64,000 nt of DNA, from assembly GCA_030524175.1 (NCBI GenBank), contig JAUNHC010000003.1, forward strand, positions 155,912-219,911, written 5' to 3'. Positions within the stretch are counted from its first letter, which is position 1. Every line of letters begins with the position of its first letter. Below, one piece after another: positions 1 to 64,000 of the stretch. A program made the translations under genes and the position numbers. A model generated the notes under the pieces. That model was not told where the DNA came from. It ran no database searches and saw only the letters and a list, made by a program, of their open reading frames with translations. This stretch comes from Eubacteriales bacterium. Its GTDB lineage: Bacteria > Bacillota > Clostridia > Lachnospirales > Lachnospiraceae.

Positions 1-348
1 TGCAAGCTGTATGATCCTGATTCCAAGGTCATCTGCAAGCTGTATAGCTTTCTCCATGATTTCCATGCTTTTTCTGCATATCTCCGGATTGCTGCTGCCC
101 ATGGGATATCTGCGATGTCCGCTGAGACACATGGTCCTTACCGGAAGCCCAACTTCAGCCATGGCCCTTACCAGCTCCATCCTCTCAGCTTTTGGCATAT
201 CAAGCCGTCTCAGCTTTTCCTCTGACTCATCTATGCTGATTTCCAAAAAGTCATAGCCTGCCTCCCTGGCTGCTGACAGTTTCTCCCTAAAAGACAATTG
301 TCCCGGCATCGCCTTCTCATAAAGCCCTAATGTATATGCCTTCATCAT
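1..348 (-). CDS. ulaE: L-ribulose-5-phosphate 3-epimerase UlaE (C-terminus cut by window edge)
   Basis: The visible 116 residues match the start of the UlaE/SgbU family, which interconverts L-xylulose-5-P and L-ribulose-5-P in L-ascorbate fermentation. Family landmarks are LGLYEKAMPG near the N-terminus, FLEISIDESEEKLRRLD, and MCLSGHRRYPMGS followed by GIRIIQLA. The fold is a TIM barrel of the xylose-isomerase-like type; only the first part is here. The ATG overlaps the TAA stop of the upstream Enzyme I gene (TAATG) and an AGGAGGG ribosome binding site lies inside that gene's last codons, so translation is probably coupled. It is the last visible gene of the ula operon; ulaD/ulaF equivalents may lie beyond position 1. 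Confidence 0.9.
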   Translation of the reverse strand, partial: MMKAYTLGLYEKAMPGQLSFREKLSAAREAGYDFLEISIDESEEKLRRLDMPKAERMELVRAMAEVGLPVRTMCLSGHRRYPMGSSNPEICRKSMEIMEKAIQLADDLGIRIIQLA

Positions 349-2048
349 TATCCCTCCTGTCTGTGCTGATCCAGTAAGGCCAGAACCTCTTTCACAGTTT
401 TGCTGCCCACTGCCTTCCGGGCAAGTTCCTGTGCATCTTTAAAGTTTACATTTCTCAAAACATATTTTATTTTTGCTGTCTCCCCTGCTGACATGCTGAA
501 TTCGTCAAGTCCCATCCCAAGCAAAATATATGCAGAACGCTCATCACTTGCAAATTCACCGCACATGCCCACTTTTATCCCCTGCTTGTGGCCTGCCTTG
601 ATGGTATAATAAATAGCTCTGAGCACTGCCGGGTGAAAGGGATCATAGAGTGCTGCAACTTTTTCATTTCCTCTGTCTGCTGCCAGGAAATACTGTGTCA
701 GATCATTTGTTCCGATGCTGAAAAAATCCACACAACAAGCAAACTCCTCTGCCATCATCACAGCGGCAGGAGTCTCGATCATCATTCCTTTTTCTATTTT
801 TTCGTCGAAAGGCTCACCCTTCTTCCGAAGTTCATCTTTACATTCCTCGAGGATTTGATTTGCCAGCATCAGCTCATCCAGCGAAATCATCATGGGATAC
901 ATGATCCTGACGTAACCGTATGCACTGGCACGCAGAATTGCGCGGAGTTGTGTTTTAAAAATTTCAGTCTGGTCCAGACATATCCTGATAGCCCGGTAAC
1001 CAAGAAAGGGATTGTCTTCCTTTGGAAATTCATAATAATCAAGTTCTTTGTCACCGCCGATATCCAGGGTACGGATAGTCAGCTCCTTTCCTTCCAAAAG
1101 CTCTGCCGCTTCTTTATATGCTGCAAACTGTTCCTCCTCTGTAGGAAAATGGCTGCTTTCCATATACAAGAATTCACTTCTGAAAAGTCCTGCACCATCT
1201 GTCTGAAATCCTGCTGCGTATTTCACATCCTCCAGATTCCCCACATTGGCACAGAGAGCAAATCCATGGCCGTCCTTTGTCACAGAAGGGAGGGTGCTAA
1301 GGCTTATAAGCTCCTTCTCAAATGCCCTGAATTGTTCTGCCTTCTTCTCATACAAGTCCACCATTTCCATATCCGGGTTCAGGTACAGCTCACCTTTTCC
1401 GGCATCCATCACCAGGGGATCACCGTCAGAAATGTCCTCCAGCAGATTTCCAAGCCCTGTCACACAGGGAATTGCCATGTTTTTTGCTATAATAGAAACG
1501 TGACTGGTAACTCCTCCCGATTCTGTGGCAAATCCCAGCACCAGATCCATATCCATCTTTGCCGTGTCGGATGGAGTCAGATCCTTTGCCACTATAATGG
1601 CTTTTTCCTTCATTTTGCAAAAAGGATTGTCATCAATCCCTTTTAACGCCAGGAGAAGGCGCCGTGCTACATCTTCCATATCTGCCGCCCTCTCCCGCAT
1701 ATACTCATCATCCATACTGCGGAAAATCGACACGTATTCCTCTTTTGTCTGTTCCAGGGCAGCTTCTGCATTCATAAGACAGTCCCTTACCTTTGATGTC
1801 ACACCTTCATAGATTGCGATATCTCCTGCCAGGGCTAAATGCCCTGCAAAAATATCCGACTTCTCTGCCAGCTCTGCCAAATCGGTTTTAGCCTTTTCCA
1901 CAGCTTCCTCAAACCGTTTGATCTCTGCCGCTGTCTGTTCTTTTGTGATATTGGAGGTATCTGCAATAACCTCCCGCTGCCGTACCACATAGGCCGGGCC
2001 AATGGCATATCCCTTGGAGACGGACTTTACTGTTTTCCATTTTTTCAT
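348..2048 (-). CDS. ptsI: PTS Enzyme I (PEP-protein phosphotransferase), ula-operon copy
   Basis: 566 residues, the usual Enzyme I length. This cytoplasmic enzyme takes phosphate from PEP and gives it to HPr. Visible features are the N-terminal HPr-binding helical region (about 30-140), the phospho-His loop GGVTSHVSIIAKNM near residue 185, and the PEP-binding barrel with GLFRSEFLYM, GYRAIRICLD, SIGTNDLTQYF and the catalytic Cys in GMCGEFASD. It is a second copy: another Enzyme I of 538 residues lies at 18697-20313. Its ATG overlaps the stop of the HPr-like gene (ATGA). Sitting between HPr and ulaE in the ascorbate operon, it probably serves as a dedicated phosphate donor, though cross-talk with the general PTS is likely. 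Confidence 0.93.
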   Translation of the reverse strand: MKKWKTVKSVSKGYAIGPAYVVRQREVIADTSNITKEQTAAEIKRFEEAVEKAKTDLAELAEKSDIFAGHLALAGDIAIYEGVTSKVRDCLMNAEAALEQTKEEYVSIFRSMDDEYMRERAADMEDVARRLLLALKGIDDNPFCKMKEKAIIVAKDLTPSDTAKMDMDLVLGFATESGGVTSHVSIIAKNMAIPCVTGLGNLLEDISDGDPLVMDAGKGELYLNPDMEMVDLYEKKAEQFRAFEKELISLSTLPSVTKDGHGFALCANVGNLEDVKYAAGFQTDGAGLFRSEFLYMESSHFPTEEEQFAAYKEAAELLEGKELTIRTLDIGGDKELDYYEFPKEDNPFLGYRAIRICLDQTEIFKTQLRAILRASAYGYVRIMYPMMISLDELMLANQILEECKDELRKKGEPFDEKIEKGMMIETPAAVMMAEEFACCVDFFSIGTNDLTQYFLAADRGNEKVAALYDPFHPAVLRAIYYTIKAGHKQGIKVGMCGEFASDERSAYILLGMGLDEFSMSAGETAKIKYVLRNVNFKDAQELARKAVGSKTVKEVLALLDQHRQEG

Positions 2049-2332
2049 TCCGATTCTCCTGTCTGCCCGCCTTCGCCCAGACCGCCTGCAATGGCATCCA
2101 GCATCACCTTTAAATCTGCTTCTTCCGTCTCGCCTTCACAGACAATATCAATGGTAGTTCCCTTAGTGATCCCTGCACTCATAAGGATCAGCACACTCTT
2201 GGGATTTACCTTTTTGTCCCCTGCTATGATAGTCACATCGGATTTTAATTTTCCTGCAATATTTGCAAGCTCTGTAGCAGGTCTTAAATGAAGACCGGAT
2301 TTATTCGTAACTGTAATTGTTCCCTTTACCAT
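2045..2332 (-). CDS. HPr-like phosphocarrier, ula-operon copy
   Basis: 95 residues with the HPr fold. The phospho-acceptor is His15 in SGLHLRPA and the regulatory Ser46 is present in VNPKSVLILMSAG. It has a short acidic/glycine tail after the usual end (GGLGEGGQTGE). It would relay phosphate from the adjacent Enzyme I to the EIIA of the same operon. The stop overlaps the Enzyme I start by four bases. The general HPr of this window (20398-20655) has Lys at position 46, so of the two only this one could be a target of an HprK-type Ser46 kinase. Confidence 0.92.
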   Translation of the reverse strand: MVKGTITVTNKSGLHLRPATELANIAGKLKSDVTIIAGDKKVNPKSVLILMSAGITKGTTIDIVCEGETEEADLKVMLDAIAGGLGEGGQTGESE

Positions 2333-2335
2333 GAC

Positions 2336-3130
2336 TTAACCTCTCTCTTCTACTGGAAAGGCATCATCTTTTCTAACCTGATGGACGTGTATGCCCATTT
2401 CTCTCATAGCGCCTATGATATCTGCAGGAGCCTTCTCATCTGTGATCAGATGGGTGACTCTTTCTATCCTGCAGGTCCTAAAGCTGCTGTTATGCCCAAT
2501 CTTAGTGTGATCGGCGAGTATGTAAGCAGTTTTGGTGGCACGTCTCAGCATGAGCTCGTTGAGATTGACTTCATTGGCTATTTCTGTGGTCACCCCGCAC
2601 TCCACCGAGATTCCGCTGCAGCCTACAAATGCCTTTTTTGCATAAACCTTCTGGAGGTTCCTCTCTGCAAATTCTCCCACCATCGCTTCTTTTGGATAGC
2701 GCAGCTCGCCCCCTGTAAGGATGACATTCACTCCCGGCGACTGTTCACCGTAGACTGCCCTTCCGTTATTTGTGATCACCGTCACATTTTTGCTCGTAAC
2801 ATATTGAAGCATCTGCAATGCATTGCTGCTGGTATTGATAAACAGGGAATCACCGTCCTCAACAAGTGTTGCCGCATATTTGGCGATCAGCATCCGGTAC
2901 AACTGTACCTCGTCCATATCCTGATCTGCATTCTGCTCATTTATCGTTGCTCCCCCATAAAAGCGCACCAGCTTCTTCTGATCCTCTAGATACTGTAAAT
3001 CCCTTCGGATAGTGATGGCAGAAACCTCAAACATTTCTGCCAGCTCATCCACGCGGATACCTGGTGTTTCTTTGATCTGCTCCAGGATACGTTTTCTCCG
3101 GTTCTCTACAAATGCCCGCTCTCGTTTCAT
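2336..3130 (-). CDS. DeoR-family transcriptional regulator of the ula operon
   Basis: 264 residues. The N-terminal DeoR helix-turn-helix spans about residues 8-62 (RRKRILEQIKETPGIRVDEL, then SAITIRRDLQYLEDQKKLVR and YGGA). The C-terminal sugar-phosphate sensor domain resembles ribose-5-P isomerase (DGDSLFINTSSNA, VITNNGRAVY, VGCSGISVECGVTT, ILADHTKIG). It lies inside the operon between EIIB and HPr, with a ribosome binding site AAGGGAG. It also appears to have its own promoter containing a palindrome (3179-3206). By analogy with UlaR, its effector is probably an ascorbate-derived phosphate; whether it represses or activates is not visible. Confidence 0.85.
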   Translation of the reverse strand: MKRERAFVENRRKRILEQIKETPGIRVDELAEMFEVSAITIRRDLQYLEDQKKLVRFYGGATINEQNADQDMDEVQLYRMLIAKYAATLVEDGDSLFINTSSNALQMLQYVTSKNVTVITNNGRAVYGEQSPGVNVILTGGELRYPKEAMVGEFAERNLQKVYAKKAFVGCSGISVECGVTTEIANEVNLNELMLRRATKTAYILADHTKIGHNSSFRTCRIERVTHLITDEKAPADIIGAMREMGIHVHQVRKDDAFPVEERG

Positions 3131-3178
3131 AGGCCGCTCCCTTCTGTCATAAAAACAATCATATTATTCATTTAATTT

Positions 3179-3206
3179 ATTATAACAGAATATTGTCTGT
3201 TATCAA
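3179..3206 (-). promoter_or_regulatory. Internal promoter of the DeoR gene with palindromic operator
   Basis: On the minus strand, a -35 TTGATA (3201-3206) and a -10 TATAAT (3179-3184) are 16 bp apart. A perfect inverted repeat ATAACAGA-N6-TCTGTTAT (3182-3203) fills the spacer and overlaps the -10. A further TTAACAGATA lies just upstream. This placement suggests autorepression by the DeoR protein. Similar AACAGACAA bases recur at the ulaG promoter. Confidence 0.6.
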
Positions 3207-3275
3207 AGCGACGCCTTTTATCTGTTAACTCTGTCTGTTCCTGTGTGTTACTTTTCACTGGTAACATTCCTGTCC

Positions 3276-3294
3276 TGCCGCTTGTGCTGCGGCA
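3276..3294 (-). other. Hairpin between EIIB and DeoR genes
   Basis: TGCCGC and GCGGCA are separated by 7 nt, immediately downstream of the EIIB stop on the minus strand. There is no U-run, so it is more likely an mRNA processing or stability hairpin, or a weak terminator, than a full stop. It may separate expression of the EII genes from the regulator/HPr/EI part. Confidence 0.35.
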
Positions 3295-3301
3295 TGTCTG
3301 T

Positions 3302-3604
3302 CTAAATAATACCGTGCTCTTTCATTTTATCTTCCATCTCCTGCATGGACATGATATTGCGCAGGCCGATGACGATAGTTCCCTTCTTTTCAGCATCCTT
3401 AAACATATTCACAAAATTCTGGGCACAGAAAACCACATCAAACTGTACTGCTGCACTTTTGCCTTCCGACAGGGCGCAGTGATGTATCTTAGCCGGTTTC
3501 AGGTTCAGTTTCTTAAGCACCTTTTCCATTGTCATTTTCATCATAAGGCTTGAACCTGCCCCGTTTGCACAACATACCAAAAAGCTCATATTATCCTTTG
3601 CCAT
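3302..3604 (-). CDS. ulaB: PTS L-ascorbate EIIB component UlaB-like
   Basis: 100 residues, the size of a free-standing EIIB of the ascorbate (SgaB/UlaB) family. The phospho-cysteine loop is LVCCANGAGSSLMM near residues 10-22, and the typical IGLRNIMS lies near residue 80. It accepts phosphate from EIIA and gives it to incoming ascorbate at EIIC. A good AAGGAG ribosome binding site precedes the ATG. The gene lies downstream of EIIC in the operon. The loop has two adjacent cysteines (CC); by family comparison the second is the likely active residue. Confidence 0.9.
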   Translation of the reverse strand: MAKDNMSFLVCCANGAGSSLMMKMTMEKVLKKLNLKPAKIHHCALSEGKSAAVQFDVVFCAQNFVNMFKDAEKKGTIVIGLRNIMSMQEMEDKMKEHGII

Positions 3605-3726
3605 TGTTCCTTCTCCTTTTCTTTTTTCTAAGAGCGGAAAAACTCCATCCGCCCAATCATTTGATCAAAACTATCAAGGCGTCATTTATATATGATTATT
3701 TTATCGCCCGATGATCAATAAGTCTA

Positions 3727-5211
3727 TTATTTTTTTGCTTTTTTCGCTTTTAATTCTTTGTATGCTTCATAGTCCTCTGTCATCATGAAGTAACCTTCTT
3801 TGTCTCTCCTGTAACGGATCTGGGGGATTGCAAGCAAAGCCAGCACTACGATCACGATACCTGCATAGCTTAAGTATTTCATCACTGCCGTCATTACCGG
3901 CCATACCACAGCCCAGTCCCACATTCCCAGATATCCGCCGTAGGCTGCCATACCAACCCAGCCGGCAATGATCGCAGAACCGAATACCTGACACAGACCT
4001 GAGATAAAGGGCAGGATCAAGGCTGCCTTAATACCGCCTTTTTCATTGGCAAATACTGCGATCGTGGCATTATCAAAGAATACAGGAACGAAACCGCAGA
4101 TCACAAGTACAGGACTCTTAAGTACAATAAGTGCTGCAATGGCGATGATCTGTCCTACAAAACCTGCCAGGAACCCAAGAGGAACCGCATTTGCAGATCC
4201 GAAACCAAAGATAACAGCACAGTCAACCCCAGGAACAGAGCCGGGAAGCAGACGGTCTGCGATTCCCTGGAAAGATGCAGTAAGCTCTGTCACGAAGGTA
4301 CGGACACCAAGCTGCAGGATTGCAAGATATACTGCGAAATACAGACAAGTCTGAATTACGTAGAATACCATGCTGGCGCCCTCAGCCAGGAAGCCCTGCT
4401 CTGTCAGATAATCTCTTCCCAGAATACACAGGATCGCACCGAAGAATATCAGCATCAAGATGGAAGTACATACCATATTCTCATTGAAAATCGACATAAA
4501 TCCGGGAAGCTCAATATCATCAATTTTTTTGGCTTTTTTACCATTTTTCCCGCTGAAAAACTTCTCAGCCAGCCATGTATTCAGCGCCACACCAAAGTTC
4601 TGCTGATGGGCCAGGCAAAAACCGGCGCCGTCTGTAAGCTCCTGGCAAGGCTTGATAGTCAGGTCAGAACCTACTGCCCAGTATGCGCCCAGCACAACTG
4701 CCATTACGATCAGAAGGGGAATGTCCATATTTACCAGGAAGGGACAGGCGAAAAGAATCAGCCAGTAAGCAGTTGCCGCCTGCTGCACCTGAACATGTCC
4801 TGTAGTAAACAAAGCACGGAGCTTTGTATATTTACTGAAACGTACTAAAACAATATTTACAATAAATGCTATCAGCAAAAGTATCATTGCATTGCCGAAG
4901 CCTTTTCCGAAAACTTCCTGCACGCCGTTGGTCACCGCGTTCTGTCCGAAATAGGGGTCGATAACCATTGCGTCCATATTAAATCTGTCTTTAAGTCCCA
5001 CCAAAACAGGACGGAAATTGCTGACCAGCCCTGATGAGCCCACCGCCAGTATCAAGTATCCCACAATTGCTTTGATCACTCCTGCCAGCACATCATACCA
5101 GGGTTTCCTAAGTAATATGTAACCGATCGCCACTATAAGACCTATCATAAATGCCGGCTGCTGCAGGATATTAGTAGCAAAATATGACCACATTCTCATT
5201 AAAATATCCAT
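3727..5211 (-). CDS. ulaA: PTS L-ascorbate EIIC permease UlaA-like
   Basis: 494 residues, many hydrophobic segments, and similarity to the SgaT/UlaA ascorbate-galactitol EIIC superfamily. It forms the membrane channel that phosphorylates and imports L-ascorbate. Recognisable blocks are FMIGLIVAIGYILLR at the start, VGLKDRFNMDAMVIDPYFGQ, FTTGHVQVQQAATAYW and FGFGSANAVPLGFLAGFVGQ. The C-terminal tail is Lys-rich (ELKAKKAKK). GGAGAGAAGAG precedes the ATG. It sits between EIIA and EIIB, as expected for a three-protein ascorbate PTS. Confidence 0.92.
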   Translation of the reverse strand: MDILMRMWSYFATNILQQPAFMIGLIVAIGYILLRKPWYDVLAGVIKAIVGYLILAVGSSGLVSNFRPVLVGLKDRFNMDAMVIDPYFGQNAVTNGVQEVFGKGFGNAMILLLIAFIVNIVLVRFSKYTKLRALFTTGHVQVQQAATAYWLILFACPFLVNMDIPLLIVMAVVLGAYWAVGSDLTIKPCQELTDGAGFCLAHQQNFGVALNTWLAEKFFSGKNGKKAKKIDDIELPGFMSIFNENMVCTSILMLIFFGAILCILGRDYLTEQGFLAEGASMVFYVIQTCLYFAVYLAILQLGVRTFVTELTASFQGIADRLLPGSVPGVDCAVIFGFGSANAVPLGFLAGFVGQIIAIAALIVLKSPVLVICGFVPVFFDNATIAVFANEKGGIKAALILPFISGLCQVFGSAIIAGWVGMAAYGGYLGMWDWAVVWPVMTAVMKYLSYAGIVIVVLALLAIPQIRYRRDKEGYFMMTEDYEAYKELKAKKAKK

Positions 5212-5280
5212 CTCTTCTCTCCTTTTCCTCTGTACTTGACTTCAGGCTGCTTTCCTGAAAGTCTATACCTGTAAACTATG

Positions 5281-5751
5281 TCAGCAGCTTGTCTCCTGGT
5301 CAAGGTACTGCTCTTGGATTTTCAGTAAATCCTCCGGTGTCCTCGCCTTTTCCAAAGCCTTCACCACATCATCATTCATAAGCATTTCAGATAAATGCAT
5401 CATATTATTAAGATGCTGTTCAGGATTACAAGATGCCAGAGTGAAGAAAAGCTGTGCATCCTTTTCCGGATTTCCTTCCTCAAAGCTCACCGGCTTTTCC
5501 AGCTTCATGAAGGCAACAGCTGTTTTGTTCACACCCACAGCACCTTCCTGGGAATGAGGCATTGCCACATTAGGCATGATCACAATATAAGGGCCGTGTT
5601 TTGCCACACAGGCTATAATATCTTCTTTATAATTTGCTTCCACAGTGCCGTCAGCCTCCAGGCTTTCGCAGCTCATACGGATGGCTTCCTGCCAGTCCGC
5701 TGCCTCCTCAGCAAATTTATAATGTTTACTTTCAACAAATTCCCGTAACAT
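5281..5751 (-). CDS. ulaC: PTS EIIA component UlaC-like (mannitol/fructose-type EIIA)
   Basis: 156 residues from the chosen ATG (MLREFVESKHYKF). An ATG 15 bases upstream is part of the ribosome binding site GGGAGGT, so it is not the start. The EIIA fold shows the phospho-His in MPNVAMPHSQEGAVG and the surrounding GPYIVIMP, as in UlaC and FruA-type EIIA. It accepts phosphate from HPr and passes it to EIIB. It lies between the lactonase and EIIC genes on one transcript, with 40 bp to the lactonase stop and 69 bp to the EIIC start. Confidence 0.9.
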   Translation of the reverse strand: MLREFVESKHYKFAEEAADWQEAIRMSCESLEADGTVEANYKEDIIACVAKHGPYIVIMPNVAMPHSQEGAVGVNKTAVAFMKLEKPVSFEEGNPEKDAQLFFTLASCNPEQHLNNMMHLSEMLMNDDVVKALEKARTPEDLLKIQEQYLDQETSC

Positions 5752-5791
5752 TTTTCTACCTCCCATAAGCTATTGCTGTTATTATATTACT

Positions 5792-6895
5792 TTACAGGCA
5801 TGAGCGGAACGGAATATTCTGAGGTGCTTCAAAGCAGTCCTCGAATCCTCTTCTGTGATGATATGCTCTCTTGTCCTTATCAGCAGGATAAACATATTTT
5901 CCGCCAACTTCCCAGAAAAAAGGATGGAATTTATAATCCAGGCGGTCCTTCTTCATATCATATAATACCCGGATTTCATTCACATCTGCCATAAAATTAG
6001 TCCACACATCATAGTGGATGGGGATCACAACCTTACATCTCAGGGCTTCAGCCATACGGAGGATATCGCAGGAGGTCATTTTATCTGCCATACCCACAGG
6101 ATTTTCACCATAGGAGCCGAAGGCTACATCTATATCATAATCCTTTCCGTGTTTTGCAAAATAAATGGAATAATGGGAATCACCGCTGTGGTAAATATTT
6201 CCGCCCGGTGTCTTAATGAGGTAATTCACCGCTTTGTCGTCCATATCTGTGGGGCATTTGCCTGTCAGTTCTTCTCTGTCTTCTCCTGTGGAATCTGTAG
6301 TTACCAGACAGGTTCTGTCAAAAGAATCTAAAGCCACAATTTCCAAATCCTTGATTTTAATAGTATCCCCAGGTTTTACGGTGATACAGCGTTCTTCAGG
6401 CACTCCCCATTTCATCCATGTCTCTACAGATTTCTTAGGGCCGATAAAAGGCACCGGAATTTCTTTGCCTTGCTCATTTACAGTTGTCATTCCGCTCTGA
6501 ATCACATGTGCTGCATATTCAGCGCTCATATGATCCTGGTGATAATGAGTGGCAAGAACTGCATCCACCTGTCTGATCGCAAAGGGGTCAATAACGAAGG
6601 GAACTGCTCTTAAGTTAGGCTGCATTGCCCTTGCCCCGCACATATTCGCCATCTGATGCCCAACCTTCATTTTTCCGTCCCCATGCGTCCTCTTGCCATT
6701 TCCGCACCAAAGGTCAATGGTAATATTACATCCTCCAGGAGTCTTAAACCACATCCCGGTACATCCCAGCCACCACATAGCAACTGTTCCCGGCTTTACT
6801 TCCTCAGCTTCGATCTCTTCATTCAGCCAGGTCCCCCATTCCGGAAAGGTACTCATAATCCAGCTGTCTCTCGTAATCTCGCTTACTTTACTCAT
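5792..6895 (-). CDS. ulaG: L-ascorbate-6-phosphate lactonase UlaG
   Basis: 367 residues, close to the family's usual 350-360. It is a metallo-beta-lactamase-fold enzyme that hydrolyses L-ascorbate-6-P to 3-keto-L-gulonate-6-P in the cytoplasm. Metal-binding motifs are [14 protein letters not shown], then [10 protein letters not shown] and [14 protein letters not shown]. The N-terminal block [18 protein letters not shown] and the stretch [17 protein letters not shown] are typical of UlaG. CAAGGAGG precedes the ATG. As first gene of the operon it follows a leader of about 150 nt from the predicted promoter at 7058-7098. Confidence 0.95.
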
Positions 6896-7010
6896 TTGAA
6901 ATCCTCCTTGAATAAATTAATTGTACTGTTTTGTTTTATGTCTTTTATGAATGTTTATCTTTTTGATAATCTAATTATATGTACTTTATTATCACTTTTC
7001 AACTGGATTA

Positions 7011-7023
7011 TATGATTATTTTA
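7011..7023. repeat. TATGATTATTTTA repeat copy, ulaG leader
   Basis: One of three exact copies of this 13-mer in ula-locus non-coding DNA (3691-3703, 7011-7023, 7215-7227). The first and third extend identically to 15 bases (ending TTATC). The function is unknown. Confidence 0.5.
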
Positions 7024-7057
7024 CCATTTTTATGATTTTTTATGGTTAAATATGATA

Positions 7058-7098
7058 ATTATACTACTGTTTTGAACACTGTTTTTGTCTGTTGTTCA
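7058..7098 (-). promoter_or_regulatory. Predicted ula operon promoter and operator
   Basis: On the minus strand a -10 TATAAT lies at 7058-7063. An inverted repeat TGAACA-N14-TGTTCA (7073-7098) covers the -35 region, where no good -35 hexamer is seen, suggesting regulator control. It contains AACAGACAA on the minus strand (TGTCTGTT at 7086-7093), also found in the palindrome upstream of the DeoR gene. I infer that both are sites of that regulator. Confidence 0.5.
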
Positions 7099-7236
7099 CA
7101 ATTTTTATTTGTTAGTTTTATGCATATTGTATAATTACATTGTATCAGGCTCTACGGACGTATAATATATGTCCACAGCTATTATGCTCAAATGCCGATG
7201 CATTATATGTTCATTATGATTATTTTATCTAAACAA

Positions 7237-7296
7237 AATCCTTTGAAATCAGGTTCCAAACCTGATTTCTGGTTTTAAACCTGATTTCAAAGGATT
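7237..7296. repeat. Three-copy inverted repeat with two alternative hairpins
   Basis: A perfect 19-bp inverted repeat, AATCCTTTGAAATCAGGTT (7237-7255), pairs with its complement at 7278-7296. A second copy of the inner 11 bases, AACCTGATTTC, lies in the loop at 7259-7269. The left arm can therefore pair either with the near copy (3-nt loop) or with the far one. It lies about 140 bp upstream of the ula promoter and beyond the copA terminator. Confidence 0.8.
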
Positions 7297-7335
7297 CAGC
7301 GGATAAAAGCTTCCTAAACATTTTTCCGGTACACA

Positions 7336-7377
7336 AAAAACCGGTACACTGAAAGTCTCTCCAGTATACCGGTTTTT
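7336..7377 (-). terminator. Rho-independent terminator of csoR-copA
   Basis: AAAAACCGGTACACT (7336-7350) and AGTATACCGGTTTTT (7363-7377) form a 15-bp stem. On the minus strand the only imperfect pair is a U-G wobble, whereas on the plus strand it would be a mismatch. A T-run follows on the minus strand, so it serves copA. Confidence 0.85.
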
Positions 7378-7457
7378 AAACTATATGATCTATCCGACAG
7401 TTGGGGCAAGCCTGAACTGCCACCATTGATAAACTACTTTCTGACTGCGGGCTCTGC

Positions 7458-7661
7458 CTATTCCACACTCACAACTTCATATCCGGCTTCCGTCACCGCA
7501 TTTTTCAGTGCTTCCTTATCCACAGCTCCTGCTGCTGTGATATAAGCTGCCTTGTCCTCTAAGTTTACATCTGCGCTTACGCCTTCAACTGCCTCCAGTG
7601 CTTTTTTCACCGCTGCCTGGCAATGTGCGCACATCATACCGTTAATTTTCATGGTGATCAT
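7458..7661 (-). CDS. copZ: Predicted free CopZ-like copper chaperone from an internal in-frame start within copA
   Basis: Inside copA an AAGGAGG (7670-7676) stands 8 nt before an in-frame ATG (7659-7661). Translation from here would give a 67-residue HMA protein (MITMKINGMMCAHCQAAVKK at the start), the normal length of free CopZ, which delivers Cu+ to CopA. The strength of the ribosome binding site and its exact placement at the domain border favour real internal initiation. The alternative is that the site is a relic of a copA-copZ gene fusion and only the fused form is made. Sequence alone cannot decide. Confidence 0.5.
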   Translation of the reverse strand: MITMKINGMMCAHCQAAVKKALEAVEGVSADVNLEDKAAYITAAGAVDKEALKNAVTEAGYEVVSVE

Positions 7662-10022
7662 AATCGTTTCCTCCTTTTTCTCCTGAGATTCTTCTATATT
7701 ATTGCTTTGAAGCATTGCTTCCTGTTCTTGGCCTTTGGACACTTTAAAACGCTTCAGCCGCAGGGCATTTGTCACGACAAAAATACTGCTTACACTCATG
7801 GCTGCGGCTCCTATCATAGGATTCAGCTTTAGACCAAAAGCTGTATAAAACACACCTGCTGCCACAGGAATCCCCAGGGTATTGTAAAAGAATGCCCAGA
7901 AGAGATTCTGTTTGATATTACGGATGACAGCCTTGCTTAAGCGTATTGCCGTCACTGCATCCAGAAGGTCGTTTTTCATAAGCACAATATCTGCACTTTC
8001 AATGGCAACATCCGTTCCTGCCCCGATGGCAAGGCCTACATCTGCCCGGGCAAGGGCCGGGGCATCATTGATACCGTCTCCCACCATGGCTACTTTCTTA
8101 CCTTGCTCCTGAAGTCTGGCAATTTCCCGCTCCTTATCCTGGGGAAGCACCTCAGCGATCACTGTGTCTATATCAAGCTCTTTTCTAATCGCCTCTGCAG
8201 TTCTCTTGTTATCTCCGGTGAGCATGACTACCTGGATCCCCTGCTCCTTTAGCTGCCTCACAGCTTCCCGGCTGGTAGGTTTCACCACATCCGCCACGGA
8301 AAGAATCCCAAGAATACGCTGTCCGTCTGCAAAGAGCATGGGCGTTTTTCCTTCATCTGCAAGAAGGTCCAGGCGCTTCTCATAGCTGCTGATATCAATG
8401 TGCTGTTCTTCCATCATACGCCTGTTCCCTGCAAAATACCAGGTTCCGTTGATCATTCCTTTGACGCCTCTGCCCGGAACAGAAGAAAACTGCTCCACTG
8501 CTGCCGGAACTGCACCTTTGTTTCTAGAAAATTCCAGTATGGCTTCTGCCAGAGGGTGCTCGCTTTTTTCCTCCAGACCTGCCGCCAGATCCAGAAAATC
8601 TCCCTCCGGTAAAATGGTTTCCACGTCTGTCACCACAGGCTTTCCCTGAGTGATAGTTCCTGTCTTGTCCAGAACTACGCTCTGTATATTATGTGCCGTC
8701 TCCAGAGCCTCTCCTGATTTAATAAGAATGCCGTTCTCTGCGCCTTTGCCGGTTCCTACCATGATGGCCACAGGTGTTGCCAGTCCTAATGCACAAGGGC
8801 AGGAGATCACCAGCACGCTGATGGCACAGGAAAGGGCAAACTCAAAGGCGGCACCAGCTGCCAGCCATACAACAGCAGTGACAAGGGCAATGGCGATTAC
8901 CGCAGGAACAAAGATTCCGGCTATTTTGTCTGCTGTTTTTGCGATGGGGGCTTTGCTGGAGCTTGCTTCCTCCACAAGACGGATGATCTGGGAAAAGGTA
9001 GTATCGTCCCCCACTCTTGTTGCCTTAAACCGGATAAACCCTGTCTTATTCATGGTAGCTGCGATCACCGTGTCATTCACCTGCTTATGAACAGGCATGC
9101 TTTCCCCTGTAATGGCTGCCTCGTCTACGCTGGTACTTCCCTCTATGATAAAGCCGTCCACAGGGATGCTGCTTCCCGGTCGTACCACCAGGATATCTCC
9201 TGCCTGTACCTGCTCTACGGGAATCTCACTCTCAACACCGCCCCGCTCAACAACAGCTGTCTTGGGTGCAAGATCAAGAAGCTTGGTGATGGCTTCGCTG
9301 GTCTTTCCCTTAGAACGTGTCTCAAGATATTTCCCTACCGTGATCAGGGCCAAAATCATAGCTGCTGATTCAAAGTACAGATCGTGGTAGTATCTGTGCA
9401 CCAGTTCCATATCTCCATGTCCCATGCCGTAACTCATCCTGTAGATAGCCACAATTCCATAGACCAGGGATGCCGTGGAGCCAATGGCAATAAGACTGTC
9501 CATATTGGGGGCCAGGTGAAATAAGGTCTGGAAGCCTTTGATAAAATATTTGCGGTTAACATATATAACAGGAAGACACAGAAGAAGCTGGGTAAAGGCA
9601 AAATTCACGGCATTCTCTATTCCGTCCAGAAAAGGCGGAAGGGAAAGCCCCACCATATGCCCCATTGTCACATACATCAAAGGTATCAGAAAGGCAAAGG
9701 AAACAATAAGGCGCATCTTCATGTTCTTCATCTGCTCCTCCACAATATTACCCCCTGAAGCAGACGGGGCTGATACCCTGCCCTTACTCTGGGCTGATGG
9801 AGAGTGCTCTGTCTTAGGACTTGCTCCGTATCCAGCTTTTACAACCGCATCTATGATCTGACGCTCATTGATCACATTCTCATCGTATTCAACCTGCATA
9901 CTGTTGGTCAGCAGGTTTACACTTACATTATCAGTACCTGATAGCTTTGCCACACATTTTTCCACTCTGGAAGAGCAGGCAGAGCAGGTCATTCCGGTCA
10001 CGTCGAATTTCTCTTTTTTCAT
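7458..10022 (-). CDS. copA: Copper-exporting P1B-type ATPase CopA with fused C-terminal CopZ-like domain
   Basis: 854 residues from the ATG preceded by AAAGGAGACAGC; an in-frame ATG 42 bases upstream lacks a ribosome binding site. It exports Cu+ across the membrane. Domains in order: HMA metal-binding domain with GMTCSACSS near the N-terminus, transmembrane helices, actuator with ITGESMPV, the Cu-binding membrane motif SCPCALGLATPV, phosphorylation site DKTGTITQG, HP motif EKSEHPLAEAI, MLTGDNKRTAEAI and GDGINDAPALA. After the last helices an acidic linker leads to a second HMA domain (MKINGMMCAHCQAAV). That domain carries its own ribosome binding site and start (see 7458-7661). It is the second gene after csoR. 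Confidence 0.96.
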   Translation of the reverse strand: MKKEKFDVTGMTCSACSSRVEKCVAKLSGTDNVSVNLLTNSMQVEYDENVINERQIIDAVVKAGYGASPKTEHSPSAQSKGRVSAPSASGGNIVEEQMKNMKMRLIVSFAFLIPLMYVTMGHMVGLSLPPFLDGIENAVNFAFTQLLLCLPVIYVNRKYFIKGFQTLFHLAPNMDSLIAIGSTASLVYGIVAIYRMSYGMGHGDMELVHRYYHDLYFESAAMILALITVGKYLETRSKGKTSEAITKLLDLAPKTAVVERGGVESEIPVEQVQAGDILVVRPGSSIPVDGFIIEGSTSVDEAAITGESMPVHKQVNDTVIAATMNKTGFIRFKATRVGDDTTFSQIIRLVEEASSSKAPIAKTADKIAGIFVPAVIAIALVTAVVWLAAGAAFEFALSCAISVLVISCPCALGLATPVAIMVGTGKGAENGILIKSGEALETAHNIQSVVLDKTGTITQGKPVVTDVETILPEGDFLDLAAGLEEKSEHPLAEAILEFSRNKGAVPAAVEQFSSVPGRGVKGMINGTWYFAGNRRMMEEQHIDISSYEKRLDLLADEGKTPMLFADGQRILGILSVADVVKPTSREAVRQLKEQGIQVVMLTGDNKRTAEAIRKELDIDTVIAEVLPQDKEREIARLQEQGKKVAMVGDGINDAPALARADVGLAIGAGTDVAIESADIVLMKNDLLDAVTAIRLSKAVIRNIKQNLFWAFFYNTLGIPVAAGVFYTAFGLKLNPMIGAAAMSVSSIFVVTNALRLKRFKVSKGQEQEAMLQSNNIEESQEKKEETIMITMKINGMMCAHCQAAVKKALEAVEGVSADVNLEDKAAYITAAGAVDKEALKNAVTEAGYEVVSVE

Positions 10023-10084
10023 GCTGTCTCCTTTCTGTTGATGGATTATATTTCTCTTTCGCACACTTCAGTCAGGCTGGCGGA

Positions 10085-10348
10085 TCATTTCAGGATTTTA
10101 CCAAGCATGGAAACAAGCTCGTCGATTTTCTGTTCCTTTTCTTCCTCTGTCTCTGCCTGGGAAACACAGCTTTTAAGATGAGCGGTAAGGATTTCTTTAT
10201 TCACCTTATTAAGAATGGCTTCTGTAGCCATAAGCTGCTGGGACACATCAATACAATACCGGTCCTCCTCCACCATACGCAGAATCCCGTCAATTTGTCC
10301 TCTGGCTGTTTTTAACAGTCTTGTGATTTTCTGCTTATCTGCTTTCAT
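10085..10348 (-). CDS. csoR: CsoR-family copper-sensing repressor
   Basis: 87 residues, all-alpha CsoR/RcnR family. The Cu+-binding set C-H-C is complete: Cys32 (YCIDV), His57 and Cys61 (AHLKSC). Also typical are RLLKTARGQIDGILRMVEE and the basic N-terminus. It represses the csoR-copA operon and releases DNA when Cu+ binds. A palindrome of the CsoR type overlaps the transcription start (10424-10449). The RBS is AAAGGATATAGG. The copA ATG follows 62 bp downstream of its stop. Confidence 0.93.
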   Translation of the reverse strand: MKADKQKITRLLKTARGQIDGILRMVEEDRYCIDVSQQLMATEAILNKVNKEILTAHLKSCVSQAETEEEKEQKIDELVSMLGKILK

Positions 10349-10423
10349 CCTATATCCTTTCTATTCTGACAACTTTTATTACAATAAGTTTCTGATAAAT
10401 TGTTAATATTCATCCCCGGTTGC

Positions 10424-10478
10424 ATAACACCCCACCGGGGTGTGGTTATAGGATAACAAAAAAGAACTGCCTTGTCAA
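10424..10478 (-). promoter_or_regulatory. csoR-copA promoter and CsoR operator
   Basis: Minus strand: -35 TTGACA (10473-10478), 17-bp spacer, -10 TATCCT (10450-10455). Directly after the -10 is the palindrome ACACCCC-N3-GGGGTGT (10427-10443), within a wider ATAAC...GTTAT frame (10424-10449). GC-rich inverted repeats of this kind are CsoR operators in other bacteria. The -35 lies inside the terminator hairpin of the upstream gene. Confidence 0.75.
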
Positions 10479-10497
10479 TACAAAGCAGTTTTTTTCT
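10461..10497 (-). terminator. Terminator of the CPBP protease gene
   Basis: AACTGCCTTGT (10465-10475) and ACAAAGCAGTT (10480-10490) pair on the minus strand with one U-G wobble and a 4-nt loop. They are followed on the minus strand by CTTTTTTG. The csoR -35 element overlaps the loop. Confidence 0.8.
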
Positions 10498-10513
10498 GAA
10501 CTTTTCTGAACTT

Positions 10514-11266
10514 CTAAACGATTCTTTTTGCCCTGGCTTTTCCCCCGGCGGAAAAATAAGCCAGTGCCAGCACCATAATCACCAGAAGTACCCCATAAAT
10601 CAACAGCAAGATGTTAATTCCGCCCTTCTCCAAAATCACAGCAGCATACTCAGAGCTTATAAGACTCCAGGTATTAGCTCCTATATGAAGAAACACACAG
10701 CTCCACAGGCTGCCGCTCCACTCCAGTACAGCGGCAAAAACAATTCCCAGAATACTTGCGTAAATTGCCTGAGTCATATTTCCGTGATAGATACCAAAGA
10801 TCACTCCGGAGATCACTGCCGCACCTGCCATTCTCATATGATCCCGCAGTCTTAAATAAATAAGCCAACGAAACAGCATCTCTTCGGCAATGGGTGCAAT
10901 AATTCCCATCCACACTATAATATAGGCCAGACTTTTCCCCTCCACTATTCTGCTCATACTGTCACTGTAAGCAGTGGATTTCAGAAAAATCTGCACAAAT
11001 GCCATAAAGATATTTGCAAACTGTGCCAATGCCGCCCCCATTCCCACCAGCAAGACGGCATCCTTTATATGCATGGTTCTTTTGCCGGGTACAGGGATCA
11101 ATCCTCCTGACACCCTCTGCACTCTGTCTCTCCGGTAAAAATACCAGGCAGGATACATTACCAGCAAAGCGATAACACCTGTAAGGAATATGGACTGCCG
11201 GTAATACTCCTCAGGGCCGCCGCCTTTTAGCTGGATCAAATACCAAACGGCTATGTTGCCCACCAC
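10514..11266 (-). CDS. CPBP-family intramembrane glutamic endopeptidase (CAAX/Abi type)
   Basis: 250 residues from the first conventional start (GTG at 11266). The CPBP signature motifs are IAEEMLFRWLIYLRLRD (EExxxR), IFGIYHGN (second motif with His) and LHIGANTWS (third). It has several membrane segments. Such proteases act inside the membrane; roles range from bacteriocin self-immunity to protein processing, and the substrate here is unknown. The frame stays open for 28 codons upstream (NPLVKLWRVVYPV, then a hydrophobic stretch), which looks like the true N-terminal helix. It contains no ATG, GTG or TTG. A CTG at 11350 overlaps the HAD stop as CTGA and may be the real start. Confidence 0.85.
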   Translation of the reverse strand: MVGNIAVWYLIQLKGGGPEEYYRQSIFLTGVIALLVMYPAWYFYRRDRVQRVSGGLIPVPGKRTMHIKDAVLLVGMGAALAQFANIFMAFVQIFLKSTAYSDSMSRIVEGKSLAYIIVWMGIIAPIAEEMLFRWLIYLRLRDHMRMAGAAVISGVIFGIYHGNMTQAIYASILGIVFAAVLEWSGSLWSCVFLHIGANTWSLISSEYAAVILEKGGINILLLIYGVLLVIMVLALAYFSAGGKARAKRIV

Positions 11267-11346
11267 CTGTGAAACAACGAAATGCAGTACTACCGGATAA
11301 ACTACCCTCCACAGCTTAACAAGAGGATTCTGTCTGCGCAGAGGGC

Positions 11347-11994
11347 TCAGGCGAAAAAAGTACGGAGTTCATCTACGGAATCCACAATCTTAAGAGGACG
11401 GGACTGCGTAAGTTCATCCATGGTTCCGTATCCATAAGCTACAGCCACACAAGCAAGCCCTGCTTCTCTGGCACCATATACATCATGCTCCTTGTCGCCC
11501 ACCATCAAAACCTGTTCCCTGTGGTTCTCCAGGTGCAGACGGCGCAAGGTTTCTTCGATCACCTCAGATTTTTTTGTCCTGCCTCCGTCCAGCTCACTTC
11601 CTACAATTTCATTAAAATATCCTGTCAGGCCAAAATAGTCCAGAACCTTAAGTACAAAATGCTCTGGTTTTGAAGATGAAACTGCCAGAAGATACCCCTT
11701 GTCCCGAAGCTCTTTCAGCATTTCTTCTATTCCCGGGTAAGGACGGTTCTCATACAGCCCTGTCACGGAATAACGTTCTCTGTAATAAACAACTGCCTGT
11801 CTTGCAGTCTCCTCGTCCATCTCTGCATATTTCATAAACTGTTCCAGCAAAGGCGGTCCGACGAAAACCCGCAGCTTACCCAGATCCGGCTCCGGTTTTC
11901 CCAGTTTTTCCAACGCATACTGCACAGACTTGGTGATTCCTTCTCCTGATTCCGTCAATGTCCCGTCTAAATCAAATAAAATAGCTTTGTACAT
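11347..11994 (-). CDS. HAD-superfamily hydrolase, phosphoglycolate phosphatase-like
   Basis: 215 residues starting at MYKAILFDLDGTLT, with AAAGGAG 7 nt upstream. An upstream in-frame ATG is inside the leader and lacks a ribosome binding site. HAD motif I is DLDGTLTESGEGI (nucleophile and general acid Asp), motif II AVSSSKPE, motif III Lys in RTKKSEVI, and motif IV MVGDKEHDVYGA. The cap is the small helical type of the Gph/YcjU group. The substrate is not readable; phosphoglycolate or pyrophosphate-type substrates are possible. It is preceded by a leader of about 130 nt with repeated GGTTACTG boxes. Confidence 0.85.
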   Translation of the reverse strand: MYKAILFDLDGTLTESGEGITKSVQYALEKLGKPEPDLGKLRVFVGPPLLEQFMKYAEMDEETARQAVVYYRERYSVTGLYENRPYPGIEEMLKELRDKGYLLAVSSSKPEHFVLKVLDYFGLTGYFNEIVGSELDGGRTKKSEVIEETLRRLHLENHREQVLMVGDKEHDVYGAREAGLACVAVAYGYGTMDELTQSRPLKIVDSVDELRTFFA

Positions 11995-12056
11995 ATACTT
12001 CTCCTTTACCACAACAAAAAATGATGACCCAATACTGTGGATTTCCCCCAGCATCA

Positions 12057-12112
12057 GGTTACTGTTTGATCAGTAACCGGCCGGCACACTAATTACCGCT
12101 CTTGGTTACTGA
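12057..12112 (-). repeat. Three-copy GGTTACTG leader element of the HAD gene
   Basis: GGTTACTG at 12057-12064, its complement CAGTAACC at 12071-12078, and GGTTACTG again at 12104-12111. The middle copy can pair with either neighbour: 8 bp with a 6-nt loop, or 9 bp with a 25-nt loop. The element lies between the predicted promoter and the HAD start codon, so it may be an operator or an RNA switch-like leader. Confidence 0.6.
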
Positions 12113-12131
12113 CTGCCCAATAGTTGTTATG

Positions 12132-12160
12132 ATTATATCATTGTTTTTCTTCATCGTCTA
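12132..12160 (-). promoter_or_regulatory. Predicted promoter of the HAD gene
   Basis: Minus strand: -10 TATAAT (12132-12137), 17-bp spacer, -35 TAGACG (12155-12160), which matches the consensus at four of six positions. It gives a leader of roughly 130 nt containing the GGTTACTG boxes. Confidence 0.55.
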
Positions 12161-12201
12161 TGACCAAAGACACAGGAAAAAGCTTTTCAAAAAAGCAGTC
12201 C

Positions 12202-13242
12202 TTAAAAAATCCACGGTTTCATCACTGCCAGCTTCCCTTTTTCAGTTACCGCCAGTATTTCTATGCTGTTCTCTTTTTCTCCGGCCACTTCCTCCAGCAC
12301 GATCGTATCATCTTCCCAATGCCAGGAACATTCTCTGCCATTATAATGTATGGATAGTATCTGTACCGCCCCTTGTGCTTTCACTTGCACTTCAGGCAGC
12401 TTATTTCTTGGGGGCTGTTTCTCATGAAAGAAAATGATACTGTCGTCTATGCTGTCTGCCGGTTCCTCCCTTTCTTTCCTCTTATTGTAGTAAGTAAAAG
12501 AATGGCTGTCTTCCTCACTCCCTCTCCCGGAAGCGGTTATATTGGGAACTGGTGTAGGTGTAAGCTTTCGTTTACCTTCCGCTGTCGAAGGCACACTGGT
12601 TGGCTTGGGCTTCACTGAGGGAGTTGGTTCCGCCGGAACGTTAGTGGACTCCTCTTGATTTCCTGCCGCCTGTGTGTTTTCATTCGGGCTGGTATTTTGC
12701 TCAGTCTCTGATTCATGGCGGGTCACAGACTGCTGATTTTCCCACTGCTGTGTCTCAGGCTGTCCGGTCCACATCTGATCCTCCTGAGGATACAGCGTCT
12801 GTCCCTGCCATATATCCATCTGGCCGTAAGACCCCGGCTGCCCATAAGGATTTACCTGTCCTCCGCCCTCATATGGAGCATAGTAATTTCCTTGTGTATC
12901 TCCCTCATATGGGAGGTACGGATTATTCTGAACATTCTCACCAGAGTAGTAATCATCCCATTGGGAGTAATCCCACTGAGAGGAATCCCACAGAGAAGAA
13001 TTTCCCTGGATGCTGTCCCCCTGACCGTTATTTCCCTGAGAGCTTTCCCAGTCAGAGGGATATTCCCAACTCTCACCGCTCCCTATGTCCACATCAAAGC
13101 CTCCATATTCCATCCCGTCTACAGATACTGCACCTCCTGCCGCCAAAATCCCTGCAAAGATCAATACAGCCCAAATAATCTGCCTGAATCTCTTATTGGT
13201 CTTGCGACTCTTTTTTCCTCTTTTTCTCTCTTTCCCATTCAT
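12202..13242 (-). CDS. Single-pass membrane protein with W/Q/Y/G-rich low-complexity ectodomain, kinase-associated
   Basis: 346 residues, not a recognised family. A basic N-terminus (KERKRGKKSRKTNKR) is followed by one membrane segment (IIWAVLIFAGILAAGGAVSV). Then come about 110 residues rich in Trp, Gln, Tyr, Gly, Asp and Asn with loose repeats such as SSQWDYSQWDDYYSG and NPYLPYEGDTQG. A Pro/Thr linker follows (PTPSVKPKPTSVPS), then a compact C-terminal domain of about 80 residues that could be Ig-like (VQVKAQGAVQILSI onwards). Its ATG lies 50 bp inside the end of the Ser/Thr kinase gene and has GGGAGGAGAG upstream, so the two are co-translated partners. It may be a substrate or a wall-contacting sensor of that kinase. 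Confidence 0.6.
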   Translation of the reverse strand: MNGKERKRGKKSRKTNKRFRQIIWAVLIFAGILAAGGAVSVDGMEYGGFDVDIGSGESWEYPSDWESSQGNNGQGDSIQGNSSLWDSSQWDYSQWDDYYSGENVQNNPYLPYEGDTQGNYYAPYEGGGQVNPYGQPGSYGQMDIWQGQTLYPQEDQMWTGQPETQQWENQQSVTRHESETEQNTSPNENTQAAGNQEESTNVPAEPTPSVKPKPTSVPSTAEGKRKLTPTPVPNITASGRGSEEDSHSFTYYNKRKEREEPADSIDDSIIFFHEKQPPRNKLPEVQVKAQGAVQILSIHYNGRECSWHWEDDTIVLEEVAGEKENSIEILAVTEKGKLAVMKPWIF

Positions 13243-14491
13243 GGATTCTCTCCTCCCACAAAGTCAGGTTTCTGCACTTCCCATCCTCCAGCAGTTTTTC
13301 CTCCGCCTTCTTCTGATAATCCTTCCAAAGTCTTGCGCTCTCCTCCTTCTGCCCCATTCTCCACAAAAACATGCCATACTCTCCATATCCCTCCCTGTAT
13401 CCGGAATGGTACAGCAGAAGCTGCTCATAATAAAGAGCACAACGTTCTTCCTCTCCCTGGTATTCACTATTGACGGCAAGCAGAAGAAGCAAGCGCCTCT
13501 GCTGCTCTTTCTGCCCGTAATCACTAAGCAATTCCTGAAGGCGCATCTCCGTATCCCGGCATATCTCCTTCTGCTCCTTTGTGTCCCCCAGCAGAAATGT
13601 GTCTTTATGGTAACTGTCCGTTACTTTCCCAAGAACCTTACTAAAATCAACATTTCTTTCAGACTGTAGAAAAATACTTACCCCTGCTGCCAGGATTCCG
13701 GCGGCCAGAACTCCCGCAGCCAAACCGGAACTTCTGCTTCTCACCTGATCCATCTTAATGGTGTCCAGAGCCTTTTCAACCGACCGCATATCCTGATACC
13801 GCTGCACTTCTTCATGTCGGCAGCATTTCCATAGGACATAGAAAAGTCTTGGACTACCGGTCAAAAGTTTCCAGCGGTCTTTCCCCATTATTGCCTCCAA
13901 AGTTTTCCCCAAAGTGTAGATATCACTGGCACTGCTGATTCTTCCGTGATACTGCTCCGGGGCTGCATATCCCTTTGTCCCTTGACAAACACGCTGTTGG
14001 TGGGTAAATCCAAATACTGCACTTCCGAAATCCACCAAATACAGCTTTCCGTTATCAGAAAGCATAAGATTATCAGGTTTCAGGTCACCATAGTACACCG
14101 GAGGTTTCCTGCTGTGGAGACATGCCAAAACCCGGGCGCACGTAATTCCCACTTCTATAATTTCTGCCCGGGAAAATTTTCTTCCCTCCTGAAGCAGCTG
14201 TGCCAGTGATTTGCCTTTGATATACTCCATCACAAGATAACAAGCATCCTCCTTCTCGAAATAATCCACCATTCTGGGCAGGGACGGATGCTCCAAAAGT
14301 CTCAGCAGCTTTGCTTCTCTGTTTTGGGATATGGAAATCTCTTTCACTGCCCACAAGGTACCTAGCTCCAAATCTCTTGCGAGAAAAAGTCTCCCCTCTC
14401 CGCCACGCCCGATCTGTTCCAGGATACAGTACCGGCCTTTTAAAATCAGTCCTGTCAGGTCGATCGCCAACACCTTCCTTCTATATTTCAT
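13193..14491 (-). CDS. Membrane-anchored Ser/Thr protein kinase (PknB-like, non-RD)
   Basis: 432 residues from the ATG at 14491 (MKYRRKVLAIDLTGL). A predicted -10 at 14549-14554 rules out the longer open frame. A TTG at 14470 after GAAGG is an alternative start. Kinase elements: glycine loop IGRGGEGRLFLAR, Lys in WAVKEI, catalytic loop YYGDLKPDNLML, LVDFGSA and GTKGYAAPEQY. The usual HRD is YGD, so it is a non-RD kinase. After the kinase domain come a membrane segment (GLAAGVLAAGILAAGVSIFL) and an outer helical region of about 150 residues with repeat-like Tyr/Leu helices. It probably signals cell-surface state. The downstream membrane protein overlaps its end. Confidence 0.85.
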   Translation of the reverse strand: MKYRRKVLAIDLTGLILKGRYCILEQIGRGGEGRLFLARDLELGTLWAVKEISISQNREAKLLRLLEHPSLPRMVDYFEKEDACYLVMEYIKGKSLAQLLQEGRKFSRAEIIEVGITCARVLACLHSRKPPVYYGDLKPDNLMLSDNGKLYLVDFGSAVFGFTHQQRVCQGTKGYAAPEQYHGRISSASDIYTLGKTLEAIMGKDRWKLLTGSPRLFYVLWKCCRHEEVQRYQDMRSVEKALDTIKMDQVRSRSSGLAAGVLAAGILAAGVSIFLQSERNVDFSKVLGKVTDSYHKDTFLLGDTKEQKEICRDTEMRLQELLSDYGQKEQQRRLLLLLAVNSEYQGEEERCALYYEQLLLYHSGYREGYGEYGMFLWRMGQKEESARLWKDYQKKAEEKLLEDGKCRNLTLWEERIHEWEREKKRKKESQDQ

Positions 14492-14511
14492 TTTTTCATT
14501 AAATGGAATTG

Positions 14512-14554
14512 CGCCGTTCGAAATACGGCGTATAGATATGTTATTCAAAGTATA
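14512..14554 (-). promoter_or_regulatory. Kinase gene promoter region with leader hairpin
   Basis: Minus strand -10 TATACT (14549-14554), with a weak -35 TTCCAT 17 bp upstream. CGCCGT (14512-14517) and ACGGCG (14525-14530) form a 6-bp inverted repeat in the predicted leader, before the start codon at 14491. Confidence 0.4.
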
Positions 14555-14593
14555 GCACAATATGTTCTGAAATGGAAGTGTTTTCTAGAACAT

Positions 14594-14662
14594 GTTTGAA
14601 AATTGCTTTCGGCAACCTCCTGCAAAGTGAGGCGTGCAGATTGTCGGAATGAATTTTCAAAC
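14594..14662. repeat. Short palindromic hairpin element downstream of argS
   Basis: GTTTGAAAATT (14594-14604) and AATTTTCAAAC (14652-14662) form a perfect 11-bp outer stem. Inside are further partly paired arms (CTTTCGGCAA with TTGTCGGA, CTGC with GCAG). The layered structure resembles an intergenic REP/MITE-type repeat rather than a simple terminator. Confidence 0.5.
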
Positions 14663-14681
14663 ACACTCTGGCGGAAAAGAA

Positions 14682-14742
14682 AGAATCCTGTGCATACTTT
14701 TGACCGCCCGATGATCTGCAGTCCCTGTACACACAGGATTCT
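14682..14742 (-). terminator. Probable argS terminator
   Basis: AGAATCCTGTG (14682-14692) and CACAGGATTCT (14732-14742) are perfect 11-bp arms around a 39-nt loop. On the minus strand the second arm is followed by TTCTTTTCC. The large loop makes it atypical. Confidence 0.55.
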
Positions 14743-14782
14743 CATTATAAACCATATGATCACTGAATTACCAGTTTTATCC

Positions 14783-16549
14783 TTACATCCTCTCCGGAGC
14801 AGAGAATCCCAACAGATCGATACTCGTCTCCAGCACATTCCTGGTCAGCTTCAGAAGCTGAATGAAGGATTCCTTCTGTACCTTGTCCTCTTCACTTAAG
14901 ATTTTCGTCTCGTGGTAGAAACTGTTAAATGCATTGGAAACCTCGTATATATAGGCGCAAATCTTATGAGGTGCCTTCTCCTCAAACGCATTCTCCACAG
15001 TCGCACCGAAACCTGTAAGCTGAAGCATCAGGTTCTTTTCACTGTCATTGACTGGAGCCAGAATTTCACCAGCCTCTGAGTCACCGCCTTCTTCCAGATA
15101 ACGGTTAAGAATAGACTTGATCCTCACAATAGTGTAGAGGATATACGGCCCTGTATTTCCCTCAAAGGATGTAAAACGGTCCACATCAAAAATATAATCC
15201 TTGGTTGCCTGATTAGACAAATCGCCGTATTTGATTGCAGAAAGTCCCACGATCCCTGCCGTTTCTTTTGCGTCCTTATCCTTGACACTGCGGTTCTCTA
15301 CTATCTTACGGAACATCTCTTCATTGATATCGCTGATCAGGTTCTCCAGCCTCATGACTCCGCCTTCTCTTGTCTTAAAAGGCTTGCCGTCCTTGCCGTT
15401 CATCGTTCCGAAGCCCAGGAAAGAAAGCTTCGTATCTTCATTTACAAGGCCCGTCTTTCTGGCACACCGGAATACCTGGATAAAGTGAAGCTCCTGGCGC
15501 TTATCCACCACATACAGTATTTCGTCCGGGGAAAAGAGCTTCATACGCTCCACAATGGTAGCAAGGTCTGTGGTGGTATAAAGGGATGCCCCGTCGGATT
15601 TCAGAAGCATACAGGGAGGAATCTCCTTCGTGTCACTGTCTTCCTTCACATCCACTACAAGTGCACCCTGGTCTTCATAAGCAAAGCCCTGTTTTTTCAT
15701 TTCTTCAACCATATCCGGAATATAAGGCTGAGCATCCGATTCCTTCTTCCATAAGTCAAAAGAAACATTCAGATTATCATAATTTCTCTTAAGATCCGTT
15801 ACAGACACTTCCATAATATGGTTCCAGAGAGCCATGTATCCCGGTCTTCCCTGCTGGAGAAGATGAGTAGCCTCCAATGCCTCATTGCGGTATTCCTCAT
15901 CCTCCTTGGATTTAGCGCTGGCACAAGGATAAATCTCTTCTAACTCACTGATGGTAAACGGCGCTTCCTTTGGGTACTCCCCTGTATAGGAATCATTGAA
16001 ATATACAAGCTCCGGCTGTCTGTGCTTCACTTCCGTGATGATCAGGCCCATCTGCAGTCCCCAGTCTCCCAGGTGTACATCCCCAATGACCTTATGGCCC
16101 ATATAACGCCCAATCCTCTTAATGCTCTCACCGATAATAGCGGAACGCAGATGCCCCACATGCAGAGGCTTGGCCACATTCGGGCCGCCGTAATCTATGA
16201 TCAATGTTTTAGGATTCTGTGCTTCGCTGACGGACAGCTTGGGATCTGCTGCCATTTCCCTCAGATACTCTGCCAGAAACTCTTCCTTTACCTTAAGGTT
16301 GATAAATCCCGGTTTCACCACTTCTGCCGCAGAAAAAACACTGCTGTCTCCAAGATTCGCCACTACCTCATCTGCAATCATGAACGGAGCCTTCTTATAT
16401 GCCTTTGCTCCAGCCATAGCTCCATTACACTGAAATTCACATAAATCCGGCCTGTTTGAAACAGTAACCTTACCATAGGACGGGTCATACCCTGCTTTTT
16501 CAAATGCAGCGGAAAGCTCTTCCGCCATGTGTTCCATAAGTTTTTTCAT
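14783..16549 (-). CDS. argS: Arginyl-tRNA synthetase
   Basis: 588 residues, class I synthetase that charges tRNA-Arg. Visible are the HIGH-like motif PNVAKPLHVGHLRSAIIG, the N-terminal Add-1 domain, and the catalytic stretch NFDLWKKESD-like region (NVSFDLWKKESDAQPYIPDM). The KMSKS-equivalent region is NGKDGKPFKTREGG, and the DALR anticodon-binding end is APVNDSEKNLMLQLTGFGAT through to LLGFSAPERM. Length and order are normal for the bacterial enzyme. No T-box leader was seen upstream, and only about 50 bp separate it from degV. It is housekeeping and not obviously tied to the kinase downstream. Confidence 0.96.
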   Translation of the reverse strand: MKKLMEHMAEELSAAFEKAGYDPSYGKVTVSNRPDLCEFQCNGAMAGAKAYKKAPFMIADEVVANLGDSSVFSAAEVVKPGFINLKVKEEFLAEYLREMAADPKLSVSEAQNPKTLIIDYGGPNVAKPLHVGHLRSAIIGESIKRIGRYMGHKVIGDVHLGDWGLQMGLIITEVKHRQPELVYFNDSYTGEYPKEAPFTISELEEIYPCASAKSKEDEEYRNEALEATHLLQQGRPGYMALWNHIMEVSVTDLKRNYDNLNVSFDLWKKESDAQPYIPDMVEEMKKQGFAYEDQGALVVDVKEDSDTKEIPPCMLLKSDGASLYTTTDLATIVERMKLFSPDEILYVVDKRQELHFIQVFRCARKTGLVNEDTKLSFLGFGTMNGKDGKPFKTREGGVMRLENLISDINEEMFRKIVENRSVKDKDAKETAGIVGLSAIKYGDLSNQATKDYIFDVDRFTSFEGNTGPYILYTIVRIKSILNRYLEEGGDSEAGEILAPVNDSEKNLMLQLTGFGATVENAFEEKAPHKICAYIYEVSNAFNSFYHETKILSEEDKVQKESFIQLLKLTRNVLETSIDLLGFSAPERM

Positions 16550-16598
16550 GATTATTATGACTCCTCGTTTCTCTATTTCGCTTCACTGATTCCTCTGC

Positions 16599-17468
16599 TC
16601 AGACAGTCACTTTCTTTGAACATGCAACAGCCAGAGCGCCTTGCCCTATATGACAGGCTACGCTCAGGGAAAGCGGGTCCATATGGATATCGTATCCGGG
16701 AAACAGTTCTTGTATTTCTTTCTTAAACTCCTCCGCCTCCTGGCGGTTTCCTGTATAAGCAGCCTGAAGGCACATCTGTCCCTTCTCCGCATAGGAAGCA
16801 AAGCGTTTCTCAAAATCTTCCTGCATCGCTTTGAGCATGACACGTTTGGCCTGTTTTTTCCCTCTTACCTTGGAATAAGCATCCAGCTTCTCTCCCTGGA
16901 TCTGAAGCACAGGCTTCAGGTTCAACACCGTACCGATAGCTGCCGCTGCCGGAGTGATCCTGCCGCCTTTTTTCAGATATTTAAGAGTCTCCAGGGTAAT
17001 ATAAATACTGGACTCCAATTTTTCATCTTCCAACACTTTTTTAATCTCTGCTGCGCTTCTTCCTGCCTCACTCAAGGTAATGGCATCAAGAACCGACTGA
17101 CGCTGAGTGACAGAAATCCTCTGATTGTCCACCACCTGTACCTTACCGTCATAATCCTGGGCCAGCCCCATAGCTGTGGCGCAGGAAGCGCTTAAACCGC
17201 TGGACATGGGAATATGAACTACTTCATCATATTTACTTAATAAACTATCCCATAATCCGCACACTTCTGCCGGGCTTGGCTGGGAAGTAGAAATTGTCTC
17301 ATCACTCATCAATCTCTCGTAAAAATCTTCCTGTGACAGGGTGATCCCTTCCAGATACATCGTTTCATTGATATAAAAGGGCATCGGGATCACTGAAATC
17401 CCCAACTCCCTGCCTTGTTCCTGTGTTATGCCGCTGTTACTGTCTGTCACAATGGCAATTTTTCCCAT
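16599..17468 (-). CDS. DegV-family protein (fatty-acid-binding, FakB-like)
   Basis: 289 residues starting MGKIAIVTDSNSGIT, with AAAGGAG 10 nt upstream; earlier in-frame ATGs are inside or before that site. DegV features are VTDSNSGIT at the start, PSPAEVCGLWDSLLSKYDEV, the SSGLSASCATA loop and SLSVACHIGQGALAVAC at the end. Family members bind a fatty acid and present it to the FakA kinase for phosphorylation and use in phospholipids. No fakA is nearby, so the partner must be elsewhere. It precedes argS on the same strand. Confidence 0.88.
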   Translation of the reverse strand: MGKIAIVTDSNSGITQEQGRELGISVIPMPFYINETMYLEGITLSQEDFYERLMSDETISTSQPSPAEVCGLWDSLLSKYDEVVHIPMSSGLSASCATAMGLAQDYDGKVQVVDNQRISVTQRQSVLDAITLSEAGRSAAEIKKVLEDEKLESSIYITLETLKYLKKGGRITPAAAAIGTVLNLKPVLQIQGEKLDAYSKVRGKKQAKRVMLKAMQEDFEKRFASYAEKGQMCLQAAYTGNRQEAEEFKKEIQELFPGYDIHMDPLSLSVACHIGQGALAVACSKKVTV

Positions 17469-17641
17469 ATGCATTCTCCTTTGCTTTCTGCGCATCGCGT
17501 TACTATCATCTGCATAAGCATCAAAACAGATGCTGCTTTGTCCGTTACCGGATCAGCAAACGATCATAAAACTATATAAATCACACGTCAGATAAAAATA
17601 CACGCTGTACATAGTGTAACACATTTTTCCCGGCATCTCAA

Positions 17642-17670
17642 TTGTAAATACATAACTTTTGTGATATAAT
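17642..17670 (+). promoter_or_regulatory. Promoter of the LUD-domain gene
   Basis: -35 TTGTAA (17642-17647), 17-bp spacer, -10 TATAAT (17665-17670). The LUD gene starts at 17762 after a TTTCAGGAGGATGATC ribosome binding site. Confidence 0.7.
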
Positions 17671-17761
17671 TTAAATACTTTGTAACAGGTCAGGACTGAC
17701 TGAACTGTTTTGCACCAAACCCTAATTACATAGCAAAAATTTATTTCAGGAGGATGATCAT

Positions 17762-18397
17762 ATGTCATATATTGAAGAAAGCTACCGCAAAGCCTCTGCT
17801 GTCTTAATGAAAAAATTCGAAAAGAGAGGCATGGAAGCCTTTTACTGCAGCACCAAGGAGGAAGCACGCAGTCAGATCCTGTCACTCATCCCGGAAGGCT
17901 CTTCTGTGACCTGGGGCGGTTCCGAATCCATGTGCGAGGCAGGTGTCCGTGACGCTGTCTGCCAGGGAAACTACACTGTGATCGACCGTAAATCTGCCGG
18001 CACACCTGAAGAAGCACGTGCACTCTACGGAAAAATAGTATGTGCTGACTATTTTCTCACCAGTACAAATGCTTTCACAAAAGACGGTGAATTAATTAAC
18101 ATTGACGGCGCCAGCAACCGTGTGGCCTGTATTGCCCACGGCCCGGCAAATGTCATTGTACTGGCCAGTATGAATAAAATGTGCTCCTCAGTGGAGGATG
18201 CGGTAAACCGTGTGCGCACCCTGGCTTCGCCGCCCAATGCTATCCGGGTAGGTGCCGACACCCCCTGCTCCAAAACAGGGATCTGCGGCAATTGTCTAAG
18301 TCCGGACTGTATCTGCTGCCAGATCCTCGTAACCAGATTCTCCAGGATACCAGGCAGGATCAAAATAGTTCTCTGCGGAGAGAAATTAGGCTTTTAA
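17762..18397 (+). CDS. LUD-domain protein (LutC/YkgG-like)
   Basis: 211 residues of the LUD (lactate utilisation, DUF162) family. Typical segments are SSVTWGGSESMCEAG, DYFLTSTNAFTKDGELINID, SNRVACIAHGPANVIVLA and PPNAIRVGADTPCSKTGICG. The C-terminus is Cys-rich (CGNCLSPDCICCQI). Family members act with iron-sulfur partners in lactate oxidation, but this gene stands alone without lutA/lutB, as is common in clostridia, so the role is unknown. It has its own promoter and a strong ribosome binding site, and is followed by the giant inverted repeat at 18404-18611 and a shared terminator. Confidence 0.85.
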   Translation: MSYIEESYRKASAVLMKKFEKRGMEAFYCSTKEEARSQILSLIPEGSSVTWGGSESMCEAGVRDAVCQGNYTVIDRKSAGTPEEARALYGKIVCADYFLTSTNAFTKDGELINIDGASNRVACIAHGPANVIVLASMNKMCSSVEDAVNRVRTLASPPNAIRVGADTPCSKTGICGNCLSPDCICCQILVTRFSRIPGRIKIVLCGEKLGF

Positions 18398-18403
18398 ACT
18401 CTA

Positions 18404-18611
18404 ATGATGTCAGGGTCAAAAAGGAGCCGGGGCAGGCGCTGTCCTCTCCAGACAGACGCTCGCTTCCCTTCAACTAAGTACTAACTGCGACTAAGACGCT
18501 CAGGAGAGCCTTCGCGCCTAAGTCTTCGTAAGCACTGGATTTTCAGGCGCGCTTCCGCAAGTCTGTCTGGAGAGGACAGCGCCTGCCCCGGTTCCTTTTG
18601 ACCCTGACATC
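18404..18611. repeat. Large imperfect inverted repeat, about 206 bp, with nested hairpin
   Basis: The left arm 18406-18457 (begins GATGTCAGGGTCAAA, ends CCAGACAGAC) matches the complement of the right arm 18561-18611 over about 51 bases, with one extra A and one G/A difference. The 103-bp centre holds another inverted repeat (GACTAAGACGC near 18489 with GCGCCTAAGTC near 18514). It has no open frame. It looks like a folded non-autonomous mobile repeat (MITE or REP type) inserted between the LUD gene and the terminator. Confidence 0.8.
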
Positions 18612-18628
18612 ATCTAATTCTCTAATAC

Positions 18629-18679
18629 AAGAAAAGCTGTCTCACGGCAATCCACATTGCACCTGAGACAGCTTTTCTT
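18629..18679. terminator. Bidirectional terminator between LUD gene and ptsI
   Basis: AAGAAAAGCTGTCTCA (18629-18644) and TGAGACAGCTTTTCTT (18664-18679) form a perfect 16-bp stem with A- and T-rich flanks, between two convergent genes. Confidence 0.9.
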
Positions 18680-18696
18680 ATCTTTTATTCAATCCT

Positions 18697-20313
18697 TCAA
18701 TCTATCTCTCTTACGATTTTTCTCACCGGCAGCACAAAGGTGGGCGATACGGACAGTTCGTCCACTCCCATTTCTACAAACCGCTCAGTCAAGGTCGTAT
18801 CCGCGCCCAGCTCGCCGCAGATACCTGCCCATATACCTTCCTTATGAGCGTTGTCCACGATCATCTGGATCATACGGAGTACAGCTTCATGATGGGAATC
18901 ATAAATATTGTCAAGTTTGGCATTCTGGCGGTCAATTGCAAGTGTATACTGTGTCAGGTCATTGGTACCGATACTGAAGAAGTCCACTTCCTTTGCCAGA
19001 AGATCACTGATCATGGCAGCAGCAGGAGTCTCGATCATCACACCCTGCTCCACCTGGGCTTTAAAAGGAATTCCCTGCTCTGTAAGCTCTTTCTTCACTT
19101 CCTCCACAATCGCCTTGATCTGTTTTACCTCTGTAACGGAAATGATCATAGGGTACATAATGGAAATATTGCCGAACATACTTGCACGGAATAAAGCCCT
19201 GAGCTGTGTCTTAAACACTTCGGGACGATCCAGACAGATTCTGATGGCACGGTATCCCATAGCCGGGTTCTCCTCATGGGCCATCTGGAAATAATCAATC
19301 TGCTTATCTGCCCCGATGTCCAATGTACGGATAATAACCTTCTTGCCTGCCATATTCTGAGCTACTGTTTTGTAAATCTGGAACTGTTCTTCCTCTGTGG
19401 GATAGTTGTCTTTCTCCAGATATATGAACTCACTGCGGAAAAGGCCGATCCCCTCTGCATCGTTGGTAAGTACACTGGCCACATCAGAAAGACTTCCGAT
19501 ATTGGCATACAAATGAATCTTGTGCCCGCTCTTAGTCTCTGTGGGCTTATCCTTCAATTCCTTAAGCATAGCTCTCTGGCGGATATCTTCTTCTTTCATA
19601 TCCTGGTATTTCTTCAGTGTTTCTTCATCCGGCTCCAGGATCAGAGAACCGCTTCTGCCGTCCACAACCGCCATCTTCCCGTTCATACTGTCATCATATT
19701 CAATATTAATGAGTGCCGGGATATTCATAGTTCTTGCCAGGATCGCCGTATGTGAGTTGGATGATCCCTTTCTTGTGACAAATGCAAGTACCTTACTCTT
19801 ATCCATCTGGACTGTTTCACTTGGAGCTAAATCCTCAGCCACCACGATCACAGGCTCAGAAGCCTCCAGGTCTCCGTCTGCATTCCCTGACAACACACGT
19901 ACCAGACGGTCAGAAATATCCTTCACATCTGCAGCCCTGGCTCTCATGTAATCATCATCCATCTGGGCAAACATACTGGCAAAATTGTCACCGGTTGTAG
20001 CCACTGCATATTCTGCATTTACACTTTCAGTATTGATGATGTTTTTGATAGAATCAAGATAGTCATCATCGTCCAGCATCATCTGATGTACCTCGAAAAT
20101 AGCCGCTCCTGATTCCCCAACTTCCTGCACTGCCTTCTCATAAAGACCCTGAAGCTGCTCTACTGCTTTATCTTTTGCCTGTTCCACACGGGCCACTTCC
20201 GCCTCTGTATCCTCCACATGAACACGCTTAACGCTTGTATCCACCTTCTGAAGAATAGAAATTCTGCCGATAGCGATGCCTGAAAAAACAGATTTTCCTT
20301 CTAATACTCTCAT
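18697..20313 (-). CDS. ptsI: PTS Enzyme I, general copy
   Basis: 538 residues. The general PTS Enzyme I, transferring phosphate from PEP to HPr. It shows the phospho-His loop KGSSNSHTAILARTMNIP near residue 190, the PEP-site blocks GIGLFRSEFIYLE, GYRAIRICLD and SIGTNDLTQYTLAID, and the active Cys in GICGELGAD. It is preceded by its HPr gene (20398-20655) on the same strand, the usual ptsH-ptsI order. It is shorter and clearly diverged from the ula-operon Enzyme I at 348-2048. Confidence 0.94.
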   Translation of the reverse strand: MRVLEGKSVFSGIAIGRISILQKVDTSVKRVHVEDTEAEVARVEQAKDKAVEQLQGLYEKAVQEVGESGAAIFEVHQMMLDDDDYLDSIKNIINTESVNAEYAVATTGDNFASMFAQMDDDYMRARAADVKDISDRLVRVLSGNADGDLEASEPVIVVAEDLAPSETVQMDKSKVLAFVTRKGSSNSHTAILARTMNIPALINIEYDDSMNGKMAVVDGRSGSLILEPDEETLKKYQDMKEEDIRQRAMLKELKDKPTETKSGHKIHLYANIGSLSDVASVLTNDAEGIGLFRSEFIYLEKDNYPTEEEQFQIYKTVAQNMAGKKVIIRTLDIGADKQIDYFQMAHEENPAMGYRAIRICLDRPEVFKTQLRALFRASMFGNISIMYPMIISVTEVKQIKAIVEEVKKELTEQGIPFKAQVEQGVMIETPAAAMISDLLAKEVDFFSIGTNDLTQYTLAIDRQNAKLDNIYDSHHEAVLRMIQMIVDNAHKEGIWAGICGELGADTTLTERFVEMGVDELSVSPTFVLPVRKIVREID

Positions 20314-20397
20314 AGGTTCTTTTTCTCCTCGATTTCACAGAATGTTAATGTTGCCGGCCACCCAGTTTACTGAATGACAGCTTTCCATTCTCAGGAA

Positions 20398-20655
20398 TTA
20401 TAAATTGTTCTCCAAAAAGGCTTTCACTACCGCTGCATCTGCTTCTTCACTGTCACCTTCCACAGTAACGGTAATTTCATCATTCTGCTTAACTGCAAGT
20501 CCCATAATTCCGAAAATTTTCTTGGCATCGCCTTTCTTTTCGCCTTTAGAGATCGTAATCTTGCTGCCCAGCTTGCCTGCCTCTTTAACAAGCAGTCCTG
20601 CCGGCCTTGCATGGATTCCTAATTCGTCCTTAATAACATAGTTAAATGATACCAT
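20398..20655 (-). CDS. ptsH: HPr phosphocarrier, general copy, with Lys at position 46
   Basis: 85 residues from the ATG preceded by AGGAGGAAGAAAATT; the longer frame starts before the ribosome binding site. His15 is present in ELGIHARPA. At position 46, where Gram-positive HPr proteins carry the Ser phosphorylated by HprK, the residue is Lys (KKGDAKKIFGIMGLAV). It could carry phosphate for the PTS but not act as a classic P-Ser-HPr co-repressor with CcpA. ptsI follows directly. Confidence 0.92.
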   Translation of the reverse strand: MVSFNYVIKDELGIHARPAGLLVKEAGKLGSKITISKGEKKGDAKKIFGIMGLAVKQNDEITVTVEGDSEEADAAVVKAFLENNL

Positions 20656-20825
20656 AATTTTCTTCCTCCTGTACACATATTCTATAAGATGTCTATTATT
20701 ATATCACAGAACAGATATATTCTTCCATCCCTTTTTGCAGCTTGCACAAAAAAATCATGGATTTATTGTCAATTTAACAGAAAAACCTTTTCTCCTCGTC
20801 CATTATGCCGCATAAGAATAACTCA

Positions 20826-21470
20826 TCAGTCCACGATCACCGCCCGGGCAAAATACTGGGGCATATGGAAATTCGGCGTACTGCTTCCCACTTCTGAAAA
20901 ACTGGCATAATGTTCAATCTCCGGTGTCTCAGAAATCTTGTAAAAATTACAGTATAATGCTGTTTCAGGATCATCAAGAGCCACTCCGCTGATTTCCTTC
21001 AAAAAATCTTCTGGAAACAGGACATGGACTTTCCAGAAATGCTCCTCCACAACAGCTCCCGGAGCAGCCTTTTCATAAATGTCCGGCGGAAGAAAAGAGC
21101 GGTTCTTTCTTCCATGCCCGTATTTCCCATACATAACACCATTCCCGTTGATCTCAAAATTCAAATACAAGGAATCCGCTGTCATTGCCCCATCCTTGTC
21201 CGGAAAACCAATAAATATCTCCATGGCGCTGTCATCGCATACCCTTGACCCAGGAACAGATGCAAATCTGCCCTCAGGGTCTTTGCAGTCTCTCTTGGGT
21301 TCTTTTTCCCGGCAGGTCATTTCTACATAAAGCCCTTTTCCCTTTATATAGCCCATATACCCCGACACTTCCGGTTTCGGTCCGTCCACCCACTGAAAAT
21401 GCTCCACCTGAAACTGCTCGCACAACATGATTTCGTCTTCACTTTTTATTCTCTTCACATGGTAATCCAA
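20826..21470 (-). CDS. Carbohydrate-binding family 9-like (DOMON-type) protein
   Basis: 214 residues if started at TTG 21470, which has GAAGGAGG 7 nt upstream. A GTG at 21509 without such a site is the alternative. The sequence has the beta-rich pattern of CBM9-like/DOMON domains: GLYVEMTCREKEPKRDC, SAMEIFIGFPDK, LYLNFEINGNGVMYGKYG, FWKVHVLFPEDFL and YCNFYKISETPEIEHYASF. No signal peptide is seen, so it is probably cytoplasmic. Function is not known. It stands alone between the ptsH promoter and the transporter operon that ends at 21603. Confidence 0.55.
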   Translation of the reverse strand: MDYHVKRIKSEDEIMLCEQFQVEHFQWVDGPKPEVSGYMGYIKGKGLYVEMTCREKEPKRDCKDPEGRFASVPGSRVCDDSAMEIFIGFPDKDGAMTADSLYLNFEINGNGVMYGKYGHGRKNRSFLPPDIYEKAAPGAVVEEHFWKVHVLFPEDFLKEISGVALDDPETALYCNFYKISETPEIEHYASFSEVGSSTPNFHMPQYFARAVIVD

Positions 21471-21602
21471 AACTCTGCCTCCTTCGTCCTTCCTGTCAGT
21501 ATCCTTCACTGAGGAACTTCAGTCCCGTCAGCTTTACCCAGGACAACTGATATGCTTATGACATGATGACATTATTATAGAGTCCCTGCACCCATGTGTC
21601 AA

Positions 21603-22622
21603 TCAGCCCCGTCTTTGGAGTTTCCTCGTCCCCACATAAATGATCAAGGCCGCCAGGGACAACACTCCCGACTTCACACCTGTAAGCATCTGCTCCAATG
21701 CAGGAACTGTCTTCGGCATCATTAAATATAATTTCATTTTTTCGATTTCTGATTTGATCTTATCCGGCCAGAATTGAAAATCAGACCATTTTCCCGGCAT
21801 CCAGTCGACAGGAATCCTTACATAACGCCATATTAGAAAAACAGCCGCTCCCGCCATGAGAATGCAGGCACCTGTCCAGCACCAGGATTCCCAACTGCTC
21901 TCCCTGCACGTCTTTCGTTCTTTCCAGGCCGAACGGAAAAGCTCTCCGAAAAGCACTGCCGGAAGTAATAAAAGTGCCAGCAAAGGAAGGGATTTCATCA
22001 GTCCCTCCTCTGCGGCAGAACCGGAAAGCCCATGGCGCATAAGTAATTGATCCACAGCAGTTTCCTGATTTTCCCCTTTAGAAAAGCGAACCAGCATTCT
22101 TGTATACACTGTTTCCTTATCATATTTCCTGATAAGCACTACCTTTTGTTTCCAAGGCACAACCTTACGTACCTGATAAGTGTTTTTCCCCAGCTGAAGC
22201 ATCCCGCCTTCCGCCTGGGCACTTCCGAATAAATCCAGAGCAGTATTTCTGTCAATGATACAGCCATCCCTGTCCGTCCCGGAAAGCAAACCTGCTCTCC
22301 AGTCATACAGGCCCGCATCCCCTAAAAGCCCCACTGTCAAAACTTCTGTCTGACGTCCGTAATCCTTCTGCACCGCCTTCTGGATACCTCCGTCCCAATA
22401 AAAACATAAATCCGCAGGATTATCCCTCTTCTGCTCTGTCTCCAATATTTCACCTGCCCTGTTCTGATCCGGATATACAGAAGAAAAGAAAACAGGGATG
22501 GCCGGGTTCTCCCCCATTCCAAGATAAACCCTGAGGCTGCTGAAGTAGCAGACAGCTGCCAGCAGCCAGATGATCAGACATCTTCCCCAGGCCAGAAATG
22601 ATGCCTTACCGCCGCCGTTCAT
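21603..22622 (-). CDS. MacB/FtsX-like four-helix membrane protein (no ATPase attached)
   Basis: 339 residues. Topology resembles an ABC exporter permease of the MacB type. One N-terminal helix (about 10-28) is followed by an outside domain of about 180 residues (VGLLGDAGLYDWRAGLLSG, CIIDRNTALDLFGSAQ, TYQVRKVVPWKQKVV) and three C-terminal helices (LLALLLLPAVLFGELF, WTGACILMAGAAVFLIWRYV, VLSLAALIIYVG). No ATPase gene is in the operon. The start overlaps the adaptor gene by four bases (ATGA). Last gene of an operon whose promoter carries TTTAGAGA boxes. The family assignment is by topology and is therefore moderate. Confidence 0.5.
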   Translation of the reverse strand: MNGGGKASFLAWGRCLIIWLLAAVCYFSSLRVYLGMGENPAIPVFFSSVYPDQNRAGEILETEQKRDNPADLCFYWDGGIQKAVQKDYGRQTEVLTVGLLGDAGLYDWRAGLLSGTDRDGCIIDRNTALDLFGSAQAEGGMLQLGKNTYQVRKVVPWKQKVVLIRKYDKETVYTRMLVRFSKGENQETAVDQLLMRHGLSGSAAEEGLMKSLPLLALLLLPAVLFGELFRSAWKERKTCRESSWESWCWTGACILMAGAAVFLIWRYVRIPVDWMPGKWSDFQFWPDKIKSEIEKMKLYLMMPKTVPALEQMLTGVKSGVLSLAALIIYVGTRKLQRRG

Positions 22623-23959
22623 GACTCCTGCAGCCGTACACGGCTGCCGTCTTCAATCTCTCTGTCACAGTCCACAATGACCAACTGGCTGCCTGCAATG
22701 ATATTTTCCTGCAAAGCTGCCAGGGATTCGTTTTTGTCATTGACATTTACATCAACCTTTCTTGCCACCATCACTTCTCCCAGAACAGAATCCTGGGTAT
22801 CTACCACATAAACAAAATATCGTCCCTGTGCCTGGAATAATCCGGAAAGAGGAATACAGGAGGTGTAAGGTCCTTCATCCTTAGACACTGAAAACTCCGC
22901 TGTCTCACCGATAGAAAGCGTACCCTCCGGCACCTGCATAGAGATGATCCTGGAGTCTGCATCTGCTTCATCCTCTTTGATGGATTCAATGACCACGTCC
23001 TCAACTTCTTTTCCATTGCTCCCTTTTACCGAGGCCTTTGCACCAATCTCAACATACTTTAAATCATCCTTTGTAATGGTCCCCGTAAGCCGGAAATTTC
23101 CCTTTGTCTCATAGAGAATGACAGCAGCTTCCGAAGTTGTGGAACTCCCTGTAGATGCAGAAATCTTTTTTACAACTCCGTCCGCAGAGGCTTTCACTGC
23201 CCCCTTCCTTTTAAGAAGCTTCTGAAGCTTTTCAAGCTCCTTCTGCGCATCCTCCAGTTCCCTTTTTGCATTCTGAAGACTGCTGTCTGATGCGTCTGCC
23301 ATTCTGGCATCCTCTATCTCCCTTTCCGCTGTAAGCACTTCCTGGTTTCTGCTCATGATCACCTGATTTAACGCCTCTTCCCTTGCCCTAATTTCATCAA
23401 GCAGAGACTGTTCTCTGGAAGTGTCTGAAGGGGTGTCTGAAAATGACAGAGAGTCATAGTAATTCTGAAGCTTCTGCCTGGCAACATTTACCTCCATCTC
23501 AGCATTGGCTATATTGATATCACCGTTTTGCACTGCAACATTATAATTCTCCTGGGCTCTGCTGAGATCATTTGACTTTTTCTGGCCGCCCACAGAATCC
23601 TTGCTCTCCAGATCACCCACCTTCAGCTTAAGCTCCTCTATTTCTGCCTGTTTTTTACTTACTGATTCTTTCAGGCTTCCTGTGGAAAGACGAAGAAGCA
23701 CATCCCCTTTTTTCACTGACTGTCCTTCCTGTACAAGAACCTGTCCAACCTTCTGGTTTTCCATGGCAAAAACAGCCCTCTCCCGGATTCCTTCCACTTT
23801 TCCGCTGCCTTTGACCGTATGGGTGATCACCTGATTCTGTATTGTTTTAGTCCTGACCCTCGCCACATTTACAGAATCCGCTGCCCTTGACAGCACTGTA
23901 AAAAGAAACATTACCGCAAAAAACATGCCAAACCATTTCATCAACTTTTTTTGTCTCAT
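22619..23959 (-). CDS. HlyD/MacA-like membrane fusion (adaptor) protein
   Basis: 446 residues. N-terminal membrane anchor (WFGMFFAVMFLFTVLSRAAD), then the biotinyl-lipoyl half motif MENQKVGQVLVQEGQSVKKG. A long coiled-coil hairpin runs from about 95 to 240 (KQAEIEELKLKVGDLESK, AREEALNQVIMSRNQEV, AKRELEDAQKELEKL). The second lipoyl half is KGAVKASADGVVKKISASTG, followed by beta-barrel domains. Such adaptors bridge exporter permeases; in a Gram-positive cell the hairpin projects into the wall. It is placed between a sugar-type permease pair and a MacB-like protein, which is unusual. Confidence 0.8.
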   Translation of the reverse strand: MRQKKLMKWFGMFFAVMFLFTVLSRAADSVNVARVRTKTIQNQVITHTVKGSGKVEGIRERAVFAMENQKVGQVLVQEGQSVKKGDVLLRLSTGSLKESVSKKQAEIEELKLKVGDLESKDSVGGQKKSNDLSRAQENYNVAVQNGDINIANAEMEVNVARQKLQNYYDSLSFSDTPSDTSREQSLLDEIRAREEALNQVIMSRNQEVLTAEREIEDARMADASDSSLQNAKRELEDAQKELEKLQKLLKRKGAVKASADGVVKKISASTGSSTTSEAAVILYETKGNFRLTGTITKDDLKYVEIGAKASVKGSNGKEVEDVVIESIKEDEADADSRIISMQVPEGTLSIGETAEFSVSKDEGPYTSCIPLSGLFQAQGRYFVYVVDTQDSVLGEVMVARKVDVNVNDKNESLAALQENIIAGSQLVIVDCDREIEDGSRVRLQES

Positions 23960-23967
23960 ATGCTCAC

Positions 23968-24804
23968 CTACTCCTTAATCGCTGTAGAAATAATTCCCTG
24001 TTCCAGATAATCCTGCCCTGCCAGAAATACAAGAAGAGCAGGCAAAAGCACCATCACCGAAGCGGCAAAAGCAAGTCCTGCACGCTCCATATCAATATTG
24101 GGAAGAAACAAGGACAATGGCCATAATTCTTTTGTCTTCAAAAACGCCATAGGCTGTTCAATTAAATTCCAATATTCCAAAAATCCCAGGACCATAGCTG
24201 AAATAATCCCCGGTGATCCAAGAGGGATCCCCACCCTGATAAACATCTGGATTTCCCCTGCACCGTCAAGCCTGGCAGACTCCAACAAGGCCTCCGGTAT
24301 CCCTTCAAAAAAACGGTACATGATGAACACCGGAAATGTGGAAAACACAGCCGGGATAATAATTCCCGCCAGGCTGTCAATGAGCATTAATCTGTCCAGG
24401 ACCAGATAATTGCTCAGCATCATTACCTGAAACGGCATCATCATCAGAACGATATAAATGGTAAACAATATTTTTTTACCGGGGAAATCAAATTTTGCAA
24501 ATCCCCAGGCTGCGGGCACTCCCACCAGAAGCTGCCCTGCCAGAATCCCTGATGTAAGCTTTACTGAATTCCAGAACATAACGAAAAATCCCGGAGAGTC
24601 CAGCAGCAGTTCTACATAGGAACGCAGAGTAGGATACTGAGGCAAAAGCTTCCAGGAAGCAAAACCCTTTCCCCCATGGAGAACTGGGAGCAGCATTTCC
24701 TGAAGCTCCACATTTCCCATCAAAGACCCGATGGCCAGAAACACAATAGGAAAAACTGCAATAAATGCAAGCACGGCCAATAATCCAGTCAACACCCTTT
24801 TCAT
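23968..24804 (-). CDS. ABC sugar-type permease, MalG/CUT1 family
   Basis: 278 residues, six predicted helices. The cytoplasmic EAA loop that docks the ATPase is present (ALLESARLDGAGEIQMFIRV followed by GIPLGSPGIIS). The start (LLAVLAFIAVFPIVFLAIGS) and the end EQGIISTAIKE are typical of MalG-type carbohydrate importers. No ATPase and no separate solute-binding gene are adjacent. An MsmK-like shared ATPase would be needed, and the propeller-solute-binding fusions at 26651 and 30466 are the likely partners. Confidence 0.9.
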   Translation of the reverse strand: MKRVLTGLLAVLAFIAVFPIVFLAIGSLMGNVELQEMLLPVLHGGKGFASWKLLPQYPTLRSYVELLLDSPGFFVMFWNSVKLTSGILAGQLLVGVPAAWGFAKFDFPGKKILFTIYIVLMMMPFQVMMLSNYLVLDRLMLIDSLAGIIIPAVFSTFPVFIMYRFFEGIPEALLESARLDGAGEIQMFIRVGIPLGSPGIISAMVLGFLEYWNLIEQPMAFLKTKELWPLSLFLPNIDMERAGLAFAASVMVLLPALLVFLAGQDYLEQGIISTAIKE

Positions 24805-24808
24805 GCGG

Positions 24809-25654
24809 TCATTCCTCCTTTTCCCAGGCTTTTTGCAGCCCCAATATCAGAACCAGAATGATCAGCCCTGTAAATACTGCGGCAGCCGCCATTTTATCAA
24901 GGGCCAGATCCCTGTACCAGTTGTTAAACAAATGCTGCAGCAAATACATTTTTTCATGAGGATAATCTCCTGCCACCAGGTATGCCTCACGGAATACCTT
25001 AAAACCATTGAGCAGTGACAACACTACAATGGTAAACAAAGACGGCAGAAGGTTAGGCATTGTAATCTTTGTAAAACATTTCCATTCCCCCGCCCCATCT
25101 ACCTTCGCCGCATCATAAAGAGCCTGGGATATGCCTGATAATCCCGCTACCCAAAGCACAATATCATAGCCCAGATTTCTCCATAAATAGCTGATAACCA
25201 GCACATAGAACGAGGCTCCTGTATTCATCCAGTCTACTGTAGGTAAAGATACTATGGAAAATAAATGGTTCAACAACCCCTGGCTGTGAAAAAGGAGCTT
25301 CCAAAGGAGCACCACCGATGCCACCGGAATAGCCATGGGCAGGAGAAACAGGCTCTTAAGCGCCTGCATGAATTTTTTCTGTTTTGTCAAAATAACTGCA
25401 ATTGCCAGGGAGAGGATAACCAGAATAGGAATACACACACAGAAAAACTTCAGCGTATTGCCCGCCGCCAGCCTAAACGCCTGATTCTCAAAAATAGTCC
25501 TGTAATTTTTCAGCCCGGTAAATTCATTGCTCACAGCACTGAAAAAAGAACGCCTGATCACATCTATGTAAGGGATAAGCCAAAATATACATACCCCCAT
25601 AAAACTTGGTAAAATAAATAGAAACCCTTTAAGAGCCTTCTTTCTTTTTTTCAT
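24809..25654 (-). CDS. ABC sugar-type permease, MalF/UgpA family
   Basis: 281 residues. Starts MKKRKKALKGFLFILPSF, as in the CUT1 permease family. The EAA loop is ALYDAAKVDGAGEWKCFTKI followed by TMPNLLPSL. First gene of the operon, 4 bp before its MalG partner. The promoter at 25730-25752 has two TTTAGAGA-type boxes and diverges from the response regulator gene, which implies common control. Import of an oligosaccharide-like ligand is the family expectation; the substrate is unknown. Confidence 0.9.
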   Translation of the reverse strand: MKKRKKALKGFLFILPSFMGVCIFWLIPYIDVIRRSFFSAVSNEFTGLKNYRTIFENQAFRLAAGNTLKFFCVCIPILVILSLAIAVILTKQKKFMQALKSLFLLPMAIPVASVVLLWKLLFHSQGLLNHLFSIVSLPTVDWMNTGASFYVLVISYLWRNLGYDIVLWVAGLSGISQALYDAAKVDGAGEWKCFTKITMPNLLPSLFTIVVLSLLNGFKVFREAYLVAGDYPHEKMYLLQHLFNNWYRDLALDKMAAAAVFTGLIILVLILGLQKAWEKEE

Positions 25655-25728
25655 AATTCTGCCTCATTTCTGTGATAATGCAAAGCATAGTGTACTGACA
25701 TGCTTTTGCTGATAAAAACAGGATACCA

Positions 25729-25752
25729 TGACAATCTCTAAACAACCTCTAA
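25729..25752 (-). promoter_or_regulatory. RR-box promoter of the permease operon
   Basis: Minus strand: TTAGAGG (25746-25752) and TTTAGAGA (25735-25742) with an 11-bp period, then 9 nt, then a -10 TATCCT (25729-25734). It has the same architecture as four other promoters in this region. Confidence 0.65.
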
Positions 25753-25765
25753 TTCCCAGAAAAGA

Positions 25766-25799
25766 TTTAGAGACTATTTAGAGAATCCCATGATATAAT
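25766..25799 (+). promoter_or_regulatory. RR-box promoter of the response regulator gene
   Basis: TTTAGAGA at 25766-25773 and 25777-25784 (11-bp period), 9-nt gap, -10 TATAAT at 25794-25799. No -35 hexamer is present: the boxes occupy that position, as in activator-dependent promoters of OmpR-type regulators. Confidence 0.75.
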
Positions 25800-25826
25800 A
25801 GGAAAGTCTGGGCCAAAGGGGCAGGC

Positions 25827-26552
25827 ATGATCATGAGACAGAATTGTTATTTTACAGATAAGGTGTGTGAGAATTTGAAGATATTAATTATTGAAGATGA
25901 CATTGAATTGTCGGAAGCTATGAAATTCCGGCTGGAAAAAGAAGAATTTATTGTGGATGTGTGCCATGACGGCGAGGAAGGCCTTTACTATATGCAGGAG
26001 GATCTCCATGATCTTGTGATCCTTGACAGGATGCTCCCTAAAATGGACGGTATCAAAGTTCTCCGCGAGGCCAGGCGCACTCATGTCACTACCCCGGTTA
26101 TCTTTCTGACCGCACTGGGGGAATTAAATGACAAGGTCACAGGCCTTGACAGCGGCGCAGATGACTACATAGTGAAGCCCTTTGCATTTGAAGAACTGAT
26201 GGCCCGTATCCGCTGCCTGATGCGCCGTCCCGGGCAATGGGATGATTCTGCACTTCTTAAACTAGGAGATATTTCCTTCGATCCCGAGAGCAACCGATTG
26301 TCTAAGCTTGACAAGGAATGTACACTCTCCAAACGGGAAGGTGCTCTCCTTGAAGTTTTTTTGCGCAATCCCGGCCAGATACTTCCCCGCCCTCTTCTGA
26401 TCAACCGGGTCTGGGGCCTGGACAGCGACGTGGAAGAAGGAAATCTTGACAATTACATCCACTTCCTCAGACGCCGCCTGAAAGCAGTGGGCAGCACCCT
26501 TAACCTGAAAACAGCCCGGGGAGTGGGATATCAGATTGATGTGTACCATTAA
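25827..26552 (+). CDS. OmpR-family response regulator
   Basis: 241 residues. Receiver domain with acidic pair EDD (24-25), phospho-acceptor Asp67 in LVILDRMLPKMDG, Thr in FLTALGE and Lys in DYIVKPFAFEEL. The C-terminal winged helix ends NLKTARGVGYQIDVYH. The chosen ATG has AAAGGGGC 4 nt upstream; a TTG before KILIIEDD is the alternative. The cognate kinase is not adjacent but at 33034, after three lipoprotein genes on the other strand. Both carry the same promoter boxes, which this protein probably binds as a dimer. It would then autoactivate. Confidence 0.93.
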   Translation: MIMRQNCYFTDKVCENLKILIIEDDIELSEAMKFRLEKEEFIVDVCHDGEEGLYYMQEDLHDLVILDRMLPKMDGIKVLREARRTHVTTPVIFLTALGELNDKVTGLDSGADDYIVKPFAFEELMARIRCLMRRPGQWDDSALLKLGDISFDPESNRLSKLDKECTLSKREGALLEVFLRNPGQILPRPLLINRVWGLDSDVEEGNLDNYIHFLRRRLKAVGSTLNLKTARGVGYQIDVYH

Positions 26553-26599
26553 CTTCAAAAGTCAGTATAACTCGAAGTTACTATCATAAAAGAGAAATA

Positions 26600-26644
26600 C
26601 CCCACTGGAATTTTCAATGCTGTGAAGCATTGAGTCCAGTGGGG
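26600..26644. terminator. Bidirectional terminator between response regulator and propeller-SBP gene
   Basis: CCCCACTGGA (26600-26609) pairs with TCCAGTGGGG (26635-26644). An inner TCAATGC (26614-26620) pairs with GCATTGA (26627-26633). It lies between convergent genes and is followed by ATATTTTTAT on the plus strand. Confidence 0.85.
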
Positions 26645-26650
26645 ATATTT

Positions 26651-29026
26651 TTATTCTGACAGATATAAATTCACTTCTTTGATAATTGATGATGCTGCTT
26701 CTTCCAGGGTGCTTTCTCCCTTTAAATATGCCTGTCCCTGTTCTGCCACAGCATTCAGTATGATATCATTGACCGCTGAAGGAACTGTAAGAGTTTTTCC
26801 GATATCCTGGATTTTCTTCACTGTCTCCTCTGACGGCTGAAGAACATTTAGGGTGACCATCTCACCGGTTTTGCCGTTACTTGAGCTTAATATGGATACT
26901 TTGCCCTCATCATCTCCCACATTCCAATAATCCCAATCCTCATATACTGACTGATTCACCGGTAGTCCGTTTCCAATCATCTGCGCTTCCCCGCTGAACA
27001 GGAACTGCACAAATTTCTCTGCTGCCTCTTTATTTTCTGTCTTTGCACTGATCCCTACTATCTGTAAAGGAATAAAGCAGTTCTCTGCCTGTCCGTTAAA
27101 GAGTCTGCTGGATAAAGTTCCCATCTCCTTCTCTGTAGAATCCAGGGTTGCCAGACTATCCGGTGAATACAGCCCGCCGATATTCAGAAGCTGGCTTCCG
27201 TCCATTAAAGGAGTACCGCCAACAGACATATATTCACGCTGATAATCATCACCAACCTCGTAACCATCCATCCATACCCCACCAAACCATTGTTCTGCTG
27301 CTTCTTTGCCGGCCTGATAGATACGATTGCTCTGCTCCAGATAATCCTTTACTGCTGTCTCGTCAAGAGTACCATCCTCCTTGAACCACGCAGGTGCGCA
27401 TACATCTGCCAAAGATTTCAGCAGCAGCTTGGGACTTACCAAATTATACATTGGCAGGCTGTCCGCAGAATATTGCTCCTTATTCTGTTCTATCACATCT
27501 GCCAGGGTGTTCAAATCTGTTATTTTATCCACGTCCCCTGTGTTCCCGCAGAGGAACGGAATACCAAATTTTGCCGGCATCCGGTAAATACTGTTGTTTT
27601 CATCCACATAGGCATTCTTTATATTTTCAAGTATCCCTGCATCCTTTAACACACCGCTTAAATCCTCCAGCATTCCCTTTTCCACATAAGTGTCTTCCGG
27701 GATTCCGTCCAGGATCAGGATATCCGGTCCCTTCCCTGCCATTATTTCTGTGTTCAGAGTTTTTATGGCATCTGTGCTTGTCACAGCATCTTCCCCCGTC
27801 ATACCGGTTTCCAGACTCAGATAAATATCCGGATACTTTTTCTGGAAGACAGCTGCTACCTGCTTCATCAAGTCGCTCTCCTTAAGAGAATATATCTTCA
27901 GCTCTGTATCAGGCACAGAAGGGGTATCTTTAGAATAGACATACTTTAGAATTTGACCTTTCATATTCCCCTGGCCTGACCCTGATGTCAGCAGATAAAA
28001 GCTTCCGTCAACTCCTCCGATGAAATCCACAAGTCCGCAGTCTGGTGACCCGATGGAATTCAAAGAACCGTTAACAATTTGTTCAACTACATTGCCGCCG
28101 AAAGTATATCCATATATTCCGGTATGGTCTACGTAGAAAATACTGTCCTCCTGATCGCCTTTGGCAAATATGATCGAATCTGAAGAACTACTTTGATTGC
28201 TTAAATTCCCAGACTCTGACATAATCTGCTTCGTCAGTGCTTCTTCATCCGACAATGGTTTACCGCTGTCTAAATCGTAATAATGTACCCCGTCATAAGT
28301 AACTACTATCAGCCTGCTTCCCACAGCCCCAAAGAACTGTGCAGAACCACTTTCTTCATAGCGGTTGACCACACTTCCGTCATCAGGATTGAGTTCGATG
28401 ATCCCCTTGCCGATAAACTGTAAAAGAAAAGTACCCTTATCTGTAGCTTTTCCTCTCCACATTATATCCTCGGCTGTAATATCATCTATTTCAATTTCCC
28501 TGCTTTCCCCCTCCGGATCAATATATGCATACTTATATTCGGGTCTAATATTTTCACCCTCTCCTGCTTCAGTATACATGCTTAGAAGCATACCGCCGTT
28601 TTTTGCCAGTATCGCTTTAGAGATTTCATAGCCCTCCATATCGATGCCAACCATATCAGCTATTTTCGATCCTTTTTCCCAGGTCTGGCCCTGATCTTTA
28701 CTCTTGGACAAAAACGGAGAATAGCCCTCATCGCGGTATATTATGCCCATAGACCCGTCATCAAGGAAGGTAAGGCCCTCAACATACTGACTCCCCTCCG
28801 GTACATTCATATCTTCCTCCAGATATCTCCCCATAGGTATATCCGAATCTGTCTTTGTCTCTGGATCTGCCTTTGCATCTGTCCCTGTATCTTCCCCCGC
28901 ACCGCCAGTTTCCTGCTTCTTTTCATCCTTATTGCTGTCCCCGCACCCTGCAAGGCCCCCCACAGCCACGCAAACAGCCGCAGCTGCCGCGATACCTTTC
29001 CTCCAGTTAAAATCCATTGATTTCAT
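26651..29026 (-). CDS. Lipoprotein: beta-propeller (BNR-type) fused to ABC solute-binding domain
   Basis: 791 residues from the ATG after GAAAGGAGGC; the longer frame would start upstream of the predicted transcript. Lipobox LAGC places the lipid-modified Cys at residue 28. About 50-370 is a beta-rich repeat region with an Asp-box (SKDQGQTWEKGSK) and repeats like SIFYVDHTGIYGYTFGGNVV. About 385-791 is a family-1 extracellular solute-binding protein (LMKQVAAVFQKKYPDIYLSL, ILILDGIPEDTYVEKGML, KEAAEKFVQFLFSGEAQ). This fusion should sit on the outer membrane face, binding a ligand for the permease pair at 23968-25654 and possibly for the kinase. RR-box promoter at 29056-29089. Paralogue of 30466-32793. 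Confidence 0.85.
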   Translation of the reverse strand: MKSMDFNWRKGIAAAAAVCVAVGGLAGCGDSNKDEKKQETGGAGEDTGTDAKADPETKTDSDIPMGRYLEEDMNVPEGSQYVEGLTFLDDGSMGIIYRDEGYSPFLSKSKDQGQTWEKGSKIADMVGIDMEGYEISKAILAKNGGMLLSMYTEAGEGENIRPEYKYAYIDPEGESREIEIDDITAEDIMWRGKATDKGTFLLQFIGKGIIELNPDDGSVVNRYEESGSAQFFGAVGSRLIVVTYDGVHYYDLDSGKPLSDEEALTKQIMSESGNLSNQSSSSDSIIFAKGDQEDSIFYVDHTGIYGYTFGGNVVEQIVNGSLNSIGSPDCGLVDFIGGVDGSFYLLTSGSGQGNMKGQILKYVYSKDTPSVPDTELKIYSLKESDLMKQVAAVFQKKYPDIYLSLETGMTGEDAVTSTDAIKTLNTEIMAGKGPDILILDGIPEDTYVEKGMLEDLSGVLKDAGILENIKNAYVDENNSIYRMPAKFGIPFLCGNTGDVDKITDLNTLADVIEQNKEQYSADSLPMYNLVSPKLLLKSLADVCAPAWFKEDGTLDETAVKDYLEQSNRIYQAGKEAAEQWFGGVWMDGYEVGDDYQREYMSVGGTPLMDGSQLLNIGGLYSPDSLATLDSTEKEMGTLSSRLFNGQAENCFIPLQIVGISAKTENKEAAEKFVQFLFSGEAQMIGNGLPVNQSVYEDWDYWNVGDDEGKVSILSSSNGKTGEMVTLNVLQPSEETVKKIQDIGKTLTVPSAVNDIILNAVAEQGQAYLKGESTLEEAASSIIKEVNLYLSE

Positions 29027-29055
29027 ATAAAGCCTCCTTTCACTTGTCATTTCGT

Positions 29056-29089
29056 ATGATATCAGGCTTATCTCTAAAATATCTCTAAA
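29056..29089 (-). promoter_or_regulatory. RR-box promoter of propeller-SBP gene 1
   Basis: Minus strand TTTAGAGA at 29082-29089 and 29071-29078 (11-bp period), 9 nt, -10 TATCAT at 29056-29061. Confidence 0.75.
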
Positions 29090-29113
29090 AAGGAAAAAAC
29101 TTTAAGTGCAACA

Positions 29114-29144
29114 GGGCTGTTCCAAATAATCTTCAGAACAGCCC
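29114..29144 (-). terminator. Weak terminator after the truncated propeller gene
   Basis: GGGCTGTTC (29114-29122) and GAACAGCCC (29136-29144), a 9-bp stem with a 13-nt loop. No immediate U-run; a T-run (AAGTTTTTTCC on the minus strand) lies about 10 nt further. Confidence 0.4.
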
Positions 29145-29236
29145 CACTGTTATAAAATTCATATAATGATATTGAGGTAAAAAGGTATTACGACCCCTGA
29201 TCCATAAATTTATATCCCGATTTATGCAGCCTGTAC

Positions 29237-30277
29237 TTATATTGTACCGGACATACCTGAGTATTTATACATCTCAGAATGGATATTCTCTGAAGCAACA
29301 TCAAAAACCAAAACATAAAAATTGCCTTCGTCATCCTTTGTAAAATCCATTATTCCGCTGGCAGTATTCTCTTCATAAAACGGTCCGTCTACGATTTTCT
29401 CCATGATATCTGTATTAAACTCATAGCTGTATATACCGTTATTATCAATATAATACACCCTATCCTCCTGCTTCCGGCCGGCAAACATAACAAGAGAGGT
29501 TCCGTTCAATGCCTGCGTATGATATTGCGGATCATCCTCAAGGGTCTTGGCCAGTAATTTTCCATCCTCCAAAGCTTCACCTGTATCTATATCATAGAAT
29601 TTGACTTTCAACAGTTCCGCCGCGATCAGCCGGTTCCCTGCAACTCCAAAATACCACACGAAATCATCTGTATATCGATTTTCCACCCTGCCGTCCGCAA
29701 GATTAACTTCTATTATTCCTTCCCCTATCGTATGTAGAATCACTTTTCCATCTTCTGTAAAACTGCTGTTCATTATACCATCTGCCTCTTCAAGCCCCTC
29801 AATGTCCAGGATATTTACCTGATTGTCGGCAGATATATAATATCTGTCTGTTCTGAAATCCTCCGGGTCTAATTGTTCTTTTTTCAAAGTGGATAAAATA
29901 CTGACAAAAACACCGCCATCTTCTGCAATACTCAGACCTGACACATCACCTAATATTCTGTCTGTGTCCAGGATTTCTCCTAAGGTTTTTCCTTCTTCCC
30001 AAGTTGTCCCTCCGTCGCTAGAATCCACTATATGTACAATTTGACTATCGTCCATATATGCCAGCCGGATCGTGCCATCCTTAAGGATTCTTACTCTTTC
30101 TGCTTTCAGACATCCTTCCGGCAAAATCACCTCTTGTTTCAAATATGTCCCCTCGGATGGTGTCTCACCCGTATCCGCACCATCAACTTTAAACGGCATA
30201 CCTGCCAGTATCAAAACAGAAAAAAACATTGCTAAAGCGACTGCTCCCTTTTTATAAAACAAATATTTCTTTTTCAT
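29237..30277 (-). CDS. Free-standing propeller paralogue lacking the solute-binding domain
   Basis: 346 residues. It aligns with the propeller halves of its two neighbours: Asp-box SSDGGTTWEEGKT, DRVYYIDNNGIYSYEFNTDI, GIMDFTKDDEGNFYVLV. It stops exactly where they enter the solute-binding domain. No solute-binding remnant fits in the 136 bp that follow. The signal peptide (VALAMFFSVLILAGM) has Met where the lipobox Cys should be, so the product is secreted or membrane-held rather than lipidated. It has a strong ribosome binding site (AAGGAGGG) but no TTTAGAGA boxes upstream. It may be a decoy/accessory protein or a decaying duplicate; the intact frame argues for some function. Confidence 0.7.
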   Translation of the reverse strand: MKKKYLFYKKGAVALAMFFSVLILAGMPFKVDGADTGETPSEGTYLKQEVILPEGCLKAERVRILKDGTIRLAYMDDSQIVHIVDSSDGGTTWEEGKTLGEILDTDRILGDVSGLSIAEDGGVFVSILSTLKKEQLDPEDFRTDRYYISADNQVNILDIEGLEEADGIMNSSFTEDGKVILHTIGEGIIEVNLADGRVENRYTDDFVWYFGVAGNRLIAAELLKVKFYDIDTGEALEDGKLLAKTLEDDPQYHTQALNGTSLVMFAGRKQEDRVYYIDNNGIYSYEFNTDIMEKIVDGPFYEENTASGIMDFTKDDEGNFYVLVFDVASENIHSEMYKYSGMSGTI

Positions 30278-30436
30278 TATTATCCCTCCTTCTGATGTAT
30301 CTTAAACATATCATATTTTAATATTTTTCACAATAATTTCTTGTATTCCGCACTAATATTCTGATTTCGTAAACATCACTCCCCATTTTGTATTTATTAT
30401 ATCTTCTCAAAATATAGTCTGCTATCTCAGAAAAAA

Positions 30437-30460
30437 TGCCCCGGCTGCCAAGCCAGGGCA
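30437..30460 (-). terminator. Terminator of propeller-SBP gene 2
   Basis: TGCCCCGGCT (30437-30446) and AGCCAGGGCA (30451-30460), followed on the minus strand by TTTTTTCTGAG. It starts only a few bases after the stop codon, so the truncated propeller gene is probably not read from this transcript. Confidence 0.8.
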
Positions 30461-30465
30461 TAAAT

Positions 30466-32793
30466 TTATTCCGACAACTGGAGATTAATTTCCTGTACAA
30501 TTCTGTCCGCAGCTTCTCCGAGGGTAATCCTGCCTTCCAAATATTCCACTCCAGAATCCGCCACGGCATTTAAAAGACTTTCATTATATCCTGAAGGTAC
30601 AGTCAGGCTCTTTCCAATTTCCTGCATTTTCTTTATTGCCTCATCTCCCGGCAACTTAACTTCCAGTTCCACACTTCCCCTTCCCTCAAAATAGTGGCTG
30701 GTAACATCCACAATCTGCCCTTCTTCTCCTGATCTCCAATAATTTATATCTTCAAAAACACCTTGGTTTACCGGAAGTCCTGTCCCTAAGTTCAATTCCT
30801 GTCCTTCTTTGCTGAACACAAACCTGATAAACTTTTCAGCGTTCTTGTTGTTTTCTGACATCTCACTGATCCCTACAATCCCTGCAGAAATAAAACAATC
30901 CTCTGCCTGTCCGTTCCACAGCCTACCTGTCAAAGAGCCGTGCTTTTTCTCCATAGAATCCATTGCTGCCAACTCTATCGGTGAATACAGCCCCCCAATC
31001 TCCAGCATTATATCGTCATAAAGCATGGTGACTGAATTTGTATATACACTCCCAAGACTTCTGCTGTATTTATAATCCGGACTGACGCCGCAAGCCTCCT
31101 TATATTTCTCTACAGCCTTTCTCCCTGCCTGATAGATTCTGTTAACCTGTTCAAGATATTCTGAAATTTTTTCTCTGTCCAACATACCATCATCCTGAAA
31201 CCATGCAGGGGATGAGGTCACTGACAAACCTCTCACAAGCTTCTCCGGATAATATGCCTGTGAGGTGGGAATGAATTTTTCATTAAACTCCTTTTCCTCC
31301 ACTTTATCTGCAAACGACTTTAAATCCCGTATACTGTCCAAATCTTCTTTCCTGCCTTCCAGAACAGGTATTCCGAATCTCATAGGAAGCATATAAATAC
31401 TTCCGTCTTCCTCTACATAGGCATTTTTAATATTTTCCAGGATATCTGCATCTCCCAGTAATCCACTCATATCAGAGAGCAAACCTTTTGGGATATAAGA
31501 ATCAGCCGGTAAATCATCCAGGATCAGAATATCCGGCCCCTTCCCTGCCATAATTTCAGTATTCAATGTTTTAACTGCATCCTCATTTGTAACAGCCTCA
31601 TCTTCTGTTATGCCTGATTCAATCTTCAGATGAATATCCGGATATTTTTTCTGGAAAACAGCTGCAATCTGTTTCAGTGCATTGTCTTCCCTTAAAGAAT
31701 ATACTGTCAGCTCTGTGTCAGGCAAAGAGGGCATGTCCTTAGTATATACATACCGAAGCAGTCTTGCGGTACCGCTCTGTGAACTGCCGTCTGATACGGC
31801 CACATAAAAATCCCCTTCTTCATCTTGTGCAAAATCCACAAATCCCACATTTGGTGCTCCCATGGAATTAAGCTGTGCATCAATAATCTGTTCAACTACA
31901 CTGCCGCCCAAAACATATCTGTACATACCCTGGTGGTCAATATAAAACAAACTGTTATCTTCGTCTCCGTCTATAAATAAAATAGGATTCACCTGTAAAG
32001 ATCTGAGGAACATATTTGAGTTTTTCATAGAGACCTGCTTCGTAAGGGGTTCCAGATTATCCAGGGGTTTTCCGGTATCCAAATCATAGTAGTGGATATC
32101 TTTGTCAAAAATTGTGATCATTATATTTCCCGCCAGTCCAAAATTATTCACTGGATTTCCTTTTTCATATTCAGAGATAACAGCATCTTCTTTTATATCT
32201 ATTTCCTGTACACTGTCCCCTGCTTTCACAAACAATCTGCCCTCCTTCGAAAAATCATTGCGGCTTATGATCCCATTTAATTCCTCTCCAACTGTCAGCT
32301 CCTTTTTCTGCCCTTGGGGAGAAAAATACAGACAATGAGTAATTGCTTCTTTATTATTTCCTTCTCCCATAAACTTTGCAGTGGATATGAAAATCCCTCC
32401 GTCCTTGGCTAATGCGGCAGGACAGGTGGTATAACCCGTATTTTTTCCTGACGGCTCTGTCAAATTAAATTTTTCCGTCCAGGTCTTTCCTTTATCCTCA
32501 GAATCTGCTGCTATCAGCCTTTGTTCTTCATCTGAATAGACAATACGCATGACCCCGGTGTCTAGAAACTCCACTGCTTCAATTGCTCTGCATCCTTTTG
32601 GAAGAGATACTTCCTCTTCCTGGTAACGTCCCATGGCTTTCACATCTTCTATCTCAAGTACCTCACTGCCTCCGGCTGCCGGTTTTTCTTCTTCCCACTG
32701 CCCGTTGCATCCGGCAAGCCCCACACCCCCGGCTGCCATCAAACAGACAATAGCTCTCCCAAGCCATTGTCTCCAATTTCCTCTTCTCTTCAT
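30466..32793 (-). CDS. Lipoprotein: beta-propeller (BNR-type) fused to ABC solute-binding domain, second copy
   Basis: 775 residues from the ATG preceded by GTGAGGT; a GTG 21 bases earlier is inside the leader. Lipobox LAGC, lipid Cys at residue 29. N-terminal half: Asp-box SEDKGKTWTEKFN, YYDLDTGKPLDNLEP, LFYIDHQGMYRYVLGGSVV. C-terminal half: family-1 solute-binding protein (LKQIAAVFQKKYPDIHLKIE, TLNTEIMAGKGPDILILDDL, NAEKFIRFVFSKEGQELNLG). It is clearly homologous to 26651-29026 over its whole length yet diverged, so the two may bind different ligands. RR-box promoter at 32836-32869. Confidence 0.85.
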   Translation of the reverse strand: MKRRGNWRQWLGRAIVCLMAAGGVGLAGCNGQWEEEKPAAGGSEVLEIEDVKAMGRYQEEEVSLPKGCRAIEAVEFLDTGVMRIVYSDEEQRLIAADSEDKGKTWTEKFNLTEPSGKNTGYTTCPAALAKDGGIFISTAKFMGEGNNKEAITHCLYFSPQGQKKELTVGEELNGIISRNDFSKEGRLFVKAGDSVQEIDIKEDAVISEYEKGNPVNNFGLAGNIMITIFDKDIHYYDLDTGKPLDNLEPLTKQVSMKNSNMFLRSLQVNPILFIDGDEDNSLFYIDHQGMYRYVLGGSVVEQIIDAQLNSMGAPNVGFVDFAQDEEGDFYVAVSDGSSQSGTARLLRYVYTKDMPSLPDTELTVYSLREDNALKQIAAVFQKKYPDIHLKIESGITEDEAVTNEDAVKTLNTEIMAGKGPDILILDDLPADSYIPKGLLSDMSGLLGDADILENIKNAYVEEDGSIYMLPMRFGIPVLEGRKEDLDSIRDLKSFADKVEEKEFNEKFIPTSQAYYPEKLVRGLSVTSSPAWFQDDGMLDREKISEYLEQVNRIYQAGRKAVEKYKEACGVSPDYKYSRSLGSVYTNSVTMLYDDIMLEIGGLYSPIELAAMDSMEKKHGSLTGRLWNGQAEDCFISAGIVGISEMSENNKNAEKFIRFVFSKEGQELNLGTGLPVNQGVFEDINYWRSGEEGQIVDVTSHYFEGRGSVELEVKLPGDEAIKKMQEIGKSLTVPSGYNESLLNAVADSGVEYLEGRITLGEAADRIVQEINLQLSE

Positions 32794-32835
32794 ACAACAG
32801 TACCTCACTCTCACTAATATTCCACTAAGATAAAT

Positions 32836-32869
32836 ATTCTACCATCTCTGTCTCTAAAAAATCTCTAAT
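32836..32869 (-). promoter_or_regulatory. RR-box promoter of propeller-SBP gene 2
   Basis: Minus strand ATTAGAGA (32862-32869) and TTTAGAGA (32851-32858), 11-bp period, 9 nt, -10 TAGAAT (32836-32841). Confidence 0.75.
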
Positions 32870-32896
32870 CAAGGAGTTAAGGGCAAACGTATTCCT

Positions 32897-32918
32897 GGTC
32901 ACGGAGTGAGCCGTAACC
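32897..32918. repeat. Inverted repeat between two divergent RR-box promoters
   Basis: GGTCACGG (32897-32904) and CCGTAACC (32911-32918) pair with one mismatch. The repeat is centred between the propeller-SBP and kinase promoters. It could be an extra regulator site; there is no other support. Confidence 0.3.
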
Positions 32919-32951
32919 TGTTTAAGCAAATTTCTCTCCACAGAATTTTAC

Positions 32952-32985
32952 TTTAGAGACTTTTTGGAGAATCTCATGATATAAT
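32952..32985 (+). promoter_or_regulatory. RR-box promoter of the sensor kinase gene
   Basis: TTTAGAGA (32952-32959) and TTTGGAGA (32963-32970), 11-bp period, 9 nt, -10 TATAAT (32980-32985). The bases after the boxes (ATCTCATGATATAAT) nearly repeat those of the response regulator promoter (ATCCCATGATATAAT). Confidence 0.75.
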
Positions 32986-33033
32986 ATTCTCATCGCAGTC
33001 ATCACCAGATAGCTGCTTGGAAAGGAGTCCCTT

Positions 33034-34305
33034 ATGTTCCGTAAGCTTCATATAGAAATGACAATCTTCTCAACTCTCATTACCAGTGCGATCCTCATTG
33101 CCATGACTCTGGTCTGCCTCTTTATAGCCGAGAAGGGAACCAGAGAGAACAGCTATACCACCTTTTCCAATAATGTAAATTCCTGTATCACTCATCTGGA
33201 AAGCCAGGTTGTCCTGTCTCACCAGTGGATCCTGCAGGCGGAAAAAGCATATGGAGTCAAGATGAAAATCAAGGACAACGGAAATTCCCTGTTCTTTGAC
33301 AAGCTGAATCCCGCCCAGGAATCAGAGGCTGCTTTCCATAAAGCTATTGCCATATCCAGAGATACACAGGGATTGGACTTAGAATCTGCAGGCCGTACTT
33401 ATGTTACAAAAACTACAATATTTAAAATGGGGGACTATTACGCTTCCACCGCTGTCATACCAAAAACAGAAGGAAACATGAGTGTGATCATACTATATCC
33501 CTTGAGGACATTGGAACAGCAGATTAAAAGCCAAAGAACTTCCTTTTTCCTGGCAGTGGCGGCTGCAATCATTGCACTCAGCATATTTTCCTGGTTCTTT
33601 ACGAAAAAAATGCTCCGGCCTCTTGAAGTAAGCCGCCGTAAGCAGACAGAGTTCATCGCTTCCGCTTCCCATGAACTCCGTTCTCCCTTAACCGTCATCC
33701 TGTCCAGCATCCAGGCCATGGAACAGGCTGCTCAGGAAGATACTCCCCGCTTTACCTCTGCCATTAAAAAGGAAGGGGACAGGATGGCACGCCTTGTGAA
33801 CGATATGCTGTCACTTGCCAATGCGGACAACCGTTCCTGGAGCATTCTTCTCTCACCTTGTGAGCTGGATACCTTACTTTTAGACACCTATGAGAAATAC
33901 GAACCTCTCATGAAAGAGAAAAATCTTCATTTTTCCATACAGCTTCCGGATTCTCCCCTTGAACCCTGCCGCTGTGATTCTTCCAGGATTGCGCAGGTAC
34001 TGGGAATCCTCCTTGACAATTCCATAAGCTATGTCCCCACAGGAGGAGAAATAAGTCTTTCCCTCTCACTCGATGTAAAGGCATTTCACCTGACAGTTGC
34101 TGACAACGGTCCCGGGATTCCTGACAAAGATAAAACCACTGTCTTCCAGCGTTTTTACCGTGCAGACTCCTCCCGTAACGATAAGCAGCATTTCGGACTG
34201 GGACTTTGCATTGCCCAGGAGATCATTCATCTCCACAAAGGTGATATCTGCATTACAGATACTCCCGGAGGGGGAGCCACTTTTACCATCACTCTCCCGA
34301 AATAG
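33034..34305 (+). CDS. Sensor histidine kinase
   Basis: 423 residues. Two membrane helices (about 10-32 and 169-189) enclose an outside sensor domain of about 135 residues of no recognised family. The phospho-acceptor is His213 in ASASHELRSPLTVILSS. The ATP-binding domain shows GILLDNSISYVP (N box), VADNGPGIPDKD, FQRFYRADSS and HFGLGLCIAQEIIHLHKG (G boxes). GGAAAGGAG precedes the ATG. Presumed partner of the response regulator at 25827; the shared promoter design supports this. Candidate signals are the free ligand or a ligand-loaded propeller-SBP lipoprotein. Confidence 0.93.
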   Translation: MFRKLHIEMTIFSTLITSAILIAMTLVCLFIAEKGTRENSYTTFSNNVNSCITHLESQVVLSHQWILQAEKAYGVKMKIKDNGNSLFFDKLNPAQESEAAFHKAIAISRDTQGLDLESAGRTYVTKTTIFKMGDYYASTAVIPKTEGNMSVIILYPLRTLEQQIKSQRTSFFLAVAAAIIALSIFSWFFTKKMLRPLEVSRRKQTEFIASASHELRSPLTVILSSIQAMEQAAQEDTPRFTSAIKKEGDRMARLVNDMLSLANADNRSWSILLSPCELDTLLLDTYEKYEPLMKEKNLHFSIQLPDSPLEPCRCDSSRIAQVLGILLDNSISYVPTGGEISLSLSLDVKAFHLTVADNGPGIPDKDKTTVFQRFYRADSSRNDKQHFGLGLCIAQEIIHLHKGDICITDTPGGGATFTITLPK

Positions 34306-34349
34306 AGAAAAGAGGATTCTGCCGTCCCGGGCAAAATCCTCTTTTCTCT
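34304..34349. terminator. Terminator between sensor kinase and MacB-type permease genes
   Basis: AGAGAAAAGAGGATT (34304-34318) and AATCCTCTTTTCTCT (34335-34349) form a perfect 15-bp stem. The left arm begins in the kinase stop codon. It is followed by TATCTTATTTA on the plus strand. Confidence 0.9.
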
Positions 34350-34401
34350 TATCTTATTTACAGCCTGTCTTCCGCAATCTGTAAAGACAGTTCCTATGAT
34401 A

Positions 34402-35658
34402 CTACTCACTTCTAAGCGCATCTATAGGATTCAGGTTAGACGCCTTCACAGAGGGCAGAAGTCCGAATATCAAACCAATCAGCATTGAAAAAACAACAGA
34501 TCCGATGATCGCAGGTATACTGATGGCAGACGGCGAGCCGGAAACCTTAGCTACCACCTTTGAAAGTCCGATACCTGACACCACTCCGATCAGTCCTCCG
34601 ATACTTGTCAGCACGGAAGCCTCAGTAAGAAACTGTGCCAGTATCGTCTTCTTTCTGGCTCCGATAGCCTTCTTAAGTCCAATCTCACTTGTACGCTCAG
34701 TAACAGACACAAGCATAATATTCATAACACCGATACCGCCTACCAGAAGTGAAATACTTGCGATCCAAAGCAGCTGTGTGTTCGTACTTTCACTAAGCTT
34801 CTGAAGATTCCGTACCTTTTCCATAACATCATCTGCTTTATAGGCAAAATTGCTGTTGCCGGTATTTACGATATTCTCACTTAACAGCTTAGCCGCCGCA
34901 TTTCCGGCATTACTCATATTATCTGTACTGTCAGCCTTAATAATGGCATTTTCAGGTTCATCAAACTTAAAGGCAGCCGGCCAGGTCTTGTTGGGAATCA
35001 TGATACTTCCCATGATCGTCTGGTAATATTCGTAATACTCACTCACTGTTTCTATAGCCGGAACATAATTATCATCAAGCTTGATCACACCTACCACCGT
35101 AAACGGCTCCTGGCTGATCTCAATTGTTTTCCCCACAGGATTCTCTCCCGGAAAAAGATTCTCAGCCGCATTGTTGTCAACCAATACCACTTTCCTGTAT
35201 TGATCATAATCTTTCTGGACAAATGCCCTGCCGGCCTGCACCTTATATCCGCAGGTATCCAGATAGTTCATATCAATTCCGTATACCTTGCCGCCCTGGA
35301 AACTTGTATTCCCATAGTAAACACTGCTGGTATATGACCTGCTGTAATAAAATGTAGCATTTTGTACGTGCTCCAGTTCCCGTACCTCTTCCTTCTGCTC
35401 ATTAGTCAGAAGGGGCGGGGTGGAGGTGGTCATACCGTACTCCGAATCATAGGAATTGTCCCCATCGTACAGGGTAACAGGCACCGTATTATTGCCTGAA
35501 CCGATCAAATCCTCTTTAATCTGTTCACTTGTCCCCTTTATGGTGGAGACTATGGCAATAATAGAGGCAATTCCTATGATAATACCCAGCATGGTCAGGA
35601 AGGATCTCATCTTATGGGACCATATCCCTTGAAAGGCCAGTCTTATATTTTCAAACAT
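34402..35658 (-). CDS. MacB-type ABC exporter permease
   Basis: 418 residues. N-terminal helix in MLGIIIGIASIIAIVSTI, then an outside MacB periplasmic-core-type domain (about 45-285: YYSRSYTSSVYYGNTSFQGG, AGRAFVQKDYDQYRKVVLV, GENPVGKTIEI). The FtsX helices follow (ISLLVGGIGVMNIMLVSVTE, ERTSEIGLKKAIGARKKTI, GVVSGIGLSKVV and IGLIFGLLPSVKASNLNPID). These signatures are very typical of MacB/YknZ-class exporters of peptides or toxic compounds. Last gene of the four-gene operon with an ATPase and two adaptors. Confidence 0.93.
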   Translation of the reverse strand: MFENIRLAFQGIWSHKMRSFLTMLGIIIGIASIIAIVSTIKGTSEQIKEDLIGSGNNTVPVTLYDGDNSYDSEYGMTTSTPPLLTNEQKEEVRELEHVQNATFYYSRSYTSSVYYGNTSFQGGKVYGIDMNYLDTCGYKVQAGRAFVQKDYDQYRKVVLVDNNAAENLFPGENPVGKTIEISQEPFTVVGVIKLDDNYVPAIETVSEYYEYYQTIMGSIMIPNKTWPAAFKFDEPENAIIKADSTDNMSNAGNAAAKLLSENIVNTGNSNFAYKADDVMEKVRNLQKLSESTNTQLLWIASISLLVGGIGVMNIMLVSVTERTSEIGLKKAIGARKKTILAQFLTEASVLTSIGGLIGVVSGIGLSKVVAKVSGSPSAISIPAIIGSVVFSMLIGLIFGLLPSVKASNLNPIDALRSE

Positions 35659-35672
35659 GATTTCCCTCCTTT

Positions 35673-37688
35673 CTAATATCCATAAATTTCATCAAGTGTA
35701 CCTTCCCTGGTCTTAACACCCTCCTGGGCATACTTGCCGTACGGGAACGCAATTTTATCTTCCTTAGTGATACCGCCCTTGACAATAATATAATATCCGC
35801 CGTCTACTGTTGAACCAACAGATAAAACCTGTTTCTTCAGAACACCGTTATCATCCTTATACACATAATTCGTTCCGTCTGTTGAACGGACAAAGGCTTT
35901 CATAAGTATAAGACTTCCGTCTTTGGCTGCCTGGCTGTTCAGAGTAACAGTAAGCCAATCCTGATCTGACACCTGTATTGACTGGTCTGTTATCATTGCA
36001 CTGTAAGTATAATAGGATGAATTTGGGTTTCCTTCCCCGTAATAATAATTGGAACCCGAAGATACGGGATAATCTGACACATCAATGACCTCAGCAGTAA
36101 AAGATCCTGCATTGTAGCTCATACAATCCAGTATTGTACCTTCCTTCATTTCATCCAGCATCAACTCGCTGACCGTACCTTTTACATAGAAGCCATCCTT
36201 ACTTTTCACCTGGATAAAAGCATTCCCCTCCGAGGTCCCTGTCAAAGGATCACCCACATAAGCAACTGTTCCGTCCAGCTTACTGTAAACCACCTGACGG
36301 CTTACCTTCTTCTCCAGCTTGGCAATCTTGATATCACTTTCCTGGATATCCAGCTTAAGGCTGGCAATTTTAGTCTGCTGAAGCTTAATAGCCTCTGCTC
36401 TGGTCATTGTGGAGGTACTTCCTCCTCCGCCATTACCTGTATCGTCCGGAGGAAGCTCTTCCTCCTCATATTGAGACGCGCCCTCTAAAGTAAACTCTGT
36501 TTCTGTGTACATATACACAGGCTTTTCCAATAAACTGCCGTTGATCAGATAATATCCGATACAGGATTCTTTTCTGTTTTCAAAATCAGACACCGTATCA
36601 TTCTGATGGAATTCCAGCTGATACCAGTAACCGCCTTCATGCTCCACCTTAGTCCCATCCTCACTGTATCCTGCCATCTTGTTGAAAAAAGATCCCATTG
36701 CTGTAATCTTGCTTTTCGCACTGCTGCAAAGGAAAATATAAGGGTCTTCTTCTGTGCCCTTGCCGGTAAATGGTTCCGTTCTTCCGTCCAGCTTCTGGTA
36801 AAATGGTGCTTCTCCGTCTGTGATCCCCGGAATTTCATCTCTAAAATAAGGATCATAAAAACCTGTATCATCATCTAAAGCCGGAGTGGGAGTAGGTGAC
36901 GGCTTAGGGGCATCATCCTCCCCTGACTCAAAACCACCGTCTCCCTCACCGTCTGTAAGTGCATCCCCTGATGTGAAATCCCCTGCAGAGGGATCCTGGT
37001 AACTGGGCCCCTCAGGTGCAATACTGCCTTCGTTTATCTCTGTCTCATTCTCACCTGCCAAGGCCTCCTCTTCTCCTGAAGATGACTGCTCTTCCAAAGG
37101 CTGGGCCTCCTCCTCGTCAACACCGCTGTCAAAAAGAGCTGCCAGAAGGGCCGGCTGCATGGAAAAGGCCAAATAGTTGCCTGCTACATTTCCATCCAGA
37201 GAAGCCATATCAGGATCATCATCGCCGGGCTCATTGTTATCCGTTGGTTTCAGGTTATCCGCATTGATCGGGGAAGTGTCACTCTCCTCGATCGGTCCGC
37301 CGTTCTGCAGGCTGTTCAGCCTGTTTATGGCCTTATTCAGATCCTGCTGCTGTTTCTCACGCTTCAGCTTGGCGATCTTTAATTCCATCTCCACAAGAGT
37401 AGTGTCAAAGGTGATCAGTGTATCCCCTTTCTTAACACTGTCTCCCTTCTGGACAAAAACCTCTTCTATTATCATATCCTTATCAACAGTTACATTCTGT
37501 GAAACATTGGTGGTTATCTGGCCTTCGAGAGATGTGGGCATATAATACTCACTTGTAAGGTTACCCACACTGGTCACCAGAACTTCTTTCTGGTTAGCGT
37601 TCTTCATATATAATAAACCGCCGGCGGCTCCTCCCACCACTAAAGCAGCTACCAGCACTCCAATGATGATCTTCTTCACCACGCTCAT
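35673..37688 (-). CDS. MacA-like adaptor protein with about 300-residue insertion in the coiled-coil hairpin
   Basis: 671 residues from ATG 37688 (MSVVKKIIIGVL), with AAAGAGGTGATAGC upstream. After the membrane anchor comes the lipoyl half MIIEEVFVQKGDSVKKGDTL and hairpin helix 1 (about 97-130). Where the hairpin should turn, about 300 residues are inserted (about 131-427): an acidic, Pro/Thr-rich part (DDAPKPSPTPTPALDDD) and a folded-looking part (KGTEEDPYIFLCSS, GGYWYQLEFHQNDT). Helix 2 follows (TRAEAIKLQQTKIASLKLDI), then the second lipoyl half and barrel domains. The hairpin tip normally docks another protein, so the insertion may be an outside-facing module. The operon holds a second, ordinary adaptor. 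Confidence 0.85.
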   Translation of the reverse strand: MSVVKKIIIGVLVAALVVGGAAGGLLYMKNANQKEVLVTSVGNLTSEYYMPTSLEGQITTNVSQNVTVDKDMIIEEVFVQKGDSVKKGDTLITFDTTLVEMELKIAKLKREKQQQDLNKAINRLNSLQNGGPIEESDTSPINADNLKPTDNNEPGDDDPDMASLDGNVAGNYLAFSMQPALLAALFDSGVDEEEAQPLEEQSSSGEEEALAGENETEINEGSIAPEGPSYQDPSAGDFTSGDALTDGEGDGGFESGEDDAPKPSPTPTPALDDDTGFYDPYFRDEIPGITDGEAPFYQKLDGRTEPFTGKGTEEDPYIFLCSSAKSKITAMGSFFNKMAGYSEDGTKVEHEGGYWYQLEFHQNDTVSDFENRKESCIGYYLINGSLLEKPVYMYTETEFTLEGASQYEEEELPPDDTGNGGGGSTSTMTRAEAIKLQQTKIASLKLDIQESDIKIAKLEKKVSRQVVYSKLDGTVAYVGDPLTGTSEGNAFIQVKSKDGFYVKGTVSELMLDEMKEGTILDCMSYNAGSFTAEVIDVSDYPVSSGSNYYYGEGNPNSSYYTYSAMITDQSIQVSDQDWLTVTLNSQAAKDGSLILMKAFVRSTDGTNYVYKDDNGVLKKQVLSVGSTVDGGYYIIVKGGITKEDKIAFPYGKYAQEGVKTREGTLDEIYGY

Positions 37689-37692
37689 GCTA

Positions 37693-38364
37693 TCACCTCT
37701 TTTCCTGCAGTTCTCCGTCTCTGATCGTGACAACACGCTTTGCATGTGCTGCAATATCAGGATCATGAGTGATCATCAGAACCGACACCCCCTCATCATT
37801 AAGCTTCTGGAACAACTCCATTACCTGGGCGCCGGACTTACTGTCCAGGGCACCGGTAGGCTCATCCGCCAAAAGAAGCTTAGGGCTGTTTACGATCGCC
37901 CTGGCGATAGCCACTCTCTGCATCTGACCGCCTGAGAGCTGGTTAGGCCGGAATTCCACCCTGTCTGCCAGCCCTACACGCTCCAATGCCCTCAACGCCC
38001 TGGCCTTCCGTTCCTTTTTGGGGACCCTGGCATAGTTCAACGGCATTTCCACATTAGCCAAAGCACTCTGGCGGGGCAGCAGATGGAAGCTCTGGAATAC
38101 AAAACCTATTTTATTCAGTCTCATATCCGACATATCATTCTCTGAACATGCCTGGATATCCTGACCATCCAGCAGAAAACTGCCTTCTGTAGGCTTATCC
38201 AGGCAACCTATGATATTCATAAGTGTAGTCTTGCCGGAACCGGACGGTCCCATGATCGCCACATATTCCCCCTCTTCCATGGAAAAATTCACGTCCTTCA
38301 AAACAGGAACTTTCATTTTTCCCTGCTGGTATTCTTTATATATCCCCTTTAGCTCCAAAATCAT
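37693..38364 (-). CDS. MacB/LolD-type ABC ATPase
   Basis: 223 residues. Walker A GPSGSGKTTLMNIIG, Q-loop FVFQSFHLLPRQSALANVEM, signature LSGGQMQRVAIARA, Walker B LLLADEPTGALDSKSG and switch His in MITHDPDIA, all intact. It powers the permease at 34402. Its ATG overlaps the upstream adaptor stop by four bases and its stop lies 4 bp before the next adaptor ATG, so the operon is tightly coupled. It belongs to the exporter subclass and is not a MalK-type ATPase for the sugar permeases at 23968-25654. Confidence 0.95.
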   Translation of the reverse strand: MILELKGIYKEYQQGKMKVPVLKDVNFSMEEGEYVAIMGPSGSGKTTLMNIIGCLDKPTEGSFLLDGQDIQACSENDMSDMRLNKIGFVFQSFHLLPRQSALANVEMPLNYARVPKKERKARALRALERVGLADRVEFRPNQLSGGQMQRVAIARAIVNSPKLLLADEPTGALDSKSGAQVMELFQKLNDEGVSVLMITHDPDIAAHAKRVVTIRDGELQEKR

Positions 38365-39779
38365 CCTACGCCCTCCACATCCTCAGCAAAACCAACTCCG
38401 TCTATGGGCACCAGATCTTCACCTGAAAAATCATTGGAGAGATCTTCTTCATTTATGGGTTCTTCTATCATATCAGGTTCACCGCCCTGCTCCATGTCAA
38501 TGCCGGCATCTCCGTTGTTATAAAGCATATCTTGTGACTGCATAGCCGTACCTTCTGCTGTGGGTAAACCTTCTGCAAGACTCTCTGTGGGGAACGCGAT
38601 CATATCTTTGACAGTAAGTCCGTCCACGATTTCGTACTCTCCCAGCTCAGCATCGTAATTACCAAGAGTAATGCTGCGTTTTTCCAGCCGTTCATTATCG
38701 CCGGCGGCCCAGACATAAGGATCAGGCTCGTCCACATCTACAATAAAGAAATCACTAAGCCACAGGCCTTCTTTATCTGCCTGTCCTTCATCTCTCTCTA
38801 TGTATACATGCTGTCCCAGCATCAACCCATCAGATGAATCCAGTTCTACATAAAAGGGATAGGTGCTGGACGTTGTCTGGGAGTCTCCGGTATCCATCAT
38901 GCCGTACATCATCATGCTGTTGTTATTATTCTCTGAGTTGGATGAGTTCCTGTCAATCTCTCCCATAGTACCGCGCCAGGTCTGATTCTCATCTACCCTG
39001 GAACGGATGATCACCGGCTCTCCCGGTATGATGGACTGGGCATTCAGTTCATTTACTTTGCCCTTTACCCTATACGCACCTGTACTTAATATAGTGATAA
39101 AAGCGTTGCTGGTGTTGTCTCCAGAACCGCCGTAAGCATCCTCTCCCAGTCCTTCGTTCAGGCTGTCTCCGTCGTCAGTGCTCAGCTTGGAAGAGTCGAT
39201 TTTCTGGATAACGCCATCGATCTCACTGCGCACTTCCGTATTTCCTGTGGCATTCTGCAGCTTCTGAATCTGGGCTTCCTTGCTTTTCTGGTCGTATTCG
39301 TTTTTCTTCAGATTCATCCTGTTTGTTTCTATTTCTATAGTATATGATAACTGGCTGTCCGCCGAAGCTTTCTTCTTCTCTGCCTCATAAGTTGCTATCT
39401 GGTCAGCTAAACTAAGCGCCTCATTTTTCAGCCTGTCTAAATCCAGCTTGGCCTGCTGCAGATCCTCCTGGATACTGCTGAGATCATACTCGAACAGGAG
39501 CTGTCCCTGCTTCACTTCGTCTCCTGTCTTTACCTTGACTTCTTTTACTTTACGGCCGCTGTCAATTTTCACCTCCACAGTTTCCTGAGGTTCCACCACA
39601 CCGGCATAACGGTTGGAATTTCCGGAAGAAGCCCCTGTAAGCGTACTGACTGCTGTCACATATACCACATCTCCGTCTGCCGCACCGCCGGTGCTGCCCC
39701 GTAAGTAGTACCATCCAACAGCTCCCGCTACTCCGGCAGCCACCAAAATCCCACCAACGATCAAAATTCGTTTTTTCAT
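38361..39779 (-). CDS. HlyD/MacA-like adaptor protein, first gene of the MacB-type operon
   Basis: 472 residues. N-terminal anchor (LIVGGILVAAGVAGAVGWYY), lipoyl half SGRKVKEVKVKTGDEVKQGQ. An ordinary-length coiled-coil hairpin runs from about 105 to 180 (DLQQAKLDLDRLKNEALSLA, MNLKKNEYDQKSKEAQIQ). The second lipoyl half is EVRSEIDGVIQKIDSS, then barrel domains and an acidic tail (DMIEEPINEEDLSND). AGGAGGAAACA precedes the ATG. It opens the operon adaptor-ATPase-adaptor-permease. Two adaptors for one permease suggest a mixed complex or alternative assemblies. Confidence 0.88.
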   Translation of the reverse strand: MKKRILIVGGILVAAGVAGAVGWYYLRGSTGGAADGDVVYVTAVSTLTGASSGNSNRYAGVVEPQETVEVKIDSGRKVKEVKVKTGDEVKQGQLLFEYDLSSIQEDLQQAKLDLDRLKNEALSLADQIATYEAEKKKASADSQLSYTIEIETNRMNLKKNEYDQKSKEAQIQKLQNATGNTEVRSEIDGVIQKIDSSKLSTDDGDSLNEGLGEDAYGGSGDNTSNAFITILSTGAYRVKGKVNELNAQSIIPGEPVIIRSRVDENQTWRGTMGEIDRNSSNSENNNNSMMMYGMMDTGDSQTTSSTYPFYVELDSSDGLMLGQHVYIERDEGQADKEGLWLSDFFIVDVDEPDPYVWAAGDNERLEKRSITLGNYDAELGEYEIVDGLTVKDMIAFPTESLAEGLPTAEGTAMQSQDMLYNNGDAGIDMEQGGEPDMIEEPINEEDLSNDFSGEDLVPIDGVGFAEDVEGVG

Positions 39780-40004
39780 TGTTTCCTCCTATGCCGCATC
39801 TGCTGCGGTTTAAATAAGGCATGGTAAATCCATTTCGCCATTCCTTGTATCATCCTTAGGTGACAAGCAATTTACTCACTACCCTATCATAACAGATTCT
39901 ATATGAAAAGAAAAGTCCCGGGGCAGTTCAAACCCTCTTGACACTACAGATTTCACAAAAATTTCATCCTTTTTTTATAAAAATCGTATATATTTAATGC
40001 TTTT

Positions 40005-40033
40005 TTGACTTTTTCTTCATTATCTGCTAAAAT
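40005..40033 (+). promoter_or_regulatory. Promoter of the lipoprotein gene at 40067
   Basis: -35 TTGACT (40005-40010), 17-bp spacer, -10 TAAAAT (40028-40033). The start codon follows 34 bp later after GGAAAGGAAC. Confidence 0.75.
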
Positions 40034-40066
40034 AGGGTGGAATAATTTGGAAAGGAACAAACTCGT

Positions 40067-41293
40067 ATGAAGATTGCGAAACGTCTGTTACCTCTTCTTC
40101 TTGTTATCCTGGCCGTTATCGGTATCGGCTGTTCCCACGTGGATAAAACAGATGTAGAAGAGGTCATCACAAATGAACTGGATTTATTAAAAAATCTGGA
40201 TTCAAAAACGACACACAAGTATATCTCCTACAAAGAACTATTTCCCGACGCCACGGAAAACACTAAACTGTCCACAGAAGTAAAAGAAGTATTTTCCCTC
40301 TTTTTCCAGGATTTCGATTATAAAATTCTGGATATTGACGTCGACAAAGAGAAAAAAACAGCAACAGCATCACTCCGGCTTTCCACTATGGATGCACATA
40401 CACTGGCACAAGATTTTGCCGCATCCCAGCTGAAAAAGGAAATCCTGGACACTGCTGAAGCCGATTCCAAGAATACAAAAGAAGTCAGTATTTCATTAGA
40501 AGAACGTTACCTGATCCTGAACCAGCTCTTGAAAGAAAATGATTATAAGACAGTTGAGACCAACTGTACTATGAAGCTGTATAATACAGGTGACAAAGAT
40601 GAAGTATGGGAAATCAAGCGTACGTATTCCCTGGAGAATGACCTTGTCGGCGGTCTTATGACCTATCTGTCCGATCCGGATATCCTCTCACCTGAGGATA
40701 CCCTTGCAGTCTATCTCAAAACCCTTAAAAAAATGGACACTGAACAAATGAGCACATATCTTGGTGTGGAAAGTATTCTAAATACAACAGACACTGCCAA
40801 AAATGCCATTGCCTCTGCCCTTGTGGAACAAGTACATAAAAATTTCAATTATGATGTGATTTCAAGCAATATAGAAAGCTATACAGCTACTATTGAGGCA
40901 AAAATCACAACTTTCGACAGTGATGCCATCCTCTCTGCCTATCAGCAGGAACTGGACGCATACCTGTCTTCTCCTGATGCAGTTATTGACGGTTCACAAA
41001 AGCGTTACCAGAAATCCCACGAACTGCTCCTGGAGAACATCCAGTCCAACACAGCCACAAAAACAGCCGAGGCAACTTTTTATTTTGTAAACGACGGTGC
41101 CTCCTGGAAGTTAATGGACGACAGCGGAGAATTAGGGAATGCAATCTTCGGCATCCTCACCACATCTCCTGTAGAGGAAGACGAGGACGGCTTAGAGGAT
41201 ACAGACACGGATGCAGGTTCTGAGGAAGACAGCGGAGATTCCGATGAGTCTTATTCGGAAGATGAGTATGATTCAAATTCGGATACTGAGTGA
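40067..41293 (+). CDS. Lipoprotein of unknown function with acidic C-terminal tail
   Basis: 408 residues. Signal peptide LLPLLLVILAVIGIGC with the lipid-attachment Cys near residue 22. The mature part is mostly helical with two similar-looking halves (VITNELDLLKNLDSKTTHKY, and later DTLAVYLKTLKKMDTEQMST), resembling duplicated NTF2/DUF4878- or DUF5105-like lipoprotein domains. The last 45 residues are Asp/Glu/Ser-rich (EEDEDGLEDTDTDAGSEEDS). It stands alone, divergent from the MacB-type operon, with its own promoter and terminator. No function can be assigned. Confidence 0.75.
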   Translation: MKIAKRLLPLLLVILAVIGIGCSHVDKTDVEEVITNELDLLKNLDSKTTHKYISYKELFPDATENTKLSTEVKEVFSLFFQDFDYKILDIDVDKEKKTATASLRLSTMDAHTLAQDFAASQLKKEILDTAEADSKNTKEVSISLEERYLILNQLLKENDYKTVETNCTMKLYNTGDKDEVWEIKRTYSLENDLVGGLMTYLSDPDILSPEDTLAVYLKTLKKMDTEQMSTYLGVESILNTTDTAKNAIASALVEQVHKNFNYDVISSNIESYTATIEAKITTFDSDAILSAYQQELDAYLSSPDAVIDGSQKRYQKSHELLLENIQSNTATKTAEATFYFVNDGASWKLMDDSGELGNAIFGILTTSPVEEDEDGLEDTDTDAGSEEDSGDSDESYSEDEYDSNSDTE

Positions 41294-41373
41294 TTTCAGG
41301 CGGCAGTCCATACTGGTCTGTTACAATTTCAGGACATTCCCAACATAAGAATATCTCATTTACAGGACACAGC

Positions 41374-41401
41374 AAAAAAGACCGGACAACCGGTCTTTTT
41401 T
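41374..41401. terminator. Bidirectional terminator between lipoprotein and TSUP genes
   Basis: AAAAAAGACCGG (41374-41385) and CCGGTCTTTTTT (41390-41401) form a perfect 12-bp stem with a 4-nt loop between convergent genes. Confidence 0.92.
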
Positions 41402-41426
41402 ATGTATATCCCCTTGTGAACCTTGT

Positions 41427-42185
41427 CTACATGTCAAGAATGATCTTAACAAACAAAAGGGCAATAACCACCAGGATGATAGGACGGACGATCCTGCTTC
41501 CGTTTTTCATCACCATGCCTGATCCTACATAATGGCCTGCAATGGAAAATACCGCGGCTGCCAGTCCCAATGGGAAAATAATCTTTCCACTGAATAAAAA
41601 AACAACAAGTGCAGCCACATTGGAAGACAAATTGGCAAGCTTCATATTGCCGGACGCTTTCGCCACCTTCATCTTTGCAACACCTGTATACAGGAGAAGG
41701 AGAAAGGTACCTGTCCCCGGCCCGTAAAAACCATCGTAACATCCCACCACCAAGGACGCCAGACCGCACAAGATCCACTGCTTTTTCCTGGAAATTTCCT
41801 GCTCCGCCCCGCTGTCAAGATTCTTCTTTTTCAGCACGTAAAAAGCAACAAGAGGCAGGACCGGAATAAGCATCCATTTCAGCAGCTTATCACTGGCCAT
41901 AAGGGCCAGATTGGCACCTATGTAAGACCCCAGAAGAGCCATGGAAATACAGGGAACTGCTAATCCCCAATCCACAAATCTGTTTTTACATAAACGGGCT
42001 GTGGATATGACCGTGCCTGCAGCAGACGACAGCTTATTGGTGGCAATGGCGTTATGCATAGGCACACCTGCCAACAAATATGCAGGCAGGGAGATCAAGC
42101 CTCCGCCGCCTGCAACTGCATCCACGAAACTCCCCAAAAAGATTAACGGACATACAATTAAAAAAGTCTGTATTGTGAGTTCCAT
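41427..42185 (-). CDS. TauE/SafE (TSUP) family anion permease
   Basis: 252 residues with about eight hydrophobic segments. TSUP signatures: the first repeat FLGSFVDAVAGGGGLISLPA, NKLSSAAGTVISTARL, and the second-repeat copy GCYDGFYGPGTGTFLLLLYT with SGNMKLANLSSNVAALVVFL. Family members move sulfite, sulfoacetate, thiosulfate or related small anions; the substrate here is not readable. RBS GAGGATAAAAGA. It follows aspS on the same strand but a hairpin (42213-42242) lies between them. Confidence 0.88.
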   Translation of the reverse strand: MELTIQTFLIVCPLIFLGSFVDAVAGGGGLISLPAYLLAGVPMHNAIATNKLSSAAGTVISTARLCKNRFVDWGLAVPCISMALLGSYIGANLALMASDKLLKWMLIPVLPLVAFYVLKKKNLDSGAEQEISRKKQWILCGLASLVVGCYDGFYGPGTGTFLLLLYTGVAKMKVAKASGNMKLANLSSNVAALVVFLFSGKIIFPLGLAAAVFSIAGHYVGSGMVMKNGSRIVRPIILVVIALLFVKIILDM

Positions 42186-42212
42186 TCTTTTATCCTCAAA
42201 TTCTCATAAATT

Positions 42213-42242
42213 GCAGCAGTTCAGGCAACTCTGAACTGCTGC
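42213..42242 (-). terminator. Hairpin downstream of aspS
   Basis: GCAGCAGTTCAG (42213-42224) and CTGAACTGCTGC (42231-42242), a perfect 12-bp stem with a 6-nt loop just after aspS. The following minus-strand bases (AATTTATGAG) are only weakly U-rich, so some read-through into the TSUP gene is possible. Confidence 0.6.
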
Positions 42243-42270
42243 CCATTCAACTCATTGAAATTAGCCTGCA

Positions 42271-44079
42271 TTATTCTTCCGGCTGTACTACCTTCTCTTC
42301 AGGCTCCACCTCAAGTCCAAGCTCTTTCAGCTGCACATCACTGACGCGGCTTGGAGATTTTGTCATCAGACAGGAGGCGTCCTTCACCTTAGGGAAGGCA
42401 ATGACGTCGCGGATACTGTCCACCTTAGCCATCAACATCACCAGACGGTCAAGCCCGTAAGCCAATCCTGCATGAGGGGGAACACCGTACTTAAAGGCAT
42501 TCAGAAGGAATCCGAACTGCTCATAAGCAGCTTCTTTTGTGAATCCAAGAGCCTCGAACATCTTTTCCTGGATCTCGTTCTGATGGATTCGTACACTTCC
42601 TCCGCCGATTTCATTTCCATTGAGCACAATGTCATAAGCCTTGGCCCTGACTTTACCAGGATCCGTATCCAAAAGATCAAGATCCTCATCCATCAGCATG
42701 GTGAACGGATGATGCATTGCCGTATAACGGTTCTCTTCCTCATTCCACTCAAGAAGAGGGAATTCCGTCACCCACACAAAACGGTATACATTCTTGTCAA
42801 GAAGCTCCATCTGCTTAGCCAGTTCCACACGCAGTGCACCCAGCACATCATATACAACTTTGTTTTTGTCTGCTGCAAAGAGAAGCAGATCTCCTGGTTC
42901 CCCTTCCATAGCCTTCACCAGTACATCCATCTCTTCCTCAGTCATGAACTTAGCAAAGGATGATTTTCTTGTGCCGTCCTCAGCCACTGCAATATAAGCA
43001 AGTCCTTTAGCACCGTAATCTTTTGCAAAATCCACCAGCTTGTCAATCTTCTTACGGGGCATGGATCCCTGTCCCTTGGCATTGATACCCCGGACACTTC
43101 CGCCGTTCTCCAGTGCACCTGTGAATACACCAAAACCACAGTTCCTCACCAAATCGCTTACATCATGAAGCTCCATCCCGAATCTTAAATCCGGTTTATC
43201 GGACCCAAATCTGTCCATAGCCTCCTGCCATGTGATTCTCTGAATCGGCAGGGGAACCTCCACATCCAGCACTTCCTTAAACAAATATGCAAGAAATCTC
43301 TCATTCACGTCAATGACGTCATCCACATCCACAAAAGAAAGCTCCATGTCAATCTGGGTAAATTCAGGCTGGCGGTCAGCACGCAGGTCCTCGTCACGGA
43401 AGCATCTGGCAATCTGGATATATCTGTCATATCCGGAACACATCAAAAGCTGCTTATATAACTGGGGTGACTGTGGGAGTCCGTAAAATGACCCAGGATG
43501 TACACGGGACGGCACCAGATAATCCCTTGCGCCTTCCGGTGTACTCTTGCCCAGCATGGGTGTCTCAATCTCCAGGAATCCTTCCTGGGCAAAAAACTGT
43601 CTTGTGAGCATGGCAACTCTGCTCTTCAGCATGATATTTCTCTGAAGATCAGGTCTTCTCAAGTCCAAATAACGGTACTTTAAGCGGATTTCATCCTTTG
43701 TTTTGCTGTTCTCTTCAATGGGGAAGGGAGGTACATCGGCCTCAGCAAGAACTCTCAGGGATTTCACCCGAAGCTCGATTTCTCCTGTGGTCAGATTTTC
43801 GTTTACAGCTCCGCCGCGCTTCTCCACTGTTCCGGTAACTGCAATGACAAACTCGCTGCGCAGCTTTCCTGCTCTTTCAAAGCCTTCCTCATCTATACTT
43901 CCGTTTTCAAAAATCAACTGCATGATTCCTGAACGGTCTCTCAAATCCGCAAAAACGATTCCACCTTTATTCCGGGCTTTCTGTACCCAGCCCATCAAAG
44001 TTACTTCACTGCCGGTCATCTCTTTCGTCACTTCTGCACACCGGCATGTTCTGTGCAGTCCCTGCATACTCTCAGCCAT
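42271..44079 (-). CDS. aspS: Aspartyl-tRNA synthetase
   Basis: 602 residues, class II synthetase, full bacterial form. N-terminal OB fold (VTLMGWVQKARNKGGIVFAD), motif 2 region CFRDEDLRADRQPEFTQID, the GAD insertion domain (about 300-420), and motif 3 AYGLDRLVMLMAKVDSIRD. Charges tRNA-Asp, or both tRNA-Asp and tRNA-Asn if no asnS exists. RBS AGAGGAGAGAGAAC. Its start lies 17 bp after hisS; the hisS-aspS pair is common in Firmicutes. No T-box leader was seen. Confidence 0.97.
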   Translation of the reverse strand: MAESMQGLHRTCRCAEVTKEMTGSEVTLMGWVQKARNKGGIVFADLRDRSGIMQLIFENGSIDEEGFERAGKLRSEFVIAVTGTVEKRGGAVNENLTTGEIELRVKSLRVLAEADVPPFPIEENSKTKDEIRLKYRYLDLRRPDLQRNIMLKSRVAMLTRQFFAQEGFLEIETPMLGKSTPEGARDYLVPSRVHPGSFYGLPQSPQLYKQLLMCSGYDRYIQIARCFRDEDLRADRQPEFTQIDMELSFVDVDDVIDVNERFLAYLFKEVLDVEVPLPIQRITWQEAMDRFGSDKPDLRFGMELHDVSDLVRNCGFGVFTGALENGGSVRGINAKGQGSMPRKKIDKLVDFAKDYGAKGLAYIAVAEDGTRKSSFAKFMTEEEMDVLVKAMEGEPGDLLLFAADKNKVVYDVLGALRVELAKQMELLDKNVYRFVWVTEFPLLEWNEEENRYTAMHHPFTMLMDEDLDLLDTDPGKVRAKAYDIVLNGNEIGGGSVRIHQNEIQEKMFEALGFTKEAAYEQFGFLLNAFKYGVPPHAGLAYGLDRLVMLMAKVDSIRDVIAFPKVKDASCLMTKSPSRVSDVQLKELGLEVEPEEKVVQPEE

Positions 44080-44096
44080 GTTCTCTCTCCTCTTCT

Positions 44097-45353
44097 CTAC
44101 ATTCTGTCCCTGAAAAACTCCACAAACTCAGCATAGCCCTCGCTCATCATCTGTTCCTTCTGGAATTTCTTATTTTTCTTCATGATGGAAATATTCACCT
44201 GGGTCCCGGCATCTCTCTCCTCCTGGGCCTGCTTAAGGATCGTGAGAAGCTTGTCCGCCGGCATATTCTTCTCAATGAGATATGCTTTCTTTCCATTTCT
44301 TGTGGGCACTTCATATCCCCGTTCCAGCAGCAGCATAACAATTCTCTCAAATCCAATGGAAAAACCACAGGCACATGTATCATTTCCTGTAAATTTTCCT
44401 ATCATCTCATCATAGCGTCCGCCGCCGCCAACACTTCCGCCGAACTCATCCATAGCGATCTCAAAAATAGGTCCTGTGTAATAAGACATTCCCCTTACAA
44501 GGGTAGGGTCGAATTCAATCTTAAACTCTGCTGTCTTCACAGAATCCACAGTGGAAATGATGGTCTCCAGATCATCTGCAACCTTAGGATCAAGGGAATC
44601 CTTCAATATCTCCTTACAGCGGCGCACCCCTTCAATGTCTGAGGTGATGGTCCTGAACAGTCCAAGATAAGTATCAATGCTCTCCTTGGCAAAACCTTCC
44701 TTCTCCAGCTCTTCTGCAACGCCGTCGAGACCAATTTTATCCATTTTGTCAAGTATGATAAATACTGTGTCAAAGCTTTCTGCAGGAAATCCGCTGTGCT
44801 GTGCCATTGCCTTAAGCACTTTTCTGTCATTAATACGGATGGTGAAATTATGGAAGTCAAGCTTGCCCAGCAAAGTTGTTGTGGCAAGCACCAGTTCGAT
44901 CTCTGCCAGGTACGTGGGCTCTCCCAAAATATCAATATCACACTGCATGAACTGACGGAAGCGCCCTCTCTGGGGACGGTCTGCCCTCCACACATTTCCC
45001 ATCTGCAAAGCCTTAAAAGGTGCAGGAAGCTCATTGGCATTATTGGAATAATACCTGGAAAGGGGAACTGTCAAATCGTAACGCAGCCCGGAATCAACTA
45101 AATCTGCCTCCTCCCTGGCTGTCTCAAGCTTCAGTTTTTCACCGCGCTTAAGGATTTTAAAAATCAGTTTCTCATTTTCCCCACCCTGCTTGCTGCAGAG
45201 ATTCTCAATATGCTCCACACAGGGAGTTTCAATAGAAGAAAATCCGAACGTGCCGTAGGTTTCCCGGATCATATTCATCACATAATTTCGGATTTCCATC
45301 TCCTTTGGTAAAATGTCCTTCATGCCGGTTACCGGCTTCTTCTTTAATGCCAT
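44097..45353 (-). CDS. hisS: Histidyl-tRNA synthetase
   Basis: 418 residues, class II synthetase. Opening GMKDILPKEMEIRNYVMN, motif 2 region GNVWRADRPQRGRFRQFMQC, the histidine-binding block VRGMSYYTGPIFEIA, motif 3 CACGFSIGFERIVMLLLE and a C-terminal anticodon domain. RBS AGGAGGATGAC. Located between the HD-GYP gene and aspS, all on one strand with short gaps. Confidence 0.97.
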   Translation of the reverse strand: MALKKKPVTGMKDILPKEMEIRNYVMNMIRETYGTFGFSSIETPCVEHIENLCSKQGGENEKLIFKILKRGEKLKLETAREEADLVDSGLRYDLTVPLSRYYSNNANELPAPFKALQMGNVWRADRPQRGRFRQFMQCDIDILGEPTYLAEIELVLATTTLLGKLDFHNFTIRINDRKVLKAMAQHSGFPAESFDTVFIILDKMDKIGLDGVAEELEKEGFAKESIDTYLGLFRTITSDIEGVRRCKEILKDSLDPKVADDLETIISTVDSVKTAEFKIEFDPTLVRGMSYYTGPIFEIAMDEFGGSVGGGGRYDEMIGKFTGNDTCACGFSIGFERIVMLLLERGYEVPTRNGKKAYLIEKNMPADKLLTILKQAQEERDAGTQVNISIMKKNKKFQKEQMMSEGYAEFVEFFRDRM

Positions 45354-45364
45354 GTCATCCTCCT

Positions 45365-45925
45365 TTATTTATGCACCACTCTTTGAAATGCAAGAAATAC
45401 TTCCATATCAAAGTTCTTTACTTCCTCTATCATTAGCTCCATCACTGAATCCATGTCAAAGGCCTTCCTGTACGGGCGGTCTGAGCTTAAGGCGGCGAAC
45501 ACGTCACACACTCTCAGAATTCTTGCTCCCACAGGTATCTCGTCTCCTGATTTGTTGGATGGGTATCCGCTGCCGTCATAATTCTCGTGATGGTAAAGAA
45601 TACTGTCCAGAACAAAATCTGAATACCCCTGGTCCTTCAATTCTTCATATCCAAGCTTGGAGTGCATACGGACATATTTCAATTCTTCAATCACCAGCGG
45701 GTCGTTCTCCTGCCCGTTGATGTAGCCTGTGAGCTTCAGCTTGCCTATGTCATGAAGCATGCCGGCAATGGCAAGCTCATAGCATTTCTCCTTCGGCAGC
45801 CCCAGCTCTTCTGCAACAGCATAGGCCAGATTGCTCACAACCATTCCATGATTCAGTTCCGAGGATAAATCAAATTCCAGAATCCGTTCTTGTGTATTTG
45901 AAGTTATCTTTCGTTCTGTACTCAA
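45365..45925 (-). CDS. Small HD-GYP domain protein
   Basis: 186 residues starting at TTG, with GGAGGTATACTC directly upstream. The HD site is LNHGMVVSNLA and GMLHDIGKLKLTGYING; the GYP signature is YHHENYDGSGYPSNKSGDEI, followed by RILRVCDVFAALSSDRPYR. HD-GYP proteins hydrolyse cyclic di-GMP or related dinucleotides, but here there is no receiver or sensor domain. The activity may be regulated by expression or a partner. It sits 17 bp after hemZ and 11 bp before hisS, so it is probably in one transcript. Confidence 0.85.
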   Translation of the reverse strand: MSTERKITSNTQERILEFDLSSELNHGMVVSNLAYAVAEELGLPKEKCYELAIAGMLHDIGKLKLTGYINGQENDPLVIEELKYVRMHSKLGYEELKDQGYSDFVLDSILYHHENYDGSGYPSNKSGDEIPVGARILRVCDVFAALSSDRPYRKAFDMDSVMELMIEEVKNFDMEVFLAFQRVVHK

Positions 45926-45942
45926 GAGTATACCTCCGTCTG

Positions 45943-47439
45943 CTATAGCCAGGTGGCGATTCCTGTCCGCTTTCTCTCTATCATCTCATCAATCCTGGTG
46001 ATATAGTTCGTGACGTCCTTTACATTCTCCACCCGTTCTATCCGTCTTCCCTGGTCAAAGACCAGTTTTGAGGAACCTCCTGCCCCCAGGGCAATGATAG
46101 GCTGTTTTTCCTCCATAATCAGTATATTGTAAATCCCTGCTTTGTCAACCTTTGCATAGCCAACATTTTCAAAATTACCCTTCATATTCTTCTGTCTGTA
46201 CAGATAATAAGGGCCCATTTCCATTTCATAGGCTGCTCTCATGGTCATATCCATGATTTCCTGATTGTTTTCAAAGGTCATTTCCTGGTATTTGTCCTTA
46301 AACATATTGAGCCTGGCCGCACGTTTTACCGCCAGGGAATGAATGGTCAGACTGTCCGGTCCAAGTGCCTTCACCTGCTCCAATGTGTTTTTTACCATAG
46401 AAATGTCCTCGCCGGGAAGTCCCACGATCAAATCCATGTTAATATTGTTATACCCAAGTTGTCTCGCCAACAGAAAAGCTTCTTCTGTCTGTTTCACTGT
46501 ATGGCGTCTTCCTATGATATCCAATGTCTCCTGATTCATTGTCTGGGGATTTACTGAAATCCTTGTGACAGGAAACGCTCTCACAGCCTCCAGCTTCTCC
46601 CTTGTGATACTGTCAGGGCGCCCGGCTTCAATTGTAAATTCACAAAGTCCGTCAAAGGTGAAGGACTCCCCTAAAGCGTCAAGCAGCCTGCGTATCTGAT
46701 AGGGCTGGAGAGTTGTGGGGGTACCGCCCCCGATATAAATGGTGTCCAGTTTTCTGCCTTTCATCATCAGTGAAACTTCTTTTATTTCCCGGCAGAGTGC
46801 ATCCAGATATTCATCTACTCTTTTCTCCCACTGCTTCAGTGGATATGAGCTGAAGGAGCAGTACAGACAGATGCTGGGACAAAAGGGGATCCCCACATAG
46901 AGGCTGTAACCATTCTCATAATCAATCTCCTTAAGAATTTCCCTCTCCCGGTTGGCAATGGTAATTGCCAAAGCAGTCTTCTGGGGACTTACCAGATAAC
47001 GCTCCCTCATTTCCTTTGCAGCTTCCGTATTTTTCATTCCGGCTTCTATCATGCCCATTGCCAGCTTGGCAGGCCTTATCCCTGTCAGATTTCCCCAGGG
47101 AAGCGTCCTGCCGCTTAATTTCTCCAGAAGCTTGTACAAAGAATATTTCAGTACGTCCTTGTTCTGCTTTCGCAGGCTGAAAGAAATAAGGGCATCCGTT
47201 TCATTATCCCGGGACTGCCCTTTTATCATTTCCGCACTGGTGACACCTGTATGTTCTTCACTTTCATAATGGATGAGAAAACTGTCAGCCTGCCGTTCCA
47301 CACAGAAACGGAGGTCATACTCCCCTTCCAAACCTTCAGTAGAAGTATGTATCTCCGCTTCCGGGTAAAATGCTTTAATCAATTCATACACATCATGTTC
47401 AAATTCTCTGTCCGAAAACAGAATTCCAATCTTATACAA
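45943..47439 (-). CDS. hemZ: HemZ-type oxygen-independent coproporphyrinogen III oxidase-like radical SAM protein
   Basis: 498 residues if started at TTG 47439 (YKIGILFSDREFEHD), with AAAGAGGT 9 nt upstream; ATG 47460 is the alternative. The start overlaps the MBL gene end. The N-terminal region of about 150 residues is typical of clostridial HemZ (GNLTGIRPAKLAMGMIEAG). Radical SAM Cys motif is CPSICLYCSF (CxxxCxxC), then IYIGGGTPTTL, NPQTMNQETLDIIGRRH and NMDLIVGLPGEDI. Related enzymes convert coproporphyrinogen III anaerobically or deliver heme. With no other heme genes nearby the exact role is uncertain. Confidence 0.88.
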   Translation of the reverse strand: MYKIGILFSDREFEHDVYELIKAFYPEAEIHTSTEGLEGEYDLRFCVERQADSFLIHYESEEHTGVTSAEMIKGQSRDNETDALISFSLRKQNKDVLKYSLYKLLEKLSGRTLPWGNLTGIRPAKLAMGMIEAGMKNTEAAKEMRERYLVSPQKTALAITIANREREILKEIDYENGYSLYVGIPFCPSICLYCSFSSYPLKQWEKRVDEYLDALCREIKEVSLMMKGRKLDTIYIGGGTPTTLQPYQIRRLLDALGESFTFDGLCEFTIEAGRPDSITREKLEAVRAFPVTRISVNPQTMNQETLDIIGRRHTVKQTEEAFLLARQLGYNNINMDLIVGLPGEDISMVKNTLEQVKALGPDSLTIHSLAVKRAARLNMFKDKYQEMTFENNQEIMDMTMRAAYEMEMGPYYLYRQKNMKGNFENVGYAKVDKAGIYNILIMEEKQPIIALGAGGSSKLVFDQGRRIERVENVKDVTNYITRIDEMIERKRTGIATWL

Positions 47440-48061
47440 ATGGATTATACCTCTTTTCATAGCCGATCGTAGTGGATGCATCATGTCCCGGGAACACCTC
47501 AGTCTCCTCAGGCAATGACTCCAACAGCCTGTGAAGGCTCCTCACGATCTCCGCTGTACTTCCCCCGGGAAAATCTGTCCTGCCTACAGAACCGTAAAAC
47601 AAGGTATCTCCGCTGAACAATACTCCTTCGTCTTTGATATAATAGCAGCAGCTTCCCTTGGTATGTCCGGGCGTATGGATCATCTGTATGGAAAATCCGG
47701 CAGCCTCAAACACCTGGAGATCATCCAGAAGCTCATCCGGTTTCACCGAAGCAGACTGCCCGCAAAAAGCAGACATATTTACAGACGGGTCTGACAGCAT
47801 CTCCTGTTCCTGCCTGCATGCGTATACGGGAATGCCATATTTCTCTTTCACTGCTTCCACTGCAAGGATATGGTCGTAATGCCCGTGGGTTAGAAGGATT
47901 CCCACCGGATTTGCATCCATCTGGGAGATTTTCAAGAAAATCTTCTCTGGCGCATCTGCCGGATCTACAATAAGCAGTTCCTTTGTCTCACTATTTTTAA
48001 TAAGGTAACAGTTTGTATAAACTGTACCAAGTATACATTTCTGTAAATCTAGTTTACCCAT
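47432..48061 (-). CDS. MBL-fold hydrolase, glyoxalase II-like
   Basis: 209 residues from ATG 48061 (MGKLDLQKCILGTVYTNCYL), with GAGGAAAGG upstream. Metal motif LTHGHYDHILAVEAV (HxHxDH), then HTPGHTKGSCCYYI, LFSGDTLFYGSVGRTDFPGG and the final VFPGHDASTTIGYE. This set is typical of the YcbL/GloB-like small hydrolases acting on thioesters such as glutathione or bacillithiol conjugates. The substrate is unknown. Located between rel and hemZ, the common clostridial order rel-MBL-hemZ-hisS-aspS. Confidence 0.88.
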   Translation of the reverse strand: MGKLDLQKCILGTVYTNCYLIKNSETKELLIVDPADAPEKIFLKISQMDANPVGILLTHGHYDHILAVEAVKEKYGIPVYACRQEQEMLSDPSVNMSAFCGQSASVKPDELLDDLQVFEAAGFSIQMIHTPGHTKGSCCYYIKDEGVLFSGDTLFYGSVGRTDFPGGSTAEIVRSLHRLLESLPEETEVFPGHDASTTIGYEKRYNPFV

Positions 48062-48132
48062 TTTTATCCTTTCCTCTGCAAGCCGTTTCAATACCTTTTA
48101 TAATGCCTTCCTGAAGGCGGAAGACCGCCGGC

Positions 48133-50463
48133 TTACCCTGTGGTACGTTCCACATCGATGACACTGTCCACCTGGCGGATTTTTTCAATAAGGGAATTTA
48201 ATTCCTCTTTGCTCCTCACCTCAAAACTCATGGATATGGTGGCCTTCTCCTGCTTATTGGTACGGCTGTTAATACTGCGCACGTCAATCTTACGCTCTGT
48301 AAACAGCTTGGATAAATCAACCAAAAGCCCTGTACGGTTATTGGCATACACATGGATTTCCGCCATGTATTTCTCTGCCACCTTTGTATCCGGCTCCTGC
48401 CATTCCGCCTCGATCAGGCGGTTTCTGTCAATTTCAGACATATTCAGGACGTTGACACAATCGGTCCGGTGAATGGTGATTCCCCTGCCCCTGGTGACAA
48501 ATCCAAGGATCTCATCCCCTGGAATGGGGTTGCAGCACTTGGAGAAACGTACTGCCACATCATGGATCCCTTTCACAACAATGCCGCTCCTGCTTTTTGC
48601 AATGTGCAGCTTCTCAGGGGATTCCGATGCAGCTTCCAGCACCTGCTCATCAGTAAGGGATTTCTTATTCTCCTTGTCATAAGCCTCCACAAGCTTATTG
48701 AAAACCTGCCCCTCCTTCAAGCCGCCATGGCCGATAGCAGCGAGAACGGATTCCCAGTCCCTGAAACCGTATTTGTGCATCACTGCTTCCAGATACTGGG
48801 GCTTGTTGTAGGTGCTTATCTTTAATCCTTTGGCTTTGGCATACTGGGCCAGCATATCCTTGCCTTTTAATATGTTGTCTTCTTTTAATTCTTTTTTAAA
48901 CCACTGGTTTATTTTATTCTTGGCTTGTGTACTCTTGACAAGCTTCAGCCAGTCCCTGCTGGGCCCCTGTGAATTCTGGGAGGTTATGATCTCAATCCTG
49001 TCCCCGTTTTTAATCTGATATTCGATAGGAACTAATTTACCGTTCACTCTTGCCCCCACCATCTTGTTTCCTACGGCGCTGTGGACGCTGTAGGCAAAGT
49101 CTATGGGTGTGGAGCCGTTGGGAAGTGTTTTTACATCACCCTGGGGGGTAAAGCAGTACACACTGTCTGCAAACAGATCAAGGTCATTTTTAAGAAGGCT
49201 CATGAATTCCTTGTTGTCGGACATGTCACGCTGCCATTCCAAAATCTGACGCAGCCAGTTAAGCTTTTCCTCTTCGCTCTTTCCTCCGGATTTCTTGCCG
49301 TCAGAGGATTCTTTATACTTCCAGTGAGCTGCAATACCATACTCTGCTGTCTTATGCATCTCAAAGGTTCTTATCTGAATTTCAAAGGGCTGGCCGTTAG
49401 GCCCGATAAGAGTTGTATGGAGTGATTGATACATATTAGGCTTAGGCATTGCAATGTAATCTTTGAACCTTCCCGGAATGGGCTTATACATCTCATGGAT
49501 CACGCCAAGAGCTGCATAACAGTCTTTGACTGTATCCACCAGGATACGCACTGCAAACAAGTCGTAAATCTGGTCGATGGTCTTATCATGATTGACCATC
49601 TTCTTATATATACTGAAGAAGTGCTTGATGCGTCCGTCCACCTGAGCCTTGATATTGGCGTCATCCATGTGCTTCTTCACCTGTTTCACAATAGCGCCCA
49701 CAAACTCTTCCCGGACACTCTTACGAAGGGCAACTTTCTCTACCAGGTCATAATAGACATCCGGCTTTAAATATTTCAGGGACAGATCGTCCAGCTCTAC
49801 TTTGATTTTTGAGATACCGAGACGCATGGCAATGGGCGCATAAATGTCCATTGTCTCCCTTGCTTTCTCCTGCTGCTTCTCCGGCTTCATATACTGCAGG
49901 GTCCGCATATTGTGGAGACGGTCGGCAAGTTTTATCAATATTACTCTGATATCCTTGGCCATTGCAAGAAACATCTTACGAAGATTCTCAGCCTGGACCT
50001 CCACCTTATCTGCGGAATAATTCAACTGTCCAAGTTTGGTGACACCGTCTACCAGAAGCGCTACCTCAGACCCAAACTCCTTCTCTACTTCCTCGTAGGT
50101 CATCCAGGTATCTTCCACTGCATCATGGAGTAAGCCGGCAACGATCGTCTCCTTATCAAGCTCCAGGTCTGCAAGTATGATCGCCACACACAGAGGATGA
50201 ATGATATACGGCTCACCTGACTTACGCTTCTGGTCCTTGTGTGCCTCTCTGGCAACCTCATACGCTTTCTGTATCATAGATATATCCGCGGACGGATGAT
50301 ATTTCTGCACACTTGCAATCAGCTCCTGATATAATTCTTCAGGGCTGGTAAAATCATGCATGGCCTTCACTGCTGCGTCCGCCCGCTTCACGGACTCCAG
50401 TTTCTCTTTATCTACCTGCATGGCGCCTTTATCTTTTTCTGCGCTTTTATTCATCTCTGCCAT
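48133..50463 (-). CDS. rel: Bifunctional (p)ppGpp synthetase/hydrolase Rel
   Basis: 776 residues from the ATG after GCAGGTGG. Long RSH enzyme of the stringent response. HD hydrolase domain is intact (YIIHPLCVAIILADLELD, LLHDAVEDTWMTYEEVEKEF); synthetase domain has RIKHFFSIYKKMVNHDKTID and YDLFAVRILVDTV. TGS domain (FTPQGDVKTLPNGSTPIDFA), a Cys-containing CC/ZFD region (RFSKCCNPIPGDEILGFVTR) and a C-terminal ACT domain (IHVYANNRTGLLVDLSKLFT) follow. It lies downstream of apt, a frequent Firmicute arrangement. Confidence 0.96.
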   Translation of the reverse strand: MAEMNKSAEKDKGAMQVDKEKLESVKRADAAVKAMHDFTSPEELYQELIASVQKYHPSADISMIQKAYEVAREAHKDQKRKSGEPYIIHPLCVAIILADLELDKETIVAGLLHDAVEDTWMTYEEVEKEFGSEVALLVDGVTKLGQLNYSADKVEVQAENLRKMFLAMAKDIRVILIKLADRLHNMRTLQYMKPEKQQEKARETMDIYAPIAMRLGISKIKVELDDLSLKYLKPDVYYDLVEKVALRKSVREEFVGAIVKQVKKHMDDANIKAQVDGRIKHFFSIYKKMVNHDKTIDQIYDLFAVRILVDTVKDCYAALGVIHEMYKPIPGRFKDYIAMPKPNMYQSLHTTLIGPNGQPFEIQIRTFEMHKTAEYGIAAHWKYKESSDGKKSGGKSEEEKLNWLRQILEWQRDMSDNKEFMSLLKNDLDLFADSVYCFTPQGDVKTLPNGSTPIDFAYSVHSAVGNKMVGARVNGKLVPIEYQIKNGDRIEIITSQNSQGPSRDWLKLVKSTQAKNKINQWFKKELKEDNILKGKDMLAQYAKAKGLKISTYNKPQYLEAVMHKYGFRDWESVLAAIGHGGLKEGQVFNKLVEAYDKENKKSLTDEQVLEAASESPEKLHIAKSRSGIVVKGIHDVAVRFSKCCNPIPGDEILGFVTRGRGITIHRTDCVNVLNMSEIDRNRLIEAEWQEPDTKVAEKYMAEIHVYANNRTGLLVDLSKLFTERKIDVRSINSRTNKQEKATISMSFEVRSKEELNSLIEKIRQVDSVIDVERTTG

Positions 50464-50513
50464 CAATTCCACCTGCCTGTTGCACGATTTTGAACTACAC
50501 TCAATTATAAAGA

Positions 50514-51038
50514 CTATTTCCCTTCATAGCAGATAACAGATTCAACGTTATAGCCGTTCAGCCTTTCTCTGCCTTTAAGACCTGCAAGCTCCATCAAAAA
50601 CACAATCTTGACAACTTCTCCGCCCAGCTCCTCTATAAGCTTGACCGCCGCCTCCACAGTTCCTCCTGTGGCAATGAGATCGTCAATGATCACCACTTTC
50701 TGTCCCGGCCTGATGGCATCCTTATGCATTTCAATAGACGCGCTGCCATATTCCAGGTCGTAGCTTCTTGATACCGTCTCGCAGGGAAGCTTACCTTTTT
50801 TGCGAACCGGCACAAAAGGTTTATGAAGGTTATATGCAATGGGTACACCGAAAATAAATCCTCTGGACTCAGTACCGACGATCACATCAACATCTACATC
50901 TTTCAAACAGTCCTGCATGGAGTCAATAGCCAATTTTAATCCGTCCGCATCCTGCAAAATACTGGTCACATCACGGAAAATAATTCCCGGCTCCGGAAAA
51001 TCAGGGATACTTCTAACGTATTCTTCAATTTTTTTCAT
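50514..51038 (-). CDS. apt: Adenine phosphoribosyltransferase
   Basis: 174 residues from ATG 51038 (MKKIEEYVRSIPDFPEPGI), with GGAGGAGTGGAAC upstream. Salvages adenine to AMP using PRPP. The PRPP-binding loop is VVIIDDLIATGGTVEAAVKL, and GTESRGFIFGVPIAY is the purine-binding flank. It has normal family length. It lies between recJ and rel, a common clostridial order. Confidence 0.96.
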   Translation of the reverse strand: MKKIEEYVRSIPDFPEPGIIFRDVTSILQDADGLKLAIDSMQDCLKDVDVDVIVGTESRGFIFGVPIAYNLHKPFVPVRKKGKLPCETVSRSYDLEYGSASIEMHKDAIRPGQKVVIIDDLIATGGTVEAAVKLIEELGGEVVKIVFLMELAGLKGRERLNGYNVESVICYEGK

Positions 51039-51176
51039 GTTCCACTCCTCCAACTGTTTTATAAATATCCTTTAGTATATCACTTTTTCCGGCCGGAATC
51101 AATGCAAAACCCGACAGGAGTCGCATAAATACGGCATGTTACGCCATTGTGAGGAAAAACAACAGCCTATTTATGC

Positions 51177-52892
51177 CTACCGGCAGTAATTCTGTATGAC
51201 GATCTGCAGATTTTCTCTTCCCTGATAACGGTTTATTTCAGGATAGTAAGTGACAGATATCGTCTCCCTTTCCTGGGCAAAACCAAGAAATTCAGCGGCC
51301 TCTCCAAAATAGACAGCATCTATACAATTCCCCTCCCTGTCTGCCAGCTGAAGCTTCGCCACATTTTGATTCTTTCCAAAAATACGCCCGCTTAAAACAC
51401 GAAGGTCCTTTTGGGCAAACAATGGCTTTGTATTTCCTTTGCCAAAAGGCTCCAGAAGTGAAATTTGTCCGATAAGCTCCCTGGAAATATAGGAAACAGG
51501 CATGGGTACATCTATCACCACTTTCGGCATGAGATCCTCCTCTGAAAGAGTACAGTTATGGTTCAGTCTTCGTCTAAGGTTTTCTATATTTTCCTCCTTC
51601 ACAGACAATCCTGCAGCCATCGGATGTCCCCCGAACTGTTCCAGCAGATCTTCACATTTCACAAGTTCCTCATACATGGAATAGGCTTCAACAGAACGGC
51701 CGCTTCCTTTGACACAATATTCTCCCTGGGTGAGCACAAAGGAGGGCTTGTGGTATTTTTCCCGTATACGCCCTGCAATGATCCCTGCCAGACTTTCATG
51801 GCAGTCCGGCAGATATATGACCAGGACACGGTCCTGTTTGATGGACGTGGTCTCCACAAGACGTATGGCCTCTTCTTTTCCTTTTTCCGTAAGGGCCTTT
51901 CTGCTCTGGTTTAGTGCTGTCAGATCACCTGCCAGCTTTGCCGCCTCTTCCTGATCCTCTGCCTGGAGAAGCGATAAGGAACGGGCAGCCGTGTCAAGTC
52001 TTCCGCTGGCATTGATACATGGTCCCAGGACAAACCCTATATGGTATGCTGTAATCCTTCCGTCCTCCAGCCCATTGGCCCGGATCAATTCCTGAAGGCC
52101 CATATTCCGGGTATCCGGAAGGCGCTTTAACCCCTCCTTCACCAGAATCCTGTTCTCTCCCTGAAGGTCCATCACATCACCCACTGTGGCAATGGCCGCA
52201 AACTCCAGAAAGTCCAGAATTTCTGTCTCAGGCACCCCATATTTCTCATACAAAGCCCACACAAATTTATAAGCCACTACAGCGCCGCATATATTTTTAT
52301 TAGGATATGTACAATGGGGCTGCTTAGGATTTAAGATCACATCTGCCGGCGGAAGAATATATTCTCTTCCTTCTTCTGAATCTCTGTAAGGAATCTCATG
52401 GTGGTCTGTCACTACAACCGTCATTCCTAATTCCCTGGCAAGAGCGATTTCTGACGCAGCAGCAATTCCGTTGTCACAGGTTACAATTGTGTCAATTCCA
52501 TCTTCCTTTGCTTTTCTGATGAGATGCTCATGTATACCATATCCGTCAGCCACTCTGTCCGGAATATAGGTATCTGCCACGGCCCCCAGCCTTCTGAGTC
52601 CTTTAAGGAGTATAAAGGTAGAAGTAACTCCGTCTATATCATAGTCACCGATGATACGGATTTTTTTTCTCTCTTCTATTTTCTTTTCCAGAAGTTCCAC
52701 TGCCTTATCCATATCCTTCATAAGCCATGGAGATGGTATATCTTTCACTGTCCCGCTCAAATATTGTTGTATTGCTTCCTCGCCTACAACATCACGGTTG
52801 CGTATCAGTCTGGCTATCACAGGATCTATCCCAAACCGTTCACCGATATATTTGAAATCTGCTTTTTTTGCTGTTATCACCCATTTTTCCAT
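51177..52892 (-). CDS. recJ: RecJ-type single-strand DNA exonuclease (DHH family)
   Basis: 571 residues from ATG 52892 (MEKWVITAKKADFKY); AGGAG lies 11 nt upstream. DHH motifs: RIIGDYDIDGVTSTFILLKG, IVTCDNGIAAASEIALAR and VVVTDHHEIPYRD. The DHHA1 part carries CINASGRLDTAARSL and FGGHPMAAGLSVKEENI, and a C-terminal OB-like domain begins near RVLSGRIFGKNQNVAKLQL. It is the shorter RecJ form (about 570 residues) without the extra C-terminal domain of Bacillus RecJ. It acts in recombination and mismatch repair. Followed by apt; a weak inverted repeat (51123-51176) lies between them. Confidence 0.93.
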   Translation of the reverse strand: MEKWVITAKKADFKYIGERFGIDPVIARLIRNRDVVGEEAIQQYLSGTVKDIPSPWLMKDMDKAVELLEKKIEERKKIRIIGDYDIDGVTSTFILLKGLRRLGAVADTYIPDRVADGYGIHEHLIRKAKEDGIDTIVTCDNGIAAASEIALARELGMTVVVTDHHEIPYRDSEEGREYILPPADVILNPKQPHCTYPNKNICGAVVAYKFVWALYEKYGVPETEILDFLEFAAIATVGDVMDLQGENRILVKEGLKRLPDTRNMGLQELIRANGLEDGRITAYHIGFVLGPCINASGRLDTAARSLSLLQAEDQEEAAKLAGDLTALNQSRKALTEKGKEEAIRLVETTSIKQDRVLVIYLPDCHESLAGIIAGRIREKYHKPSFVLTQGEYCVKGSGRSVEAYSMYEELVKCEDLLEQFGGHPMAAGLSVKEENIENLRRRLNHNCTLSEEDLMPKVVIDVPMPVSYISRELIGQISLLEPFGKGNTKPLFAQKDLRVLSGRIFGKNQNVAKLQLADREGNCIDAVYFGEAAEFLGFAQERETISVTYYPEINRYQGRENLQIVIQNYCR

Positions 52893-52995
52893 AACTGTTT
52901 TATCTCCTGATTCCATCTATTGTATGTTTTATTCCCATTGTTTTGATTTTTTCTTCTTCTATCTTATCTTGAAGCATAGATAATTTCAAGTAAAA

Positions 52996-53023
52996 ATCCC
53001 GGGACATTTAACTGTCCCGGGAT
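52996..53023 (-). terminator. Terminator of secDF
   Basis: ATCCCGGGACA (52996-53006) and TGTCCCGGGAT (53013-53023), a perfect 11-bp stem with a 6-nt loop, followed by TTTTACTTG on the minus strand. Confidence 0.88.
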
Positions 53024-53036
53024 AACATCTTATTAT

Positions 53037-55469
53037 TTATTCAGATTTTTCCTGATTTGAATTCTGTCCTGCACCATTTTCCTGTGCTGCCAGACGTTCA
53101 GCTACTCTTTTTCTGTTTTTCTTTTTCGGCTGATCTGCTGTATTGCTCACAGGAGTCTCTGCTTTTTTTGTTTTAACCTGTACAGAAGACTGATTCTGCA
53201 CCGGTTTGGATGCGGACGCTGTCACTTTGGCGGACTGTGCGTTTCCGCTGAATTTCTTCTTCATCACCAGCCACAGACAGCCGGTAATACAAACTGAAGA
53301 ATATGCGCCGCAGAGGATACCAACCATCAGCGGGGCAGCAAATTCACGGATAGAGGACACTCCCATTATATAGAGAATAGCCACCATGATAAATGTAGTA
53401 AAGGAAGTATAAATACTTCTGGTCAAGGTCTGGGTAATACTCTGGTTAACCACCTCATCAAGTCCCTCTCCCCGTTTGCTTCCGTGGAGATTCTCACGGA
53501 TACGGTCGAAGATAACAATGGTGGCATTGATGGAATAACCTACAATAGTAAGCATACATGCAATGAATGTATTTCCCACAGATACTCTTGCAACTGCGTA
53601 GAACGCCAGTACCACAAGCACATCGTGCAGAAGAGCTAAAACTGCACTGCTGGCAAAACGGATATCTTTAAATCTGAACCAGATATAAAGCAGCATAAAG
53701 ATAGTTGCCACGATCACTGCCACAACAGCATCTTTTCTCATCTCATTGCTGATCGTGGAAGAAATGCTCTCTGCTGATATCAAAGATTCGTCAACATCGA
53801 ATTTTTCCACTAATGCTTTATTCAGATTTTCACGTTCTTCCAGATCAAGGGAACGTGTCTTAATGATAACCTGGTTTGTGCCCACCACCTTAGTAGGCTG
53901 TACATTGCTGTCTCCGGTGACTTCCTCTACCAGAGGGGTCACTTCTGAGTCGATCTGCTTAATATCCATATCCTCATTGAAGGTAACATTTGTAGAAGTA
54001 CCTCCTGAGAATTCAAGGCTGTAATTCAGGGCCTTGTCTCCTGTCTGCTGATGGATCAGCATAGCTGCCGGAGCACTGAGGACCAAAACTGCGGAAATAA
54101 TAAAGAAGATTTTCTTCTTTCCAACAAAGTCGATTGACTTTCTCGCTTTTGTGCTGCCGAAGAATTTCTCATCCCGGATGCCTACTGCATAAAGTGATGT
54201 TACAATTAACCGTGATACGACCAGGGCTGTAAACATGGAGATCACAATACCAAGTGCCAGCGTATAAGCAAATCCTTTTACAGAGCCGGAGCCCAGCCAC
54301 ATAAGGACAAAGGCTGCGATCAATGTGGTAATATTTCCGTCGAATATAGCAGAAAAGGCTTTCTTAAATCCGCTTCTGATGGCATTTCTCACGGATATTC
54401 CCGCCCCGATTTCTTCACGGATACGGGCATAGATGATAACATTGGCGTCTACCGCCATACCAATACCCAGGATAATACCTGCAATACCCGGAAGCGTCAG
54501 GGTAATGTCAAAAGCATTTAAAGTAAGGAGCATGAGTGCAGTGTATAAAATCAGTGCAACTCCGGCTACCAGACCCGGAATACGGTATACAAAAATCATG
54601 AACAATATAACAATGACAAGTCCGATGGCCGCAGCCTTCACACTTGTAGCAATGGCCTCTTCTCCCAGCTGTGCGGCAACCACGCTGGAACGGAGTTCTT
54701 CAAGTTCCAGGCTCAGAGAACCGATACGGATATAGGAAGCAAGTTCCTGTGCCTTCTCGGTGCTGCCCATACCTGTAATCTCTGCCTTACCTCCTGTGAT
54801 AGCCTCATTTACATTAGGAGCGCTTAAGATTCCGTTGTCATATACAATAGCAATTTGCTTGCCCACATTGGCTGCTGTGGCATCTGCAAATTTCTTCTTT
54901 CCCTCATCTGTAAGAGTCAGGCTGACTGCATATTTCCTTCCGCCGGTAGATGAATCCTGGATTGCCCCGCCTTCTGCATCGGCAACATCAGTACCTTCCA
55001 GTACAACGGAATCGGATTCTCTGATCTCGTCCAGACTTCTGCTGAGAGAATATCCGCTGGCAGCATTTGCATCATAGGCAAAGTTCTCATTGCCGTCTGC
55101 ATCCTGCTGTACGATAAAACACAGTGAACCCGGCTTGCCCAGTTCCTCAAGAATGGCATTGGCATCTGTGACACCTGGGATCTCCACATTGATTCTGTCC
55201 CCGCCTTCCTGGTAAACCTGTGCTTCTGTACTATACTGTTCCACACGTTTCTGCAGCTTGTAAATTGTGTCTGACATATCCTCGCTGCTGGGATCGCCGT
55301 CCTTGGTCTGATAGGTAATGCTGACACCGCCGGCCAAGTCAAGTCCTGTATTAATATGCTTAGCTGCGCCGGTACCGGTAGGGCCGATACCAACAGCTGC
55401 AGTATAGCATAAGAATACAGTAAGGATGGCTGTCAGCAGCAGCACTACAATTCCTCTGTTTTTCTTCAT
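53037..55469 (-). CDS. secDF: Fused protein-export membrane protein SecDF
   Basis: 810 residues, SecD and SecF in one chain. SecD part: D1 motif HINTGLDLAGGVSITYQTK, outside P1 domain (VNVEIPGVTDANAI-like block near 110), D5-D6 GMAVDANVIIYARIREEI. SecF part begins near residue 450 (LNYSLEFSGGTSTNVTF) and has IVGYSINATIVIFDRIRENL. Twelve helices are expected. It uses the proton motive force to help SecYEG pull proteins out. A Lys/Gln-rich tail of about 70 residues (KTKKAETPVSNTADQPKKKN) is extra. It follows the SCIFF maturase gene by 24 bp; that linkage is conserved in clostridia. Confidence 0.95.
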   Translation of the reverse strand: MKKNRGIVVLLLTAILTVFLCYTAAVGIGPTGTGAAKHINTGLDLAGGVSITYQTKDGDPSSEDMSDTIYKLQKRVEQYSTEAQVYQEGGDRINVEIPGVTDANAILEELGKPGSLCFIVQQDADGNENFAYDANAASGYSLSRSLDEIRESDSVVLEGTDVADAEGGAIQDSSTGGRKYAVSLTLTDEGKKKFADATAANVGKQIAIVYDNGILSAPNVNEAITGGKAEITGMGSTEKAQELASYIRIGSLSLELEELRSSVVAAQLGEEAIATSVKAAAIGLVIVILFMIFVYRIPGLVAGVALILYTALMLLTLNAFDITLTLPGIAGIILGIGMAVDANVIIYARIREEIGAGISVRNAIRSGFKKAFSAIFDGNITTLIAAFVLMWLGSGSVKGFAYTLALGIVISMFTALVVSRLIVTSLYAVGIRDEKFFGSTKARKSIDFVGKKKIFFIISAVLVLSAPAAMLIHQQTGDKALNYSLEFSGGTSTNVTFNEDMDIKQIDSEVTPLVEEVTGDSNVQPTKVVGTNQVIIKTRSLDLEERENLNKALVEKFDVDESLISAESISSTISNEMRKDAVVAVIVATIFMLLYIWFRFKDIRFASSAVLALLHDVLVVLAFYAVARVSVGNTFIACMLTIVGYSINATIVIFDRIRENLHGSKRGEGLDEVVNQSITQTLTRSIYTSFTTFIMVAILYIMGVSSIREFAAPLMVGILCGAYSSVCITGCLWLVMKKKFSGNAQSAKVTASASKPVQNQSSVQVKTKKAETPVSNTADQPKKKNRKRVAERLAAQENGAGQNSNQEKSE

Positions 55470-55493
55470 TGTTCTTTCCCTTCTTAACTTTCT

Positions 55494-56858
55494 TTATTCC
55501 GCTAATGCGGCTTTTATCATGATAGCGCACTCCACACGCTTCCTCTGGAGTTCGCATCCGATTTCATAATTGCCGTTGATATCTCCCTGGAAATGATAAG
55601 CATTGGCAGCACAGCCGCCGCTGCAGTAGAAGCGGGCAAAACAATTCCGGCAGTCTTCCTTTGTGTAGACATTGCAGCTGCCGAATTCTTCCTGGATCTC
55701 CGGTTTCGTAATACCTTCATCCACATTTCCCATAAGATATCTCTCTTCTCCCACAAACTGATGACAGGGATACAAATCTCCCCAGGGCGTCACAGCCAGA
55801 TATTCTGTTCCTGAACCGCAGCCGGACAAACGCTTATACACACAAGGCCCGCCGGTGAGATCAATCATAAAATGGAAGAAATTAAAGCCTTTTCCTTCTT
55901 TTTCTCTGGCGATCATTTCTTTTGCCAGAGAATCATATTCTGCAAAAATCTTTGGGATATCTTCCTTTCGGATGGCATATTCCTCCTCATCGGCCGCAAC
56001 CACCGGCTCCACAGAAATCTGCTTGAAGCCAAGGTCTGCCAAATGAAGAACATCTCTGGAAAAATCCACATTGTGATGAGTAAAGGTTCCCCTTACGTAA
56101 TACTTGTCCTGATTTCTGGATTCTGCAAACTTCTGAAATTTGGGGATGACCAGATCGTAGCTTCCTGCGCCTTTACGGAAGGGACGCATATGATCGTGCA
56201 CCTCTTTTCTTCCATCCACGCTTAAAACCACATTTGCCATTTCCCGGTTGCAGAACTCCATGATCTCATCATTGAGCAATACCCCGTTTGTGGTGAGGGT
56301 AAAACGGAACTTCTTATTATGCAGTTTCTCCTGCTCTCTTCCGTAGTTCACCAGTTCCTTCACCACCTGCCAGTTGAGCAGCGGTTCACCGCCGAAAAAA
56401 TCCACCTCCAGGTTTCTTCTGGAGCCGGAATTGGCAATGAGAAAATCAAGAGCCTTCTTACCCACTTCAAAAGGCATAAGTGCCTTTCTTCCATGGTACT
56501 CTCCTTCTTCTGCAAAACAATAGCGGCAGGCCAGATTACAGTCATGGGCTATATGCAGGCATAAAGCCTTGACCACTGTCTGACGGTTTTTTGAAAATTC
56601 CTCAATGGCATTTTCATAAATATCTTTTGTAAAAAGCATGCCTTCTTCACGCAGCTTCTCACACTCTGTCACAGAGGTCTCAATGTCCTCTTTCTTAAAA
56701 CGATCTCCCAGTTTCTCTGCAATGGCCTCCGGGGATTCTCCTGCTTCTATGAAGGGCAGTATCTGGTATGTAACTTCATCCACCAGATGAATACATCCGC
56801 TGTTAATATCCAGTACAATATTGTAGCCATTACTCTGGTAACGGTGAATCAGGCTCAT
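55494..56858 (-). CDS. scfB: SCIFF peptide maturase, radical SAM/SPASM thioether-forming enzyme
   Basis: 454 residues. N-terminal RiPP-recognition-like domain (YNIVLDINSGCIHLVDEVTY). Radical SAM cluster motif CNLACRYCFAEEGEYHG (CxxxCxxC), then FFGGEPLLNWQVVKELV, LTTNGVLLNDEIMEF and LSVDGRKEVHD. The C-terminal SPASM domain binds two more iron-sulfur clusters (GGPCVYKRLSGCGSGTEYLA, CHQFVGEERYLMGNV, CRNCFARFYCSGGCAANAYH). It makes a Cys-to-Thr thioether link in the SCIFF peptide encoded directly upstream, and belongs to the CteB/ScfB group. A leaky hairpin between the two genes probably sets peptide in excess over enzyme. Confidence 0.95.
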   Translation of the reverse strand: MSLIHRYQSNGYNIVLDINSGCIHLVDEVTYQILPFIEAGESPEAIAEKLGDRFKKEDIETSVTECEKLREEGMLFTKDIYENAIEEFSKNRQTVVKALCLHIAHDCNLACRYCFAEEGEYHGRKALMPFEVGKKALDFLIANSGSRRNLEVDFFGGEPLLNWQVVKELVNYGREQEKLHNKKFRFTLTTNGVLLNDEIMEFCNREMANVVLSVDGRKEVHDHMRPFRKGAGSYDLVIPKFQKFAESRNQDKYYVRGTFTHHNVDFSRDVLHLADLGFKQISVEPVVAADEEEYAIRKEDIPKIFAEYDSLAKEMIAREKEGKGFNFFHFMIDLTGGPCVYKRLSGCGSGTEYLAVTPWGDLYPCHQFVGEERYLMGNVDEGITKPEIQEEFGSCNVYTKEDCRNCFARFYCSGGCAANAYHFQGDINGNYEIGCELQRKRVECAIMIKAALAE

Positions 56859-56888
56859 GTTCTCGAAATCCTTTCCTAAGCGTAAGAA

Positions 56889-56916
56889 TAAGCAGCGGAT
56901 TTCACCCCGCTGCTTA
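56889..56916 (-). terminator. Leaky hairpin between SCIFF peptide and maturase genes
   Basis: TAAGCAGCGG (56889-56898) and CCGCTGCTTA (56907-56916), a perfect 10-bp stem with an 8-nt loop. The following minus-strand TTCTTACG is a poor U-run, so partial read-through to the maturase is likely. Confidence 0.6.
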
Positions 56917-56938
56917 CTTTATCATCCACAGCCGCCTT

Positions 56939-57079
56939 TTATTTATGCTCGCAGCTCTGGTTTCCTACTGTACAGGAAGTCTTGCAAGCAGACTGGCAAG
57001 ATGTCTGACATTCACCGCATCCACCTTTTTTAACTGTGTTCTGCAGGTTCTTTGTATTTAACGTCTTGATATGTTCCAT
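56939..57079 (-). CDS. scfA: SCIFF peptide precursor (six cysteines in forty-five)
   Basis: 46 residues. It begins MEHIKTLNTKNLQ and its Cys residues are at 21, 24, 28, 32, 36 and 43, ending QSCEHK. This is the near-invariant SCIFF precursor of Clostridia, a ribosomal peptide modified to a ranthipeptide by the adjacent radical SAM enzyme. AAGGAGGATATAGAC precedes the ATG. No dedicated exporter or protease is adjacent; secDF follows the maturase. The mature product's function is not established. The size, motif and neighbour make the assignment firm. Confidence 0.97.
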   Translation of the reverse strand: MEHIKTLNTKNLQNTVKKGGCGECQTSCQSACKTSCTVGNQSCEHK

Positions 57080-57160
57080 GTCTATATCCTCCTTATGTAA
57101 AATATGTCTTCGCATAGTATAGCATAAATTTTTTGAATTTAAAAGCTTTTTTTTATGCCC

Positions 57161-57511
57161 TCAGGACAGCATTCCGCCCAGGGCACCGCCTCCCAGACAC
57201 ATGAAAAAAGTGGTAAGAGCATGCTGTACCGTCATATCCCATTTCCCTTGTACTACAAAGGATACGATGATCAGCAACAGGAAATAGCATAAGCCTACAA
57301 GTACCCCCCACAGATATTTATCTTTACGTACCATTTTTCCGGCCATAAAGCCTCCCATGAGACAGGACAGCACATATACCACTATGATTCCTGCCGCAAC
57401 CGGTCCCTCCCCCAGATCAAGCTGGAACAGAAGCAATGCCAGCAGTAGCAGGAATATGCCTGTCAATGCGTATGCAAATAGTAAAGATTTCAGAACTGCT
57501 TTCACTTTCAT
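57161..57511 (-). CDS. TIGR04086-family small membrane protein
   Basis: 116 residues from ATG 57511 (MKVKAVLKSLLFAYALTGIF), with GGGAGGGTTG upstream. Four hydrophobic helices with Gly-rich packing (LSCLMGGFMAGKMVRKDKYL, FMCLGGGALGGML). This family is found next to SCIFF and sec genes across Clostridia, suggesting a shared role in export or membrane biology, but its function is unknown. It is transcribed in the same direction just before the SCIFF gene. Confidence 0.85.
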   Translation of the reverse strand: MKVKAVLKSLLFAYALTGIFLLLLALLLFQLDLGEGPVAAGIIVVYVLSCLMGGFMAGKMVRKDKYLWGVLVGLCYFLLLIIVSFVVQGKWDMTVQHALTTFFMCLGGGALGGMLS

Positions 57512-57653
57512 AAAAAACAACCCTCCCATATGAAATATATGGAAGGGCTGCTGTCCTTATTCCTGATTTAATACTGTTAAAACAAATATCAGCTGTCCCC
57601 TTGGCCATCTGGCCCCGGGCCTCATGACGGCCTTGCAGTGTAAAAATATCAAA

Positions 57654-59141
57654 TTATTTCCTCTTCTTTAAATAGACAACCACACCAACAAATATCACTG
57701 CCACTGCCAGTAATATCACAAAGGGATAAATGTTCGTGGTATCACCTGTATTAACTGCTTTTCTGGAACTGCTGTTCTGGCTGCTCTCTGATTCATTATC
57801 CTTGTCTGAAGCTGCTGCAGCCGGTGTGGCGGCGTTGGTGCCTGATGATCCGGACGGAGTCGCTGTCAGAGAGGACTGCTGCTGTGCGTTCACACCTGAG
57901 GTACCAAGCTGTTCCTGAGAATCCGGGTAACTGTTCTCTGCAATGTCTGAGCCTACAAGGGGCTTGCTTCCCGCTATGCCAAAAGGACTGAAGGAGTGTG
58001 TGCTGAAAATCATAGTATTCCCATCCACACTTGGCACAATAGTCTCTGTGGCACCATTGTCCAGCAAATGCTCTATAATATATTCATATCCCTCTTTCAC
58101 CGGCACGGTTACGCTGATATACTCACCGTCGGGGATAATGTATTCTGTGTCATTCTGCAAATCCCAAAGTTCAAATTCGTAAGATTGGAAAATCGCCGCA
58201 TCTTCCTGATTGGTAAACTGATAGCTGTCTCCGCTGGTTGCACGGAATTGTACGTACCACGGCAGGTTGATCCCGGAAACAGATATCCCGGCACAGCTGT
58301 GATTCTCTTCCCCGCGGGCAGCCTTCTCTTCTTCTGTCAATGTTTCATCTGCTGTGGTGGGACGGGAATCCTCTATTAATTCATCCACCGGACGGTCAAA
58401 AATATCCTCCGGTTTATTCTCTTCATTTTCTGCATCAAGATTACTTCCGTCAGTGCCTTCTGCTGTGCCGATCTGCTCAGCCGGTGCTGCATCTCCCGGA
58501 ATCTTCTCATCTTCAGTCTTATCACCGTCCCCTTGGGAACTCTGATCCTTATTTTCCTGGTCTGTATCCTCTTGTCCCGGTTTCTCCTGGTCTTTGTCCC
58601 CTGTATCCGTGTCTGGCTTAGTCTCGTCTGATACCCCCGGAGTCACTGTTCCAGCGGGAGTCACTGTTTCATCCGGTGTCACGGTAACGGAAGGTGCTTC
58701 CGTGATACCGCCGCTTTCTTGGCCGTCTTCCGGCACATCGGCAGGTGCTTCTTCTATGCTGCTTACAACAACAGTCACGTAACCTGTTACAACCCCCGAT
58801 TCCTTGTCGTATCCCTCTAAACCGGATAAATCTGCTGAGCCGGAGGGGGTGAGAATCACCTGACAGGACTGTACACGCTTAGAAGGTACAAATGAGCCGT
58901 CAGCCCATGAAAGGGTTCCATATTCACTGCCGGGAAGCCCTACGTTGTACAGCTCCGTGGGTGCGTCAATGGTTACATTCTCAGGAATCAGGCTTGATGA
59001 CTCCACAGAAACATTACTGCTGCCGGCAAAAGCAGGATATACCTGTCCTCCAAGTAAAGCTGCCGTCAACGCTGCTGCTGCCAATAAATTTATGTTTTTT
59101 CTTCCTGTATTTTTTTTATTATTCTTTATCTTTTTCATCAT
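57654..59141 (-). CDS. Surface protein with Thr/Pro/Asp-rich stalk and sortase-type C-terminal anchor
   Basis: 495 residues. Signal peptide (INLLAAAALTAALLGGQVYP, then AFAG). A folded N-terminal part (about 35-130: VTIDAPTELYNVGLPGSEYG, CQVILTPSGSADLSG). A long acidic, Thr/Pro-rich spacer (TVTPAGTVTPGVSDETKPD, QENKDQSSQGDGDKTEDEK), then a second beta-rich part (ISVSGINLPWYVQFRATSGD). The C-terminus is a sorting signal: AVNTGDTT, helix (IYPFVILLAVAVIFVGVVVYL) and basic tail KKRK. The motif is an NTGD variant and not classic LPXTG. GAGGTG lies just before tandem ATGs. Its ligand is unknown. Confidence 0.8.
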   Translation of the reverse strand: MMKKIKNNKKNTGRKNINLLAAAALTAALLGGQVYPAFAGSSNVSVESSSLIPENVTIDAPTELYNVGLPGSEYGTLSWADGSFVPSKRVQSCQVILTPSGSADLSGLEGYDKESGVVTGYVTVVVSSIEEAPADVPEDGQESGGITEAPSVTVTPDETVTPAGTVTPGVSDETKPDTDTGDKDQEKPGQEDTDQENKDQSSQGDGDKTEDEKIPGDAAPAEQIGTAEGTDGSNLDAENEENKPEDIFDRPVDELIEDSRPTTADETLTEEEKAARGEENHSCAGISVSGINLPWYVQFRATSGDSYQFTNQEDAAIFQSYEFELWDLQNDTEYIIPDGEYISVTVPVKEGYEYIIEHLLDNGATETIVPSVDGNTMIFSTHSFSPFGIAGSKPLVGSDIAENSYPDSQEQLGTSGVNAQQQSSLTATPSGSSGTNAATPAAAASDKDNESESSQNSSSRKAVNTGDTTNIYPFVILLAVAVIFVGVVVYLKKRK

Positions 59142-59476
59142 TACACCTCTATAATAAACTGGAATTCAGACAATTATCAATCGTAACTATATATCTATAT
59201 GTAAAACGGTCTTCCGCCGTAATTATACTATATCAAAATTTTATTATTTTGTAAATCTTTTGTAACAAATATTTTGTTTTTTTGTCAAATGAATTATACC
59301 ATAAAACTACCTTTTTCGACACCCCTAAATTTACATTTTTTTTCAGACTTGCATTTTATTATAAAATCATGTATATTTTCCCTTAATACAAGATAAAGAT
59401 GTTGCGAAGGAACAATGTCTGCCCCGGCAGTCTCCCACTGCATCATCCCACAAAAAATAAAGGAGTGAACATAACT
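59142..59476. other. Divergent intergenic region upstream of surface protein and CorC-like genes
   Basis: AT-rich, about 335 bp. It holds a plus-strand promoter for the CorC-like gene at 59349-59377 and the surface-protein ribosome binding site. I see no gene or structured RNA; two T-rich runs near 59264-59345 have no hairpin of note. Confidence 0.6.
59349..59377 (+). promoter_or_regulatory. Promoter of the CorC-like gene
   Basis: -35 TTGCAT (59349-59354), 17-bp spacer, -10 TATATT (59372-59377). Transcript leader of about 90 nt to the TTG start. Confidence 0.6.
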
Positions 59477-60757
59477 TTGGATTCAAGTGTTCCTATACAG
59501 GCGGCCGCTGTGTTGGTCATGGTGCTGCTCTCCGCCTTTTTTTCTTCAGCAGAAACTTCCATGACTACAGTAAACAGAATCCGTATCCAATCCCTGGTGG
59601 AGCAGGGAAACAAAAATGCAGTGATCCTGGATAAAGTAATTTCTGATTCTGCAAAAATGCTCAGCACAATTTTAATAGGTAATAATATCGTAAATATGGC
59701 TGCTGCCTCACTGATGACCACCCTGACAATCCAGGTTCTGGGCAATGCCTACGTAGGACTTGCCACCGGTGCGCTGACTTTACTGATCTTACTCTTCGGA
59801 GAAATCACACCTAAGACTCTGGCCACCATCCACTCCGAAAAACTGGCCCTGTCCTATGCAAGAGTCATTTACATTCTCATGATCATTCTGACTCCTGTAG
59901 TATTTATAATAGGCAAGCTTTCCAACGGTGTTTTGTTCCTGCTGAAAGTAGACCCAAATGCAAAACCAAATACAATGACAGAGCATGAGCTTCGTACTCT
60001 TGTAAATGTAGGGCAGGAGGACGGCGTCATTGAACGGGAAGAAAAGCAGATGATTTATAATGTTTTTGATTTCGGCGATTCCGCTGCAAAAGATGTGATG
60101 ATCCCCAGAATTGATATGACCTTGGTAGATGTTAACTCTACCTATGAGGAACTGCTGGATGTGTTCAGAGAGGATATGCACACCCGTTTTCCTGTGTATG
60201 AAGATAATACAGATAATGTGATCGGTATTATAAATATGAAGGATCTCCTTTTATATCCCAAGAGCCGTATCTTTTCCATCCGTGAAATACTGAGAGAGCC
60301 CTACTTCACTTACGAGCATAAAGCCACAGCTGACCTGATGATCGAAATGCGTAAGGCTTCTGTCAATCTTGCTGTTGTACTGGATGAATATGGATCTACG
60401 GCCGGTCTTGTAACTTTGGAAGACCTCCTGGAAGAAATCGTCGGTGAAATCCGGGACGAATACGATGAGGATGAAGAGGAGGATGTGAAAGAAATCCAGC
60501 CCGGCCGGGAATATGTTGCCCTTGGCTCCGCAAAGCTGGATGATATCAATGAAGTGCTGCACACCCGCCTTGAATCTGAAGATTATGACTCTGTAGGAGG
60601 ATATATTATCGAACAACTGGACAGTCTGCCTGTCCAGGGACAGTCCGTAACACTGGACAACGGCATCAGACTTGTTGTTGACCAGCTTGACAAAAACAGG
60701 ATTGAGCTGGTGCATATCTGGCTGCCGGAGAAAAAAGACAGTCCTGACCAAATGTAG
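59477..60757 (+). CDS. CNNM/CorC-family transporter (HlyC/CorC, DUF21)
   Basis: 426 residues if started at TTG 59477 (DSSVPIQAAAVLVMVLLSAF); AAAGGAG lies 11 nt upstream. An ATG at 59399 would add 26 residues with no ribosome binding site or family likeness. DUF21 membrane domain FFSSAETSMTTVNRIRIQSL, GNNIVNMAAASLMTTL, LLFGEITPKTLA. Two CBS domains (DVMIPRIDMTLVDVNSTYEE, KASVNLAVVLDEYGSTAGLV) and a C-terminal CorC domain (SAKLDDINEVLHTRLESEDY) follow. Members handle Mg2+ export or homeostasis. Its promoter is separate from the surface-protein gene. Confidence 0.93.
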   Translation: MDSSVPIQAAAVLVMVLLSAFFSSAETSMTTVNRIRIQSLVEQGNKNAVILDKVISDSAKMLSTILIGNNIVNMAAASLMTTLTIQVLGNAYVGLATGALTLLILLFGEITPKTLATIHSEKLALSYARVIYILMIILTPVVFIIGKLSNGVLFLLKVDPNAKPNTMTEHELRTLVNVGQEDGVIEREEKQMIYNVFDFGDSAAKDVMIPRIDMTLVDVNSTYEELLDVFREDMHTRFPVYEDNTDNVIGIINMKDLLLYPKSRIFSIREILREPYFTYEHKATADLMIEMRKASVNLAVVLDEYGSTAGLVTLEDLLEEIVGEIRDEYDEDEEEDVKEIQPGREYVALGSAKLDDINEVLHTRLESEDYDSVGGYIIEQLDSLPVQGQSVTLDNGIRLVVDQLDKNRIELVHIWLPEKKDSPDQM

Positions 60758-60785
60758 CTAGAGCTTTGTTTCTCAGCAATTTAGT

Positions 60786-60820
60786 AAACCGGGTATCCTT
60801 ATTAGAGGATAACCCGGTTT
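60786..60820. terminator. Terminator between CorC-like and DUF218 genes
   Basis: AAACCGGGTATCC (60786-60798) pairs with GGATAACCCGGTTT (60807-60820) with one bulged base. It is followed by ATTTATAATC and lies between convergent genes; it reaches the last bases of the DUF218 gene. Confidence 0.8.
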
Positions 60821-61412
60821 ATTTATAATCCAGCATAAGAGAGAACTGTTTGATGATCCTTGTGATTTCGCCAGTCACGGCATCTATCCCTTCTTCTGTG
60901 TCTCTCCAGTTGGATCTCGTTATACTGTCCGGACAAGAAGGACAAACGAGAAGCTCTGCCTCCGGATACAGAAGCTGATAATACATAAGCGATCTCCTTG
61001 CATGATACGTCTTACAGCAGAGAATGGCCTTTTTAACCTTAATCCCCGCCTGGTCTGTCACCTGCCTGGAAAAAATCGCATTTTCGTAAGTGAAGGTAGC
61101 CTGATCCTCTTTCAGCACAGCCTTCTCCGGCACTCCACAGCGCACCAGAACTTCCTTCAGGAACTCCCACTCTGTATTAAATTCTCCCGGATAGCATTCC
61201 TTTTTCCCCAGTACTCCTGTAAAATGCCCGTCCGTTACGCTGTATTTGCCGCTGGGCAAAATATATGGGGCATAGCCCTCCCGGTACAGCTGTGCAGCAC
61301 GTTCTGCCATCTGCGGATATCCGTTTCCTGGCACAAAAATAACATCTGATTTACTGGGCGTGTCTTCTGCAAAAATAAAATTCTCTGCCTCTTTCAAAAA
61401 TTCCCCGTACAT
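60819..61412 (-). CDS. DUF218/YdcF-like protein
   Basis: 197 residues. DUF218 pattern: SDVIFVPGNGYPQMAERAAQ, LYREGYAPYILPSGKYSV, DQATFTYENAIFSRQVTDQA and AILCCKTYHARRSLMYYQLL. YdcF-type proteins have a Rossmann-like fold; some are linked to envelope or S-adenosylmethionine binding. No membrane segment is present, so it is cytoplasmic here. Function unknown. It stands between the CorC-like gene (convergent) and the amidase gene. Confidence 0.8.
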   Translation of the reverse strand: MYGEFLKEAENFIFAEDTPSKSDVIFVPGNGYPQMAERAAQLYREGYAPYILPSGKYSVTDGHFTGVLGKKECYPGEFNTEWEFLKEVLVRCGVPEKAVLKEDQATFTYENAIFSRQVTDQAGIKVKKAILCCKTYHARRSLMYYQLLYPEAELLVCPSCPDSITRSNWRDTEEGIDAVTGEITRIIKQFSLMLDYK

Positions 61413-61472
61413 TCCCGGTACCTGCCTGCTCTCTGTGTATTATCCAGATCATATCCGGACTGTAACCCTGCC

Positions 61473-61489
61473 CGCGGCCTGCGGGCCGG
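61473..61489. other. GC-rich hairpin between DUF218 and amidase genes
   Basis: GCCCGC (61473-61478) and GCGGGC (61484-61489) with a 5-nt loop. No U-run follows on either strand, so terminator function is doubtful. Confidence 0.35.
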
Positions 61490-61538
61490 GACTCCATAAG
61501 TGTATTTATTATATCATGGCAGGCAGAAAAAGGAAATC

Positions 61539-62303
61539 TTATTTTGTCACGATCAGTGTACTGTAACCATCGTCCCTAAGACGCTGCTCCATATTGATCG
61601 CATTGCCTATCTGCAGATATGCGCCTACCTGAACTTTATATAAGTCGCCCTCCTGCAGGATAAATGCAGGGTATCCTTTATCCGTCAGCTGATAAAGCAT
61701 CCTGTCTGCATTTTCCCTGTTCCGGAAAGCCCCTGTCTGTACACGATAGTAAACAGGTCCTTCCACCGTTTCCTCATTAAACGTCCCTAAAATTGCTGTC
61801 GCTATACTCTGTGCTATCTCATCAAATTTTTCGTCAAACAGCTGATTGTCCTGGTCAGAATTGATAAATCCGGCTTCCACCAGAAGTGCAGGCATTCTGG
61901 TCCTTCGAAGAACTACCAGACCCGGACGTTCCTTGACGCCTATTTCCCGGAATCCAAGTTCCCCCAAGGCTCCCAGAATATTCTGAGCCATTTCATATTT
62001 TATACCGCTTTTATCATAAACAAGAACTTCCACACCATTGTACTGATTTGCCTGCGGACTGCTGTTCCTGTGAAACGAAATAAAATAGTCTGCACCGGAT
62101 TCATTTGCAAGCCTGGCTTTTTCGAAGGGAGTCTGGTACACATCCGTTGTCCTGGTATAAACCACATCAATCCCGTTATCCTCCAGGATTCTTCCTACTG
62201 CCAGGGTCAGTCTCAAGGTATCATCCTTTTCCTGTCTTCCCTCATATACTGCCCCGGGGTCAGAACCGCCGTGTCCGGCATCCAGCATGATTTTATATGC
62301 CAC
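61539..62303 (-). CDS. N-acetylmuramoyl-L-alanine amidase (Amidase_3) with SPOR domain, no signal peptide
   Basis: 254 residues, GTG start (AAGGGGAAACAATA upstream). Amidase_3 zinc and catalytic residues are visible: His11 in MLDAGHGGSDPG, a Glu in EGRQEKDD, His78 in YFISFHRNSSPQ and the catalytic Glu in ALLVEAGFINSDQD. The C-terminal 75 residues are a SPOR peptidoglycan-binding domain (YYRVQTGAFRNRENADRMLY, LYKVQVGAYLQIGNAINMEQ). It would cut the bond between muramic acid and L-Ala. No signal peptide is present, as in spore mother-cell or phage-derived lysins; no phage genes surround it, so a sporulation or lysis-dependent role is possible. Confidence 0.9.
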   Translation of the reverse strand: MAYKIMLDAGHGGSDPGAVYEGRQEKDDTLRLTLAVGRILEDNGIDVVYTRTTDVYQTPFEKARLANESGADYFISFHRNSSPQANQYNGVEVLVYDKSGIKYEMAQNILGALGELGFREIGVKERPGLVVLRRTRMPALLVEAGFINSDQDNQLFDEKFDEIAQSIATAILGTFNEETVEGPVYYRVQTGAFRNRENADRMLYQLTDKGYPAFILQEGDLYKVQVGAYLQIGNAINMEQRLRDDGYSTLIVTK

Positions 62304-62314
62304 TATTGTTTCCC

Positions 62315-62338
62315 CTTAATCATCCTTTTATGATTAAG
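62315..62338. other. Perfect palindromic hairpin in the amidase leader
   Basis: CTTAATCAT (62315-62323) and ATGATTAAG (62330-62338), a 9-bp stem ending 11 nt before the GTG start, next to its ribosome binding site on the minus strand. It could affect translation or be an operator. Confidence 0.4.
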
Positions 62339-62363
62339 ATATGCTGCGGCCGTAAATATGCCA

Positions 62364-63293
62364 CTAACATACACAGGTAAACTCTTTCCTGTCACTATTG
62401 TAATGATAAATACGGGACGTAAGATAATCCTCCTCCGGTGTAGCCTCTTTCAAAGTGTCCTTTAATACACCCACCAAATCTTCCGGGGCAACCTTCTTAT
62501 CATTATGTATCATCACTTCATGAATGCTTGTAAAAACAAGATAAAATCCGCTTCCTATAAGCTTTGCCAGCCGTTCTGCCACTCCCGGAAGGAACACGGC
62601 TACCGCACCGTTGGTACGCTTTGTCGTACTGAGACAATTTCCTACTGCTTCTTTGTTGATTTCATATCCTGACACAATGTCCATGAAATTTTCACCTCCG
62701 TACTCCGGATCAAAGAAAAGCTTCTCCCACTGATAGATTCTGGGCGGACTGAGGAAATAGGTGTTAAGCAAGGCTTCTTCTATGGCTCTTTCCTGGCTGA
62801 TCCCCCACTTTTCCACATATTCATCCCGGATTTTAATACTGGTGACACACCCATCCTCCTCAGACACCTTCAAATACAGCACAAGCGCAATATCTCCCAC
62901 TGTTTGAAAAACTGCATACTTCAGCTCTTCTCTGTTTCTGTCCGCATTTAAAAGCCGGATAAACAAATCCCCCTTAACCTTGTGGTAATCCGACAAATTT
63001 CTTGTCTTCTGAAAATACTGGGAATTCTGTGCCCGCCTTACATCTAAAAGCACCTCTCTTACAATGTCCTCCAGCGTGATATCCTCCTGATACCTTTCAT
63101 ACAAATCTTCTGTATAAATCCCGCAGACCTCTCTTGCATCCTCATAGACTGCACATTCCACAAACAGGCGGTCACTAGAGCCTGTAAATCTCCCGCCCTT
63201 CTTTTCAAAATAAATCTTTTCCTCATCAAAACCAGTGGCTGCAATAAGCGCCTGACGCAATGCCTCCACAAATGTCTCATATCCTGTTTCCAT
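62364..63293 (-). CDS. DUF5688-family protein of unknown function
   Basis: 309 residues. Matches the pattern of DUF5688 proteins common in Lachnospiraceae: FVEALRQALIAATGFDEEKI, NLSDYHKVKGDLFIRLLNAD, FQTVGDIALVLYLKVSEEDG, AVAVFLPGVAERLAKLIGSG and SIHEVMIHNDKKVAPEDLVG. No signal peptide or membrane segment. Function is unknown; family members occur in many copies in related genomes, often in accessory DNA. It ends just upstream of the amidase gene on the same strand. Confidence 0.7.
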   Translation of the reverse strand: METGYETFVEALRQALIAATGFDEEKIYFEKKGGRFTGSSDRLFVECAVYEDAREVCGIYTEDLYERYQEDITLEDIVREVLLDVRRAQNSQYFQKTRNLSDYHKVKGDLFIRLLNADRNREELKYAVFQTVGDIALVLYLKVSEEDGCVTSIKIRDEYVEKWGISQERAIEEALLNTYFLSPPRIYQWEKLFFDPEYGGENFMDIVSGYEINKEAVGNCLSTTKRTNGAVAVFLPGVAERLAKLIGSGFYLVFTSIHEVMIHNDKKVAPEDLVGVLKDTLKEATPEEDYLTSRIYHYNSDRKEFTCVC

Positions 63294-63378
63294 ATTCTGT
63301 TCCTTTCTGTGTGAATTGAATTACGGGCGAATTGCCCAGATTTGACTGAGAGATGTAAGATATCTCTCCAGAAAATAA

Positions 63379-63402
63379 AAAGGGGGAGCAGATGCTCCCG
63401 CC
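63379..63402 (-). terminator. Terminator downstream of the tyrosine phosphatase gene
   Basis: GGGAGC (63384-63389) and GCTCCC (63394-63399) with a 4-nt loop, followed by CCTTTTTATTTT on the minus strand. Confidence 0.75.
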
Positions 63403-63453
63403 AGAGTTGCTGCACCTTCAGTATAAGATGAAGGGCCATTTTTGTAAAGGATT

Positions 63454-63487
63454 TTTAATCGACAAATTATTTTGTCTTTAATCGACA
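63454..63487. repeat. Direct repeat TTTAATCGACA, two copies
   Basis: Exact 11-mers at 63454-63464 and 63477-63487, 23 bp apart, in the gap between the DUF5688 and phosphatase genes. They lie downstream of the phosphatase gene; role unknown. Confidence 0.4.
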
Positions 63488-63511
63488 GATCATATGGTTT
63501 CCATTGACCAT

Positions 63512-63979
63512 TTATGGTATCTTCCGCTGGGCGCGGAGATGATTTAGAAATGCCTCACATCCCTCCAGGATATCTCTGTAGGTGACTTCGAAGTCACCAG
63601 TATACCAAGGGTCAGCAATATCTCTTGGGGACCGGGAATAATCAAGAAGAAGCTTCACCTTGTTCTCTGGATCTTTGCGCAAAATTCTGATCATATTTCT
63701 TAAATTCCATTGGTCCATCCCAAGAATATAGTCATAATTGTTATAATCATCTTTCTTTAGCTGTACAGCCTGTTTGCCCGCGCAGGAAATTCCCAGCTCA
63801 TGTAGTTTCCTTCTCGTTCCAGGATGAACCGGGTTTCCAATCTCCTCTGTGCTTGTGGCGGCAGACGCAATGTAGAACTGGTCTGCGAGACCTTTCTTTT
63901 GAACCATATCCTTGAATACGAACTCTGCCATTGGGGAACGGCAGATGTTGCCGTGGCAGATGAATAACACTTTTATCAT
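63512..63979 (-). CDS. Low-molecular-weight protein tyrosine phosphatase
   Basis: 155 residues, normal family length. The P-loop is at the N-terminus, CHGNICRSP (C-x5-R-S), and the catalytic Asp lies in DIADPWYTGDFEVTY. It removes phosphate from tyrosines, possibly of capsule or stress regulators; no partner BY-kinase is in view. The ATG lies within 25 bp of the window edge, so upstream context is not visible. Confidence 0.92.
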   Translation of the reverse strand: MIKVLFICHGNICRSPMAEFVFKDMVQKKGLADQFYIASAATSTEEIGNPVHPGTRRKLHELGISCAGKQAVQLKKDDYNNYDYILGMDQWNLRNMIRILRKDPENKVKLLLDYSRSPRDIADPWYTGDFEVTYRDILEGCEAFLNHLRAQRKIP

Positions 63980-64000
63980 ATCTTTAAAACTCCTTGTATT

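Follow-up and report, generated by a model that had tools for sequence, protein, structure and literature searches.

What, if anything, ties together the sensor kinase, the response regulator, the two surface SBP lipoproteins and the transporter operon that are encoded in the 64-kb stretch of DNA analysed here (hereafter the window)? Our answer is that they probably belong to a two-component system with split genes and to its small regulon, which would amplify its own expression and whose members share paired-box promoters with an extended -10, a reading to which we assign a probability of about 0.8.

A paired-box promoter signature

A scan of the window for TTTAGAGA-N3-TTTAGAGA with up to three mismatches recovered exactly five sites, with 0, 0, 1, 1 and 2 mismatches, respectively; in 100 dinucleotide shuffles of the window there were on average 1.24 such box pairs and at most 4, with no shuffle reaching five. 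The half-sites form a direct (head-to-tail) repeat with an 11-bp period, and in 5/5 promoters the second box is followed after exactly 9 nt by a -10 hexamer (Table 1). The best -35 candidates match TTGACA at only 1 to 3 of the 6 positions in all five. Thus, the first-pass annotation, which had described five promoters with tandem boxes of this period, a 9-nt gap, a -10 and no normal -35, was borne out on each of these elements, with no further such promoter in the window. Its coordinates were correct for four of the sites, but those quoted for the permease site (25729-25752) omit the -10 at 25720-25725, the full span being 25720-25753. A further feature, overlooked in that annotation, is an extended -10 in all five promoters, with a TG one base upstream of the hexamer (TGnTAnnnT).

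When scored with a matrix built from 101 sites of other genomes only (one of the 102 sites described below was dropped because a flanking base was missing), the five window sites reached 32.7 to 43.1 bits, and the next best window position -0.2 bits. The 346-aa gene at 29237-30277, considered as a directly controlled target, was not counted as such because no window position outside the five scores above that value.

Table 1. Promoters and genes of the predicted regulon and its surroundings, in window coordinates
Feature	Position	Strand	Description	Match
Response regulator promoter	25766..25799	+	TTTAGAGA-CTA-TTTAGAGA, 9 nt, TGA-TATAAT	0 mismatches; 42.6 bits
Permease operon promoter	25720..25753	-	ATTAGAGG-TTG-TTTAGAGA, 9 nt, TGG-TATCCT	2 mismatches; 36.7 bits
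SBP1 promoter	29056..29089	-	TTTAGAGA-TAT-TTTAGAGA, 9 nt, TGA-TATCAT	0 mismatches; 43.1 bits
SBP2 promoter	32836..32869	-	ATTAGAGA-TTT-TTTAGAGA, 9 nt, TGG-TAGAAT	1 mismatch; 32.7 bits
Sensor kinase promoter	32952..32985	+	TTTAGAGA-CTT-TTTGGAGA, 9 nt, TGA-TATAAT	1 mismatch; 33.4 bits
OmpR/PhoB-family response regulator	25827..26552	+	Recognition helix GNLDNYIHFLRRRL	Pfam Response_reg, Trans_reg_C
Sensor histidine kinase	33034..34305	+	Two membrane helices around a ~130-residue extracytoplasmic sensor (by inspection)	Pfam HisKA, HATPase_c
SBP1 lipoprotein	26651..29050	-	N-terminal Asp-box beta domain, C-terminal CbpC-like sugar-binding domain	Pfam SBP_bac_1
SBP2	30466..32814	-	SBP1 paralogue, 44% identity (alignment)	Pfam SBP_bac_1
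PermA	24809..25654	-	CUT1-like carbohydrate-type ABC permease, operon gene 1	Pfam BPD_transp_1; NCBIfam GlcT/UgpA-like below cut-off
PermB	23968..24804	-	Carbohydrate-type ABC permease	Pfam BPD_transp_1; NCBIfam UgpE/MalG-like below cut-off
HlyD/MacA-like protein	22619..23959	-	Adaptor protein	Pfam HlyD_3 above cut-off; NCBIfam RND_mfp below cut-off
TMx	21603..22622	-	Membrane protein; homologues with MacB-type extracytoplasmic domain	No Pfam match itself
CBM9_2 protein	20826..21509	-	Downstream of the operon, membership uncertain	Pfam CBM9_2

Rarity and conservation of the motif

Across the 5.95-Mb genome the full motif, including the extended -10, occurs at six sites with up to three mismatches, five of which are the window sites, whereas the reversed pattern gives none at the same cut-off. 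The sixth lies on another contig, 33 bp ahead of a further ORF of the SBP family, counted from its called start. Random placement, the outcome that would have counted against the original prediction, is thus ruled out: all six sites in 5.95 Mb precede genes of the predicted class. Deprived of its -10, the box pair does not reach significance genome-wide, with 9 occurrences at up to two mismatches versus 17 for the reversed control, and therefore the -10 part is needed. A near-match on C77 (one mismatch in the boxes) was rejected as a regulon member because the -10 part, and hence the full motif, is not matched and because it is located inside a 164-aa ORF.

To assess related genomes we used 53 loci totalling 942,441 bp, 47 of them fetched for the regulator and six for holding a motif match (L215, a duplicate of L009, was omitted from the motif count and the matrix). 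They contain 102 motif sites when up to two of the 18 positions may mismatch, versus one for the reversed motif and a mean of 0.1 (maximum 1) for 60 letter-shuffled motifs, and the 102 sites at the observed spacing compare with 0 to 22 at 48 alternative spacings. As the first-pass annotation had anticipated for orthologous loci, the boxes are conserved in front of the same genes: 97 of the 102 sites precede homologues of the SBPs (33), the regulator (28), PermA (22) and the kinase (14). The 33 sites in 29 further loci chosen by motif precede genes for SBPs (16), regulators (11, of which the one in L247 is doubtful, with a 40% match over 115 residues at a distance of 733 bp), PermA (2) and other proteins (4).

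The box letters in the matrix are conserved by construction, since its sites were picked by pattern, and a fairer test is hence the alignment of the intergenic region from six genomes, in which the permease promoter is set against the same island of five relatives and the boxes, the TG and the -10 are preserved and little besides. Moreover, the motif travels with the permease operon where the latter has been relocated in two relatives: in one (G044) the operon lies ~90 kb from the regulator and in the other (G051) on a different contig, in both cases with the motif in front at 0 of 18 mismatches.

Weak additional targets, which we do not count as regulon members, appear in single or few genomes. 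These include genes for small lipoproteins (L022, with two sites, L231, L246 and L266, the last from the genome G400) and secreted proteins (L227 and L237), a small-gene cluster (L199) and, in L202, what we take to be a D-Ala-D-Ala carboxypeptidase-like gene.

Co-occurrence of the motif with the regulator

The motif and the regulator tend to be found in the same genomes. In a set of 145 genomes, 34 have both, four only the regulator, two only the motif and 105 neither, so that the motif is present in 34/38 regulator-bearing genomes versus 2/107 others. The corresponding counts for 397 genomes of the family, where regulator presence was scored at E 1e-60, are 50, 20, 3 and 324: the regulator is found in 50/53 genomes with the motif versus 20/344 without it and, seen from the other side, the motif in 50/70 regulator-bearing genomes versus 3/327 others. 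The control pattern gave one match versus 83 for the motif in the former set and four versus 89 in the latter.

The exceptions fall on both sides. Of the 70 regulator-bearing family genomes, 20 lack the motif at up to one mismatch; 17 of these were fetched, 15 of which have variant sites of at least 12 bits, with none in G295 and G464. Two of the 17 (G270 and G398) possess the exact consensus helix, yet no more than weak sites (28.0 and 25.1 bits, respectively). No site was detected at 14 bits within 500 bp upstream of 10 of 80 regulators, including that of L021, for which there is no upstream sequence. Among the genomes with the motif only, G400 carries a site of 40 bits upstream of the gene for a small lipoprotein, with no regulator seen either in the fetched 14 kb or genome-wide at the cut-off used, and the site in G370 is inside an ORF and looks like a chance occurrence.

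The regulator, its recognition helix and the split kinase

The regulator matches Response_reg (2.1e-28) and Trans_reg_C (1.3e-17), its closest solved chain by sequence being 1kgs, response regulator D; reading by eye with homologues, its true start is likely the TTG at 25875. D24, D67, T95 and K117, which we take to be the receiver acidic residue, the phospho-acceptor Asp and the Thr and Lys of the receiver, are invariant in 26/26 aligned regulators. By sequence comparison, the boxes covary in part with the recognition helix, apparently through few independent changes: box 1 has a G in 74/91 sites whose regulator has a helix Asn (N-type) versus 0/15 with a helix Thr (T-type), and this amounts to at most four independent pairs, one of them on well-supported branches, in a count whose N and T groups exclude three regulators with neither residue. 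Altered helices are seen in genomes with the motif as well (e.g., L205, L214, L216, L218, L232 and L233); hence, the link between helix and box is not strict.

In the kinase model the kinase core matches WalK/YycG; the sensor domain has no convincing Pfam match, and the structure list is filled by the kinase core. The kinase and regulator genes are on the same strand within 209 bp of each other in 16/17 loci L009-L025 and adjoin in 9/9 loci of other genera (L138, L205-L208 and L210-L213). Because of this adjacency, we see them as one pair that was split, as the first-pass annotation had supposed; within the genus they are not in one operon in any of the 15 loci among L122-L137 that show both, and the split arrangement looks derived.

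The target genes

SBP1, whose start is likely at 29026 as read by eye with homologues, is mostly composed of strands at residues 75-373 in a whole-protein model, and its VIA rows mostly span residues 309-799. The Asp-box columns S117, G121 and W124 (box form S-x-D-x-G-x-T-W) are conserved in the SBP alignment; propeller and sialidase matches are only weak. In the permease operon, a MacB_PCD domain is found in 16/23 aligned TMx members at E values of up to 0.1 (the best being 2.5e-9) but not in the TMx of the window itself, and the domain scan of these members detected neither an ATPase family nor FtsX. The adjoining CBM9_2 gene is present in 3/16 same-genus loci L122-L137.

A Pfam scan of the ten ORFs of at least 200 aa between 20826 and 34305 found no importer or exporter ATPase. 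Among nine neighbouring window ORFs scanned, the sole ATPase (37693-38364) belongs to an exporter-type cluster, and three OB_MalK proteins (MalK-type ATPases) are encoded elsewhere in the genome. A PHROGs search yielded nothing useful.

The proposed circuit and its alternatives

Judged by the sequence comparisons, the signature holds up, as do its rarity and conservation, the genes it precedes and its co-occurrence with the regulator, and the rarity, conservation and co-occurrence support the earlier prediction of one two-component regulon embracing the kinase, the regulator, two lipoproteins and a transporter operon. We propose that the kinase would sense an extracytoplasmic signal and phosphorylate the regulator, which would occupy, as a head-to-tail dimer, a pair of TTTAGAGA half-sites spaced by one turn of DNA at the usual place of the -35. 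Thus positioned, it would help RNA polymerase initiate from the adjoining extended -10 and thereby switch on the regulator and kinase genes themselves, the two SBP lipoproteins, the third SBP encoded elsewhere in the genome, and the operon for two sugar-type ABC permeases, the HlyD adaptor and the MacB-domain membrane protein. Such binding, activation and positive feedback, as well as a role in the sensing and import of an oligosaccharide, are what we infer from this arrangement.

It is conceivable that the main binder of the boxes, or an additional one, is a paralogous regulator of the same genome (G000:C73), with two cross-talking systems in place of a single closed circuit. This second member of the subfamily is 52% identical, its recognition helix is the same letter for letter over GNLDNYIHFLRRRL, and the promoter of its own SBP contains four boxes of TTAGAGA type, repeated every 11 bp; therefore, the boxes may be common to the two regulators. 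However, the paralogue's boxes are separated from the -10 by 10 nt instead of 9 and fall outside the full motif, and among the 34 relatives that carry motif and regulator together, 28 yield just one regulator match at E 1e-60, leaving this alternative unlikely, if one to be taken seriously. The regulator could instead be a repressor that blocks polymerase by binding across the -35 region until the signal relieves the block, and the boxes indeed occupy the position at which sigma region 4 would contact the DNA. Yet an extended -10 without a good -35 is the usual make-up of activator-dependent promoters, and all five window promoters are so built, with a -35 that never exceeds 3 of 6 matches. 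In the PhoP regulon, boxes arranged as direct repeats at a distance of about one turn from the -10 bring about activation (PMC3335776). Hence, we deem repression improbable.

The fixed distance to the -10 might also suggest the promoter of an alternative sigma factor rather than a regulator site, an idea that we rejected as very improbable: the motif combines a tandem direct repeat of 11-bp period with an ordinary sigma-A-like extended -10, and it both co-occurs with one regulator subfamily and covaries with its recognition helix. That the boxes represent chance, or flank similarity inherited without function, is barely credible. Although some loci come from close relatives and the box pair without its -10 does not outnumber the reversed control in the genome, the six-genome alignment, the near absence of matches to shuffled motifs in the same loci and the motif's company with the relocated permease operon all speak against it; a chance origin of the full motif was rejected on the shuffles, the reversed controls, the matrix scores and the loci of other genomes.

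Returning to activation by the phosphorylated regulator, a more ambitious extension, which we regard as rather doubtful, would join the circuit to an undescribed surface machine and a specificity code. Here, the propeller-like and sugar-binding lipoprotein would dock on the sugar-type ABC permeases, which would cooperate with the HlyD adaptor and the ATPase-less MacB-like protein, and the kinase would sense the loaded complex, making for a transporter-gated positive-feedback switch. In the code, a helix Asn would read the box G (TTTAGAGA) and a helix Thr the box A (TTTAAAGA).

The exact predicted operator and its target list constitute a testable regulon, and the operator may guide the search for more targets, just as the correlation of Asn/Thr with G/A offers a convenient test of specificity in OmpR-family regulators. 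The genes for the permeases, the adaptor and the MacB-domain protein, if co-regulated as predicted, would point to an envelope system. The two-component system is present in about one-sixth of the sampled family genomes (70/397 at E 1e-60), and among the named relatives that encode the regulator are Blautia parvula, Robinsoniella peoriensis and Neglectibacter timonensis, which we take to be of gut or animal origin.

Comparison with known systems

Among the matches listed by our literature searches, there was no bacterial regulator with this box and nothing relevant to the system, and a term search of the Blautia producta beta-glucan paper gave no matches (PMC10318527). The predicted regulon is widespread and of the already known autoregulated OmpR/PhoB type, with a motif that is unreported in the literature searched. 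Like the PhoB pho-box and PhoP-box regulons of that family, it is centered on a regulator combining REC and winged-helix domains. The pho boxes of PhoB are tandem direct half-sites in place of the -35 and are found at the system's own genes. The PhoP boxes are likewise tandem direct half-sites of 11-bp period that replace the -35, at roughly one turn's distance from the -10 and also at the system's own genes, and in the architecture I promoters, which those of the window resemble, a box about one helical turn from the -10 drives transcription (PMC3335776). Unlike these regulons, the present one has the box TTTAGAGA, an extended -10 in all five window promoters, regulator and kinase genes that are split in this genus, and targets comprising SBP lipoproteins and a permease/adaptor operon.

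The transporter components resemble CUT1 importers (MalFG, UgpAE and CbpC of C. thermocellum) in their two BPD_transp_1 permeases and in an SBP domain closest to CbpC. They differ in that the window SBP bears a ~300-residue N-terminal beta domain carrying the Asp-box, in that no ATPase is found among the locus ORFs scanned, and in the presence of HlyD and MacB-domain genes in the operon. The latter two recall MacA-MacB exporters, where an HlyD-like adaptor is similarly placed beside a MacB_PCD-family membrane protein; in contrast to those exporters, TMx has neither an ATPase domain nor an FtsX match in the scan, and the pair sits behind importer permeases.

A composite promoter unit shared by five genes or operons

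A search of the window (three or fewer mismatches) for paired TTTAGAGA boxes at an 11-bp period, the pattern that the first-pass annotation had seen 9 nt ahead of a -10, returns exactly the five promoters that it had joined into one regulon, namely those of the response regulator (RR), the permease operon, the surface lipoproteins SBP1 and SBP2, and the sensor histidine kinase (HK); at this tolerance, the five box-pair sites compare with 1.24 expected. The 9-nt distance is borne out in 5/5 promoters, none has a recognisable -35, as had been claimed, and a TG lies one base ahead of the -10 in all five. The permease-operon site is real, though the coordinates first assigned to it did not stand and are corrected to 25720-25753. 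Across the 5.95-Mb genome, boxes with the extended -10 occur six times and the reversed control not at all; box pairs lacking the -10 number nine against 17 in the reversed control (two or fewer mismatches). Thus, the boxes by themselves do not stand out, whereas the complete promoter unit does.

Coordinates of the system components and associated features
Feature	Location	Description
RR	window 25827..26552 (+)	OmpR/PhoB-family response regulator
HK	window 33034..34305 (+)	sensor histidine kinase
SBP1	window 26651..29050 (-)	surface lipoprotein
SBP2	window 30466..32814 (-)	surface lipoprotein
TMx	window 21603..22622 (-)	membrane protein
SBP-half protein	window 29237-30277	N-terminal (propeller-like) half of SBPs only
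Exporter-type cluster	window 34402-39779	MacB-FtsX permease, adaptor, ATPase, second adaptor
Second system copy	L120:4102-11724 (genome G000, contig C73)	SBP, HlyD, TMx, RR, HK
Sixth motif site	contig C85 (L119:12788-15215)	stand-alone SBP gene; motif 33 bp ahead of called start

Conservation and co-occurrence with the regulator

The unit is conserved in related genomes: with up to two mismatches of 18 letters, 53 loci from other genomes (942,441 bp; six of them, L199-L204, chosen for holding a motif match and the remainder for the regulator) yield 102 sites; the reversed motif has a single site there, and 60 letter-shuffled motifs average 0.1. When the spacing is varied, 102 sites are counted at the observed arrangement versus 0 to 22 at 48 others, the count of 22 belonging to a shift that the recurring letters GA and TA can imitate. 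Homologues of the window targets follow 97 of the 102 sites (SBP 33, RR 28, the permease PermA 22, HK 14), the called start lying a median of 35 bp beyond the end of the site (range, -146 to 673; negative values reflect starts placed too far upstream). The remaining five comprise one ahead of a lipoprotein truncated by its contig and assigned as SBP-like from sequence (L012), one at the end of a contig and three ahead of other genes. A matrix built from 101 sites of other genomes, with none from the window's own genome, scores the five window sites at 32.7 to 43.1 bits, whereas no other position in the window exceeds -0.2. Six aligned intergenic regions share little besides the boxes, the TG and the -10. 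The motif also accompanies the permease operon where operon and regulator are some 90 kb apart (G044) or on different contigs (G051), with 0/18 mismatches in both. We did not find the motif in print among the matches listed from the openly licensed PubMed Central literature.

In two partly overlapping genome sets (regulator match, E 1e-60; motif, one or no mismatch), regulator and motif largely travel together. Among 145 relatives, 38 have the regulator and 36 the motif (both 34, regulator only 4, motif only 2, neither 105); among 397 family genomes, the figures are 70 and 53 (both 50, regulator only 20, motif only 3, neither 324). The reversed pattern gave 1 match against 83 for the motif, and 4 against 89 in the second search. 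Both motif-only relatives (G007, G017) have the SBP, and the three motif-only family genomes comprise one with a regulator present in its motif locus (G509, L243), one with a 40-bit site ahead of a small lipoprotein gene (G400) and one with its site inside an ORF (G370).

Recognition helix and box

The recognition helix is altered in 4/4 regulator-only genomes of the smaller set and in 15 of the 17 fetched from the larger, the other two (G270, G398) having the exact consensus and weak sites; some motif-bearing genomes also have altered helices. Across 80 regulators, 10 of which lack an upstream site at the cut-off used, base 5 of box 1 is G in 74/91 sites where the regulator has Asn in NLDNY and in 0/15 where it has Thr (Fisher 9e-10); for the box 2 G, the counts are 63/91 and 4/15 (p 0.003). 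The scan used a matrix set neutral at both G positions. On the best regulator tree, built without the helix and everything after it, the helix changes in five steps, the supported branches are compatible with one origin, and independent pairs number at most four. Given so few pairs and a possible single origin, this partial covariation of helix and box is suggestive, not proof.

A regulator of related type, whose helix reads NVDSYISFLRKRL or NVDNYISFLRKRL/F (L232, L233 and L245, from G277, G266 and G222), has its gene preceded by a near-invariant box pair of its own, TTTAGAGG-ATT-TTTACAGA, which was noted without the regulator in G004 and G052.

Possible further targets and the paralogous regulator

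The ORF behind the sixth site is 32% identical to SBP1, and an ATG 36 bp further on is its likelier start; ahead of it lies what we take to be a cluster of cell-division and cell-wall genes, ftsZ being the last. Elsewhere, two adjoining lipoprotein genes (about 210 aa) carry one motif each and are followed by an SBP gene with a third (L022:5462-7016). Similar-looking small lipoprotein genes behind the motif in G225 (L231) and G400 (L266:6106-6871) may be a further target class. In single genomes, the motif precedes a presumed D-Ala-D-Ala carboxypeptidase-like gene (L202:6462-7570) and what we take to be a small envelope-type gene cluster (L199:6953-7576), which could hint at a cell-envelope signal.

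The window boxes may be shared by the regulator of the second system copy, which has the same recognition helix as the window RR and whose own SBP promoter displays four TTAGAGA-type boxes at the 11-bp period; however, these stand 10 nt from their TATACT, unlike the 9 nt of the window sites. Permeases are not among the genes of that copy in the stretch shown.

The motif is absent from the exporter-type cluster in the window, which adjoins the regulon locus in many same-genus loci. Nor was the box found at the gene for the SBP-half protein, which has weak sialidase matches and, by eye, stands after a terminator-like hairpin. A striking consensus, IP-x-D-x-IP-x2-WSDF-x-FW, is retained by the TMx family close to the final membrane helices (alignment A4).

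Gene order and proposed mechanism

RR and HK adjoin on one strand in 16/17 loci (L009-L025, the exception being L009), and they are also neighbours in 9/9 loci that carry another genus code (L138, L205-L208, L210-L213) and in the genus's own paralogous copies of the system (L120, L209); in same-genus loci showing both genes (L122-L137), they are not in one operon in 15/15. Hence, by gene order, their separation looks like a derived feature of the window copy in its genus.

Most likely, the phosphorylated regulator would bind the two half-sites standing in for a -35 and recruit polymerase to the extended -10. As the boxes occur at both RR and HK promoters, the predicted circuit should amplify itself. 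The resemblance of the SBP domain to that of CbpC, together with permeases of sugar type, suggests that the putative role of the targets is to capture an oligosaccharide-like ligand and import it. The scan of ten locus ORFs found no ATPase; three MalK-type ATPases encoded elsewhere in the genome could serve the window permeases. The proposed mechanism resembles that of PhoP, which recruits polymerase from boxes placed a single helical turn ahead of the -10 (PMC3335776).
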